In this document: piece after piece, positions 1 to 64,000 of the stretch | Position numbering within the stretch: the stretch's first letter is position 1 | Layout of the letters: every line of letters begins with the position of its first letter | NCBI RefSeq assembly: GCF_029227915.1 | Contig: NC_079880.1 | Span: 9,389,501 to 9,453,500, forward strand | Reading direction: 5' to 3' | DNA: 64,000 bases | Source: Hydractinia symbiolongicarpus | Taxonomy: Eukaryota; Cnidaria; Hydrozoa; Anthoathecata; Hydractiniidae | Notes under the pieces: generated by a model | The model's database searches: none | Seen by the model: the letters and a program-made list of their open reading frames with translations, nothing else | Told to the model about the DNA's origin: nothing | Program-made: the position numbers and the translations under genes

Positions 1-1070
1 ATACGTGATTAACAACTTTCTTATTCTTCTGGTTCAACATTGGTCTATAATGATGTTTACAATGTAAAGGTTTACTTCTGATCCAATTATTCAAGTTTCT
101 CATCTTAAAACAATTCACTTCACCCCATGCAGTGTGTGCAAAGTTCCCTTTTTTTCTTAGGCGCTTTAAATCACCTTCTAGGTAAAGTGTAAAGGGGTAG
201 TGTCAATCTCCAAGCAATAAACATAATAATAAGAAGCAAATTGTCTGTTTAATCAAGGTATATTTAGCCGTATCTCTTTGGAAAATACGAAAAATGTCAT
301 AAAATGTCTTGAAATTTATTTCGTTTTCTGTGGCCAGCGAAAGGTTTTAATGGCTTAACTTTCTTTCTTTGTGATGTGATAACAATTATTCTTAAGATGT
401 TAGAGCTATATAAGAACTTCGTTCAATTGATATTTTAGAAAAACTAGACATGAGCATTCATAAAAAAGCGATTTATAGTTATAATAACCGCTTATGATCG
501 ATAATATTTAATCATAGTTTTAATAACAGGGAAATTCAAAAGGATTTAATGGAATAACTATTAACTTTAGTGCAGTAATTCATCGTTGCCCTGACAATCT
601 GTTATACAAAACAACAAAAATAAACTGAAATCCAGCTGCATGCAAAGTAATTTAAACTAAAATACCACGATTTTATCAAACCTGGCTTCGCTGAGAAGAC
701 TTAATCGATGTGCCTCGCTGAGCAATAGAAACTTAATCGATGGATTTTTTTTTGTTTTCATCAAACAGAGTAAAATATGCTACAAAATATGCTGACTTTT
801 TTGAGACCAAATATTAAAACAAATTTCTGGCGATGTGTCCTGTCATAACTACTTGAGAAAATAAATTTTAGAATTTAGATATTCGCCCTTACCACACTAA
901 TTTAGCTATGGTTAAAATTTTTTAAAAAGGCTTAAAGTGGACTTTCAATTTGATTAAAACCTCTTTCTTATTTCTTATTGTACGATATGCCAAAGTAACT
1001 TAGTACTAGAAATCGAGCTTCGGATTCTTACTGCTCATTCCAATCCTTTTAAAATAACTCTTTTTTTCTT
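1..1070. other. AT-rich non-coding stretch, no gene seen
   Basis: No open frame, splice pattern or repeat that I recognise. The sequence is AT-rich with homopolymer T runs. The upstream part of the gypsy element that follows (protease, start of reverse transcriptase) is not recognisable here, so that element is probably 5' truncated. Confidence 0.5.
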
Positions 1071-1076
1071 GGCTGC

Positions 1077-2382
1077 ATGGGTAGAATAATTCTTCCAACT
1101 CGTGCTCCGTTTGGCCTTACCACCATGCCCGAAACATTTAACGAGCGTATACATGACATGATTGTGGGGAAAAGTGGTATTGTTAAGAGTATGGATGATT
1201 TTTTAGTTTTTGGAAAAGATAATCAACATCATGACGAACGTTTGAAAATATTTCTATCAGACTTATCTTAAAACAAAGTAAAATTGAATTTAGAGAAATG
1301 CCAATTCAGGAAAACCGAAGTCGAGTTTTTAGGACATAAAATTTTAAAAGAGGGAATTCAGCCATTAGCAACTAAAGTGGAAGCTATTAAGAAATTTCCA
1401 GTACCCACAAACATTACCGAACTCAGACGATTTCTGGGAATGGCTTAACAAATGTCACGTTTCAGTGCAGATCTTGCTAAAACTGTCGAGCCACTAAGAG
1501 ACCTTTTAAGTTCCAAGAATGAATGGATATGGACAGTTGTTCATACAAACGCTTTCAACAATTGTAAAGAATTATTGTCAATGCAACCGATTCTTGGACA
1601 TTATAATATTAAAAAGAAAACAAAAATTAGAACAGATGGAAGTTTTACGAATGGTATCCCTGTTATACTTTATCAATACCATAATGAATGGCGACCGGTT
1701 GATTGTGCTTCACGTTTCTTAACAGCAACGGAAAAGAATTATGCACCGATGGATGTGGAAATGGATCTAAAATGAATCGAGACATTGAAAACTTCATAAC
1801 AAGAAATGCTACCATCAAAAACCAATGCTTCATTGTTGCCTTACTTAACACCAGATATTGCGTGGCAATAAGTTGGCACCGACCTGTTGCTTGTGTCATT
1901 GAAGCTACCAAATTAATTTTTTCTTAACATTGCATTCCAGAAACATTAGTCTCTGATAATGGGAGCCAGTATGCATCTTATCAATTCAAGAAGTTTGCAA
2001 ACAAATGGGGATTTAACCACATTACTAGCAGTCCTAGATACTCCACAAACAACGGGCTGGCTGAATTAATGGTGAAAATTGTAAAATGTCGTATAAAGAA
2101 AACACAAAGATCAAATGGCGATTTTTACTTTGGATTGTTAGCCATCCGTAACGCACCGTTAAGTTGCGGAAAGTCGCCTGCCCAATTACTACTTGGGTTC
2201 AATCTTTCCGACACCTTACCGTCTGTTATTCGTCACACACAAACTTCTTCATAAACTTGGATAGAGAGAAAAAACAAATGAAAACCTACCATGACCAAAA
2301 GTGTTCTAGTACCATTCAACATCAGGACACTCGAGAATGGACAATCAGAGGGAAAATATTGAATGAAGCTGGGATTTATTAG
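1077..2382 (+). pseudogene. Ty3/gypsy-type pol remnant (RT, RNase H, integrase)
   Basis: Remnant of an LTR-retrotransposon polyprotein in several frames. The first piece (1077-1271) is the end of the RT fingers/palm: 'APFGLTTMPETF', then 'SMDDFLVFG', the usual Y-x-DD box with S-M-DD. After a stop the thumb follows (1275-1447), with the gypsy-typical pattern 'FLGHKI...F..P.....LRRFLGMA'. At 1452-1775 comes an RNase H-like part ('TDGS', 'ASRFLTATEKNYAPMD'). At 1928-2254 comes the integrase core ('PETLVSDNGSQYAS', 'ITSSPRYSTNNGLAE'). The end of RNase H and the integrase zinc finger are missing, and stops and frameshifts separate every piece, so the element cannot encode a working polyprotein. 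Family assignment is firm from these motifs; the clade is not. Confidence 0.88.
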
Positions 2383-2528
2383 TCCAAACCGCTCCTTGTC
2401 AAACACTCCTCGTTAATGCAAACGACAGCGAAGACACTATTCCGTATAACGAATGCAAGGAGATACACAGCGATGCTACCATTCCGTATGATGACAGTGA
2501 AGATAGTAACTTATGTTTTATAAATTTT

Positions 2529-2634
2529 AAAAAGGAGATGTTATGTTATACTTGGCGCTTTATATTATGCGTATGTATTTATGGTGTAATGGGTACTTGA
2601 TATAATACATATAGTTGAAACTAAACAGGTCGAG
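2529..2634 (+). repeat. Possible polypurine tract and start of a 3' LTR
   Basis: About 150 bp past the last integrase-derived frame, a purine run AAAAAGGAGA (2529-2538) is followed by TGTTATGTTATACTTGG. This is how a gypsy 3' LTR usually begins (polypurine tract, then TG). No second LTR copy lies in the window for comparison, and the LTR would be interrupted at about 2635 by the LINE fragment. A promoter/polyadenylation-like stretch at 3838-3930 might be its distal part, but that is only a guess. Confidence 0.35.
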
Positions 2635-3450
2635 TCAGCCCCCCAAAGAAGACCTTTTTACTGATGTATATCTTAACAATTGTACAACAAGGAAGTCACC
2701 CCAATTAGAGATCTGAGTTTCAATTGTGGCCTCTTGATGCAATGAACACTGGGGGCAGAACCACTTGTTGTAGAAATTTGTTAAATTATTTGTTAAATTA
2801 TTGGCTTGCACGTTGGTAAAATTAAAATTAAATCCTTTTGTTCCCTGGAAGTGGAGAAACAACAGAATTTGCATGAAGTTGTTGTAGTCGCAGTTACTGA
2901 AAGTAGATTGTCAACCAAAGGGGAAGATCCAATAAGTTCGACAAAAACAACCTGAAGGATCTCGGGCACATATTGTTGGTGATTGTGATAAAACGCGTTA
3001 TTGTTAAGAGGATGCATTCTGTTTTGCAGAGCTCGTAAGAAATTGAAAGGATCAATCGTTGAACGAGAGCGATTCAGTAGCGACTTATTAAGGACTATAA
3101 ACTTTACTAGAGAAGATAACAGGGAGGACTCTGATGGTAATCGAGACCAAAGTCTTGGAATAACCGTTAATGCTTGCAAAATGAAGTTTGCGTAGCATGT
3201 GTTTCCCTTGTTTATCAAACCAGCGTGGACGATGCTCACTTTTTGTTTAAGTTCCTGGCTAAAGGTATGGTGTTCCGTGGGTTTGGATGTCAGAGATGGG
3301 TGAGGATGGACTATTAATGGATTTGGTAACAGACGACGAATTTTCATGAGGTACACTATTCTTTGGCCTTAGAAATGTTGGCGGACTGCAGTGGGTAAGA
3401 TCTTGTGACCACTGTGGTGAGTCTCGTGCAATCCAAATGCAAAAGGATGC
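2635..3450 (-). pseudogene. Fragment of USP-bearing LINE (end of RLE plus N-terminal USP)
   Basis: Read on the minus strand, this matches 54300-55120 and 60304-61124, the junction between the LINE endonuclease and its ubiquitin-specific protease domain. It has the Cys box 'GLINKGNTCYANFILQAL', the following 'NHQQYVPEILQVVF' (QQD changed to QQY) and the zinc-ribbon strands, and then stops before the His box, so it cannot be an active protease. At 3388-3390 (minus strand) this copy has TGC (Cys) where the two tandem copies have TGA, so the endonuclease end reads straight into the USP region in one frame. Frameshifts occur later. Both ends are truncated, and it sits near the possible gypsy LTR. 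Confidence 0.85.
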
Positions 3451-3454
3451 TTAT

Positions 3455-6030
3455 CAAAAAGTTTTGATATTAAACGTGTGCATTAACGCATGCAGCTGGT
3501 CGTGCGTTAAACATGAGTTTATTCAACATCAGAGAATTTTTTTCTTTTACCGCCAATGCTCAAGGTGAGAGTGGCTTTTATGAGAGCACTTCACGAGTAA
3601 GTGAAAGAAGAACAGTGACAAAAACAAAAAATAATTTTTTACGAAATCGAAAATAGGGATAGCGGCAGAGAAAGCACAATCTGATCTGGCGAGACTCTAC
3701 CCGTGTCTCCATGATATATCAGATAGTTGATACAAGAAAAAAAGACAGAAAAGAAAAAGCGTGGTGAGAGATTGATGGAAAACTAGGGTAAAACAAGGTT
3801 TGGTGTTAATTTTTTTGAAAAAATTAGTTTGTGAAACCCTATATATATATAACCCTTGTATTACATTAATATCATTGTTTGTGTAATATTGAGGACTGTA
3901 TAATAAAATAAGAAGACAAGTGCTATAGCTTCTGTTTCGTGTATTTCATAAGCTAACTATATACTAAGAAAATGTCCATCTGAAGTAACCTTCCCTGTCA
4001 GTTAATCGCAGTTCTTTTAGAGTGTATTGTATGTACCTTTACTTTCTCGATTAGCTTATACTCGTTTAACCCAAAGCCGTCGTGTTTGGGATATTCGTTT
4101 TTTTCGCCTTTTTAACATACTTAAATAAAGATAACCTAATTCTAAAACTTCTTTGCTTTTCACATGATACTTGCAAGTCACAAATCTTTACTTTCGTTCG
4201 AAAGTTAGGTTCAGTGTGAACGCATAATCTTACAGCATAATGAATTAGATGAATAAAAAAACCATCCATGAGTTTGGTAATAAACATATGTTTAATACAC
4301 GCATTTGGCGGGAACTAGGCTTAACAACCACAGTAATTATTCACTATAAGCACGGGAGGTATTCCCCATTGTTAGGGACTTTTTTCCTATGACTTGTAAA
4401 CAGCTAAAAACACATCTTCAACCTATAGTAATCAAACTTTTAAGCCCACTATTCACCAAAAAGCAACTAGGGTTTTCTAAAGTAACTTAGGGCAATTCTA
4501 AAAATACTACAAAACACTATTTTTTTTTCAGTTCTTTATTTATTTAAAAATTTTTTTTCTAGCAATCGATTAATTTATTAGTAGCCTATTTTCGTTAAAT
4601 GTAGCACAAAATTAATGGATCGCGCAGAAAATAAGAACACGAAATTGAAAAAAAAATACTTCTCTTCTTTCCTGTTAGAAAAAAATCTTAAAAGTCATGC
4701 GAACAAGAGTAAATCTCATCATTAACTATTTAAGTAGCAACAAGGCTTTCATTACTCTGTTTTCCCTCGATATTCATCCATCTACGTTTGCGCAACTGTA
4801 CTGTATGTATCAATAAAACCACGGGAACTTATACTTTTCTTTTAAAAAGATAATTAAGAAGCAGTGACCAGACCTATTAATTTCAAGAGTCAAGTTGCAA
4901 TAATTTTCTGCACCGACAAGTACAATCTACTTGGTACTCGAATCACATTGTTAACTAAATAGAAAAAAAGTGCCACAAAAAAATTTATAGATGTGCGCGA
5001 ATCGATCGTGGTTGAATCGTTTAGAGCTATGATAACATTACTTAAGAACCTCATTTGATAACCGTAAATATATGATGAAAATTAATATAGAAATTAAACT
5101 TGATCCGTTGTAAGCTTTAAGTTTTTTAAATTACCGAAGAGGGCGTGGACATTGATGGCGCACAAAAACGTTAAGGGAATTGACGAAACGAATGGCCTAC
5201 CAGAGTCAAGAAATACGTGTGCTTTAGAAAAAGAACTCCAACCAAGAGAATTTTCATTAAGTTTAGCAAGTGTTTTCATAATAATAAAGAAACCTTGTTC
5301 AATATTCCGGGTAAGTAAATTTAAGGACAGAACATTTAGCATTCAAAAAAATACCTTTTTATCGAATTTTTTGTCCATTTCGTGACTAAATCCCATAGAT
5401 CTCTAAAAAGTTGCTTTTCCATGTATTTATTAAACACTGATGTCTAATCGTTGACACTGGTTTTAAAAATTTAAGAACTGTTACACGAAGTAAAACGAAA
5501 GTGCTATTCTACAACATGTTCTCCAAATTTGTACATATTTCTTTACCTAGTAGCTATCATGTATTAATTGTGTTCGCTTTAAGAAGATTTGATGGGATTA
5601 AAAGCATGATTAGTACATCCGTTCATTTTGGTTGTTAGGTGCAGCGGCTTGTTTTGAATTACCATCAACAACAACGCATAACTGCTGCATTAGCTGCCAT
5701 TTCATGATATTATTCTTTATTAAATAATTACTTAAAGCACCGTTACCATGAAGATATATTTTAAAATCCATTTTATAATTTTAAGCATTTCCTTTCTGCA
5801 TGCTTTGGTCTTTAGGAAAGAGAAAGACAACAAAGCCACTTAAATTTTTTTTAATTTAGTGCGTTTTATCTATCTATCTACCTACTTGCTTTTATCAATA
5901 ATAATGCGAGGTTCTTTAATTCTAAAATTTCTCTTACGTCCTAAGCTTAGTTAAGATATGTTACCATAGGGGATAATTAAAAAAAAAATTGTGGATTACA
6001 AATATTATGTTTTTTTGTTATAAACAAACT
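3455..6030. other. AT-rich intergenic stretch, no gene recognised
   Basis: Short open frames on both strands (for example near 4066-4287 and 5094-5385) overlap each other and show no family motif or consistent splice signals. The stretch at 3838-3930 (TATATATATA, then ATAATAAAATAAG) looks like a promoter or polyadenylation region and could be part of a decayed LTR. Nothing else supported. Confidence 0.4.
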
Positions 6031-6036
6031 TTTATT
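6031..6036 (-). terminator. AATAAA polyadenylation signal of the secreted-protein gene
   Basis: On the minus strand AATAAA lies about 130 bp past the stop codon of the three-exon gene at 6168-7119. It is in the right place and orientation to end that transcript. Confidence 0.5.
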
Positions 6037-6167
6037 TCTTCGAGTAATAAGTTGCTTATAAACAGATCTTACATAAAAAAAGTCTATTAATTAACACGTA
6101 ATGTAATTGCGAACCGTATTTCGGACACAATGGTGCCTTTTAATTACCATACGCTGCACATATATTA

Positions 6168-7119
6168 TCATACATCACTTTGTTGGGTTAATAAATTATT
6201 AACATTAAATAATATCGTATCAAACACAACGTTAAATGCTGTTGTAGTAGAAGAAGCGTACGGGAAACTTCTCCTTTTACGTATAATGTTCCTGTTTTTT
6301 GTTTTATCTTGCCTTTTGAATGATCGTTTTAATAGAAAAAGTTTTTTAGCAGCAGTAAAATGACCAATGCATATAAATCCTTTCGAACAGGTTGTAGTTG
6401 GTCTTGGTGTCCATAGTCCAAAGCATGTAACAAACTGACCACCTACCCAACACTTTCTGATAAATCTATTCGCGGAGGCGATCATATTGCCTAAGTTATG
6501 AAAAAGTAACAAGAAGCATGTATTTTAAACAAAAAGACATGTTTATTGTGTTTAGTAAAATTCTTTGTCACCTACCACTTAAATTGTTGTGAACTGTTAA
6601 ACTTTTCTTTTCTTTGCCTGATCTTCGTATTCGGATTTTAACGTCCACCAATTTATCTTCGATATGTCGTCTTCTTCTACTTGGCTTTTTTATTGCCTTT
6701 TGAGAAAACCCAATTCCAACAATTTTTATTTCATTGTTACTATGTTCAATGGATACGGTGATTATGCATTTAAAATTCCAATCAATAATATTATCTATGT
6801 GGCAAATGGATCCCTCCTTTAAAGTGCATTCGGTTATTGCAATAAGGATCTTCTTAAAATCAAAAAGTGAGGTTATATAACCATTATCAGCCGTGAAAGT
6901 TACTTGGAAGAAATCTTTGATGGTTTTTGCATTGGTAGTATCAAATGGCACCAAGCCAGAGATTCTTTCTCCCTGAGCAAACGACGCGAGATAAATTACA
7001 ACAATTGAGGTAACCTATAAATAGTTTTGTTTTGCTGCACAAAGTGCTATGCGGATGAAGGAAGCATATATATTTCTCACCTGTAAAGCAGCAAGTAACA
7101 TGATTAACCTTGCAAACAT
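6168..7119 (-). CDS. Three-exon gene for a secreted 266-residue protein of unknown function
   Basis: Spliced model, minus strand: 7119-7081, 7014-6576, 6490-6168. All sites are GT-AG (donors GTGAGA and GTAGGT; acceptors TTATAG and ACTTAG). The phases (0, then 1) join to exactly 801 nt with no internal stop. The first intron falls inside the signal peptide: exon 1 gives 'MFARLIMLLAALQ' and exon 2 adds 'VTSIVVIYLASFAQG', together a classic hydrophobic leader with likely cleavage after about residue 28. The mature part has scattered cysteines, a basic stretch 'KKPSRRRRH' that could be a furin-type site, a second basic run 'RNIIRKRRS', and a Cys-rich piece in exon 3 ('CWVGGQFVTCFG', 'CSKGFICIG'). 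I do not recognise the family. A processed secreted ligand or toxin-like protein is possible but unproven. The phase-compatible structure argues for a real host gene. Confidence 0.68.
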
Positions 7120-9110
7120 ATTTACTCTCTACAACTTCGAGAACAACTAAAAGTGATTATAACTGATGTCACTACATTATTGATGATCGTGACACCACTA
7201 ATTAGCGCTATTAAATCAAACTGATATCGCCTTAATCAAGGTTTTTTCAAATATAACGAGATCAACATAGGTTGCCACCGTTATCGCTAACGTCAGCTTG
7301 TAAAATTCTCTTAAATATTCAGCATCACTTGAATGTAAAAATATTTTAAATCGATTTATCAGTAAGAAATGTTGGTAGCAGTAAAGATACTCATAAAGGA
7401 AAATGAACGATCGCGTCACAGAGTGGTGAACATATCTACTAAGAGTTATTTCAAGACAATTGTTGTTCATATCGACGACTTATTACAAATCCAAAGTTTC
7501 GTTACAATCAGTAAATACCGTTAGCGCAATTAATATTCAAATCGACGATTTATTAGAAACCCAAAGTTTCGTCATAATCTGTCATTCCTATCGTGCTTAA
7601 TTGTAGGGAATAGGGATCATGGTTAAAATAGGTAAAGGGAGGTCAAAGGCATACAATGGTTAAGGGATTTTGAAATAACTAAAAGTGCTGTAGAAATACA
7701 ACTTTAAATTTTTAGGGGAGATGAAGTTAGTAAATATGAAATATATATAAACTTTTTTAATATTTTTATTTTCTTATGTTTGGGGAAAAGAACCACGAAT
7801 AAAATAAATGAAGTGAAGAGGTCAGTATAAGGTAATGTTAAAGAAAAATTCATGTAAATTATGAACAGGACTATAATTAAACATGATAAAGAATTGGGCA
7901 GTACAGCAGAGCGTTTTTTAATTTTGATGGGAGACATACAGATAAAGACACCAGAAGGTATCATATATTAGCTGAACAAATTCTCAACAGTTTAGCCTTT
8001 TCACATTTGATTAATAATATATAAAACGGTTTTAATCAATTTATCAATTACTTCCACAATTGTCTTGCCTTTAAACCCACTTAACCTATTTTTTAAAGAA
8101 AAAAAAACTCTAATTTAAACACCCGGAACAAAGAATTCAAAAATGAGTACGCTGTTTATTAACAGCATGCTTTTACCAACGTCTAATTATTAACAAAGAA
8201 GAAATAAAGTAATTGCGATGCCGATTGAGAAATAATTTTTTGTACTAATTTTAACCTTTTTTGCAATTATAAATGTTACAAACACACATATAATTGCAAC
8301 AATAGACCACCCATAGCAAAGTACCGGATTTTCGTAACAGATGCTTCTTACATATTACTGGCAATATTATCGTATATTCTCTAAAACAATCGAAACGCAC
8401 ATAGAATTAGGCTGGATAAAAAATCATAATGGATGTTAGAGGGCAAACAAACAACCACTAGTTAAGGTCATACAGTTTACATAACATAAAATAACATTAA
8501 ATCTCTCACGTTCGTTTGATGTTACCACGGGAGTGAAAATTGCGCTTGTGCGGCATTTCAGATTACGTCATCTTATTTTTTCGCATAATAACACTAGCTG
8601 GGGTCACGCAACCATCCAATATCTTTGAGCTCCAAAACTACATCTAAAAATTATTTTTTTCCATGGAAAGAGTGGCCGAGTTACTTAAAATGTACCTTTG
8701 GTATATTTGGATATGTAAACAAACAGCTAAAAAAAACAGGAAACTTTTGATGTACTGTTTACAAAATTTGAGTTGCTTTAAATCGTTATATGGACACGTT
8801 TTTTTGCGTGGCAAAAAAACAAGATTTTGGATAACTAAGTTTAACGTGGATCGAGAAATATAACTTGTAGCGTACAATTTTTTCAAAATATGGACATAAT
8901 TAGAAAAAAGATTGAAATTATGTCCTGTTTTTTCCCTTTTTAAAACAATGTTTTGTTTCGGAGTATTAAGTCATTCTTTTCCGGAGAAAGACTTGAGCAA
9001 AAAAGTCTTTCATAAGATTTTTTTTCATTTCAATCCCAATTTTTCTAAATATTTTTTATTGGTATAGGTGTATTAGGTATTACTGCTTTCGATTACACAA
9101 AAATATGAAG
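7120..9110. other. AT-rich intergenic stretch upstream of the secreted-protein gene
   Basis: Should hold the promoter of the minus-strand gene ending at 7119. I see no clear TATA box or conserved block. A duplicated phrase, 'TATTACAAATCCAAAGTTTCG' at about 7480 and a near copy at about 7550, is the only internal repeat noticed. Open frames at 7216-7470 and 7704-7964 have no recognisable content. Confidence 0.4.
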
Positions 9111-9815
9111 AAAAAGAGCAAGTTTGGAGCTAATAGTCCCTAGCAATAAATTTAGCGACTAACTGTAATAGAACGGTATCTTACAAAAATTCGTTTTTAC
9201 AGATACAAAAATGATTTCTGCGGTTACATATAGCTTGATTTAAAAAATAATTACCTTGTTTTATAAAAAAACGAGCACATTTGGAGCAAAATAGTCATTT
9301 TAAACTGCCACTTTGGCTTGGCTTGGCGTTAATAACCTAGCACAACACATAATAAATTATTAAACAATTGTTATTAAAAAAATATGGCAGAAAGCGCTGT
9401 TCAAAGTTGTTTCATATTACTTAATGTTCCAGATTGTAAGCAAAGCATATAAAAAATGAGCAAATATGGAGCAATATAGTCACTAGATTGGATAATTTTG
9501 AATATTTTCAAATTCTTTTTGTTTAAAATGGACTTGCAAAGCGGAGAAAAGTGAGATTCTTTTCACTTAGAGTTAGTATGTTCCAAAGGTTATCATTTTT
9601 TTTAAAATGAGCACCAAAAGAGCAAAACAGTCACAATACAGTCACTGCTATTTCTCCATTCGTAGTATACCTTTAATCCATTAATTAAGAATGTTGTTAT
9701 TATTATGCAATAATAATAATTCTAAAGTTTTTTTTAACTCGGATGTGTGAAAAAGAGCAACAGTTGAGCTATCATTAATCTAACGTAAAAGAATGAGCAT
9801 ACCTGGAGCAAAGTT
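9111..9815 (+). repeat. Array of GAGCA...TTTGGAGCAA..ATAGTC motifs, left side of DNA transposon
   Basis: A motif close to RAGCA-N5-TGGAGCAA-NATAGTC recurs at 9111-9140, 9266-9300, 9451-9484, 9603-9632 and, more degenerate, at 9749-9776 and 9787-9815, at intervals of very roughly 150 bp. Inverted copies lie on the other side of the transposase-like gene (11090-11119 and weaker ones to 11400). Arrays in opposite orientation on the two sides are expected for subterminal transposase-binding sites. I could not fix outer terminal repeats or a target duplication. Confidence 0.6.
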
Positions 9816-9865
9816 TCAAGAAAGTTTCCCTGCACAAGCAATCGCGTTTTTTCTAACTTCTGTGA

Positions 9866-11055
9866 CATCCAGCTTTTCTTGATGCAGGATATTCTTGTTC
9901 TATCAGTACGTTTATCAAGTACAAGCCTTTCTTTATCACCGAGCCGACGGAAAGAGAAAAAGAATCCTGTTTGTGGAAGAAATTTTTAAATGCCCATTTA
10001 CTCCTCGATGGCATTAATAACTTTCGTAAAACAAAACAATTGGCACTTCACCAATCTGTGACCGAATTTAATAAATTACAATCTGGTGACAAAACTAATT
10101 TTCCTGAATGCACTCAAGAAGTCACTTTTTATGTTTTTGGGAAAAAGGTGGAAACGTATTTCAAAAATGGCGAAGAAAAATCGTATGAAAGAATCGCACG
10201 TTTAGACAGAAAACTAGAAGTATGCAACGTCGTCAAGGAGTTACTTCATCAAAGACCTACTTATTTACGTCACCGTTCCCATGTCACGAACATCAAATAA
10301 GTCTACGTACGTGAGTCTTTTGAAGGAAGATACATAGAGATGGACTTCTCAGAAAATATTGTACTGAAGCCAAAATTCGAGGTTCAAGATGCACATTTTT
10401 CTGGAAAGCAGTACACATTACATTGTCCAATTGTAGAACCAGGGGAACAAAAGTATTTTTATCATTTGAGTGACGATACGGGGCACGATCCACAGTTTGT
10501 TTACGAAGTTTTAGTTGATTTATTTGAACGGTTAGACATAAAAGATGAAACGATCATTATAAAAAGTGACAATGCTCCAACGCAATACAAAAGTATGCTT
10601 TCTCTTCCCTACAAAATCTTGCCAACAAATACAACGTAAAAATTATTCGAATCTATGGCGCTGCGGGTCAAGGAAAAGGTCTAATTAACGCTATGTCAAG
10701 CTTCGGAGTTAAATCAATTCTTCGACGTCATATCATTGGGTTGGATCAATGGTTTGAAAACAGCAAGGAAATGTGTGACTACCTAGACTTCAGAAATGAT
10801 GGGAGAATGGTTTACGCTCATATTGAGCCGGAAGCAGTTGATAAGAGGAGAGTTGAGAAAACAGGCATCCGAATGAAAGGTTGCATGATGGGTCACTTAT
10901 TTGTATACAAGCCAAACTCAGCCAAAATACTAATGAAAGAATACTTGTGGCATTGTGATAAATGCCTCAACTTGGAGTACGAAGCTTGTACAAAAGGTTC
11001 ATCGTCGAAAGAATACGGAAATGATGACTATGACGATGATCAATGTGTATGTTAA
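9866..11055 (+). pseudogene. DDE-like transposase gene of an unnamed cnidarian DNA transposon
   Basis: Open from 9866 in frame 2 ('SISTFIKYKPFFITEPTERE' and onward). One TAA at 10298-10300 breaks the frame just before the first acidic motif 'EMDFSEN', and the second motif 'IIIKSDNAPTQYK' follows. A frameshift near 10590 moves the reading to frame 1, which continues as 'YAFSSLQNLANKYNV', 'IYGAAGQGKGLINAMSSFG', 'RRHIIGLDQWF' and a C-terminal Cys pattern 'WHCDKCLNLEYEAC' to the stop at 11055. DFSEN and SDNAPTQYK look like the two Asp positions of an RNase H-fold transposase. I recall similar unannotated proteins in cnidarian genomes but cannot name the superfamily. With one stop and one frameshift it is inactive as it stands. 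The flanking motif arrays support the DNA-transposon reading. Confidence 0.62.
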
Positions 11056-11089
11056 TTTGTGCAAAAGCATAAAGCGTATTATCATTAAT

Positions 11090-11400
11090 GACTATTTGCT
11101 CCAAAATTGCTCTTATTTTAGTCTATTTTCTCATATTAAGTGTTATATTACAGTTCACACTATTTAAAATGTTAATAAATTGTATGTGTTGGATTAATTG
11201 TTAAGTAAAAAATGAATTTTATTACGAAGACTACTTTACTCAATATCTACTCTAAAATTTGTTCAAACTTGCTCCTCTTTCAAATTTCCTGATCAGTAAC
11301 TCTTATTTTACGAGTCCACTAATTTAAGTATTTTAGCATTAATGAGCACTGCAAGAGCTTTTTCGTAAAATGACAATTCACTCCAATTATGCTCAAATTC
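11090..11400 (-). repeat. Inverted copies of the subterminal motif, right side
   Basis: The stretch 11090-11119 reads, on the minus strand, AGAGCAATTTTGGAGCAAAT then AGTC, matching the left-side motif. Weaker inverted copies lie at about 11229-11280 and 11372-11400. Confidence 0.55.
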
Positions 11401-11540
11401 TGAAAATGAGATGTAAACGGTAACATAAGATAACCCTGAAAATGTTAGCTAATTATCGTATTTCATACGGGAGATATTGCTATTTCAGTTAGGTCTACGA
11501 GCAACAAATTTTGACCTTATAATAATTTACTAAAATAATC

Positions 11541-11885
11541 TACAAAGAGGAGGCTAGCCACTGCAATGATGAACTCAACCTGGTAGGTCTTTGGAAGAGG
11601 TTGTATTGCTCTAGAGAAAATGCCTCGAAAAGCCAATTCTCCCTTTTTTAAGGAATTTATTGAAAATAAATAAAAAAAATAAAAACGACACAACACATTT
11701 GAAAAGATGAACAGAACTTTAACCAAGGACGGGTAGGATTTCAACCCATATTTCTAAACATAAGTACCCTGGATGTCTAGCTGGGTCACCTAAAGAGGTC
11801 CGCGAACGCCATCAGCAGAAACTGGCATCCCTATCTTCCTAAAGTAAACTTTAACCATTTTTTGTTCAACTTTGTTATTCTTTAC
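11541..11885 (-). repeat. Dispersed SINE-like repeat (copy A)
   Basis: From 11592 to 11885 it closely matches 49457-49748. On the minus strand it contains GGGTTGAAATCCTACC (GGGTTGAAACCTACC in the other copy), close to a pol III B box, and an upstream CCAGCTAGACATCC block in roughly A-box position, so it may be a tRNA-derived SINE head. The 5' neighbour 11541-11582 matches a 54-bp insertion inside PLE copy 1 (21424-21477). Confidence 0.5.
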
Positions 11886-12283
11886 TTAATTAATAAACTT
11901 CAAAATACAAGAAATTAGTCAGGCCAGCAGAAAAAATGGAAAATCTATGACATCCTTCAAAGCCACAAAAATCAAGGTGGGCAAAATCTTCAAAGTTTGG
12001 GAATTTTATCAACTATATAAATTATGTTCTTTTTGTAAATAAAAAAATAACTTCGGCAAAAAACATCTTTACGCCTAACTTGGCAATGCCCCACCCCCCC
12101 CCCCAAAAAAAAAAAAATGCAAAACTTGGTAAAAATAGGCAAAAATGTCACAAAAGGTATTTTGTCGATGTTGTAAAACGAAACGAAAACAAAAAGATAC
12201 ATAATGGCGTCGTGGCGAGCGGTTGTCATCGCTTTGCTGTTGTGGGTTTTTTTTCAGAATTTAAATGTACAAGATCAGATGAA

Positions 12284-15103
12284 TTTTTCAAGAAAAAAGG
12301 TTTAAAGTTATTACATCAAAATGTTCGTGGTTTGTTATCGAATCTGGAGTTAGTTGAAAATTTTGTTTACGATCACCCAAAAATTGATATTTTTGGTTTA
12401 TCAGAAACTCATATTAAGGTGAATCAGAAAAATGTTTGCTTGAAATCCCAAATTATCAGTTCGTATACAGGCATAGGCGTAAAAGGCAAAGAGGAGGAGT
12501 CGGATTTTTTGTTAAAAATGGCTTGAATTGGAAAAGAAGATCGGACTTAGAAAACGAAACCAAGGAATGTTTATGGTTAGAATTTTTTATAAAAAAATTC
12601 GAAATCAATTCTTATTGCTTGCTATTACAGACCGCCAAACAGTTCAAAACATTTAATTAAAACTTTTCAATGATTTATTCAATGAGTCGCTAATTGCAGC
12701 TTAGAGATAATCATCATGGGAGGTTTCAACGCTAACTACCTTAATTCAATCGATAACAAAGATTTAAATTCTATTATCACCTTGAATTCTTTCAAACAAA
12801 TTACTTCTAAACCGACCCGAATTAGGGAGTCTTTAGAAACGCTAATAGACATCAATATCACAAATAACGTTTCCAACATTAGCACTGTTTTGGTTGAACC
12901 ATTATCGATTGTGGACCATGACCTCATTGGTTGTGTTAGAAAGTTGAACAATAAAAAGTATTTCTCTTGATCGGTCAATTCCCGTGATTACAAGAATTAC
13001 GATCACGTTAAACTCGCAACAGATGTTAAAGATATTAACTGGGATTTATTGTATAATTGTGCTGATGTGAACACTGTAATTAATATTTTTACTTCGACTC
13101 TTAATCATCCCAACCTAATTAACGAGAGCAAAGGCAATGCCAGAAAATTTTGGGACGCAATAAAAAGTGCATTCCCGCGCAAATCGAGAAGTAAATTGTT
13201 CACGAAACCTAATGTGTTGAAATTACCTAGTCAAAATGTTAATGCCACATTTGATAATTTTTTCAAAGCAATTGAAGAACTACTAGATCTTTATGCGCCA
13301 TTTAAACAATCCCCAAGTTAAAAGTACAGCGAAAAGTCCAATTCTCACGGATGACCTGTGGTATCATCCGCTCAATCAAGGTTAGAAATCGTCTATATAG
13401 ATCTTCTTTGCATTGTAGAAATCCTATTCAGAAAGCTATACATAAAGAAAACTATAAAATCTCTTTCCCGCAAAGTAAGCGTAATTTTTATAGGAAATAC
13501 TTTAATGATAATCTCAATAATATATCCAATGTATGGAAAAGTGTAACGTCCATTACCTCACTAAAACAAAATAATAACTTTGTTCCCACCTCCCTGAACA
13601 TCAGTGGTTCTGTTTCTTGTAATCCTGGTCAAATTTCAAATGAATTCAATAATTTTTTCTCTTCTATTGCTGATAAAATCCGTTCTAAAATACCCTTTGC
13701 CAGCAAACATTTTTTTTAGCTTTCTTGGCAACCCCATTCGCAGTTCAATTTTGCTTAATCATGTTTCCCCACAAGAAGTTGTTGATTGTAATAATTCTCT
13801 TGACTCAAAAAAAAAAGCACTGGTCCATATAGCATTCCTCCCAGAATTTTACCTTCTATAAATAATGTTATATCTTCCCCACTATCAGAGCTTATAAATT
13901 TATGTTTCTCAACCGGTGAATACCCCCTTAATCTTAAAAGCGCCAAGGTCATACCTGTTTTTAAAAATAAAGGCTCAAAAATGGATTGCACCAATTATCG
14001 TCCTATCAGTCTTCTCTCTAATATTGACAAAATATTTGAGAAGCTTTTGTATAAACCTGTTTATAGTTTTCTTGAAAAGTTTAAGGTTTTGTATAGTCAT
14101 CAATTTGGTTTTCGAAAAAATTATTCTACTTCTCACACCCTTACGAACATCTCCCAAAGAATTCTTGATGCACTTGATAAAGGACACTATGCTTGTGGTA
14201 TCTTTATTGACCTGCAGAAGGCCTTTGATACTGTTGACCACAATATTTTACTCAAAAAGCTATCTCATTATGGTATTCGTGGCAAAGCTTTCTGTGCGTC
14301 AACAATTTGTTTTTGTTAACAACACCACATCAGAAAAAATACCTGTGAATCATGGAGTGCCTCAGGGCTCAGTACTAGGTCCCCTTCTCTTTTTGATATA
14401 TATTAATGACCTTCACTCTTCAATTAAGTTCTCAGAAGAGCATCATTTTGCAGATGATACAAATCTTCTTCACATAAAGAGTTCTGCTAGAAGTCTAACA
14501 AAAAAGGTAAATTTAGACGTAAAATTTCTTTGGCAATGGCTTAATGCCAATATGATCTCTCAATGCTAATAAAACTAAATACATCATCTTCAACGCTAAC
14601 AAGCCTCTAAATCATCCTGTAAAACTTAAAATTGGTGGGAAAAGAATTTTTCACAGTGAACACATTAAGTATCTCGGTGTATTGTTAGACTCCAATCTTA
14701 GCTGGAACTCTCAAATTAATAAAGTTGCAGTCAAGCTTAATGTGCCAATGGAGCAATAGCCAAAATTAGACACTTTGTACCACGTGATGTCCTTGTCTTA
14801 GTCTATCATGCTATTTTTCATTCTCATCTGCTATATTGTTCTCAAATGTGGGGTCAACCAAGTGCTTCTGTTAAAAGGACTTATACACTCCAAAACTGGG
14901 CTATTCGTCTAATGTCTTTCGTCAATAGATACACATCTGCTACCATTCTCTATGCAAATCTTGGTATACTTAAATTTTCTGATACTGTACATATGAATAA
15001 TGTTCTCATCCTACATCAAATGTATCATAAAACACTTCCTGATCCTATTTGCTCAACATATGCTATTGACTTCTGGATACTTGTCACTGTAGTTTGTTGG
15101 TAA
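12284..15103 (+). pseudogene. Decayed non-LTR retrotransposon (APE endonuclease plus RT)
   Basis: Many-frame remnant of a LINE ORF2. At 12297-12660 there is an apurinic-type endonuclease: 'GLKLLHQNVRGLLSNL', 'IDIFGLSETHI', 'RGGVGFFVKNG'. At 12716-12970 comes its second half ('MGGFNANYL', 'SIVDHDLIG'). The linker 13049-13321 includes 'NARKFWDAIKSAFPRKSR'. RT starts at about 13351: 'DCTNYRPISLLSNIDKIFEK', 'FGFRKNYSTSHTL', 'FIDLQKAFDTVDHNILLKKL', a short gap, 'GVPQGSVLGPLLFLIYINDL', 'FADDTNLL' (catalytic DD), 'YLGVLLDSNLSW'. A terminal piece is at 14846-15103. The linker and the stretch before RT read like two different LINE families, so this may be a chimera or one insertion into another. It is inactive: more than six frame breaks. 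Best described as CR1/L2/Jockey-like. Confidence 0.85.
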
Positions 15104-15130
15104 AAATATATTATTATTATTATTATTATT
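15104..15130 (+). repeat. (ATT)n tail marking the LINE 3' end
   Basis: A TATTATTATTATT run directly follows the LINE coding remnant and directly precedes Polinton PolB sequence in the opposite orientation. It is therefore the 3' microsatellite tail of the LINE and gives the insertion boundary. Confidence 0.75.
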
Positions 15131-15132
15131 CG

Positions 15133-17533
15133 ATAACTATTTGAATCCATGCGTGGGCAGATCTTGACGCATGGCCAAGCCATACAAATTGTTGGCATCG
15201 AGATACTGCAAGTATGATGACTCAGCCTCCGGATCGTATTGATCCCCCATTTACTTGTTGTTGGCCTCGGCATACGTGTGCACGGCTTGAGTTGTACCAC
15301 CTCGAATACCTCTTTCGAACATCAGGAGCATGTCGGCATCCGTAAGGAGCTCCAGCTTGATTTATTTGTACTTCAGCGCTGCTTTCCATGCCAGGCCTGG
15401 TGCGCTGTAGAAATGGGTGGGGTCGAGCTTGTAGTTCTCCAACCACACTCCTCGAAAGCTCTCGAATACGTCGGCTAGTAGCAGGACGTCTGTGACGAGA
15501 TACAGGTTGTGGTAGTCTCCTATGTTGAACTCCGAGCCCTCTGGAGTGATACGTTTCCATACTTTTTGAACATGCTTGTAGTCGTTGTCGCTAATCCCCT
15601 TTATGTTAAGTTTGCTATAGAAAGCCTCCTTATCATCAAATCGTCGCCAGCTATCCATGTATTCATAGGGTAGACACCCTTTCGAAGCATCAGCCTGAAG
15701 ATATCATCCTTATCAATGAATTTGGCCATGGATGGTACGTTTGTCTTTACCTGCTCATTGTCAAGCTGCTTCGTGCTATTTGACTCGCAATTTTTACACC
15801 AAAAGCTTGCTACATACTTGGTATCGATGCTCTGAAATTCCAGACATGTATCTGCGCACTGCTGACATTTCATACCCGCAGCGTTTGTAACGATGAGGTT
15901 GCTTGCAAATTTCTATAGACTTGATGCCATAAAGCGACAGCTGTCGATGAACCTGTTCTCTATGCTCTTGTAAGTATCACCATCACCGTTCCCAATGCCT
16001 GCAATGGGCACCCTGATTTTAACGTTGAAGGAGATGTATTTGTCCGTGTTTTCAGTGATGCAGCCAATATCCTGAGTGTCATACTTCTCTCCAAGTTCTC
16101 TGATGAACAAGTGTGCATCGTACCCTGAAAGATTGTGGAAGATCACGGGCACATGGCTAGGTATCTTGTATCTGGTTGTAAATCGCGTGTGCAGCACCTC
16201 TATACAACCCCGTGTAGTGACAGTGCTCTCGAACTTTACGACTATACTCGTCGTTGTCAAATCAGCCGCATGGTGTGTGCTTGTTTAGCTTTTTCGTCTT
16301 AGTCTCCCTCTTATTTTCTTTAATGGGAACGAGCAGGCTCTTGAAATCTGCATAGATGGCGAAGGGTACTTTGAACTGCTGCTGACCATCCTTGTAGTAG
16401 AGCCACTTTTCCTTTTCGTTCGGCATCGTGATCTTGACCGCTTCGTTATCCTTGCAGTAGGCATAGTGCTTGTCTCTCGACTCAACCGTTGGAAAGGCTT
16501 GCACACAGTTCACAGGGGTGCATCTTTGCATGATTCTTTGATGTCTCACTACCCAGGAGCCGTGAGAGATTTTTGATGGCTAGATAATGACTCTTTTTAT
16601 CGTCCGTGAGGAGTAGCAGATTAACCTGTTTCTCGCGTCCGTTGTGTGTAGATCGACGCAGGATGTTGAAAGTCTTCTACGTCGAGATGTATGATTCGAC
16701 CGATCGTGAAGCCACTTTTGGGCAGCGCTGAGTTCTCCACATGCGTCCTGATTTGGGCAAACATTGTGTCTAGCACGTCGACCACGACGGTACCCTGAGA
16801 GACCGGTGTCATGTTGCTATGGAAGACCTTATTGACTTCGATAAACTCGGTTGTACCCTCCACTGGCTTCTTCCATAAAATCCAGAGGGAGCACTGCACC
16901 TTGGCAGACCCCATATCTTTAACCTGCTTCTTGACCAGGGTTTGCGCTTGTGATCGCACCATCCCCAAGTACCCATCGACATTCGTACCGTCTATGCGAG
17001 GAATGCGGAAACTTCGGAAGGTCCTATGGTGAGCATGCCTATGTTCCTGAGGGGTGAAGTCTTTGTTTGGCTGCTGCTCGTCTTCGGCATGATCCTCCCT
17101 TGCCTCTTCTTCGACTTCACCCATCAGGGTCTTTCTTGCCCCATCATAAAGAGCAAGGATGCGATTTTTTACTGATGCATATATACTTTGCACGGGCTTT
17201 CTAATACCCTCTGGTACATAGTTCACAAGCCAGTCAGACCACTCTTGACTACTGGACGTGTCCTCGCCATTTCTTGGCATTCAAAGACATTTATGGCTTT
17301 GGGTGTGGGGAGTCGAGGTTCAATTTTGCTCTTAATAGCACGGGTTTTTGTCATCTCTTGACGCTCCAATATATATCCAAGGCATCTGGTGTAAATGCTC
17401 CTGGAGCAGGAGCGGGTTGTGGAGATGCCTCTAGGAGTGCAACAAGATCGGCTTTGCGTTGCTTGGAATAGCGCGTAGGTCCACGGGTCTCGCAATAGCG
17501 TGTAATTCTTTCACGGTGAATGTATTCATTTTT
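15133..17533 (-). pseudogene. Polinton/Maverick protein-primed DNA polymerase B, N-terminal half
   Basis: Minus strand, from N- to C-terminus. At 17400-17533 a short SAP-like start ('TRYSKQRKADLVALLE'). At 16621-17280 the Polinton-typical leader ('EWSDWLVNYVPEGIRKPV', 'FRSFRIPRIDGTNVDGYLGM', 'MGSAKVQCSLWILWKKP'). At 16262-16549 the exonuclease I region ('FKVPFAIYADFKSLL'). At 15913-16260 exonuclease II ('VPVIFHNLSGYDAHLFIREL', 'FIDSCRFMASSL'). At 15601-15873 a Cys-rich knuckle. At 15362-15658 'YKHVQKVWKRI', 'GDYHNLYLVTDVLLLADVFE'. At 15135-15300 the polymerase motif A ('YLQYLDANNLYGLAMRQ'). Everything past motif A is missing, cut by the LINE. Frameshifts and stops make it inactive. No other Polinton genes (integrase, ATPase, capsid) are seen nearby. 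Confidence 0.87.
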
Positions 17534-17558
17534 ATTGTATATAGATTTCAACTAAATA

Positions 17559-17733
17559 TTCTGGGACAGTGACGTTTTGATTGCGCAATCTTTATTTTTG
17601 TTGATGTCAGCATTATTCCCACTAGTCGCTATTGCGCATGCGTAGGATTTTATCGGTATTTCCGGAATTGTCGGATTATATCGGATTCAGGATTTCGGGA
17701 ATTAGTCTCCGTCGTCCGTCGACTGTCCCAGAA
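17559..17733. repeat. Short inverted repeat pair TTCTGGGACAGT
   Basis: A perfect 12-bp inverted pair, TTCTGGGACAGT at 17559-17570 and ACTGTCCCAGAA at 17722-17733, encloses about 150 bp just outside the PolB start. It could be a small MITE or part of the Polinton flank. No target duplication seen. Confidence 0.35.
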
Positions 17734-17739
17734 CGAACA

Positions 17740-20310
17740 TTTTCCTATCTCTGCCTTTTCCAATAATATTATGTCCAGGATTGTAGATAGCCACAACCTC
17801 AAATACAAATGAATAATATTCCACGCTGAATAAAAAATTTAAAAGAATAAATAAATAAGGTTTTAGCTAGCTCTGTCTGTTCCAAAATCTGTTTCTTGCC
17901 AAAATTTTAAATTCATGGCGACATGAGTTAACACGAATTAGTGACTTTCATACAGTGCAGTCTGGGCACGAATAAAGCGCTTGTAGGGACAAATTTTTAG
18001 CTTGTTTTTGTTTCACTCGATAGCCGAGTCAAGTTTCATGGTCACATTCTCTCAAAGAATTATTTGTGTCATACGGAGAAAGGTCGACAAATGTGAAACC
18101 ATTTGTTGTTGTTTTCCTCCTTTGCTTTTTATACTAACGTTTAACTTTTAAATAATGTGTTGAAATGGTGCTGCTAGACCTCTTTGTGGTATATTAACTT
18201 TATTAAAACAAGAACAACTTATAGTTATTAAATTTTACAAAGTTCAAAGTTGAAGGATAGTAAAAAGTATTTTTAGCCCTGTGACTGCAGAGCAGAGAGG
18301 CAAAAGCATGAACTGAAGTATCTATAAGAAAATACATGACACACTGCTAGACATTACACATCTTTTCCTTATAATCAACCTTCTTAGTATGAATTAAATA
18401 TAGCTAAGTGGCTGAAAACCACCATATGTACAATGTAATGTATGTTTGGCTGTGGCTACAACAAGGACAACCAAAAAAGAATTAGGGCTAGCTAGCTAAC
18501 TGTTGCAAAAGTAGAAGAAATAAATAATCGAATATCAAGCTGAAGGAATCAAGATATGGATAATTATCAAAGAGCATTTTCAAATTTGAACGAAAGGTTA
18601 TTAAAAGTGCTATAACTGCATATGTAGCTTACATTGTCCTTATTACGTGATTATTTAAAAGCAAATATTTAACTTTATGGTTTGGCATCTCTAAAAACAA
18701 CTTCAAAAAATTGTGATTGAATCGGAAGTCATCAGATGAAAAGCGATAGTAAAAACATTCAAACATCCACATAGCTAGCTACTATAATTTTGTTGTTTTA
18801 ATGCAGACAAAGTCGTGGATGCCGCCAAAGACGTGGAAGACATATTTCCAGACAATGTATCAGGAACCGATATACATTGGAATATAGATATATTGATAAA
18901 TGCTAATGCTAAATTCGTGTAACAGATTCATTGTTAATCCTGTTGGGTTTAAAATTGAATTTTAGGAGTTTTCTAAACTTTTAATTCAACTTTTTCTGGC
19001 TACTGTCTTCTTTTTTTTTGAGGAAAAAATATAGAGAGTGAAGGTAATCTTTAGGAGACAGACTTTTACAGAAAAAAGTTTTCTGATTTCTTTAGGTTTT
19101 TTTCTTTAGTTCACAAGTTTACAACAACTTTTGAGAGTCAGTCATGTGTTTCCATGTGTATACAAATTATTCGCTGAAATAAATTCTTGTGAATAAATAT
19201 AAAGACCACATTTTCTTACATTCATATAATTTTGCTATGATTTCTTTCCAACCTTACCCTATCCCTGTTAGAAAAGTTTGACCTACCACCCCGCTTTTAA
19301 TACTAGATTCCTAACCAATTTATATATAGACAATAAAAAATTTTGGCTATATCTGGCAATTTTTCTTTCTTGCGAGAATTAATTTTTTATATCAGGTATT
19401 TATTATTAATTAAAAGATTATATATGTCAAATGTTAACGGTGATGCTGAAGATTTAGTAATTTTAGTGAAAGAAACATCAGTATTGTCAAATAACGAAAA
19501 CTTTATTGTGGATAAAAAATGAAAAACTTTGTGGTAGAAACTTGTGGATGTTGGATTAACTACAATCAACTAACAGCTATTTAGCTAGCTAGCTAGCTAG
19601 CTACTGCACTTACTTTGTTTTGAAATATAGTGGTAGTAACTATTGGGGACAATACTTTTTAAAGATAACAATAAAAATTAGCAATGTAGTGCCAACAATA
19701 ACATTTCTTTCTGGATTAACACGTTGGACACTTGACTTTTAGCTAGGCTAACCTTAAGACGGAATCAGCAACAGTCTTTAGTCATTAATAACCTTGCATT
19801 GTGTCTTTTGGATGTAATACAGTCCATAAACCATTACAGAATACTCTTCTTTGATTTTAGTAAAGCAGGGAGACAAGCGCTTTACTGGTGCCCAGACTCC
19901 GCTGCGTGAAAGTCGGTAAATAATACGTTCTATACGTTCTATTCTATTCTTTGGCGTTGGACGTTATTCTTGCAATTGAAACGATCGACGAGAGTGGCGA
20001 AGATGATGAATATGGCAACATGTTTAAGATTTTCATTTAGAACTTATCGTAAATGATCGAATAAAATTAACTTTTTAGAAAGAGGCGTTTAATCAACAGG
20101 GGCGTTTATTTGACAGGGTCTTTATTACAAAAAACAAAAATTTGATAAAATTTGCACTTTGCTGTTTGTACATTTGTAGTCTGTATATGACCCTGTACGA
20201 ATATTTTTGTGTATTAAGGAGAGAGAAGGGTATTATCATGTCAACAACCGTTAAGTGAATACCCAATTTATTGATAACAAATTTGCCTTCTTCTAGGAAA
20301 ATTTTGCTAC
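17740..20310. other. AT-rich stretch with simple repeats, no gene recognised
   Basis: No convincing coding region. It holds a (TAGC)n microsatellite at 19582-19603 and scattered GCTAGCTAGC runs (for example near 18490 and 18770). A phrase at 20080-20130 ('GGGGCGTTTATTTGACAGGG') reads like the end of a DNA transposon, but no partner was found. Confidence 0.4.
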
Positions 20311-21423
20311 TTTTAAACGCATGTTGTAAAACATATTACCATTGGTAAATCCGATAGTGGTGACCAAACTTTAATTTGAATTTTCTTGTTTATTTCGATG
20401 TACATATCTCACAAACAATACATAAAAACTGATTTTGCAAAAAAAAACTACACCATCTTCTAACACAATATTTTAACTTCCTTGTAGATACAAAAACAAC
20501 CTCACCGAGTGTTCTTGGTATAACGTAGAAGGTATTCTTGAGTAACAACACTACACACTGCAAACCTCTACCAACACCAAAACTAACGAATCTACTTGAC
20601 AACATTGAAATGGAGGAGTTTAATATTAGTGAATTCGCAACACAGCCAACTGTTTCGTTAATCACGACCTCCACAAAATCAAACAGCAAACCAACACTTA
20701 ACACTAAAAGAGACGTTGACGAAATAGAGCAATACATTTTAAACACGAAGTGCCACCTAGATACGAGTACGAACAAAGAAAACAAAAAGACCGACTATAT
20801 TGATGAGACAAAAAAATCTTAGATTATAATCGGCAATTGCAGATGTTCGAAATGCATCTCGCTGCTGAGACGATTCCCTTCGGGCTAAAAATCCAGGTTC
20901 GCTCCACTTTGAGTTTACATGAATTAAAAAATGAATGGAATGCGACCGTGCATTCATGTAGCAATACCTTGCTGCAAATTCTAATAAAGCACCATAAAAA
21001 CAATGTAAAAAAGTGCAAAGAGAAGAGAGAGTCTTTGAAAAAGGCATTCTCCTCAGACGAACTGAGCACAAAGACAACGAACCGCTTACATTGAGAAACA
21101 ATAAACTGAAAAGGAAAAACAGTAACCAGACTGACTTCCATGACACACCGCGAACAAGACCCGTTGTACAACAAAGCAAAGGTCAACCTAATCAAACCAA
21201 CTCAAAGAACCCAAAAAACCAACCGCCTCATCAGCGAAAACACAACCCATGACAAGATACCAATTAGAACACATAAAAACATGCTCAACAATCTATAACA
21301 TGAACATTAATTTCAACCAAAAGAAAAACGTTGTTAAAAAAAGTATTTATAGAAAAATAAAAATGAAAAGTTTAAACTCACTAGTTGTAAATTTATCTCA
21401 CCTCAATTTATCCAATGCGGATA

Positions 21424-21477
21424 AGAAAATAATTTACAAAGAGGTGGCAAGCCACCGCAATGATGAACTCAACCTGT
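21424..21477 (+). repeat. 54-bp insertion in PLE copy 1 with GGTGGC-AA-GCCACC hairpin
   Basis: Absent from PLE copies 2 and 3, which read GCGGATATATCTG across the site. It contains a perfect 6-bp-stem hairpin, and most of it matches 11541-11582 next to the SINE-like repeat, so it is a mobile fragment rather than PLE sequence. Confidence 0.6.
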
Positions 21478-23015
21478 TATCTGTTCTCAATAAAGGACTT
21501 GCGCAATCGTATGGCAACAAGGTATTTTTTTATTAACAAACCACACCCTCGCAATGAGATCCATAGAAAATTTAACTGGCTTGCAGCTGAACCACAACAT
21601 AAAAACCTGCAAAACTTTTTTGCCCTGGTAAAAAGAGATTTATGCGATTTTACCACTAAATATCCCCCTGTTTAGATGCCAGAGTAATCTTACTAGCAGC
21701 GAAAGTAAAAGTCTATTGAAATTATCAAAAACGGAGATATAGTGATTAAAAAAGCTGATAAGGGTGGTCGTGTAGTCATCATGAATAAAGATGACTACAT
21801 TAGAAAAGTTTATGACCACCTCTCCAACAACAGATATTACGCAAAAATGGAAACTGACCCTAGCAAAGACCTTAAAACTAATATCAACAGTTTCATAGAA
21901 ATTTCTCTGTCGCCACAACATAAACAAAAACACGGCTAAATTTATAACACCACCTGAAAACACTAGAATGCCCCGATTTTACATACTGCCAAAAATTCAT
22001 TCAAGGATGGCAATCCAGGACGACCAATAGTTTCAGCCGTTAGCTCTATAACTGAAAATATTTCAGAATTTTTAAATCTTTGTCTGCAACCTCTCCTATC
22101 AAAATTACAATCCTATGTAAAGGAAAAAAAACATCTAATACAAAGGTTACAAACCATACTGGCAGAAAATGAACACGTTTTACTTGTATCAGCAGACGTA
22201 TCCTCACTTTACACCAATATGCCTCATCAAGAAGGAGTTGATGCGTGCATTTCATTAGAAAATACAGAAACACACTGCCTTCATTCACACCCAATGAACA
22301 TGTAATACAAACGTTGTTTTCTTTTATACTGGAAAATAACTATTTCATGTTCCTAAATGAAATATATCTGCAGTTACTTGGCACAGCCATGGGTACGAAG
22401 GTGGCACCACAATACGCATCATTATTCCTGGGCCTTTTTGAGCAGATGTTTATTTTCGATAAGTTTCAAGATTTAATCTTTATATTTCTCCGTTTCCTGG
22501 ACGACATATTCTTCATATGGGAACAAGAAGAACTACACAAATTTTTCATATATCTGAATTCAATACACTCGACAATAAAATTCACCTATGAATATTCAAC
22601 AGAGGAAATTAGTTTTTTAGATACGACCATCTATTTAAATAAACGCTCGAGAAAACTTAAAACCACATTATTTATAAAACCAACTGACAGCAGAGCACTA
22701 TTACATTTTACGTCGTATCACCCTCACCATACCAAAAGGGGTATAATTTATTCGCAAGCACTCAATATTCGAGAAAATCGAAAAATTAAAGCAATCAGAC
22801 GTACATTCTAACTCCACGCACAAGTTTAATAAAAAACGAATACATTTCAGAACCGCTGACAATAGTGGTGATGCTGACAGAGAGCAAAACAAAGATAAAC
22901 ACATTCTACCTTTTATTTTATTTTACCACGAAAAATTTACAATGCTTAAAGGAATACTACACAAGTATTAGTTTATAATTAAGAGCAAGCCTGCTCTACG
23001 ACTCGTTTTTCCAAC

Positions 23016-23269
23016 CAAACCATTCTTACATATAGGTGAATATTTATCATAGCACATCCGTATTTCATTCTCAACAGAAAATTAAATACGGATGTACTAT
23101 GATAAATATTCACCTATATGTATACACACCATCCGGATAAACTATCTGAGTTCATCACTAACATATTGCCGCACGTAGTGTAGTGGGTTCGTCGGATCGA
23201 ATCCCGCTCACTGCTTGGCAGTATGTTAGTGTTGAACAAAGTAGTTCTTCAATATGACAAACCATTCTT
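23016..23269. mobile_element. 230-bp foldback insertion with 12-bp target duplication
   Basis: PLE copy 2 has a single CAAACCATTCTT where copy 1 has it twice (23016-23027 and 23258-23269), so 23028-23257 is an insertion. It starts with a hairpin whose 38-nt arms (23028-23065 and 23084-23121) differ at one position, with an 18-nt loop. Its right half contains a second inverted pair, CACTAACATATTGCC (23156-23170) and GGCAGTATGTTAGTG (23217-23231), around a tRNA-like stretch with A-box-like TAGTGTAGTGGG and B-box-like GGATCGAATCCC. Confidence 0.72.
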
Positions 23270-24598
23270 GAGCATAAAAGCCAAGCATAAAAATATACAG
23301 GAATATTTAATCAGAGCAAAGATAAGATCTGCTGACCATTGCCTTTCATTATAATTTTTTCGTTTATTCGATTTGTATAACATTCAGTTTATTAATCTAT
23401 ATAATAATACGCCAGTTCCGTGTGTCTGTGACAGGCAAAGTTGATATCGTTATTTTCTTTTGATGTCGCCGAAAAAAATCTTTGATGTTACCGAAAAAAA
23501 TATGTCTTCTTTGTCGAGAAAAGCCGCGAGTTTTGTTTGTTTACGTTTTAAAATCACGTGATCAAAAAAAAAAATTCATTGGCTGAACAAAATCACGTGA
23601 TCAAAATAAAGCAATTTTATTTGTTCAAAATTCCAAGTATCCCCTGACGATCAAAACAAACGTACAAAGTTTTTTCAAGTTCAGGAGACGACCGAACGAA
23701 GTAGGTTGCTTGCTATATACAAATATTGGGAAAATCATTTATTTTGTGTCTTGTAACATGTCCTTTACTTTTGTTTAAGTAACTTTAGGTAGAGAAGAAA
23801 GAAAAGGAAATCTTAGAAGTTGGAAAAGCGCAATTGAGGTGGATTTCCTGAGATCGTGGTGGTAGACTGCACTATTATTAGCTAGAAAAAGAAGTTTTAA
23901 AAAATCAGTTGATAGTAAGTAACCTATTTACCTAGGTTTACAGTTAGCTTAGCAAGTTATCTTTAACTTTTATTTACCTAGAGCTACTTAAATAGGACAG
24001 TACTAGAAAGTAAGAAATTTCAAATTTATCTTTGTAAAATCTAAGGATTATATATCATACTTTGTGCACTAAAAACCGTTCTTTTCACTAAACAAAACTA
24101 TTTTTCCCGTTTACGTTAGCTACATCCCTTGGCTTAGGTTGCAGTGTTTTTTACATTCTTCAGCAGGTGGCCTGTCAAACGTTTTTATAACAAACTTCTT
24201 GCATTCAATCCTTCATGTTTCTCATAAATTTTATAGAAATTATTGCAAAATTATGTTGACCCTAGGCCCAATTTTATACCTTAAAATGGTTCTTATATAG
24301 GAAAAGCATGTAGCCATATTAAGATCTGAGAAAAAGAAAAAGGAGACCAATTTTGACTTGCATTTATTTAATAAGCAAGGCAAAACCCTGATAAACAAAA
24401 TAAAATATTCTTGCCTAATATTTGGTTTGGTTTGGTTGCTTGCAGAGTTAACTATATCTTTCTTTCTATTTTGCCTTAATTTACCAAAGTTTATTCCAGA
24501 GTAAAATTTTCCCAATTTGCACTACTGTATTAGCTAATAAATAAATAACTAGCTAGCTATGTTTAGTTTAGTAATGAAATTTTAGTTTCAACGAAAGA

Positions 24599-26255
24599 AT
24601 GGCACGCCAAGAAAATAATGGCTGTCGTGAAGACGTGATGCAAACTGTTCAAGATGTTATGGACAGAGTAAGCCCGTTTGCTGCTGCCTATAGGTACATG
24701 GCTGAAGTTGAAGCTGAAGAATTAAATCAGGCAGCAGCACAAAACCGTGCTCCATCTGAAGTGCGTATGTACATGAGAATTGGCAATGACCGAAAGTGCT
24801 ACAACTTGCCACATCATGATGAAGTTGCGGCAGTATTTGTTGGCCAAGATGGAGCACCTCCTGAAAACGGATGTTGTTATCTATCCGCGTGGAGGTGATT
24901 TACAGAATATTTCCACAATGTCTGCAAACTTGGTGCCAATGGTGTATCCTCTTTTTTTTCCAAGGGGTGAACCAGGTTGGCATAATAGGATACCTCATGT
25001 TGCTGTACGTGCAACCCGTACTCGCAACACTACTACAATGTTGCAGTATTATACTTACCGTTTAGCTGCTCGGGAATATTTCAGCCCGATTCATTATGGT
25101 AAGAAATTGTTTCAGCAGTATTGTGTTGATTCTTATGTTAAAGTTAAAGGTAATAATTTAAATTACATTCGAGCAAATCAAACCAACCTTCGTGTTGATA
25201 GTTATGAAGGTTTAGCTGACCATTTGAATGCACGAGCTGAAGAGCGAGGCCTTCAACCAGGTCGTATTGTTGTTCTTCCTTCGAGTTTTCAAGGAAGTCC
25301 ACGTGCCATGGCTCAAAACTATCAAGATGCTATGGCAGTTATTGGTAAGTTTGGAAAACCTGATTTTTTTCTGACTTTTACGTGCAATCCAAAATGGCGT
25401 GAAATTACAGAAAATTTGTTTGCAGGCCAACGTGCACACGATCGGCCTGATTTAGTTTCTCGAGTTTTTAAATTGAAACTAAATGAACTCCTTAAAGATG
25501 TTACTGAAATGGGAGTTCTAGGTAAGACTATAGCACATGTGTATGTTATAGAATTTCAAAAGAGGGGTTTGCCTCATTGTCATTTCTTAATTCATTTAGA
25601 TCCCAATGACAAACTTAGGGATGCAGATGTCATAGACAGTGTTATTTCAGCAGAAATTCCTAATCAACAGGAACACCCTGAGCTGTTTGAAATTGTACGA
25701 TCGTGTATGATTCTTGGACCATGTGGACATCTGAATCCTAATTCCAGATGTATGGAAGATGGTGTTTGCACAAAAACTTTTCCAAAGAAATTTTTAGCAT
25801 CTACGGTAGCTGAAGTCAACGGATATTCATTATATAGACGTCGTGATACGTATTGATCATGATGAGGTGCAGACATTTATAGATGCACGGTATGTCAGTG
25901 CACCGGAAGCCATATGGCGTCTTTTTGAATTTACCATGCACCAACAATGTCATGTTGTCCATAGATTGCCAGTGCACTTGCCAAATAACCATATTGTTTA
26001 TTTTCAGCAAGGACAGGCTGAAGAGGCTCTGGACAGAGCCGCAAATCAGGCTACAAAATTAACAGGTTGGTTTGTTTAAATGCAGAGAATCATGATGCTC
26101 GCCAATATATGTATCCAGACATTCCTCTTCATTTTGTTTTTAATAAGAACAAAGTTTGGAAACCAAGACAACGCGGTCATGGTAAAATTGTGTTGGCCCC
26201 CTGTCCACAAAATCATTCAAATGGTGGAAAGCGTATGGGGGTCAGGATTTAGCCA
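24599..26255 (+). pseudogene. Helitron Rep/Helitron-like N-terminal protein, helicase missing
   Basis: Starts at 24599 with 'MARQENNGCREDVMQ'. A one-base insertion near 24870 shifts to frame 3, which runs to 25856: 'VVIYPRGGDLQNIS', 'MVYPLFFPRGEPGW', 'QQYCVDSYVKVKGNNLNYIR', 'LPSSFQGSPRAM', 'DFFLTFTCNPKWREI' and the HUH rolling-circle motif 'RGLPHCHFLIHLD'. About 60 residues are then missing. Reading resumes in frame 1 at 25848 ('DEVQTFIDARYVSAPEAIWR', 'VVHRLPVHLPNNHIVYFQ') and again at 26067 ('LNAENHDARQYMYPDIPLHF', 'WKPRQRGHGKIV'). The Tyr motif region and the Pif1-like helicase are not present. After about 26190 the frame changes to an unrelated basic stretch that may be captured sequence. 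Inactive. Confidence 0.88.
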
Positions 26256-26259
26256 ATTT

Positions 26260-27320
26260 TAATTGGAGCCAGTCAAAGAAACGTCGACAAAAGCATAAAC
26301 ATCGACGCACACATACTATTCATAACCAATATAACAATTGTAAATTTAATAAATAAACCAATAATTCTAATAAACCAAAAAAAATCTTTCTATTTATTTA
26401 TTTAAATTATTAATTAAGATTATATTTCTTACAGTTTTTGACCAAGTATATTTTGATGTTAGTTATTACTCTGGGGTATCCAATATTTCTACACATTTAC
26501 GCAATTACTTATTTTATCAAGCAAGCTTTTTTTTGTCTATTTAATGTTTAAATGTTCACAAACAGTGGATTTGCAAAACATGTTTATAACACTGCACACT
26601 TATCAATTCCATCCCTGTGTTATTATTTCAGTGTTGTTGATCGTCGATACCTCAGAGTAGTTTCTTTTTAAGTTATTTTTTTGTTATGATGTTACAATAA
26701 AATACATCAAAATACATTCAGTTCAGTTATTTTCCCTTTTACCAGTATTGAGGACCCGCCAGCTACTAGAATTTATCATGTTGCCTAAAACTTTACTTTA
26801 ACAACTGTCCTTTTAATATACCATTTTATAACAAACACCCTTTTTGTGTTTGAGCTATATACTTTTTTTTTAAATCGCATGGATTATTTTGTTAATACAT
26901 TTGATACATGTCTTACATGCTTTTTACTTCTTTCTAGGTTGAAGCGCAAAGCCCCATGACTGGCCTTCCTGTGGCGCGCTTTGTTAAGTGGATTATTTCC
27001 TTTTAATCGAGATAATTCATGAACTAAAAGTCAGGGCATAGCATGTTACACAAATCCATCAAAGATTTATTGATACTGGTCAAACTCAAAAGAACAGCAG
27101 AGGTACAATGCCATTATGTCACATTACTGCACAAAGAACAAAAAAGTAAAGTATTTTATTATCTGAAAAAAACTTTAAACATGCATTGGTGACGTCAATA
27201 ATTTTTGTCCAAAGTACACGATGTTATACGTTACTTTAAATAGCACTTCAGTTTTCATACAATAACAGCAACAAGTATCTTTTTCATTGTTCTCTCGCCT
27301 AAGTTCTTTATTGTTTTTCT
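26260..27320 (+). other. Non-coding 3' part of the Helitron
   Basis: AT-rich, no open frame of note. A helicase domain would be expected here in an autonomous Helitron and is not seen. Confidence 0.5.
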
Positions 27321-28371
27321 GCCTAAGTGGATTTTTCCACGGGCCTAATCGACTAGTATGATACTTAAATTGTTACACCCAAAACAGTTTTTTGATATTT
27401 TAGCACAATACTGCATGCTAACGTATTGCCGTATTATTTGTTAATCTGATATCCATTTATATATCATAGCCTGTGGAATGGGTTGCAAAATTAATTTACA
27501 AACTAATTAATACACACAAAACCAAGTAACTATATGAACCAAAAACTCAATAACAAACTCACATATCGGTGAAAATGAAAATAATGCATGCATGTGTATA
27601 TATAATATATGATAACTGTGTGCGGAAGATAACTGTTACAACCTTAGTACTACCTTACTGTGAAACGGTACGAAGAAAAAATGTCGTTTCCATAACAACA
27701 TGACAAAATCTTTCATCTGCACTCATATTCGGTTTGACTAAAATTTTCAATGACAACTACACTCATCAACTTTAAATAAATCAATCAATAAATTACACAA
27801 TTGCGACCCATATAAAGGGTTCCTGAAAATACAACTTATGCACTGAACCATATGGCTAGAATTTAACTTTTCATACAAAGCTGATATAGATTACAAATAA
27901 ATATTCGTAGCACTGGAAACGAGGTTGGATGTAATGATAAAATACTGATAATAACGACTTATACTGTCTTAACAACACAGAAATCCTGTGTAATAAGTGA
28001 TAGACATATCATCTGGATTCGAGAAAGCATACACGAATGATAGAAACCTGGGCACTATCTTGCCTTGAAACGACTTGAAGATAAAATTGCGTTTCTAAAT
28101 CTGTGCGCACATTCAGTTTAAACATCGGTTTCTATGACAACTACAAGACTGAACAATAAAAAATAAAAAATAAATAAATAAAACCACCCTCAAACGGCCC
28201 TACCGAAGCATTATATAAGACTGAGAATGGCCATAAAACGACCTCTTACAACAGAAACAAGAACGTAGCAGACAGGGAAGTAAAGACTGATCAATGAGGT
28301 AACGACTGATCAACGTCGTAAGTATAGAAGATTGAAGAAAAGAAAAGCTGGTAATTCTACAAATCTACACA

Positions 28372-29387
28372 ATGGACGTTAACGACTCATCATCTGATGA
28401 AAGCTGTACATATCCATTACAACGCATCGCACACACACCTCTGGAGCTCGCAAGTACCGTGAACGAGGGAGACGCCCCTGAACTTTTCAGGACAACTCAC
28501 TTCCGAATCTATCGAATCCATCCTGGCACCACTCCACAGATGGTCATGGATGGCATTTTCAATACGGTCATCAAATACCACCCAAAGCTCATCCTCAAAG
28601 ACGTATTTTACGCAGTGGTTCCCGACACACGATTCAAAGGCAGATTTGATGTTGTGTTTCAGAAGCCAGAGATCAAAGTTACTCTAGTGAAACACGGCTG
28701 CCAAATCGGTCAATCCACCATCAGGGGAAGGATGAGTGAATTTACCAGAGTCTACATCCCAAACGCTCCGATTTGGGTGAGTCGTGCACAGATCGAGAGG
28801 TGCTGTGTTTCTACGGTGAATCCCAAAACACTTCCTACAGAGTTGACAAGAACGGCATAAGGATAGGCGGCGTGGTCTCATTCATAAAAACTCACGCAAA
28901 CGAAACCATACCTAACTTCGTAAAACTTGCCGGACAGTGGTGTGCTCTGTTGTATAACGGACGACCGATCAGATGCAATAAGTGCAACGACAGGACACAC
29001 CCAGGCTCGTGCACCACACCAAAGGCATCTCCAGTGAAGTCACCACAACAGCAGCCTTCACCTCACCCCGCCGAGGACACACAAAACCCACCAAGCGACC
29101 CACCGATCAACACCGAGCCGGCAAACACCGCTGTGGAGGAAGCAAACGTGCCACTCGAGGCTGTGGAGGGAACAAACGTGCAACTCGAGGCTCCTCATAA
29201 TGAAACACCTACTGAGGCCTCTCCACCACCCTCCGAAAAAGAAAAATCAACAAATGCCACACCATCCTCTGAGAAGGAAGACAACGATATTGAGGAAGCG
29301 ACAACACCCCCCAAAACACCCGCAAAACCAGCCGAAAAAATACTAACGAGAACGGAGCGAAGGAAGAAACGCAACGCAGTGATGTAA
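28372..29387 (+). pseudogene. Gag-like ORF1 protein with zinc knuckle (frameshifted)
   Basis: Starts at ATG 28372 ('MDVNDSSSDESCTYPL'), frame 1. Around 28775-28800 the sensible reading moves to frame 3 ('FYGESQNTSYRVDKNGIRIGG', trimmed here), suggesting one indel. The first part resembles the RNA-binding fold of LINE ORF1 proteins ('FRIYRIHPGTTPQMVMDGIF', 'VYIPNAPIWV'). Then come 'GRPIRCNKCNDRTHPGSC', a CCHC-like knuckle, and a Pro/Glu-rich disordered tail with a tandem 'AVEEANVPLEAVEGTNVQLE' duplication, ending in basic 'RTERRKKRNAVM'. The likely role is binding the element RNA. The assignment as retroposon ORF1 is by pattern only; the exact LINE group is unknown. Confidence 0.6.
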
Positions 29388-29397
29388 GAGCCTTTAA

Positions 29398-29937
29398 ATG
29401 TTAACTTTAATATTTATTTTACTCGTACTGCACACACCGGAAGGTAGCCCTGAACGCCCACTCAAATTTAACAGCACACGTCTTTCCTGCGGACGCAGTA
29501 GTAACAAACCTACTTTCCACACTTTCTTAATCTGTGCTTTCTCACAAACTTTGACGATCACTTGTGATCTTACTAATAGGCGTGAAGGGGTGTCTTTTGG
29601 TGTGTGGCTAGTACCAATAAGGTTCTGCACCACTGCCAGTTTTTATTTTCTGAACGCAAGTCAATCGCTAATTATGCGCCTTTTTCTCACATTTTTGCTG
29701 TGTTTTTGCAAAAAAATCTCAGGTTTTGGGCCTCCCCCAGCAATAACTTGTCTTGCAACATTTATTTTGACATCTAGCTACATTATTACGACTAGCTGCG
29801 ATGCAAACTGCACCATGTTGCTTTATTATGTCGCTCCTTTATCTAAAAATCTACCTTTTACAGCGTGTAGAAAACACGCTTTCAGTCATACCAACTCTAT
29901 ACTTTCTGCGGACGCAGAAGGACAACTCTTGTTTTAG
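29398..29937 (+). CDS. ORF with hydrophobic leader, tandem unit 1 (unknown)
   Basis: Begins 10 bp after the ORF1 stop. 179 codons; the start 'MLTLIFILLVLHTPEGSPERP' looks like a signal peptide. The body is hydrophobic with many cysteines and Phe/Leu-rich strands. The DNA from about 29404 to 29950 is repeated at about 29990-30510 with roughly 586 bp spacing, and the second unit keeps the same plus-strand frame open. I do not recognise a family. A membrane-associated protein of the element is one option; a non-coding tandem repeat that happens to be open is the other. Confidence 0.35.
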   Translation: MLTLIFILLVLHTPEGSPERPLKFNSTRLSCGRSSNKPTFHTFLICAFSQTLTITCDLTNRREGVSFGVWLVPIRFCTTASFYFLNASQSLIMRLFLTFLLCFCKKISGFGPPPAITCLATFILTSSYIITTSCDANCTMLLYYVAPLSKNLPFTACRKHAFSHTNSILSADAEGQLLF

Positions 29938-29959
29938 CGCGCTAGTACAACACCAATTT

Positions 29960-30856
29960 ATGAACTTCTTAACGTTATTTATAATAATTATTATTTTACT
30001 CGTACTGCACACACCGGAAGATAGCCCTGAACGACCACCTAAACTCTCCAACAATACTCGCCTTTCTTGCGGAAGAATTAGTAACATTCTCCGCACCTCT
30101 CAAATCTGTGTTTCTTCACCAACTTCCACGCTTAATTGTGCCCTTAATTTTTGGCGTAAAGAGCCGTCCTTTGGTGTGTGGCTAGTACCAACGAGGTTCT
30201 GCTTAACTGCCAGGTTTTATTTCCTGAGCAATAGCCAAACGATATTTATAGGTCACTCATGCACATTTTTGCTACTTTTTTACAACCAAACGTCAGATTT
30301 TCGGCCTCTTACAGGCACAATCGGTCTTAACAAACTTTTTTTGCTATCTAAAGGCATTCCTAAGGTTACCCTTAATGCAAACTGCGCTATATTACTTTTT
30401 TATATCGTCTCTCTATTGAGAGGCTATCGTTATCAAGTGTATAGAAAACACACTTTCCAGATATGCGGACGCAAAAGGACAACTCCTATCTTCGCGCGCT
30501 TTTACAGGCGCTCGGATGCAAAAGGACTCTCCTCCTTCTTCACCAAATTAGACCATACTAAAACCCAACAATACGTGATTACAGGATTCCACGACCAAAG
30601 CGACAAAGTCCGCAACCCACTGGAAACACTGCGAACCTGCGCATACCAAGCCAAATGGTTTGGCAGGAACAAATCGCTATACGATAACGCGACGGTCGAT
30701 ACCAAGGCTTACTTTCACAAGTGCCTTGCTTCGGCCGTCCTATCCCAGCAGATAATTGCAATGAAGCAAGGAAGCCTTGACAGTTTTAAAACCAACTTTC
30801 AAGAAGGAACTTTTTTCCAATATATCAATGGTCGTATTATACTAACCGTAACCTAA
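29960..30856 (+). CDS. ORF with hydrophobic leader, tandem unit 2 plus C-terminal extension (unknown)
   Basis: ATG at 29960 gives 'MNFLTLFIIIIILLVLHTPE', a strong leader, then a diverged copy of unit 1 ('DSPERPPKLSNNTRLSCGR', 'FGVWLVPTRFCLTARFYFL'). From about 30480 it continues into a more polar, unique end ('KTQQYVITGFHDQSDKVRN', 'TKAYFHKCLASAVLSQQI'). 298 codons without a stop in a 63% AT region is noteworthy. No known domain is recognised. It sits just before the 3' stem-loop and poly(A), where a LINE would carry the end of ORF2. Confidence 0.4.
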   Translation: MNFLTLFIIIIILLVLHTPEDSPERPPKLSNNTRLSCGRISNILRTSQICVSSPTSTLNCALNFWRKEPSFGVWLVPTRFCLTARFYFLSNSQTIFIGHSCTFLLLFYNQTSDFRPLTGTIGLNKLFLLSKGIPKVTLNANCAILLFYIVSLLRGYRYQVYRKHTFQICGRKRTTPIFARFYRRSDAKGLSSFFTKLDHTKTQQYVITGFHDQSDKVRNPLETLRTCAYQAKWFGRNKSLYDNATVDTKAYFHKCLASAVLSQQIIAMKQGSLDSFKTNFQEGTFFQYINGRIILTVT

Positions 30857-31686
30857 TACATGTATTTATAATTTTTAACTAACGAAACTGTACTCATATA
30901 ACTAAATACAACAGGTGCGGAGCAACATCGCTTCCACCTGCCCCTTCGGGGGAAAAACAAACAAAAAAAAAACTATTCAAAATAACGCTTTTTTTATTGA
31001 ATCAAATAAATATTTCATCGTGCAGACTAACGATCTCTTCAGTTCAAGCGAATTTGACGCTAGCAACGGAAATGGTGAGTAACATTTACCTACTTTACAA
31101 CATTTGATACCCCTAGCTAATAGAGAATGCTTGCTAAAGCATGGCCCGCTACCACGAGGAATTATTGATTAGTCCATACCCGGACGGGGCTGAAAATTCT
31201 GATGACGGTAGTGATCAACTGACGATCTCGCAATTTAGCTAGTATCTACAACTTAACAACCAATATCACCAATGTTATTGGATTATTAACAAAAAACCGA
31301 ACATATGATAACCACAAAGTCACATGTTAAAAAAACGGAAACATGTAGGGGATTACCACGAGAATAGCGCCTTTGCTAAATTTTTTACATTACATACACA
31401 TTTATGTTGAACTCTGCGTGGGAAACTTTCACATGTTTTTGTTTTTCTGACTTTTTGTTGTATTTTCTCAATATTATAATTTATAATCTGAAATACATGA
31501 GGACTGGACGTGGTTTCATGTAAATACTTATCGGTTCTAAACGTTTATTTTATTATTATTATTATTTGCTAACGCTAAAAAGTTCGTATTCTCACCAACA
31601 TCTTCAGAATTTTTTTTCAAAAATCTATTTTTGAAAAATTGATCATACCAAAATGTGCTTCGATCGTAAGCCACATGTTAGTTTAA

Positions 31687-34600
31687 CCCTTTACGTGGTT
31701 GGGTTGCCTTCTGGAAACAAGATATTCCCTCTTCGGTTCTAGACAGTTCCGGGACTTTTTACCAGATTTGTTCTTTTTTTCCGTAATCTTTGTTGGTAAC
31801 TGCGTCCGTAAGGTCCGAAAATTTCAATTTTGAAAAATCAAAATAAAGATGGCGGATGTTGTAGTAAGACAGCCGGCAAGCCACGTTTTACCACTAGTTT
31901 TGTTTTTATTATATGGCAGGTGAAAAGGGGGTTTACCTAAGCTTTTTTAATTGATTTACGTTCTTCTTAAGTTGATAGAACTGTTTTAAAAGTTTGAAGT
32001 TCAGAACGAAACATTTGAGTACTGTATGAATTTTCAAAACTATTTGTTGCCCTATGGCAACTTTGCCAAAATCAAGTCATAATTTTTGATATTTTTGATC
32101 AAATGAATTGTACTCCTGTATCTTGAATACTTGTTTACTGTAGAAAATACATCATTTTGATACTTTTGGCTTTAAATATGACATATAATGACAACTTTGA
32201 ATCTGCTTGCCTACCCCTACTTTGGGCAAAATCACAGTTTTTTGAAAACGTCAATGTGCTCTTTTTTCGTGGCCTTGCCTATCCTTACCTTTTCAGGTCA
32301 GACGTTTCGACATCACATTTGACTGACTTTACCGCAAGACGAAGGCATTTACACAAAATAAATGGTCTTCTTTCATAATAGTACTTATTATAGGTCTTAA
32401 ATTGTTGGTATTTTATGTCAATTATACAATTCTTTTTTTTTAGCTAAATGAAAAATGAGTAAAAAATTTGAGAAGCAAGCCGTCAAGAATATTCGTTACA
32501 ATACAGAGGAAGCAGTACAATTTATTCTTGCTCCTGGCTCTGATTCTGAGCTTTCAGAGCTTGAGGATGAAGATGACACTGAGACTGATGAAAACCTAGT
32601 CCTAACACCTAGAGTTCAAGAATCAACTGACCTATCTGAAGACGAAGAAGAGTATCAAAGTGACCAATCGAAAGATTCAGTAGCACCCCAGAATACTCAA
32701 GAATCATCTCAATCTACATCTAGAGGATCGAAGAAGAAATTAAATTCCAAAGTATCAAAACCAGTTGAAGATATTCTTAGTGATGAGGAAAATGTTGGTG
32801 ATCCACATCAATTACGTCGCAGTAAGCGCCAAAAAACAACCGTACAACCAAACTATATTGACACAGCAAGTATTTCATTCGATTCCGAAACAGCAGAAAA
32901 TGAACCAGGATCAGTGTCATTACAAAGTGACTCGGATACTTCAGAATCAGAATTAAGCAATCCATCAACCAAAAAGACAAAATCAAATTCTAATAAAGAA
33001 AACCACACATGGCGATGGAGAGCCGGTGCACCACCCGAAATTGATACTACTTTCAAAGGTGATGCTTTCAGCAGACCACCTGAAAACTTTGACGAAATGA
33101 ATCCAATAGACTTTTTCAGAATGTTTTGGACAGTAGAACAGACAAACCTCTACAGCGTGCAAAACCAAGGAAGTTCAATAAAAGCCACCCAGGAGGAGAT
33201 TGAACGATTCTTAGGGATCCATATTTTGATGGGGATTGTCAAGCTTCCAACCTATCATGTATTGGAAGACGGAGACCAGATATGAGAAAGTAGCAGATGT
33301 AATGTCGGCAAAACGTTACATTGATCTTCGCAGGTATTTACATGTTGTCGACAACACAACAAAAGAACAACCTGAAAATAAAAACGACAAACTCTTCAAA
33401 ATCAGGCCAGTCCTTGAGGCCATTCAGGAAAATTGTTTCAAAATTGAACCAGAACCCGTGCAATCCATTGATGAGCAAATTATACCTGCTAAAACAAGCG
33501 AAGTGGGATACGGCAATATAATCCAAAAAAACGAAAAAAATGGGGTTTTAAAATGTTTGTTCGTGCAGGACAATGTATAAATTCTTCCTTTATGCTGGAA
33601 AAAATGGAAAAGATGAAAATTCATCCTGTGAAAATGTTGTTCTGAGATTGATTGAAAATCTCCCACACCAGAAAAATTTCAAAATTTGTTTTGAGAACTG
33701 GTTTTCAACATTGTCCTTACTCCTACAGTTGAAAGAGTATGGGATTTTGACCTGCGCAACGATGAGAGCAAATCGTTTGGCAAATCCTCTTTCCTCAGAA
33801 AAGGAATTACAAAAATCGGGGAGAGGAAGCAAATCTCACAAGGTTGACAAAAATTCAGGCATTATGCTAATGCGCTGGTTCGACAATAAAAGTGTCCAAC
33901 TGGCGTCAACCTACTGCTCCTTTAAACAGAGTGGCACTGTGAGAAGATGGGATGCTAAATCAAAAAGTCATATCCAGGTCCCCTGTCCTGAAATTGTTAG
34001 GGAGTATAACTCTGCAATGGGTGGGTTGACTTGGCTGATATGTTGATTGCATTATATCGCTCTCCAATGAGAACAAAGAGATGGTACCTGAAAGTTATCA
34101 TTCATGCTCTTGATATGTGCAAAGTCAATGCCTGGATTCTTTATCGCAGATATGCTGACCAACTTCGTATCCTAAAGAAAAATCAATTCCCTCTTCTAGC
34201 TTTCTCGAGCAAAGTATCTACTGGCCTTACTGTTGCATCAAAACCTTTGGAGCGATCTGTTGGTCGACCCAGGAAGCATAAGTCTATAGAAGATGCTGTT
34301 GCAGGACCAGGACGACGTGTTTTGACACCAACACCAGTAAATTGTGTTAGAACTGATGCCACAGCGCACTGGCCATGTTATCGTGATACAAAGGGTCGAT
34401 GTAGATTTTGCAAAAAGGGTATTATTTTAACTGCTTGCATGAAATGTGAAGTCCACCTTTGTTTCACATCCGAAAGAAATTGCTTCTATGACTTTCATCA
34501 CCATTAGACATATGATTGAACACTTGAAATATGGACATCTTTCTTTTTCGTATTTCAAATTAAAGAGTAAAATTTTGGTAATATATTTATTTTGTTTCAC

Positions 34601-35100
34601 ATAGCTATAGATACATTTTAGAGTTTTTGATTTCAACCAATGCCAACGAGAATTCTAAGTTAGGTATATAAATTGAATCAGCTAATGCAAAAATCCGTTT
34701 GTGATTGTTGTGTTTTGTTCTTTTTTTATTAGTTCAAAAAAACTAATATCTCATATATAACCTTTTCTAGAATTTTTTGCCTTCTATATTATTTGTTCAC
34801 TAGTATATGTACGTTATTTTTGTTCCATGTCTTTTCAATATTCACTATTTCATCTCAAAAATTGCTTGTTTATCTTTTTGTTACATGCCCTGATTTTCAA
34901 GAACAGGCTCACCATAATTTTAGTATGGACAAAATGTTTCGAACATGTAACAAAAAGTTTTTTTTCTGCACAACTAAATTAACAAATTGGGACAATGTTG
35001 CCATCTGGCAACAAATAGTTCATTAAATTCCTATCAAAATCATTAGAATCACATCACACAAGGTCTAGTTTGTAAATTACATTGATTTCCAACATTTTTT
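31687..35100 (+). mobile_element. piggyBac element (left end TTAA|CCCTTTACG)
   Basis: The left end is TTAA (31683-31686) followed by CCCTTTACGTGG, as in piggyBac elements. The same TTAA is present uninterrupted in X-prime (about 47846-47849). A GTTGCC..GGCAAC palindrome recurs near 32043 and 34990, probably subterminal. I could not place the right terminal repeat; the end coordinate is a rough limit. A TTAA at about 35024 or 35125 could be the right border. Confidence 0.6.
32455..34507 (+). pseudogene. piggyBac transposase (DDE_Tnp_1_7), three frameshifts
   Basis: Frame 1 from ATG 32455: a long acidic Ser/Glu-rich N-terminus, a basic patch ('RRSKRQKT'), then the transposase core start ('NPIDFFRMFWTVEQTNLYS', 'IERFLGIHILMGIVKLP'). 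Frame 2 (33236-33580) has 'SAKRYIDLRRYLHVVDN' and the first catalytic Asp in 'SIDEQIIPAK'. Frame 3 (33573-34046) has 'FENWFSTLSLLLQLKEYGI', where the second catalytic Asp (usually FDNWFS) is Glu, and the third in 'LMRWFDNKSVQLAST'. Frame 2 again (34031-34507) carries 'RTKRWYLKVIIHALDMCKVNA' and the C-terminal Cys/His zinc ribbon ('CRFCKKG..TACMKCEVHLC'). All domains are present, but three frameshifts and the D-to-E change make it inactive. Confidence 0.9.
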
Positions 35101-35129
35101 CGAAATTTTTCTAACTCGACGACGTTAAG

Positions 35130-36016
35130 GTACGGTCTGCAAAATACACGCTTTTTACTTTTTGAATTTTTGCTGACTTTGTTGCTTTGTTATAATGATT
35201 TTGTTAACCGCTGTACCAAACTCGAATTATATTTCGTCAGTAGAAACCCTTCGACTTTCATAAAACATATCGTCCCTTGGATAATGTTGGCTCTTTCATG
35301 GGAAATGTGAGAAGGTTTAAGAGGTATGGAAAATAGTATATTTTCGCTTAGGGCTGGCTGAATTTTTACAATCAGGTGTTCAAACTTTATTTTTATAATA
35401 CCCAAACACATGCTTTGCCCATATCTTACATGGTATATATCCAGATTAAAGAGGAAAGTATTAATATTTTAGGATTTCCCCCCTTAAATTTGATTATTTT
35501 GACGTTGTAGCTGCTTTTTGGGATGATATTAGGTTTTCTGGTTAACCTGTGACTTATACCATGTGAGAAATGTTAAAAGTATTGTTTTTACTAAGTATTT
35601 TAGTTATTTGTTTGTTTTATTAAGCAAAATTCAGCTAGCCCCAACCATATTTTTTCTCTGGTGTCTTTCAAAACTTTCCAGTAGCCGCCATTACCTGGTC
35701 TGCATTTTTCTGGAGAAGACTTTATATGCCGCGAAGGTCCCTGCCGCCATATTTAACAAACCTTACCCAGGCAACAGATTAAAAAAAAAAACGGTTTGTA
35801 GCTAGTTTGTTTGTTTATACATCTGATAAAACAATAAAAAAGAGTCAGTATTAGCTAATCTTAGTCCAGAATCTAATTAATCTAAGTTCTGTCTAGCTAA
35901 CAAGCTAGGAGAAATGATTTATATTTTGTGAGGGAAGCATATGAACAAGCAATTTCAGACTTAGCTAGCTAGCATAATTTTCTTTTATTGTACTGGGCAA
36001 GTTGAATTTTAAACCC
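35130..36016. other. AT-rich stretch, no gene recognised
   Basis: Open frames at 35190-35411 and 35563-35805 show no family motif. Small GCTAGCTAGC runs near 35960. Nothing else supported. Confidence 0.4.
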
Positions 36017-36626
36017 TATGACAGTCAGGGAAATCCTCTTAATTAATCTGTACAGCTTAATTTAGATGTCGGCTTAATTAGGATGTATGATACAGTCTAA
36101 TTAGGCGTTTTACAGCTTAGTTAAGATGTACAAAACTTTGATCGTCTAAAACACACACTTAACTGAATTTTAGCATCTATCTAACTGAATAAATCCAATA
36201 TTTCCGGCATATAAACATCTCCAGTACATTAGTTTTTTCGTAGCACCCCGGAGATCCGCTAAATTTGAAGTTTTCAAAATATCCGCTTAAATAGGATGCA
36301 TCACGTGACGTGACATTCTAACTAGGATGCAGTACAGCTTAAATAGACTATCACTAACAATGAACCATTGTTTATAGTTCATATCTTTTGAACCCGGGGT
36401 GCTGGAAATACCGTTCTTCTTTTATAATATAGTGGTGAAACTGACGATGAAAGAGATGCAGCGGTGATTCTGCTAAAATTTACATTTTTCGAGAAATCAG
36501 GGAAAAACTTTTTTACCTCCTAATTTAGATGTATGTCACCTAATTAAGCTGTATGATACAGCTTATTTAGGAGATCTCCAAATTAAGCTATACAGCTTAA
36601 TTAAGAGGATTTCCCTGACTGTATGA
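36017..36626. mobile_element. 600-bp foldback/MITE with TATGA target duplication
   Basis: TATGA (36017-36021 and 36622-36626) flanks a 600-bp element. Its ends are inverted repeats of about 40 bp starting CAGTCAGGGAAATCCTCTTA and ending with the complement (...GGATTTCCCTGACTG). The interior is built from many short TTAATTAG/CTTAATTAAG blocks alternating with ATGTAT and ACAGCTTA, in both orientations. No coding capacity, so it would depend on a transposase from elsewhere. Superfamily not assigned. Confidence 0.75.
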
Positions 36627-37410
36627 CACCTCTATATGATGCCCACTTTTTTCTTTGCGACTTCTTTCCGTTTAAAACACTTCTTACTGAAAGTGTGAAA
36701 CACTTTCTCTTTTACAAACTTAAACATTTCCAGACCAAATTCTTGTTTGTAATATTGATTCAGCTTGATTGATCTGAGTTGTGTAGATTTGCTTGTTTTG
36801 ATTTTGCTTTTAAAAATTCACTTTCCTGTAAATTAGAAACAGTTTCTACTTTTCAGCGGTGTTATTTCAATGTTAACTCTTATCCAATCAGAACGCAATC
36901 TCCAGTTCAAAATAACTGCCTTGTATTTAATACCCGAAAGGGTCTTACATTTAAAGTTAAATTTAAAACTTGTTTTCTGTCACTTTTAAGAATCAAAAAG
37001 TTATTTCACAGCTCATTTGCCAACAAATATGTCATCATTTTATAAGAACACAAAAAAATAAGAACAGCCTCAAGCTCAAATTATTTTTTCACTAGGAACA
37101 ACCTGGGTCTGAATTTTGCCCTATAATAAACCCATCACAAACTTATGGCTTGCTTGTTCATGAGCACAATTATAGAGTTCCCTCAGCAACAAAAGACCTA
37201 AAATTATTGCATAAATTGGAATAAAATAAGGAATTTTTAAGTTGTAAAACAGATAAGAATAAGTTAGGCTGGAAGAAGTATCAAAAAATATGAACAGCTA
37301 GCCTGATTTTAATCGTTCTCATTGAAAAAATGTGTTTTCAGCTTGAAATGTTTCTTAAAGAAAATCTATGTATAGATTATGTTTTAATATTCTTTACTTT
37401 GTTTTGTAAA
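36627..37410. other. AT-rich stretch, no gene recognised
   Basis: One open frame (36779-37045) without motifs. Nothing else supported. Confidence 0.4.
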
Positions 37411-37420
37411 TGTAATTCAC

Positions 37421-37486
37421 ATGCTTGATACTGGTTCAAATCCAGTTCCTTTACAAAAAGGGTAGCTCAATGGTAGAGCAAAGCAT
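37421..37486 (+). tRNA. tRNA-like sequence with halves in permuted order
   Basis: The 3' half comes first: TGCTT (37422-37426), GAT, a T arm ACTGG-TTCAAAT-CCAGT (37430-37446) and TCCTTTA. Two bases later begins a 5' half: AAAAGGG, TA, a D arm GCTC-AATGGTA-GAGC (37465-37479), A, AAGCA (37481-37485). Joining 5' to 3' half gives a 6/7 acceptor stem, a 4-bp D stem, a 5-bp anticodon stem (AAGCA/TGCTT) and a 5-bp T stem. Only the anticodon loop cannot be read, because it is the breakpoint. Alternatives are two adjacent truncated tRNA copies or a tRNA-derived repeat unit. Confidence 0.45.
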
Positions 37487-37570
37487 ATTTATTGTTAAAT
37501 TTTCTTTTTAATTTCAATTATTTTATTGGTTATGGTTATTTTTAAAAACCATACTTTTGTATAGCTATAG

Positions 37571-37625
37571 CTAGTAGAATATGATATCAGTACATTCAGT
37601 ACTGATATTTATCATATTCTACTAG
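37571..37625. repeat. Hairpin CTAGTAGAATATGA...TCATATTCTACTAG
   Basis: Inverted arms of about 22-26 nt (37571-37592 and 37599-37624) with a short loop and a four-base asymmetry. Probably a small foldback element or solo hairpin. Confidence 0.6.
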
Positions 37626-37639
37626 GAAATACATCAATG

Positions 37640-38147
37640 TCAAATTTATTTTCTTGTATAGCTAGCCAGCTTTTTTTTATTTTGTTACTTTTTTTCTTCT
37701 TATGGCTCATCTAAGAATTATGAAAAGATCTAATAGCACAAAAACACTAATTTAAAAAAAAAAAGAAGCTATCAGGTATATTATTATTTGGCACATTTGG
37801 CATATTAATATTATTAAATTTCTGTTGCTTATTTTATTTTTTTCGTTTGTTGTTTTTCCCCCGGGTCTGAACTATACAGCGACAAAGTAACTGGTACACT
37901 GGAATACTCGTCCATGATTGGCTCGTTGTAACGAACAGAATAAAGTAGACGCGCAACGAAATGCATTCTGCTATGTAACACCCTCGTTTCCAGTGTCCTG
38001 TCTCTATAACTCTGATGCTTTGGGAACGAAATTGCTATTTTGTCCAATCACGTTTGCGTATTGCTAGGGCGGCAAAATACGATATTTTTTGTCAAGGCGG
38101 GAAGGAATAGCAGAAATTTTAGTGGCGGTATCGTAAATGTAGCGAAA
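37640..38147. other. Upstream region of the multi-exon repeat-family gene
   Basis: AT-rich to about 37850, then a clearly more GC-rich block to 38147 that probably holds the 5' UTR and promoter of the plus-strand gene starting at 38148. No clear promoter element picked out. Confidence 0.35.
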
Positions 38148-38689
38148 ATGTCGATTATTGATCCGCTTAGTTGTAGTTTTGTGAAAATAGGATCGTACGT
38201 CATTTTGACAACAGATACACCACTACAACAAATTCAGAGCGAAAATAAAAAAGGATTTAATGGTCGTGTTTATAACTACAGGTACAGGGAAATAAAGCAG
38301 AAATATGGTGACATTGTTAACTCTGTCGACTACAAGACCTTTATACGCAATTTTCCAAAATTAGTCGAAAATGTCCGCGGATTAGCAAAACGTAACCCGA
38401 CCTTGAGAGACCAGTTATTAGAATGTTTTTCTCTGCAAGCTTGGTTCAATTTAACACCAGAGAAAAAAAAAAAACACACTTTCCAAAACTGCCTTGGTTG
38501 TCAAGAACAGCACCTACAACAGCTGACGTTATTTCCCGTTAAAAAGGCGTCGTTAAAAATTAAAGCCGAAAAAAGTGGTTTGTTCCAGAAAAAAGAAATT
38601 AAGGTTTGTTGTTTTATCATTAAATTTAAATAATACAATAAAATAAATAGGCTACATACATATAAAAACTATTTTTTAACGTATATATA

Positions 38690-41199
38690 GAATCGACTTG
38701 ACTGTTATAAAAGCGGAGATGCCAAAAAAGAAACCCTGCATTATAAAGTACAGGTCTATAAAAAACTTCAATAAATCCGAATTCCAAAAAGACCTTACTA
38801 AGTCAATGGAGTTACAGGAAGTGAATTTCGCAAACTTCGATACAGCTTTTAAGAACGTAATTGAAAAACATATGCCAGTGAAGCAAAAGATGGTTAGAAA
38901 CAATCATGCACCATTTATTACGAAGAGAGTACGCAAAGAAATTATGATGAGAAGTAGAAAAAGAAACGTATATAATTCGAATCCAACTGCTGAAAATTGG
39001 AACTCTTTTCGAATTCAAAGGAATAAGTGTGCAAAGATTGTCAGAGATGCAAGAAAGAATTATTACAGAAAACTTGACGTGTCGAAAGTTCGAGACAACA
39101 AAGCATTTTGGAAAATCGTGAAACCAAATTTCTCCGAGAAAGCAATCAAGGAAAATATAACTTCGTTAGTCGAAGATGATGCTGTTTTACGAAATAAAGT
39201 TGAAATTGCAAACGTCATGAATGATTATTTCGTAAATATCACAAGATCACTGAATGTAAACAACTTCCCTGAAAACAATCCAGGAACAGCTGATGATTGC
39301 TCTCGTACCGAGGTTGTTGCAATTATTTCAAGTTTCAAAGAACATCCGAGCATAAAAAATATCAAATCAAAATTCTCCAAAAGTGCTGACATGGACGAAA
39401 TGAAATTCTGTCATGTTTCTGTTGAAAAATTAAAACTTTATATTGGTTCTTTAAAAAGTGGCAAGGCTTGTCCAGAGGGAGACATACCTGCAGATCTTCT
39501 CAAAGCTCACGCAAATGTTTTTGTTAAGCAGTTGAGTCACTGTTTTAATGACTCAGTAGATAGGTGCATCTTTCCTGAGTCTTTGAAATTTGCGGATGTG
39601 TCTCCACTCTACAAAGCAAAGTCTAGGGTCTGCAAAGAAAATTATCGACCAGTTAGTAAACTGCCAAACATGGCTAAGGTGTTTGAAAAAATCTTATTTG
39701 AACAGATAAGTGAGTTCATGGAGGGGAAAATGTCCCCTATCTTGTCTGGATTCAGGAAAGGATACAGTAGCCAACATGCTCTTTTATATCTAATGTGCTT
39801 TCTTCAAAAAAAGTTAGACTCTAAAAAGTGTGTTGCTGCCTTGCTCATGGATCTAAGCAAGGCTTTTGACTGTATTAACCACAAGCTACTTATTGCTAAG
39901 CTTCATGCCTATGGATTTTCTTCTAGTGCATTATCTTTTATTTGGAGCTATTTAAAGCAGCGCTTTCAGAGAGTAGGTATTGATGGGGTTTTTGGTTGTT
40001 GGAAGGAAATTTTTTCTGGTATACCACAGGGGTCAATTTTGGGGCCGTTACTGTTTAACATATTTTTAAATGATTTTCTTTTTCAATATGACGTGAATAT
40101 GCCGCCCTGCTCTGATATTCCAGTGTGTAACTATGCTGACGATAATACGTTTTGTGCATCAGCTGAAACCTTTCACGAAGTAAAATATATGTTAGAACAA
40201 CTTTTTAGGTCAGCAGCTTTATGGTTTTCCGATAATGGCTTGCAACTAAACGCAAGCAAATGCGATTTTATATTATTCGGAAAGCCAGAAAGTCCACAAA
40301 TCCTGCATTTAAATTTAAATGGAGCAATTTTATCTGCATCCAAATGTGTAAAGCTTCTTGGTATTAAATTTGACAGTCAACTTACTTTTGCAGATCATAT
40401 AAACACACTGTGCAAAAGAGCTAGCTGTAAATCTAATGCCCTGAAGAGAATTTCCTGGGTTGTTGATAATAAACAGAAAAGTTTATTATATGCAACATTC
40501 ATAGCATCTGAGTTCAATTATTGTCCTTTAGTCTGGGGATTTAATAGCAGGAAAAAGGGCAAGGTCTCAGTCTAAAGTGGAATCCATTTCTTCTACGAAA
40601 AGAATTCATATGCAACATTGTAGACAATTACTAAAAGAGGTCTACAAGACGAAATGGAAATTGAATCCTTCCTACATGGAAGGTGTGTTTCAGTTTAGAA
40701 ATGATACTGGATATAATTTAAGGTCATCAAGTGCTTTAGTTAGACCTAGAATAAAATCTTCAAAATATGGGCTGCAAACATTTGGATATATAGCCTCCCA
40801 ATTATGGAATTCTCTTACTGATGAAATCAAAGTCTTTGGAGGCAGAGTCAGTCAAAGCAGAGTCTTTGGTTAAATTCTGTAGAGTTATGGGCGAATTTTC
40901 TTCTTTCCAATGCAAATGTCGGATCTGTGCAGAATACATAATTAATTTAGGAATTATTTAATTTTTCGTTTAAACAGTCGATTTTAATTAGTCTTAATAG
41001 ACTAACCATCTTCACCAGTAGAGTCTTTCATGTTTTTCAGCCAAAAAGCTTCCGGATTGATTCTACTAGAGAAATGGTATTTTATTATTATATATTATTA
41101 GTTTTTTTTTTATTAGTATATTTTATTAGTATATTTTAAATCTTTTGTACATTATCGACTATAAATAAAGCAATCTAATTTAATCTAATCTAATCTAAT
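38690..41199 (+). mobile_element. 5'-truncated LINE with (TAATC)n tail
   Basis: Inserted in the first intron or at the next exon edge of the family gene. The left border falls inside the C-terminus of the endonuclease; the right border is the tail TTAATCTAATCTAATCTAAT (about 41178-41199). It carries one long RT ORF. Confidence 0.78.
38698..40873 (+). CDS. LINE ORF2 reverse transcriptase (endonuclease missing)
   Basis: Open from 38698 to 40575 (625 codons), one of the longest in the window. The start is the end of the endonuclease plus linker ('KYRSIKNFNKSEFQKDL', 'ARKNYYRKLDVSKVRDNKAF'). RT motifs in order: 'GDIPADLLKAHANVF', 'KENYRPVSKLPNMAKVFEKI', 'LSGFRKGYSSQHALL', 'ALLMDLSKAFDCINHKLLIA' (first Asp), 'GIPQGSILGPLLFNIFLNDF', 'CNYADDNTF' (catalytic DD), 'DNGLQLNASKCDFILFG', 'KLLGIKFDSQLTF'. 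A stop at 40573 separates the conserved C-terminal tail (40577-40873, 'YNLRSSSALVRPRIKSSKYG'). The RT is intact and fairly young. CR1/Jockey-like by motif style. The 5' truncation removes the catalytic endonuclease, so this copy is not autonomous. Confidence 0.88.
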
Positions 41200-43395
41200 G
41201 CTGTATGCGTACTTGATGACGAGTTTGCATCTAAGTACAATACGTCATTTACATCCCAGTTTCAAACGTTGGTACTGGAGAAAGAAGAAAACGAAAAACG
41301 TGATCTTTTGCGCACCGTTAAAAAAGATATTGAGAATCAATGGTCAGAAACAGCAGTTGAACGGTAACCAGATTACATTAGTAACCAATTTCGACATCTA
41401 AAACAGTAAACACACAAGAATTAACGACCTTAACTTATAATTTGCTGTTTAAATTTTTAACATTTCAGTACTTTGCAGTAATTCTAATAAGAATGTTGAT
41501 ATCATAAAAACTGTCGAATGTGCGTTAATTTAATTGCAATATTTTTTATAGCGCCTATGGAGTCCCTGTCTCCCTAAGACACAGAAACAAACTGCGTTTA
41601 CATTCAAGCTTTGAAAATAAGGTTGATGCTATAAATCGCACAAATGAAAATGTCGCAAAAAAAACTCAGGTAAATAATGTTCTAAACTAATTGTATACAA
41701 TCATAAAATGGCACTTTATATATGGGTAATGTACGCTTTTTGTAGGGCTTAAAACGACCATACGATCATACTGGACCACTGGAAAACTTCCAGTGGAACA
41801 AAAAAGAGTGTATGGAGGAAGTCCAGGGCTATGCAGACGGACACAAAATTAACTTTGCCGATCTAGCAAGGCGACATAAACTAAGAAATATGAACGGTCA
41901 GTATACTTGGCAAAATGTTTTTAACAATTTATTTCCAGCGCAAGCAAAAATTATGTCTTTTTGACATAAGAAATTCAAAATTATTAAGGCATGTAATAAT
42001 TTATTTATTATCAACGACTTTAATATTTATTTATATGCTATTTAGGGTCACTGCCAAGAAATCATGGACAGGTCATGAAAAAACTCCTATCGTTTAGCGG
42101 GTGAAGGCGAAAAAAACGCAGGTATATATGAAACAAACTTCATTTATCTTGATGTTTAAAGTAGTTTCGTGAGAGACATATTAATTGTACAATTTTTTTA
42201 AAGACTTTACATATTTAGACTCAACATCAACAACTTTAAGGATATTTCCCTACCAGTGGATGCAACGAATGACAAAGTATTTGAGACATTAAAAGGGAAA
42301 ATTTTGAATGGAGAATACTCACTTGGTGAACTTCTAATTCCACAAAATTTCACCAGGGTGGTTCTAAAAGAAAACAAAATTATGGAGGAAACAGTGCAAG
42401 TGAGTGGACGAAAAATGTCACTAAAGAAAATACGGGAAGACATGCTATAAAAACATCTACCCTTCATGAGATTTAGGTTATTATCTCACTGTTTGATCCT
42501 TTTAGCAGTCCTTTATTTTCAATAATTTTGGGCTAGTGGCTAGCTTGCACAATTTCTTTTATCTTTCAGGAGAAATAATGAATGTTAAGGTTAACCTATT
42601 GATAAGTCTAAAAAATTTCAAAGATCTTAATAAACATTTTTTTGTTATTAGGTCAGATGCTGATTACGACAACATGTCGAAAGATGACGTTATAAAACAT
42701 TTAAAAAGAATTGGAGAATACAATTCTGAAAGCTGTTTTAAGAAATTAAAACATTCTTTGAAATGTTTTGAAAGACGACGTCACTTAATATTTTGGCATG
42801 ATGGATCCTCGATTGCTAGTCATAGTCACCTTTTAATGCTTGTGTCATGCATGTACGATCCTGCTTTGTTCCTAACCGACGAAGAATATTATTTAAATAC
42901 CAATATAAGAATAAATGTACAAGCCATTGTGGAAAAACCGGAGCTTTACCTCTTGGCAAGATGCCCTTCCACAGATCAACAACTTCTATATTCGAATGAA
43001 CGTATTAAGGACATCATGGCCATGGAAGAAAGCATAGGATATGACATTATCGATGTTATGCGTTTCTTTAAGGGTGATAGTCCTGCAGCTTCATTTTAAT
43101 CAGGTCAGCAGAAAGGTGGAAATTACTTTTGCTTCTCGTGTCCGGTGGATGCAGATTGTGTTGCTAGTCTCGTACATACCTTCAATTTAAAGCATCTTTC
43201 TCTACAAGATCGTATCAGATCGTATCAAAATTTTCTTGTGATCTTCCTGCAAAAGAATTAAGCCATTTGTTGCAAGCAGAAATGCATGGCATTCAACGAC
43301 TTCCGGCATTGGTGTTTGGCAAACACAATTGCTCGTTGTCAGAACTTAACTTAGAAATATGAAGTGTTGAACAATGAGCCCCTACATGATGTATC

Positions 43396-46345
43396 AAATC
43401 ACATACATAAAAACTGATGTTGCAAAAAAATTACACCATCTTCTAACACAATATTTTAACTTCCTTGTAGAGACAAAAACAACCTCACCGAGTGTTCTTG
43501 GTATAACAAAGAAAGTATTCTTGAGGAACAAAACTACACACCGCAAACCTCTACCAACACCAAAACTAACGAATCTACTTGAGGACATCAAAATGGAGGA
43601 GTTTAATATTAGTGAATTCGCCACACAGCCAACTGTTTCGCTAATCACGACCTCCACAAAATCAAACAGCAAACCAACACTTAACACTAAAAGAGACGTT
43701 GACGAAATAGAACAATACATTTTAAACACAAAGCGCCACCTAGATACGAGTACGAACAAAGAAAACAAAAAGACCGACTATATTGATGAGACAAAAAAGC
43801 TCTTAGATTATAATCGGCAATTGCAGATTCTCGAAATGCATCTCGCTGCTGGGACGGTTCCCTTTGGGCTAAAAATCCAGGTTCGCTCCACTATGAGTTT
43901 ACCTGCTGAATTAAAAAATGAATGGAATGCCACCGTGCATTCATGTAGCAATACCTTGCTGCAAATTCTAATAAAGCACCATAGAAACAATGTAAAAAAG
44001 TGCAAAGAGGAGAGAGAGTCTTTGAAAAAGGAATTCTCTTCAGACGAACTCAACAATTTAAACAAATTATGCACACAACAACACAACGAATCGCTTACAT
44101 TGAGAAACAATAAACTGAAAAGGAAAAACAGTAACCAGACTGATTTCCATGACACACCGCGAACAAGACCCTTTGTACAACAAAGCAAACGTCAACCTAA
44201 TCAAACCAGCTCAAAGAACCTAAAAAACCAACCGCCTCATCAGCGAAACCACAACCCATGACAAGATACCAATTGGGAAACATTAAAACATGCTCAACAA
44301 ACTATAATATGAACATTAATTTTAACCAAAGGAAAAACGTTGTTAAAAAAAGTTTTTATAGAAAAATAAAAATGAAAACTTTAAACTCACTAGTTGTAAA
44401 TTTATCTCACCTCAATTTATCCAATGCGGATATATCTGTTCTCAATAAAGGACTTAAGTACGTCCCAACACCCTCAGCTGTCAACACATGTCAGCCTGTG
44501 AAAAATGCTTTTGCGAACTTGCGCAATCGTATGGCAACAAGGTATTTTTTTATTAACAAACCACACCCCCGCAATGAGCTCCATAGAAAATCTAACTGGC
44601 TTGCACCTGAACCACAACATAAAAACCTACAAAACTTTTTTGCCCTGGTAAAAAGAGATTTATGCGATTTTACCACTAAATTTCCCCTGTTGAGATGCCA
44701 GAGTTAATCTTACTCGTAGCAAAAGGAAAAGTCTATTAAAATTATCAAAAAACCGAAATATAGTGATTAAAAAAGCTGATAAGGGTGGTCGTGTAGTCAT
44801 CATGAGTAAAGATGACTACATTAGAAAAGTTTATGACCACCTCTCCAACAACAAATATTACGCAAAAATGAAAACTGACCCTAGCAAAGACCTTAAAACT
44901 AATATCAACAGTTTCATAGAAATTTCATAAAAGTTTCATAAAATTTCAGTTTAATTTAAATCATAGAAGTTTCATAAAAATGTCGCCACAACGTAAACAA
45001 AAACACGGCCAAATTTATAACACCACCTGAAAACACTGGAATGCCCCTATTTTACATACTGCCAAAAATTCATAAGGATGGCATTCCAGGACGACCAATA
45101 GTTTCAGCCGTTAACTCTATAACTGAAAATATTTCAGAATTTTTAAATCTTTGTCTGCAACCTCTCCTATCAAAATTACAATCCTATGTAAAGGAAACAA
45201 AACATCTAATACAAAGGTTACAAACCATACCAGCACAAAATAAACACGTTTTACTTGTATCAGCAGACGTATCCTCACTTTACACCAATATCCCTCAACA
45301 AGAAGGAGTTGATGCGTGTATTCATTTCATTAGAAAATACAGAAACACACTGCCTTCATTTACACCCAATGAACATGTAATACGAACGTTGTTTTCGTTT
45401 ATACTGGAAAATAACTATTTCATGTTCCTAAATGAAATATATCTGCAGTTACTTGGCACAGCCATGGGTACGAAGGTGGCACCACCATACGCATCATTAT
45501 TCCTGGGTCTTTTTGAGCAGGTGTTTATTTTCGATAAGTTTCCAAATTTAATCACTATATTTCTTCGTTTCCTAGACGACATATTCTTCATATGGGAACA
45601 ACAGTGAAGAAGAACTACACAAATTTTTCATATATCTAAATTCAATACACCCTACAATAAAATTCACCTATGAATATTCAACAGAGGAAATTAGTTTTTT
45701 GGATACGACTATCTATTTAGATAAACGCTCGAGAAAACTCAAAACCAAATTATTTATAAAACCAACTGACAGCAGAGCACTATTACATTTTACGTCGTAT
45801 CACCCTCACCATACCAAAAGGGGTATAATTTATTCGCAAGCACTCCGCTATCGCATGATAACAAGTCAAGATAGCATTTTAAAATGTGAGCTCGATGAAC
45901 TTAAAAGTATTTTGCTGACCAGAGGATACAAAGGTCGGCTTGTTGATGAAATATTCGAGAAAATCGCCAAATTAAAGCAATCAGACGTACTTTCTAACTC
46001 CACGCACAAGTTTAATAAAAAACGAATACATTTCAGAACCGCTGACAATAGTGGTGATGCTGACAGAGAGCAAAACAAAGATAAACACATTCTACCTTTT
46101 ATTTTACCTTACCACGAAAAATTTACAACGCTTAAACGAATACTACACAAGTATTGGTTTATAATTGAGAGCGACCCTGCTCTGCGACTCGTTTTTCCAA
46201 CCAAACCATTCTTGACTTTCACCAAGCATAAAAATTTACAGGAATATTTAATCAGAGCAAAGATGAGATCTGCTGACCACTGCCTTTCATTATAATTTTT
46301 ATAATTTTTACGTTTATTCGATTTGTATAACATTCAGTTTATTAA
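43396..46345 (+). pseudogene. Penelope-like element copy 2 (best preserved)
   Basis: ORF1 is open to 44261: 'KKLHHLLTQYFNFLVETKTT', 'RDVDEIEQYILNTKRHLD', a Glu/Lys-rich coiled-coil-like segment ('NVKKCKEERESLKKEFSSDE') and a basic tail. The next ORF starts at 44258, overlapping in ATGA. It runs to 44707, where an extra T (shared with copy 3, absent from copy 1) shifts the frame. RT continues at 44761 ('IKKADKGGRVVIMSKDDY') and 45041-45607: 'LFYILPKIHKDGIPGRPIVS', 'VSADVSSLYTNIPQQEGV', 'QLLGTAMGTKVAPPYASLF', 'RFLDDIFFIWEQ'. After another indel, 45699-46295 gives 'FTSYHPHHTKRGIIYSQALR' and the PLE-typical end ('PFLTFTKHKNLQEYLIRAKM'). No GIY-YIG domain follows, so it resembles endonuclease-lacking or truncated PLEs. 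Confidence 0.9.
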
Positions 46346-47849
46346 TATCATAATAAAATTGTTACACCCAAAACAGTTTTTTGATATTTTAGCAAAATAC
46401 TGCATGCTAACGTTTTGCCGTTTTATTTGTTAGTCTGATATCCAAATATATATCATAGCCTGTGGAATGGGTTGTAAAATTAATTTACAAACTAATTAAT
46501 ACACACAAAACCAAGTAACTATATGACCAAAAACTTAATAACAAACTCACATACGCGTGAAAATGAACATAATACGTGCATGTGTATAAATAATATTTGA
46601 TAACTGTGTAAGCAGAGATAACTGGGTGCAGAAGTTAACTGTTACAACCTTGGTACTACCTTACTGTGAAACGATACGAAGAAAAAATTTCGTTTCCATA
46701 ACAACATGACAAAATCTTCCATCTGCACTCACATTCGGTTTGACTAAAAAACTCTCATTTCTATGACAACTACACTCATCCACTTTAAATAAATCCATCA
46801 ATAAATTAAACAATTACGACCTATAAAAGGGTTCCTGAAAATACAACTTATGCACTGAACCATATGGCTAGAATTTAACTTTTCATATAAGGCTGATATA
46901 GATTACAAATAAATATTCGTAGCACTGCAACGAGGTTGGATGTAATGATGAAATACTGATAATAACGACTTATATTATCTTAACAACACAGAAATCCTGT
47001 GTAATAAGTGATAGGCATATCATCTGGATTCAAGAAAGCATACACGAATGATAGAAACCTGGGCACTATTTTGCCTTGAAATGCTTTGAAGATAAAATTG
47101 CGTTTCTAAATCTGTGCGCACATTCAGTTTAAACATCGGTTTCTATGACAACTACAAGACTGAACAATAAAAAATAAATAAATAAAACCACCCTCAAACG
47201 GCCCTACCGAAGCAATATATAAGACTGAGAATGGCCATAAAACGACCTCTTACAACAGAAACAAGAACGTAGCAACACTATTCAAATTAACGCTTTTTTT
47301 ATTGAATCAAATAAATATTTCATCATGCAGACTAACGATCTCTTCAGTTCAAGCGAATTTGACGCTAGCAACGGAAATGGTGAGTAACATTTACCTACTT
47401 TACAACATTTGATACTCCTAGCTAATAGAGAATGCTTGCTAAAGCATGGCCCGCTACCACGAGGAATTATTGATTAGTCCATACCCGGACGGGGCTGAAA
47501 ATTCTGATGACGGTAGTAATCAACTGACGATCTCGAAATTTAGCTAGCATCTACAACGTAACACCAATATCACCAATGCTATTGGATTATTAACAAAAAA
47601 CCGAACATATGATAACCACAAAGTCACATGTTCAAAAAACGGAAACATGTAAGGGATTACCACGAGAATAGCGCCTTTGCTAATTTTTTTACATTACATA
47701 CACATTTTATTATTATTATTATTATTTGCTAACGCTAAAAAGTTCGTATTCTCACCAACATCTTCAGAATTTTTTTTCAAAAAATCTATTTTTTGAAAAA
47801 TTGATCATACCAAAATGTGCTTCGATCATAAGCCACATGTTAGTTTAAC
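46346..47849 (+). mobile_element. X-prime: short copy of the PLE-linked region
   Basis: Follows the PLE 3' UTR without a break and matches 27357-28273 plus 30968-31686; the junction is at about 47274 (GAACGTAGCA|ACACTATTC). It has no coding capacity apart from the small conserved exon-like ORFs near 47325-47560. It ends at GTTTAAC, about 130 bp before the start block of PLE copy 3, so it lies between two PLE copies in head-to-tail order. Confidence 0.65.
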
Positions 47850-47977
47850 ACGTATTTATGACTTTATACTCAATAACACCAAAAAGATCAGCAAAACCAC
47901 GCTGTGATTATACCGAAATGTCTTTCCAATTGGAAGGGCACCAGCAAAACCTCGCTATTGTCATACAAAAATGTGTA

Positions 47978-49455
47978 TAACGCATGTTGTTCAAACATTT
48001 TACCATTGGTATATCCGATAGTGGTATTAATTCATTTTTTTTAAATAAACGCTCTTGTTTATTTCGATGTACATATCTCACAAACAATACATAAAAACTG
48101 ATGTTGCAAAAAAACTACACCATCTTCTAACACAATATTTTAACTTCCTTGTAGAGACAAAAACAACCTCACCGAGTGTTCTTGGTATAACAAAGAAAGT
48201 ATTCTTGAGGAACAAAACTACACACCGCAAACCTCTACCAACACCAAAACTAACGAATCTACTTGAGGACATCGAAATGGAGGAGTTTAATATTAGTGAA
48301 TTCGCCACACAGCCAACTGTTTCGCTAATCACGACCTCCACAAAATCAAACAGCAAACCAACACTTAACACTAAAAGAGACGTTGACGAAATAGAACAAT
48401 ACATTTTAAACACGAAGCGCCACCTAGATACGAGTACGAACAAAGAAAACAAAAAGACCGACTATATTGATGAGACAAAAAAGCTCTTAGATTATAATCG
48501 GCAATTGCAGATTCTCGAAATGCATCTCGCTGCTGGGACGGTTCCCTTTGGGCTAAAAATCCAGGTTCGCTCCACTATGAGTTTACCTGCTGAATTAAAA
48601 AATGAATGGAATGCCACCGTGCATTCATGTAGCAATACCTTGCTGCAAATTCTAATAAAGCACCATAGAAACAATGTAAAAAAGTGCAAAGAGGAGAGAG
48701 AGTTTTTGAAAAAGGAATTCTCTTCAGACGAACTCAACAATTTAAACAAATTATGCACACAACAACACAACGAATCGCTTACATTGAGAAACAATAAACT
48801 GAAAAGGAAAAACAGTAACCAGACTGATTTCCATGACACACCGCGAACAAGACCCTTTGTACAACAAAGCAAAGGTCAACCTAATCAAACCAGCTCAAAG
48901 AACCTAAAAAACCAACCGCCTCATCAGCGAAACCACAACCCATGACAAGATACCAATTGGGAAACATTAAAACATGCTCAACAAACTATAACATGAACAT
49001 TAATTTTAACCAAAGGAAAAACGTTGTTAAAAAAAGTTTTTATAGAAAAATAAAAATGAAAACTTTAAACTCACTAGTTGAAAATTTATCTCACCTCAAT
49101 TTATCCAATGCGGATATATCTGTTCTCAATAAAGGACTTAAGTACGTCCCAACACCCTCAGCTGTCAACACATGTCAGCCTGTGAAAAATGCTTTTGCGA
49201 ACTTGCGCAATCGTATGGCAACAAGGTATTTTTTTATTAACAAACCACACCCCCGCAATGAGCTCCATAGAAAATCTAACTGGCTTGCACCTGAACCACA
49301 ACATAAAAACCTACAAAACTTTTTTGCCCTGGTAAAAAGAGATTTATGCGATTTTACCACTAAATTTCCCTTGTTGAGATGCCAGAGTTAATCTTACTCG
49401 TAGCGAAAGGAAAAGTCTATTGAAATTATCAAAAAACCGAAATATAGTGATTAAA
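47978..49455 (+). pseudogene. Penelope-like element copy 3, 3' truncated
   Basis: Nearly identical to copy 2 over ORF1 (48055-48945, 296 codons) and the next ORF (48942-49391, again ATGA overlap), and shares its frameshifting extra T. It stops at GTGATTAAAAA (49455), where the SINE-like repeat starts; all RT motifs are missing. It keeps the 5' block 'ACGCATGTTGT' that copy 2 lacks. The closeness to copy 2 suggests a local tandem origin. Confidence 0.85.
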
Positions 49456-49456
49456 A

Positions 49457-49748
49457 AGAGGTTGTACTCATCTAGAGAAATGCCTCTAAAAGCACAATTC
49501 TGCCTTTTTACAATCAATTAATTAAAAAATATAAAAAAAATAAAAAGGACACAACACATTTGAAAAGATGAATAGAACTTTAACCAAGGGCAGGTAGGTT
49601 TCAACCCATATTTCTGAACCTAAGTACCCTGGATGTCTAGCTAGGTCACCTTGAAGAGTTCCGCGGACGGTCATCAGCAGAAACTAGACATCTCTATCTT
49701 CCTAAAGTAAACTTTGACCACTTTCTGTTCAACTGTGCTATTCTTTGT
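49457..49748 (-). repeat. Dispersed SINE-like repeat (copy B)
   Basis: Matches 11592-11885. On the minus strand it has GGGTTGAAACCTACC (B-box-like) and AGCTAGACATCC upstream. Its right end meets the tail modules of the minus-strand LINE, and its left end truncates PLE copy 3. Confidence 0.5.
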
Positions 49749-49754
49749 TTTTAA

Positions 49755-50005
49755 CTCAGGTAATAAGTGGAGTCGTTACTCTCTAAAGACAAGATCATGT
49801 GTGATCAAACCCCCCTGCTAATATTTTTTTTTAACTGGGGTAATAAGTGGAGTCGTTCCTCTCCAAAGACAAGACCTAGTATGATCAAACCCCTTTGCTA
49901 ACTTAACTTTTATTTGATTTTGTTTTATTTTTGACTGGGGTAATAAGTGGAGTCGCCACTCTCCAAAGACAAGACTGAGTGCAGTCAAGCCCCCTTGCTG
50001 ACTCC
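49755..50005 (-). repeat. Three tandem 3'-tail modules of the USP-LINE family
   Basis: GGGGTAATAAGTGGAGTCG ... CCAAAGACAAGAC ... CAAACCCCCTTGCT recurs three times on the plus strand (about 49757-49833, 49837-49903, 49937-50000). The reverse complement appears after the USP domain of copy 2 (61558-61622, and a diverged module at 61702-61765). The shared tail ties the minus-strand USP copy at 50550-51098 to the same LINE family. Confidence 0.75.
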
Positions 50006-50549
50006 TTCTGGTTAACCGTGCGGATCCCGCCCCCCCCCCCCCCCTGACGGTTTTTTTTTAATAACTCCTGATTGCTTTCTTATATGGCTATGATACTTAC
50101 TGAGTTTCAACATTTATCTATTAGCCACCTGCATGCTAAATTTTTAGGTCCCATACCTTTCAGAGGCTTTGATATTGGCCATTACTCGAAACTACCCCTA
50201 AAATCTCTATGAAATCCTTATAATGGGGAAATTATAAAAAATCCTGTTAGGATTATCCTTAGAACTTGAAACTTGCAACACAACTTTGTTTCATCAAGAA
50301 GAATCAATTTGAATGATTTTGACACGTGATTAATCCAAATTCCCGATTTTGTCGGATTTTACCCGAAAATCGGAAAAAAACGGATTTTCGGGCAATTTTT
50401 GGCAAATTTTTATTCGATCCATGTAAAAACCGGAAGATATGTTAAAAAAATTTTATTTAGCTTTCAGAAACTTTAAACAGAATGTAAAAATTCCCTCTAG
50501 AACAAAAGTAATTATATTTTGAAGCAGATAGTGGCATTTTTAACAATTT
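50006..50549 (-). other. Probable 3' UTR of the minus-strand USP-LINE
   Basis: Lies between the USP stop (50550) and the tail modules. Contains a C15 run (50030-50044), and a repeated CCGATTTT/CGGATTTT phrase near 50342-50392. No gene seen. Confidence 0.4.
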
Positions 50550-51098
50550 TCAAGCTTCTGATGACGTCACAATAAGGCGGTCATCACAGAAAATTACTGC
50601 TCTATTGTTGCAATGTATCCACCTGTGAACCATTTGGTCGAAGGCTATGGTTGTGTAGTGACCATTATTTAAGTTGCCGCAATGGTTGATAATAGCCCTT
50701 AATTGAAAATTTTTACAAAATTTCACTTCTCCATCTACGCTAAAAGGTATGGAAAGGGTAGTAATACGAGAGGCAATTTTTGACACAAGGCCGTTGGCAC
50801 TGGCAAAACGTTTTAGCTGTAAAATGAGATGGGAACCGCACGACACTACCTCTTTTTCAACTAGAGCAGTTTGATGAGCGTTGCAAACATGGCAGAAGTA
50901 GGCATTGGTGTCTGACAACTCCTCGCTTTCAAAGAAATTATCTAAGGAAGATTGTAACGTAGGGTGCAGAGAAAGTTGGATGCATGGTGCTATAACTTCT
51001 AAGGAGCTGGTAATATGACATGAATTGCAAGTGGTTGATGTCCGTAGAGTTATCGCCACATTGTTTTCTTTGCTGCTGTATCTGACAACAATTTTTTT
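50550..51098 (-). pseudogene. USP-LINE copy of a divergent lineage: C-terminal USP half
   Basis: Open minus-strand frame of about 180 codons. Zinc-ribbon cysteines are seen as 'TTCNSCH' and 'YFCHVCNA', then the USP-typical strand 'HLILQLKRFA', the His box 'INHCGNLNNGHYTTI' and 'WIHCNNRAVI' (Asn/Asp box, here N-N). The Cys box and everything upstream are missing (5' truncation at 51098, where a YqaJ-type sequence in the opposite orientation starts). Its sequence differs widely from the tandem copies, while the order of USP motifs and the downstream tail modules are the same. That suggests the domain has been kept in this LINE family over a long time. As a truncated copy it has no protease function. 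Confidence 0.8.
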
Positions 51099-51500
51099 AT
51101 GAATTCTGAAGGAAAGTTGAAAAAAGACCACAAGTATTACTATCAAGTACAGTTTCAAATGTTTGTTTTTAATTGCAAAAGCTGTTTTTTAATTGTGTGG
51201 ACTTCACATTGGTTACATGCTGTTGAGGTTTTGTTTGATGTGAACTTCATCAATTCGAACATGGACAAAATGGAACAGTTTTATCTCCAAAACATTATAC
51301 CAGAGTTATTGACAAGAAGACTAAAGGGTAAAGTTGTTAAAGCTCCACCTTCTCCTTCTCAAGAAAAATTGTATTGTCTCTGTCAGTCTGAATACAATCC
51401 TAATGACGAAACATTTATTGGTTGTGACTCCACATTTTGCAAGTATGAATGGTTTCATTTGAGCTGTGTTAAATTGAAAAGAGTCCCAAAAGGTTCATGG
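51099..51500 (+). pseudogene. YqaJ-type exonuclease C-terminus plus ING-like PHD finger (partial)
   Basis: Reads 'KKDHKYYYQVQFQMFV', 'FLIVWTSH', 'KMEQFYLQNIIPELLTRRL', the end of a YqaJ-like (lambda-exonuclease-fold) domain as found in cnidarian multi-copy genes. A PHD finger follows: 'YCLCQSEYNPNDETFIGCD', 'CKYEWFHLSCVKLKRVPKG', with the ING-type pattern C-x-C...GCD..C..EWFH..C. The final Cys pair is missing because a tRNA-SINE replaces it after 'GSWW' (51500); the frame then runs through the SINE to 51629. PHD fingers of this type usually bind histone H3 tails. Only the last exon is visible; the 5' side is cut by the minus-strand LINE. The left border of the tandem duplication (51457) falls inside the PHD. 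Confidence 0.75.
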
Positions 51501-51502
51501 TG

Positions 51503-51655
51503 GCACCGTAGATTAGTGGTTATAGCTCTCGTACTCTGTGCGGGAGACCGGGGTTCGATTCCTCTTGACGGCGATTCAACATGGGCGACTAAATGTTACC
51601 ATAGCCCTGGGTTAACCCAAGATATGTGAGGGAAATACCAACTTCTTACGGATGT
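51503..51655 (+). repeat. tRNA-derived SINE, unit 1
   Basis: Pol III promoter boxes are intact: A box TAGATTAGTGG (51509-51519) and B box GGTTCGATTCC (51552-51562), 33 bp apart. Between them CTCGT/GCGGG can form an anticodon-like stem. The body follows, including GGGTTAACCC. The exact 3' end is unclear; LINE coding sequence starts by about 51667. Confidence 0.72.
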
Positions 51656-51666
51656 AAAAGGTCGAA

Positions 51667-54375
51667 TAACTTTATTGCGCCGAGCTGAAAGGTCTAGAAA
51701 AAAACGCCATTAATTCAAAAAAGCCCAGACCGCCTTTAAGAACAATCCATACAAGGCAGGAAAAGATCTTCTTGACCCGAAGTGCAAATCAGTTTTAAGG
51801 GTCGAACAAGAAACGCTGGATAACTTTAAACTTGAATCAGTTAAGGACAAATTGTATGATGTACCTTTAGGTAATCTAGATGGGTTATCATCCACTCCAC
51901 CTCTTTTGAAATCGTTTCCAGTTTCTGTCTTTAAATATGAAGATTTTATGAAAGTTCTTGTCACTCGGCGAAATGGTTCTTCCCCAGACATCAATGGGAT
52001 ACCTTATAAAGTTTATAAAAAATGTAATAAAGTAAATACTGTTTTGTTTAATGTTTTTAAGTCTTGTTTCAAAAATTGTGTTGTCCCTATTCAATGGCGT
52101 TGTGCTCGTGAAGTTTATATTCCCAAATCAAAAACTCCTATGGAGTCTAATATTAAACACTTTCGATCTATCGCATTATTAAATGTCGAAGGCAAGCTTT
52201 TATTTAGCCTTGTATCAAGGCGATTAGAAGCTCACATTATACATAATAACATATTCATTAACACGTCGGTTTAGAAGGGTTGTATGGAGAAAGTCCCAGG
52301 ATGCTGGGAACACATGTCAATGGTTTGGTCTGCACTTAAAGAGGCCCGGGCCAAAAAATCACACCTTGCAAATATATGGCTGGATATTGCAAATGCGTAT
52401 CCTTCAATTCCACACAAGCTTATATTTTTTGCACTGGAAAGGTATGGAGTCCCTCAGAGTTGGATATCATTCATTAAGTCATACTATGTTGGTTTATATA
52501 GCAAATCGTTTTCTTTGTCTGCACCAAGCAACTGGCACAAGCATATGCGAGGTATTTTTGCAGGTTGCACTCTTTCCATCATTTTGTTTCTTGCTGGTAT
52601 AAACAATATTCTTGAATACACTATTGCGGCACCGGCCCCAAATTATATTACTTCTAAAAACGTGCCCCTTCCTTGATATGGATGATATCAACCTAATGTC
52701 ATCCTCTGTCTGTGGAGCGCAAAGCCTCCTTTCCAGGTGCGTCACTGCTTTAAAATGGGCTGGCATGAGTTTTTGCCCTCGTAAGTCAAGGAGCATAATC
52801 CTTATAAAAGGTAGATCTGTAAACTCCACACCTTTTTCTGTGTCTCACATCTCGTCACAAACCGACTTCTCTTCATTCATCCCGTCAATCCATTCATCGC
52901 CAGTTTGTTTCCTCGGTCGCATTATTGATGGTACGACTTCAGATGCTAAAGCAATCAACGAGCTAGATAATAAGCTAATAACCGGTCTTACAATCATATA
53001 CGGTTCGTGTTTCGTAGGGACCCAAAAACTATGGATTTTGCAAAACCTTCTAATTCCTCGAATCCAATGGCTAATTCTTATTTATGAAGTTCCAATATCT
53101 CGGGTTACAAGGCTGGAGTAGAAGATCTCAACTGTCATTAGAAAATGGCTATCTCTGCACAATTCCACGTCAAATATTTGCCTATATAGCTCCTCCTCAC
53201 CTTGTCCAATGCCAATTAAGAGCTTGACGTCATTGCTTACATGCTCTAAAATAAGTGGTCATTTACTTTTACGCGATTCCAAAGATCCTCTTGTGTCTAA
53301 CAGTGCACCTACTTTGAAAGTTGGCATGTGGAAAGTGGACAACGCAGTAAGAACAGCAGAGGCAGAGGTGAAAATAAAGTCAGTCGTGGGAACTCCCCAG
53401 TATGGCAAAGCAGGCCTAGGGATTAACAAATCTTTTAAAATTCCGATTTCAAAACAGTGCTATGCGTATCGTAAATTAATATCGAACACAGCTTAAGATA
53501 TCGATGAGGAAGGCAACATGGGTAGAGCATTGCAGTTGCAAGTGCAGGGTCAGTGGACGAGATGGGAAAATCTCAAAAAACGATCTATCTTGGAATTCCA
53601 TTTTTGCCATGTCCCCACACTTGCTTTCCTTCTGTCTTGCTTCTACTTACGATGTTCTTCCCTCACCTAGCAATTTAAAGCGCTGGAACGTTTGTACTGA
53701 ATCTGCTTGTGCCTTACGTTCCAATCAAGTATGTACAACAGCGCATATTTTAGGCGCTTGCAAGGTTGCTCTATCACAAGGAAGGTTCACTTTCCGACAC
53801 GATGCTGTGCTTCGTGGGCTCCTGTTAAGTCTAGAGCGTTTTTCATCTGAAGTTGTCCCGGAAACGAAAAAGCACCTTAAAGTGTCATTTGTAAAAGCAG
53901 GTAGCTATTCATCCGCTAAAAGATCAAAACCAACTGGTCTATTCACCATGCTAGTGACTGGGTGATGTTAGCAGATCTGAATGAAGGATTTGTGTTTCCT
54001 GGCCATATTGCAATCACATCCCTCAGGCCAGACATTGTAATATACTCAAATTGTTCTAAGCGCATCATCATTATTGAACTTACTTGTCCTTGAGAGGAAA
54101 ACATGGGATCCTGGCATTCCACCAAGCTTTTCAAATACTTCCCTTTGGTCGAGGTAATACGTAGCAACGGGTGGTTTCCGCATCTTTTTGCAGTAGAAGT
54201 GGGTGCTAGGGGCTACTCTTTAAGGTCTCTAACTTGCTGTCTAAAAAGCCTCGGTTTCGCTAGCAAATCTGCGTTTTTAACCGCCCGCAAGCTTGGCAAT
54301 ATAAGCATGAAAGCATCCTTTTGCATTTGGATTGCACGAGACTCACCACATTGGTCACAAGATCTTACGCACTGA
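51667..54375 (+). pseudogene. RLE-type LINE (R2 superclade) RT and endonuclease, unit 1
   Basis: Starts inside the ORF ('LLRRAERSRKKRH', 'NNPYKAGKDLLDPK'), so it is 5' truncated. RT: 'RRNGSSPDINGIPYKVYKKC', 'FRSIALLNVEGKLLFSLVSR', 'KGCMEKVPGCWEHMSMVWSA', 'IWLDIANAYPSIPHKLIFFA' (first Asp), 'MRGIFAGCTLSIILFLAG', 'DMDDINLMSSS' (catalytic DD, usually x-ADD or MDD), 'VCFLGRIIDGTTSDAKAI', 'KLWILQNLLIPRIQWLILIY'. Then 'QLQVQGQWTRW', 'STYDVLPSPSNLKRW', a damaged knuckle 'CALRSNQVCTTAHILGACK' (second Cys is Arg), and the restriction-like endonuclease ('SLRPDIVIYSN', 'IIIELTCP', 'AVEVGARGYS'). Stops at 52272 (TAG for Gln), 53119, 53493, 54093 and 54373, with frameshifts near 52675, 53575 and 53960. 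Inactive. Confidence 0.88.
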
Positions 54376-55359
54376 AGTCCGCCAACATTGCCACGACCAA
54401 AGGATAGTATACCTCATGAAAAATCCTCGTCTGTTACCAAATCCATTAAAAGTCCATCTTCAGCCATCTCTGACATGCCAAAACCCACGGAACACCATAA
54501 CCTTAGCCAGGAACTTAAACAAAAGGTGAGCATCGTTCACGCTGGTTTGATAAACAAGGGGAACACATGCTACGCAAACACCATTTTGCAAGCATTAACG
54601 GTTCTTCCAAGACTTTGGTCTCAATTACCATCAGAGTCCTCTTTGTCATCTCCTCTAGTAAAGTCTATAGTCCTAAATATGTCACTACTGAATCGTTCTC
54701 GTTCACCAATTGATCCTTCCAATTTCTTAGGAGCACTGCAAAACAGAATGCATGCTCTAAACAATAACGCGTTTTATCACAATCACCAACAAGATGTGCC
54801 CGAGATCCTTCAAGTTGTTTTTGACGAAATTATTGGATCTTCCCCTTTGGTTGACAATCTACTGTCTGTAACTGTGACCACAACAACGTCATGCAACTCC
54901 TGTTGTTTCTCCACTTCCAGGGAACAAAAGGATTCAATTCTAATTTTACCAACGTGTAAGTCAATAGCAGACTTTTTTAACAAATTTTTACAACCTCAAG
55001 AACTTCTAGGTGACAACAAGTGGTTCTGCCCCCAGTGTTCATCGCAAGAGGCCACAATTGAAACTCAGATTTTTAATTGCGGCGACTTCCTTGTTGTACA
55101 ATTGTTAAGATACACATCAGTAAATGGGTCTTCTTTTAAAGACAACAAGTTAGTCAATTGCTTACCTAAAAGACATCATGTCTTAAAGGTAGCATCTAGT
55201 CATTTTAGAAGAAGCTTTGCAAGGGGGTTAGATTTTCTTATCTGGTCTTCGTGGTGTTACGCCCACGCATATTACCCCAGTTATGACAGGCTGGTACTGT
55301 CATTAGGCAGGTCCACAGCAACAATTATCTGTGTAAGGCTGAGTGTTGGAGCTCCATAA
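54376..55359 (+). pseudogene. USP (peptidase C19) domain of the LINE, unit 1, His box deleted
   Basis: Same frame as the endonuclease but after a TGA (54373-54375). ORF from ATG 54388: Cys box 'GLINKGNTCYANTILQAL' (Cys at about residue 61), 'HQQDVPEILQVVFDEI', zinc-ribbon pairs 'CNSCC' and 'CPQC', 'GDFLVVQLLRYT'. At 55197 a 477-bp deletion relative to unit 2 removes the His and Asn/Asp boxes, and the frame runs on into tail sequence to 55359. Without the His box it cannot be a protease. Confidence 0.88.
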
Positions 55360-55940
55360 CACATGTGGAAAGCTACAGCCAGGGTCACAAGTCCTGGCGC
55401 GCAGATAGTTGTTTGCTTCTTAAACACATTCTCTAAAGAATAGTTTTAAATTTATCCGTTTAAGGATATTCACGTTATGATAAGTTTTTTTTATCTCATT
55501 TGTACCTATTCAATTCATTTTGAATTGCTTTAATATTTATTGTTTAGTGTTGTGTTCTGTCGCTGTTGTATTTTTCTGCCTTTTACGGTCAATGTTTTTA
55601 GGAAATCCTTGCAAAAAGGGGGATTTTGCTTTTTCGAAAAATCTCTAGAGGGTTGCAACCTCTAACTATAGTAGAAGCAGCTGTCATTAGACAAGAATTA
55701 TCATTACAGCTAGCTGTTTTGTCACCTCATTATCACTGTGTGGGCCGTTGGATGTTGCCGGGAGTTGTCTAGTAGAGCGCGGGCCCTAATTGGGTCTGCG
55801 TCGTTCAAAATGAGCATTAAATACTCTAGGACTCTCCATCTAAGCCATGGCCCCTCCTGGAAATAACAGACAGGGTATATCCCTCGATATTTGTGAGGCT
55901 AGCCATGTGAAATATGCACATCTATCTATCTATCTATGGT
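55360..55940 (+). other. LINE 3' UTR and (ATCT)n end, unit 1
   Basis: Non-coding. Holds one tail module (55219-55283 is its start, inside the run-on frame) and ends in GCACATCTATCTATCTATC at 55917-55936, a likely 3' microsatellite terminus of the LINE. Confidence 0.6.
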
Positions 55941-56699
55941 ATTGTCCCTCGTGTCGAAAGGCCAGAAAACAAAAGGTATCTCAACACAGTCAGTGACATG
56001 ACTATAAACGTCAAACCGGCTATTTTTATAGCCACATCTGTCTAGGTTAAAATGACTGCTGCGGGAGAGTTTGTTTTCACTACAGTAAATCGCGCATGCA
56101 CAGAAAATTACCGTCAGTGATTAACCCGGATCCAAGAATGAGCCCATAATCTACACTCGTCAAAAGAAAGTCCAGTCTTAGACGAAGTGTGTGTAATGAT
56201 AATACTTGGGTAGCAATTGTGTAGAGGATTACTTAGATTGTGGACTATTAAATGTAATTTGGGTGCGGTAGCCTCAGGCAACCAAATCAAAGCCTCTTCT
56301 GTGAGAGTTTGACTGCAAAAAGTCCGTATTTCCCGTGCCTGTTCTGCTACACGATTTTGTGTATTACTGATCTGCATCATTGTCGTCCTGTTATCGCCCG
56401 CGTTTTACTTAAAGGGGCACTCCAGTGAAAAAAAAATATTTGAAAAAAATGTTATTTTTATAAGACAATACATAAATATGTCAAAATAAACCTTTTACAA
56501 TCGTTAAAAATCTTTATTTATACCTTAATCGCGTCCGTAAACATCTTCAATTTCAAATAAATTTGCAAGGTCGCGTAAAGTCGAGAGGACTAGGTCCGAA
56601 TAAATTAGCATACGTCACATCGTGCAAAAAGTCCGTGAGCTCAGCAGCACGCCTTCTAAAAGTTTTGTTTACTTACTGTTTACATTGTTCGTTGATAAG
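55941..56699 (+). other. Upstream region of the P2X7-like gene, unit 1
   Basis: Between the LINE end and the first P2X7-like exon. Contains TTAAAGGGGCACTCCAGTG at about 56409, a phrase I associate with promoter-near repeats. A minus-strand ORF (56114-56380, 88 codons) is duplicated in unit 2 but has no motif. Confidence 0.4.
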
Positions 56700-57473
56700 A
56701 TGTCTTGTAATAATGACGAAGAATATAACTTAGAAAGCTCAGAATCGGATAATTCTCTTCATGAAAAAGACTTTACAAAGCTACAGCCATACGAATTTGA
56801 ACCTCTTGTGTCTGACGAGGAAGAAGTTAGTAACGGTGTAGAAAATGACGAGGTTTCTTTTACTGATGCAGAGCCACGTACGGGTAATGCAAATTGGTGT
56901 GAATGTGGAAATTGTTGAGCAATGGAAACCGATACTGAAAGCGTGTGCTGTGTCGAGTCAAACGAAATTCCTGATGAGTTTTTCCAAGGTAGGTAGGATA
57001 TATACTGCAAATATAATTTTTTTCTAAGCGAAATTTTCCTTTTTAAACAAATAAAAAATATATTTCATCGCTTTTCTTTTACATTCTTTTCGTCAAAAAC
57101 TTTATCTTTTGCTTCAATAAAATAATCTTTCATCACTTTTTTTTTACTTCACAAGCCAATTTATTTTTATTTCACGGTTCAACAATCTAATTCCTCCGCA
57201 TGCGCTTTTTTTTGCACACAAATGCAAAGAAATCTTATGTAATGTTACATTTTCTCCGTGATGGAGAACATTGAAATGCGTGATCGAAAGATCGAATAAG
57301 GTTCGTGTGGAAATGATAAGTTAGTAAAACGGGGGTATAAATATTGTATAATTGAAAATCACTCTTATCATAGGTCATAAATGCGTTACAGAAGCTGCTG
57401 ATTTTCAAGTGGTTGTTTTGACAAAAGCTGTTTTAGAAACTGCGTTATCTGCATTGCATGATTTGAGCTGTGT
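56700..57473 (+). pseudogene. P2X7-like cysteine domain gene, exon A and truncated exon B (unit 1)
   Basis: Exon A 56700-56988: acidic start ('MSCNNDEEYNLESSESDNSL', 'YEFEPLVSDEEEVS'), then the P2X7 C-terminal-like motif 'NWCECGNC' and, after an in-frame TGA (56916-56918), 'AMETDTESVCC'. Donor GTAGGT; acceptor at 57372-57373. Exon B begins at 57374 in matching phase ('HKCVTEAADFQVVVLTKAVL') but at ATTTGAG (57461-57467) jumps into PHD-finger sequence of unit 2. The gene therefore loses the rest of exon B. In this family the Cys residues likely bind zinc. Many cnidarian P2X7-like genes are multi-copy, and the host or element origin is open. Confidence 0.72.
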
Positions 57474-57506
57474 TAAATTGAAAAGAGTCCCAAAAGGTTC
57501 ATGGTG

Positions 57507-57659
57507 GCACCGTAGATTAGTGGTTATAGCTCTCGTACTCTGTGCGGGAGACCGGGGTTCGATTCCTCTTGACGGCGATTCAACATGGGCGACTAAATGT
57601 TACCATAGCCCTGGGTTAACCCAAGATATGTGAGGGAAATACCAACTTCTTACGGATGT
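57507..57659 (+). repeat. tRNA-derived SINE, unit 2
   Basis: Identical in layout to the unit 1 SINE: A box 57513-57523, B box 57556-57566. Confidence 0.72.
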
Positions 57660-57670
57660 AAAAGGTCGAA

Positions 57671-60379
57671 TAACTTTATTGCGCCGAGCTGAAAGGTCTA
57701 GAAAAAAACGCCATTAATTCAAAAAAGCCCAGACCGCCTTTAAGAACAATCCATACAAGGCAGGAAAAGATCTTCTTGACCCGAAGTGCAAATCAGTTTT
57801 AAGGGTCGAACAAGAAACGCTGGATAACTTTAAACTTGAATCAGTTAAGGACAAATTGTATGATGTACCTTTAGGTAATCTAGATGGGTTATCATCCACT
57901 CCACCTCTTTTGAAATCGTTTCCAGTTTCTGTCTTTAAATATGAAGATTTTATGAAAGTTCTTGTCACTCGGCGAAATGGTTCTTCCCCAGACATCAATG
58001 GGATAACTTATAAAGTTTATAAAAAATGTAATAAAGTAAATACTGTTTTGTTTAATGTTTTTAAGTCTTGTTTCAAAAATTGTGTTGTCCCTATTCAATG
58101 GCGTTGTGCTCGTGAAGTTTATATTCCCAAATCAAAAACTCCTATGGAGTCTAATATTAAACACTTTCGATCTATCGCATTATTAAATGTCGAAGGCAAG
58201 CTTTTATTTAGCCTTGTATCAAGGCGATTAGAAGCTCACATTATACATAATAACATATTCATTAACACGTCGGTTTAGAAGGGTTGTATGGAGAAAGTCC
58301 CAGGATGCTGGGAACACATGTCAATGGTTTGGTCTGCACTTAAAGAGGCCCGGGCCAAAAAATCACACCTTGCAAATATATGGCTGGATATTGCAAATGC
58401 GTATCCTTCAATTCCACACAAGCTTATATTTTTTGCACTGGAAAGGTATGGAGTCCCTCAGAGTTGGATATCATTCATTAAGTCATACTATGTTGGTTTA
58501 TATAGCAAATCGTTTTCTTTGTCTGCACCAAGCAACTGGCACAAGCATATGCGAGGTATTTTTGCAGGTTGCACTCTTTCCATCATTTTGTTTCTTGCTG
58601 GTATAAACAATATTCTTGAATACACTATTGCGGCACCGGCCCCAAATTATATTACTTCTAAAAACGTGCCCCTTCCTTGATATGGATGATATCAACCTAA
58701 TGTCATCCTCTGTCTGTGGAGCGCAAAGCCTCCTTTCCAGGTGCGTCACTGCTTTAAAATGGGCTGGCATGAGTTTTTGCCCTCGTAAGTCAAGGAGCAT
58801 AATCCTTATAAAAGGTAGATCTGTAAACTCCACACCTTTTTCTGTGTCTCACATCTCGTCACAAACCGACTTCTCTTCATTCATCCCGTCAATCCATTCA
58901 TCGCCAGTTTGTTTCCTCGGTCGCATTATTGATGGTACGACTTCAGATGCTAAAGCAATCAACGAGCTAGATAATAAGCTAATAACCGGTCTTACAATCA
59001 TATACGGTTCGTGTTTCGTAGGGACCCAAAAACTATGGATTTTGCAAAACCTTCTAATTCCTCGAATCCAATGGCTAATTCTTATTTATGAAGTTCCAAT
59101 ATCTCGGGTTACAAGGCTGGAGTAGAAGATCTCAACTGTCATTAGAAAATGGCTATCTCTGCACAATTCCACGTCAAATATTTGCCTATATAGCTCCTCC
59201 TCACCTTGTCCAATGCCAATTAAGAGCTTGACGTCATTGCTTACATGCTCTAAAATAAGTGGTCATTTACTTTTACGCGATTCCAAAGATCCTCTTGTGT
59301 CTAACAGTGCACCTACTTTGAAAGTTGGCATGTGGAAAGTGGACAACGCAGTAAGAACAGCAGAGGCAGAGGTGAAAATAAAGTCAGTCGTGGGAACTCC
59401 CCAGTATGGCAAAGCAGGCCTAGGGATTAACAAATCTTTTAAAATTCCGATTTCAAAACAGTGCTATGCGTATCGTAAATTAATATCGAACACAGCTTAA
59501 GATATCGATGAGGAAGGCAACATGGGTAGAGCATTGCAGTTGCAAGTGCAGGGTCAGTGGACGAGATGGGAAAATCTCAAAAAACGATCTATCTTGGAAT
59601 TCCATTTTTGCCATGTCCCCACACTTGCTTTCCTTCTGTCTTGCTTCTACTTACGATGTTCTTCCCTCACCTAGCAATTTAAAGCGCTGGAACGTTTGTA
59701 CTGAATCTGCTTGTGCCTTACGTTCCAATCAAGTATGTACAACAGCGCATATTTTAGGCGCTTGCAAGGTTGCTCTATCACAAGGAAGGTTCACTTTCCG
59801 ACACGATGCTGTGCTTCGTGGGCTCCTGTTAAGTCTAGAGCGTTTTTCATCTGAAGTTGTCCCGGAAACGAAAAAGCACCTTAAAGTGTCATTTGTAAAA
59901 GCAGGTAGCTATTCATCCGCTAAAAGATCAAAACCAACTGGTCTATTCACCATGCTAGTGACTGGGTGATGTTAGCAGATCTGAATGAAGGATTTGTGTT
60001 TCCTGGCCATATTGCAATCACATCCCTCAGGCCAGACATTGTAATATACTCAAATTGTTCTAAGCGCATCATCATTATTGAACTTACTTGTCCTTGAGAG
60101 GAAAACATGGGATCCTGGCATTCCACCAAGCTTTTCAAATACTTCCCTTTGGTCGAGGTAATACGTAGCAACGGGTGGTTTCCGCATCTTTTTGCAGTAG
60201 AAGTGGGTGCTAGGGGCTACTCTTTAAGGTCTCTAACTTGCTGTCTAAAAAGCCTCGGTTTCGCTAGCAAATCTGCGTTTTTAACCGCCCGCAAGCTTGG
60301 CAATATAAGCATGAAAGCATCCTTTTGCATTTGGATTGCACGAGACTCACCACATTGGTCACAAGATCTTACGCACTGA
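57671..60379 (+). pseudogene. RLE-type LINE RT and endonuclease, unit 2
   Basis: Same domain order and same breaks as unit 1: TAG at 58276, frameshift near 58679 just before 'DMDDINLMSSS', TAG at 59123, TAA at 59498, frameshift near 59580, lost knuckle Cys in 'CALRSNQVCTTAH', frameshift near 59965, TGA at 60097 inside the endonuclease ('ELTCP' then stop) and TGA at 60377. One difference from unit 1 is Ile-Thr-Tyr for Ile-Pro-Tyr in the RT entry motif ('DINGITYKVYKK'). All breaks predate the duplication. Confidence 0.88.
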
Positions 60380-61411
60380 AGTCCGCCAACATTGCCACGA
60401 CCAAAGGATAGTATACCTCATGAAAAATCCTCGTCTGTTACCAAATCCATTAAAAGTCCATCTTCAGCCATCTCTGACATGCCAAAACCCACGGAACACC
60501 ATAACCTTAGCCAGGAACTTAAACAAAAGGTGAGCATCGTTCACGCTGGTTTGATAAACAAGGGGAACACATGCTACGCAAACACCATTTTGCAAGCATT
60601 AACGGTTCTTCCAAGACTTTGGTCTCAATTACCATCAGAGTCCTCTTTGTCATCTCCTCTAGTAAAGTCTATAGTCCTAAATATGTCACTACTGAATCGT
60701 TCTCGTTCACCAATTGATCCTTCCAATTTCTTAGGAGCACTGCAAAACAGAATGCATGCTCTAAACAATAACGCGTTTTATCACAATCACCAACAAGATG
60801 TGCCCGAGATCCTTCAAGTTGTTTTTGACGAAATTATTGGATCTTCCCCTTTGGTTGACAATCTACTGTCTGTAACTGTGACCACAACAACGTCATGCAA
60901 CTCCTGTTGTTTCTCCACTTCCAGGGAACAAAAGGATTCAATTCTAATTTTACCAACGTGTAAGTCAATAGCAGACTTTTTTAACAAATTTTTACAACCT
61001 CAAGAACTTCTAGGTGACAACAAGTGGTTCTGCCCCCAGTGTTCATCGCAAGAGGCCACAATTGAAACTCAGATTTTTAATTGCGGCGACTTCCTTGTTG
61101 TACAATTGTTAAGATACACATCAGTAAATGGGTCTTCTTTTAAAGACAACAAGTTAGTCAATTGCTTACCTAAAAGACATCATGTCTTAAAGGTAGCATC
61201 TCACCCAACTGACGATGTGTCTTTCAACAACAAGTATAACTTGGTTGCTACCATTAACCACTCAGGTACATTAAAAGCAGGTCATTACTGGGCCTTCATT
61301 AAGGACCAACAAAACACCTGGTTCAAATGCAATGATCGCTGTATTTCTCAAGTAGACACATTCCACTTGAATAATTCTTCGTCATACATACTTTTCTTTT
61401 CCAGAAATTAG
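60380..61411 (+). CDS. USP (ubiquitin-specific protease) domain of the LINE, unit 2, open and complete
   Basis: ATG at 60392 gives 339 residues with no internal stop. USP boxes, by residue: Cys box 'GLINKGNTCYANTILQAL' (catalytic Cys61), QQD box 'NHQQDVPEILQVVFDEI' (133-147), zinc-ribbon pairs C169/C172 and C214/C217, 'CGDFLVVQLLRYT' (231-243), His box 'INHSGTLKAGHYWAFIKD' (His298) and 'WFKCNDRC' (Asn314/Asp315). At about 340 residues it is near the minimal size of a USP catalytic core. USPs remove ubiquitin from proteins. In a LINE it could be a domain of the polyprotein acting on ubiquitin in the host cell, or, less likely, a self-processing protease. It is in frame with the endonuclease, parted by a TGA (60377-60379) that is TGC in the copy at 3388-3390. 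Whether it is translated now is unknown. Confidence 0.88.
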   Translation, partial: SPPTLPRPKDSIPHEKSSSVTKSIKSPSSAISDMPKPTEHHNLSQELKQKVSIVHAGLINKGNTCYANTILQALTVLPRLWSQLPSESSLSSPLVKSIVLNMSLLNRSRSPIDPSNFLGALQNRMHALNNNAFYHNHQQDVPEILQVVFDEIIGSSPLVDNLLSVTVTTTTSCNSCCFSTSREQKDSILILPTCKSIADFFNKFLQPQELLGDNKWFCPQCSSQEATIETQIFNCGDFLVVQLLRYTSVNGSSFKDNKLVNCLPKRHHVLKVASHPTDDVSFNNKYNLVATINHSGTLKAGHYWAFIKDQQNTWFKCNDRCISQVDTFHLNNSSSYILFFSRN

Positions 61412-62420
61412 CTTATTTGTATGTCACACAACAAATGGGGGAGGGAATCCATGACCCTAGCGGTTTTATTTACCCCATTTGATTTATGTTGGTCAGTGCA
61501 CCGTGAAACCGGAGTTTGCTCGCTCCTCTCTTTGTATAGAGACACTGTAAGAAGCACAGCAAGGGGGCTTGATATCATATCTTGTCTTTGGGCTTAACGA
61601 TCCCACTTATTACCCCAGTCCAGTAGGGAGGCAGAGTTTGCTCACTTTGCTTTCAGGATTGACAATCCTGCTGCCCTTAGTCATTTTAGAAGAAGCTTTG
61701 CAAGGGGGTTAGATTTTCTTATCTGGTCTTCGTGGTGTTACGCCCACGCATATTACCCCAGTTATGACAGGCTGGTACTGTCATTAGGCAGGTCCACAGC
61801 AACAATTATCTGTGTAAGGCTGAGTGTTGGAGCTCCATAACACATGTGGAAAGCTACAGCCAGGGTCACAAGTCCTGGCGCGCAGATAGTTGTTTGCTTC
61901 TTAAACACATTCTCTAAAGAATAGTTTTAAATTTATCCGTTTAAGGATATTCACGTTATGATAAGTTTTTTTTATCTCATTTGTACCTATTCAATTCATT
62001 TTGAATTGCTTTAATATTTATTGTTTAGTGTTGTGTTCTGTCGCTGTTGTATTTTTCTGCCTTTTACGGTCAATGTTTTTAGGAAATCCTTGCAAAAAGG
62101 GGGATTTTGCTTTTTCGAAAAATCTCTAGAGGGTTGCAACCTCTAACTATAGTAGAAGCAGCTGTCATTAGACAAGAATTATCATTACAGCTAGCTGTTT
62201 TGTCACCTCATTATCACTGTGTGGGCCGTTGGATGTTGCCGGGAGTTGTCTAGTAGAGCGCGGGCCCTAATTGGGTCTGCGTCGTTCAAAATGAGCATTA
62301 AATACTCTAGGACTCTCCATCTAAGCCATGGCCCCTCCTGGAAATAACAGACAGGGTATATCCCTCGATATTTGTGAGGCTAGCCATGTGAAATATGCAC
62401 ATCTATCTATCTATCTATGG
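61412..62420 (+). other. LINE 3' UTR with two tail modules and (ATCT)n end, unit 2
   Basis: Tail module 1 at 61558-61622 (GCAAGGGGGCTTGAT ... CTTGTCTTTGG ... CCACTTATTACCCCAGT). A diverged module 2 at 61702-61765 (GCAAGGGGGTTAGAT ... CTGGTCTTCG ... ATTACCCCAGT). The end is ATCTATCTATCTATC at about 62402-62417. Such tail structures may be recognised by the RT for target-primed priming; that is inference. Confidence 0.65.
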
Positions 62421-63180
62421 TATTGTCCCTCGTGTCGAAAGGCCAGAAAACAAAAGGTATCTCAACACAGTCAGTGACATGACTATAAACGTCAAACCGG
62501 CTATTTTTATAGCCACATCTGTCTAGGTTAAAATGACTGCTGCGGGAGAGTTTGTTTTCACTACAGTAAATCGCGCATGCACAGAAAATTACCGTCAGTG
62601 ATTAACCCGGATCCAAGAATGAGCCCATAATCTACACTCGTCAAAAGAAAGTCCAGTCTTAGACGAAGTGTGTGTAATGATAATACTTGGGTAGCAATTG
62701 TGTAGAGGATTACTTAGATTGTGGACTATTAAATGTAATTTGGGTGCGGTAGCCTCAGGCAACCAAATCAAAGCCTCTTCTGTGAGAGTTTGACTGCAAA
62801 AAGTCCGTATTTCCCGTGCCTGTTCTGCTACACGATTTTGTGTATTACTGATCTGCATCATTGTCGTCCTGTTATCGCCCGCGTTTTACTTAAAGGGGCA
62901 CTCCAGTGAAAAAAAAATATTTGAAAAAAATGTTATTTTTATAAGACAATACATAAATATGTCAAAATAAACCTTTTACAATCGTTAAAAATCTTTATTT
63001 ATACCTTAATCGCGTCCGTAAACATCTTCAATTTCAAATAAATTTGCAAGGTCGCGTAAAGTCGAGAGGACTAGGTCCGAATAAATTAGCATACGTCACA
63101 TCGTGCAAAAAGTCCGTGAGCTCAGCAGCACGCCTTCTAAAAGTTTTGTTTACTTACTGTTTACATTGTTCGTTGATAAG
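62421..63180 (+). other. Upstream region of the P2X7-like gene, unit 2
   Basis: Copy of 55941-56699, with the same GGGGCACTCCAGTG phrase at about 62895 and the same unassigned minus-strand ORF (62595-62861). Confidence 0.4.
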
Positions 63181-63975
63181 ATGTCTTGTAATAATGACGA
63201 AGAATATAACTTAGAAAGCTCAGAATCGGATAATTCTCTTCATGAAAAAGACTTTACAAAGCTACAGCCATACGAATTTGAACCTCTTGTGTCTGACGAG
63301 GAAGAAGTTAGTAACGGTGTAGAAAATGACGAGGTTTCTTTTACTGATGCAGAGCCACGTACGGGTAATGCAAATTGGTGTGAATGTGGAAATTGTTGAG
63401 CAATGGAAACCGATACTGAAAGCGTGTGCTGTGTCGAGTCAAACGAAATTCCTGATGAGTTTTTCCAAGGTAGGTAGGATATATACTGCAAATATAATTT
63501 TTTTCTAAGCGAAATTTTCCTTTTTAAACAAATAAAAAATATATTTCATCGCTTTTCTTTTACATTCTTTTCGTCAAAAACTTTATCTTTTGCTTCAATA
63601 AAATAATCTTTCATCACTTTTTTTTTACTTCACAAGCCAATTTATTTTTATTTCACGGTTCAACAATCTAATTCCTCCGCATGCGCTTTTTTTTGCACAC
63701 AAATGCAAAGAAATCTTATGTAATGTTACATTTTCTCCGTGATGGAGAACATTGAAATGCGTGATCGAAAGATCGAATAAGGTTCGTGTGGAAATGATAA
63801 GTTAGTAAAACGGGGGTATAAATATTGTATAATTGAAAATCACTCTTATCATAGGTCATAAATGCGTTACAGAAGCTGCTGATTTTCAAGTGGTTGTTTT
63901 GACAAAAGCTGTTTTAGAAACTGCGTTATCTGCATTGCATGATTTGAGAGGAGACACTTTAGAATTAAAAAATGA
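63181..63975 (+). CDS. P2X7-like cysteine domain gene, exons A and B (unit 2), continues past the window
   Basis: Exon A 63181-63469 and exon B 63855-63975 join in phase (G|GT = Gly) to give '...EIPDEFFQ-G-HKCVTEA' and 'ALHDLRGDTLELKNE', then a donor GTAAGT at 63976. Cys pattern: 'WCECGNC', 'ESVCC', 'HKC', matching the C-terminal cytoplasmic-domain family of P2X7 receptors that occurs in many stand-alone cnidarian genes. The next exon, expected to carry a 'YRxxAYRQ' type motif, lies outside the window. The in-frame TGA between 'CGNC' and 'AMET' (63397-63399) is shared with unit 1; if real, the gene is a pseudogene despite good splice sites. Confidence 0.68.
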
Positions 63976-64000
63976 GTAAGTAGCTCAACCTCGTTTCCAA

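Follow-up and report, generated by a model that had tools for sequence, protein, structure and literature searches.

A clade of R2-superclade LINEs whose proteins end in a ubiquitin-specific protease domain, with decayed copies in Hydractinia symbiolongicarpus

The window, the whole 64,000-nucleotide stretch of Hydractinia symbiolongicarpus DNA analyzed here, carries decayed copies of a LINE that ends in a ubiquitin-specific protease (USP, peptidase family C19). Comparison with related proteins indicates that the USP is inherited together with the reverse transcriptase (RT) and restriction-like endonuclease (RLE) encoded in the same ORF, that its catalytic and zinc residues are kept and that it has a predicted USP fold. 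The explanation that we consider best, and to which we give an even chance, is an old R2-superclade LINE clade the single protein of which ends in a USP that would remove ubiquitin from that same protein in cis.

Results

The window is eukaryotic and transposon-rich. The element in question is the second of two tandem copies (copy 2), and its features are as follows.

57,634..61,411 (+): USP-LINE copy 2, decayed and 5'-truncated, in the order RT, CCHC knuckle, RLE, USP (tblastn with nine relatives, frames and stops, Pfam)
57,718..59,125 (+): reverse transcriptase, split between two frames and interrupted by stops (RVT_1 matches of its pieces, 1.7e-6 and 0.017, each below the curated cut-off)
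57,718-58,278 (+): RT piece 1, no Pfam match of its own
58,279-58,677 (+): RT piece 2 (RVT_1 1.7e-6, just below the curated cut-off)
58,607-59,125 (+): RT piece 3, in the other frame (RVT_1 0.017)
59,484..59,969 (+): CCHC knuckle region, read in the third frame (zf-RVT match of 0.0019, under the cut-off; P0009 842-967 at 56%)
about 59,978..60,345 (+): restriction-like endonuclease with a PD...E...E motif (in-frame reading and alignment to relatives)
60,380..61,408 (+): USP (C19) domain in an open ORF (UCH 2e-32, profile positions 1-254 of 254)

The original prediction had placed a LINE with a complete USP catalytic core at 57,671-61,411. The observation was confirmed, with a slightly earlier start: tblastn alignments of family proteins begin at about 57,634-57,643 and LINE homology runs from there to the stop codon at 61,409-61,411. 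Frame reading and Pfam agreed with the prediction that RT, knuckle, RLE and USP lie in one orientation. The endonuclease and USP do share a frame, as had been proposed, and that frame contains two stops, at 60,095 (in the RLE) and at 60,377 (just before the USP ORF). The claim of a complete catalytic core also held: the UCH match covers the whole profile, and we located the Cys box near 60,572, the His box near 61,283 and the Asn/Asp box near 61,331-61,336. Among PDB entries the domain matched USP8 at 8.7e-16. The USP is the only part of copy 2 above its Pfam cut-off, as frameshifts and stops in the element keep the RT and knuckle pieces from reaching theirs. Given these broken frames and stops the RT-RLE part of copy 2 is a pseudogene, with the USP ORF open. 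Relatives are 52-66% identical to copy 2 from the RT through the end of the USP (P0009 192-1453 against 57,643-61,405, in four pieces), P0009 residues 192-845 aligning to 57,643-59,593 at 62-66% identity (tblastn). As about 190 N-terminal residues of the relatives are absent, copy 2 is 5'-truncated, a frequent condition of LINE copies.

Three further pieces of USP-LINEs lie in the window, one of them within a segmental duplication.

51,457..63,948 (+): tandem segmental duplication with copies 1 and 2, units 51,457-57,467 and 57,461-63,948 (self-blastn)
51,630..55,197 (+): copy 1, the same element in the first duplication unit (99.97% over 3,741 bp; tblastn; UCH 2.3e-12 on the cut ORF)
2,645..3,452 (-): further copy, RLE-side end joined to USP, truncated at both ends and frameshifted (88.7% over 831 columns; UCH 8.7e-8 on 2,796-3,368)
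50,550..51,188 (-): remnant of a divergent second USP-LINE, C-terminal two thirds of the USP (UCH 2.2e-10; 31% to the USP at 60,380)

The duplication is of about 6.5 kb. Positions 51,457-55,197 equal 57,461-61,201 at 99.97% identity over 3,741 bp and positions 55,197-57,467 equal 61,678-63,948 at 100%, the USP of copy 1 being cut at 55,197. The single tandem duplication seen by self-blastn rules out that the LINE inserted independently near 51 kb and near 57 kb, and we read copies 1 and 2 as one insertion that was later duplicated; being 99.97% identical, they were counted as one. Better evidence within the window for the RLE-USP junction is the minus-strand copy at 2,645-3,452, which repeats the junction of copy 2 in that the last RLE-side residues run into the USP. 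Relative to copy 2 it has 21 nonsynonymous and 18 synonymous differences in 160 USP codons, a pN/pS of 0.36 (one-sided binomial p 0.0016 against a simple expectation), suggesting that the USP was under selection until the copies decayed. The divergent piece at 50,550-51,188 was closest (47%) to P0039 among 191 proteins compared, and P0039 has both an RLE motif and a USP.

Relatives were collected by three protein searches. The first, with the RLE-USP part as query, gave 208 proteins of which the best 120 were analyzed, and the second, with the RT-RLE of P0009 and the USP omitted, gave 430 of which again the best 120 were analyzed. The third, with the P0163 USP, gave only three proteins, P0163 included, and no host USP to serve as outgroup. 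Among the matches listed for these searches 77 of 193 proteins combined, within a single ORF, a complete USP with the RT [AG]F[ML]DD motif. Pfam found RVT_1 and UCH in all 20 full-length members scanned and, at E 0.001, no family other than UCH, UCH_1, RVT_1 and zf-RVT.

Among the matches listed for the RLE-USP search, 32 reach 1,190 residues or more. Conservation was scored on these, a set for which retention of the USP was selected because the query contained it. The USP Cys, His and Asp and the four zinc Cys residues were kept in 32/32, the residue preceding the Asp being N in 27 and D in five. The RLE PD and both E residues, as well as Cys/His at four of the knuckle positions, were likewise kept in 32/32, and the RT DD was found in 31, the remaining protein having a gap. 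Across all 120 matches listed for this query, many of them fragments, the catalytic Cys was seen in 116 (gap in the other four), the His in 97 (gap in 20, a different residue in three) and the Asp in 98 (gap in the other 22). The proteins thus have the RT, RLE and knuckle of an RLE-type LINE together with the catalytic core of a C19 protease. Pairwise identity was 0.33 for the USP, 0.53 for the RT and 0.48 for the RLE; by this measure the USP evolves faster than the other two domains, which also fits relaxed constraint. Conservation of the catalytic residues is silent on the substrate.

The history of the USP was followed on an RT-RLE tree built from 121 proteins plus a row for the window, the latter consisting of the RT segment alone (quick search without bootstrap). 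Five of the 120 matches to the USP-free query (P0029, P0031, P0045, P0140 and P0144) were left out as too short. The tree split 114 rows from eight outgroup proteins without USP, including one of the fish Gouania, with support of 100. The main clade had 75 rows: 69 with USP (complete and cut-off domains both being scored as USP), five cut before the USP, and the window row. Hence, 69 of 69 scorable rows had the domain. Main-clade rows recovered by the USP-free query gave the same picture among the matches listed, 64 with USP and four cut (64/64 scorable). The sister clade (39 rows) was mixed, with 17 proteins having a USP, 19 lacking it, one having another long tail and two being cut. The 19 proteins without USP end 1-47 residues past the matched RT-RLE region, and they have the RT and RLE motifs in 19/19 and the knuckle pattern in 18/19. 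The original prediction had named two outcomes that would speak against it, a family consensus without the USP and a USP belonging to a separate element inserted once next to the LINE. The opposite was found on both counts, the first from the main-clade rows (public proteins rather than a genomic consensus) and the second from the RT and USP lying in one ORF.

Parsimony on the RT-RLE tree required a minimum of four changes of USP state, equal to one gain and three losses, a count that could be one loss fewer because branching within the sister clade is only partly resolved. USP and RT-RLE path lengths were correlated (Mantel r 0.859, 0/1000 permutations, 77 proteins), and these sequence comparisons show the USP to be inherited together with the RT-RLE. 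A branch with support of 99 separated the 77 LINE USPs from three virus USPs used as outgroup. With virus USPs as that outgroup, one capture of the USP by the LINE clade is the simplest reading rather than proven.

A USP that is a fragment of a host gene and merely happens to neighbor the LINE, or that is a functionless passenger, would suit the window, where an open USP ORF follows broken RT-RLE frames and a stop lies between RLE and USP; it would also suit the annotation of P0001 and other Hydractinia proteins as host genes. However, a chance host neighbor is ruled out by the intact one-ORF proteins, the co-inheritance and the further copy in the window that repeats the junction and, with the catalytic residues kept in 32/32, we leave hardly any probability to this reading as a whole. 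The position of the USP at the C-terminus of a large protein raised another alternative, that it processes a polyprotein by releasing itself or cleaving the RT-RLE, and some viral papain-like proteases both process a polyprotein and deubiquitinate. We consider this very improbable: USPs cleave after a folded ubiquitin tail, the RLE-USP linker is variable (26-447 residues, median 48, in 44 proteins) and the USP is wholly absent from 19 of the 36 sister-clade proteins scorable by USP presence. Self-processing was also not favored by the linkers themselves, only 2/44 of which have even a loose LRGG-like motif.

The two clades differ in their N-terminal zinc fingers. Of sister-clade proteins with a full N-terminus, 34/34 matched a loose C2H2/C2HC finger pattern and 33 a strict pattern, whereas in the main clade the strict pattern was found in 0/32 and the loose one in 1/32 (P0121). 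Thus, the fingerless lineage is the one in which the USP was never seen to be lost. Target recognition is the job of the fingers in R2, as described in a portion of PMC5035012. The USP could have taken over from the fingers as a targeting device, binding ubiquitinated chromatin and so picking the insertion site, and such a replacement would accord with a main clade having the USP in every scorable row and no strict fingers, and a sister clade in which fingers are universal and the USP optional. However, the pattern is one contrast of two clades, a single evolutionary event. Moreover, the eight outgroup proteins have no USP and show no finger in their first 350 residues (several are short or truncated), and the fingers may therefore have arisen in the sister clade. 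We regard the takeover as improbable. We also give only a small chance to a combined form, ubiquitin-directed retrotransposition, in which the USP would be an obligate module of an ancient LINE clade that both shields the element protein and guides it to ubiquitin-marked chromatin.

Structure models of relatives agreed with these assignments. In a structure search with the P0005 model the top three rows were R2 proteins, aligned over 701-718 columns at 18-19% identity and, together with the RLE and knuckle, this bears out the R2-superclade placement in the original prediction. With the A1 profile, R2 also gave the best RT matches within the 60 rows listed; single-sequence searches with P0138 and P0152 put L1 slightly above R2. 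L1 was absent among the matches listed for the A1 profile and the fold searches, the rows of which were filled by USPs, and this absence is not evidence of a different fold. Both models and fold searches assigned the C-terminal domain of the relatives to the USP core fold, and by prediction it folds as a USP; the model, with a pTM of 0.61, leaves its placement relative to the RT uncertain. The closest solved USPs among the matches listed were USP8, USP2, USP15, USP36 and USP21. Unlike these cellular enzymes, to which identity is 22-28%, the LINE USP is a compact core of about 290 residues that ends an RT-RLE protein.

The fold matches bear on what the USP might act upon. As structures of USP18-ISG15 and USP36-Fubi were among them, the domain could deconjugate a different ubiquitin-like modifier, such as one resembling ISG15 or Fubi, instead of ubiquitin. 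However, many ubiquitin-specific USPs rank alongside these two and the VIA list is topped by USP2-ubiquitin complexes, making this reading decidedly improbable. The main rival to action in cis is that the USP acts on target chromatin or repair proteins, deubiquitinating H2A/H2B or repair factors to let nicking, priming and second-strand synthesis proceed. The USP is directly tethered to an endonuclease that sits on target DNA, and chromatin-linked USPs, yeast Ubp8 for one, are among the profile and fold matches, but so are many others. For Ginger elements, moreover, ubiquitin/SUMO proteases have been proposed to serve repair at transposition (in part of PMC2836005). Nevertheless, we found no substrate-specific feature in the USP, and the closest solved USPs have varied substrates. 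We regard chromatin or repair substrates as unlikely.

Discussion

A role for the USP against ubiquitin-dependent control of the element's proteins or of target chromatin is plausible, and we infer cis deubiquitination of the element's own protein by analogy with human L1. LINE proteins are targets of host ubiquitin ligases; in human cells TRIM41 ubiquitinates L1 ORF2p, leading to its degradation (described in part of PMC10716122). In the preferred cis mechanism the element protein would bind its own RNA and reach the target, host ligases would ubiquitinate it as they do human L1 ORF2p and the tethered USP would strip that ubiquitin in cis. The ribonucleoprotein would thereby be kept from proteasomal loss or ubiquitin-dependent restriction until target-primed reverse transcription is complete. 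By carrying a complete USP the element probably comes with a countermeasure of its own to a host control system. The clade offers a direct test of whether ubiquitin removal is rate-limiting for target-primed reverse transcription, as the sister clade has intact proteins with and without USP side by side and a single Cys change would split catalysis from binding. If USP removal matters, the domain would be a counter-defense module in an animal mobile element.

The element is best compared with R2 (R2Bm, R2Tg, R2Pm), a single protein of which likewise combines RT, linker, CCHC knuckle and RLE. The solved R2 entries that were matched have no USP, and unlike R2 the main clade has no strict N-terminal finger. 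Insertion in 28S rRNA genes, a mark of R2 in the strict sense, was not seen for the window copies, Rfam giving no match in the 64 kb. Other mobile elements also carry enzymes of the ubiquitin and SUMO systems. Dualen/RandI LINEs, which have APE plus RLE, carry a deubiquitinase-type domain, but of the OTU type rather than C19, and neither APE nor OTU was matched by Pfam in any of the 20 USP-LINE members scanned. NeSL and Utopia are RLE-type LINEs as well. The available part of PMC4640811 gives NeSL and Utopia-1_TSP a ubiquitin-family Ulp1-like cysteine protease at the N-terminus, one that is not in all Utopia families, whereas here the protease is C19/USP and C-terminal, and Ulp1 was found in 0/20 members (Pfam, E 0.001). 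Among DNA transposons, Ginger1 transposases carry OTU or Ulp1 and one Trichomonas transposase_11 protein carries peptidase C19 (part of PMC2836005). These are also mobile-element proteins fused to ubiquitin/SUMO-system enzymes, but they are DNA transposases rather than LINEs, and the C19 case, as given there, is a single protein. Full-text literature searches showed no LINE with a USP among the papers listed (Repbase and Dfam were outside their scope, and an unnamed library entry may exist); the available parts of PMC7599744 and PMC12910113 are unrelated to any LINE USP. New relative to the known ubiquitin-protease LINEs are the other protease family, the other end of the protein and its being a lasting trait of a clade.

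In bacterial/archaeal genomes and virus contigs the full-length alignment gave 80 and 20 pattern matches, none confirmed as relatives, and the USP alignment found distant USPs at four virus loci and one MAG locus, three of which served as the outgroup of the USP tree. Two relatives named as from a 'Pseudomonadales bacterium' MAG, P0051 and P0085, were taken as probable contamination. LINEs make up 4% of each Hydractinia genome according to PMC11067881, the main text of which lacks the word ubiquitin. At least three more Hydractinia relatives (P0109, P0138 and P0140) were found among the matches listed besides the top match to the RLE-USP part, a 558-residue H. symbiolongicarpus protein with 97% identity over the whole query region. 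That protein is annotated as 'ubiquitin carboxyl-terminal hydrolase 51-like', a warning for annotation in that at least one decayed or intact copy has been filed as a host gene, 'USP51-like'.

Tandem duplication and neighbouring features

Copy 1 of the USP-LINE lies in the first unit of a tandem segmental duplication of ~6.5 kb, the units of which (51457-57467 and 57461-63948) are 99.97-100% identical, the first being without ~477 bp that the second has (61,202-61,677). The duplication is either a recent event or a feature of the assembly. The duplicated segment includes the end of an ORF resembling a PHD finger, located upstream of copy 1. Beside the duplication, a USP-LINE from a second, divergent family has left a remnant that runs in the opposite direction. 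The window also contains other mobile-element pieces, and two near-identical sets of ORFs represent a further repeated element.

Features of the window
24777-25853, Helitron-like N domain (E 2.1e-63), mobile-element piece
33552-34043, DDE_Tnp_1_7 (E 7.4e-20), mobile-element piece
38680-40572, RVT_1 (E 2.4e-32), mobile-element piece
43371-44707 and 48049-49391, near-identical ORF pairs
44978-45604, weak RVT_1 (E 0.00092, under the cut-off), mobile-element piece
50550-51188, minus strand, divergent USP-LINE remnant
51048-51629, plus strand, PHD-finger-like ORF (PF00628, E 0.0069, under the cut-off)

Relatives of the element and of its USP

Among the relatives found with a USP-free query, all 34 sister-clade proteins (within P0110-P0182) had N-terminal C2H2/C2HC fingers, whereas by the strict pattern none of 32 main-clade proteins did, a contrast that parallels the difference between these clades in USP loss. 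Distant USPs, 23-26% identical to the LINE USP, are encoded on three virus contigs (L001-L003) and served only as an outgroup.
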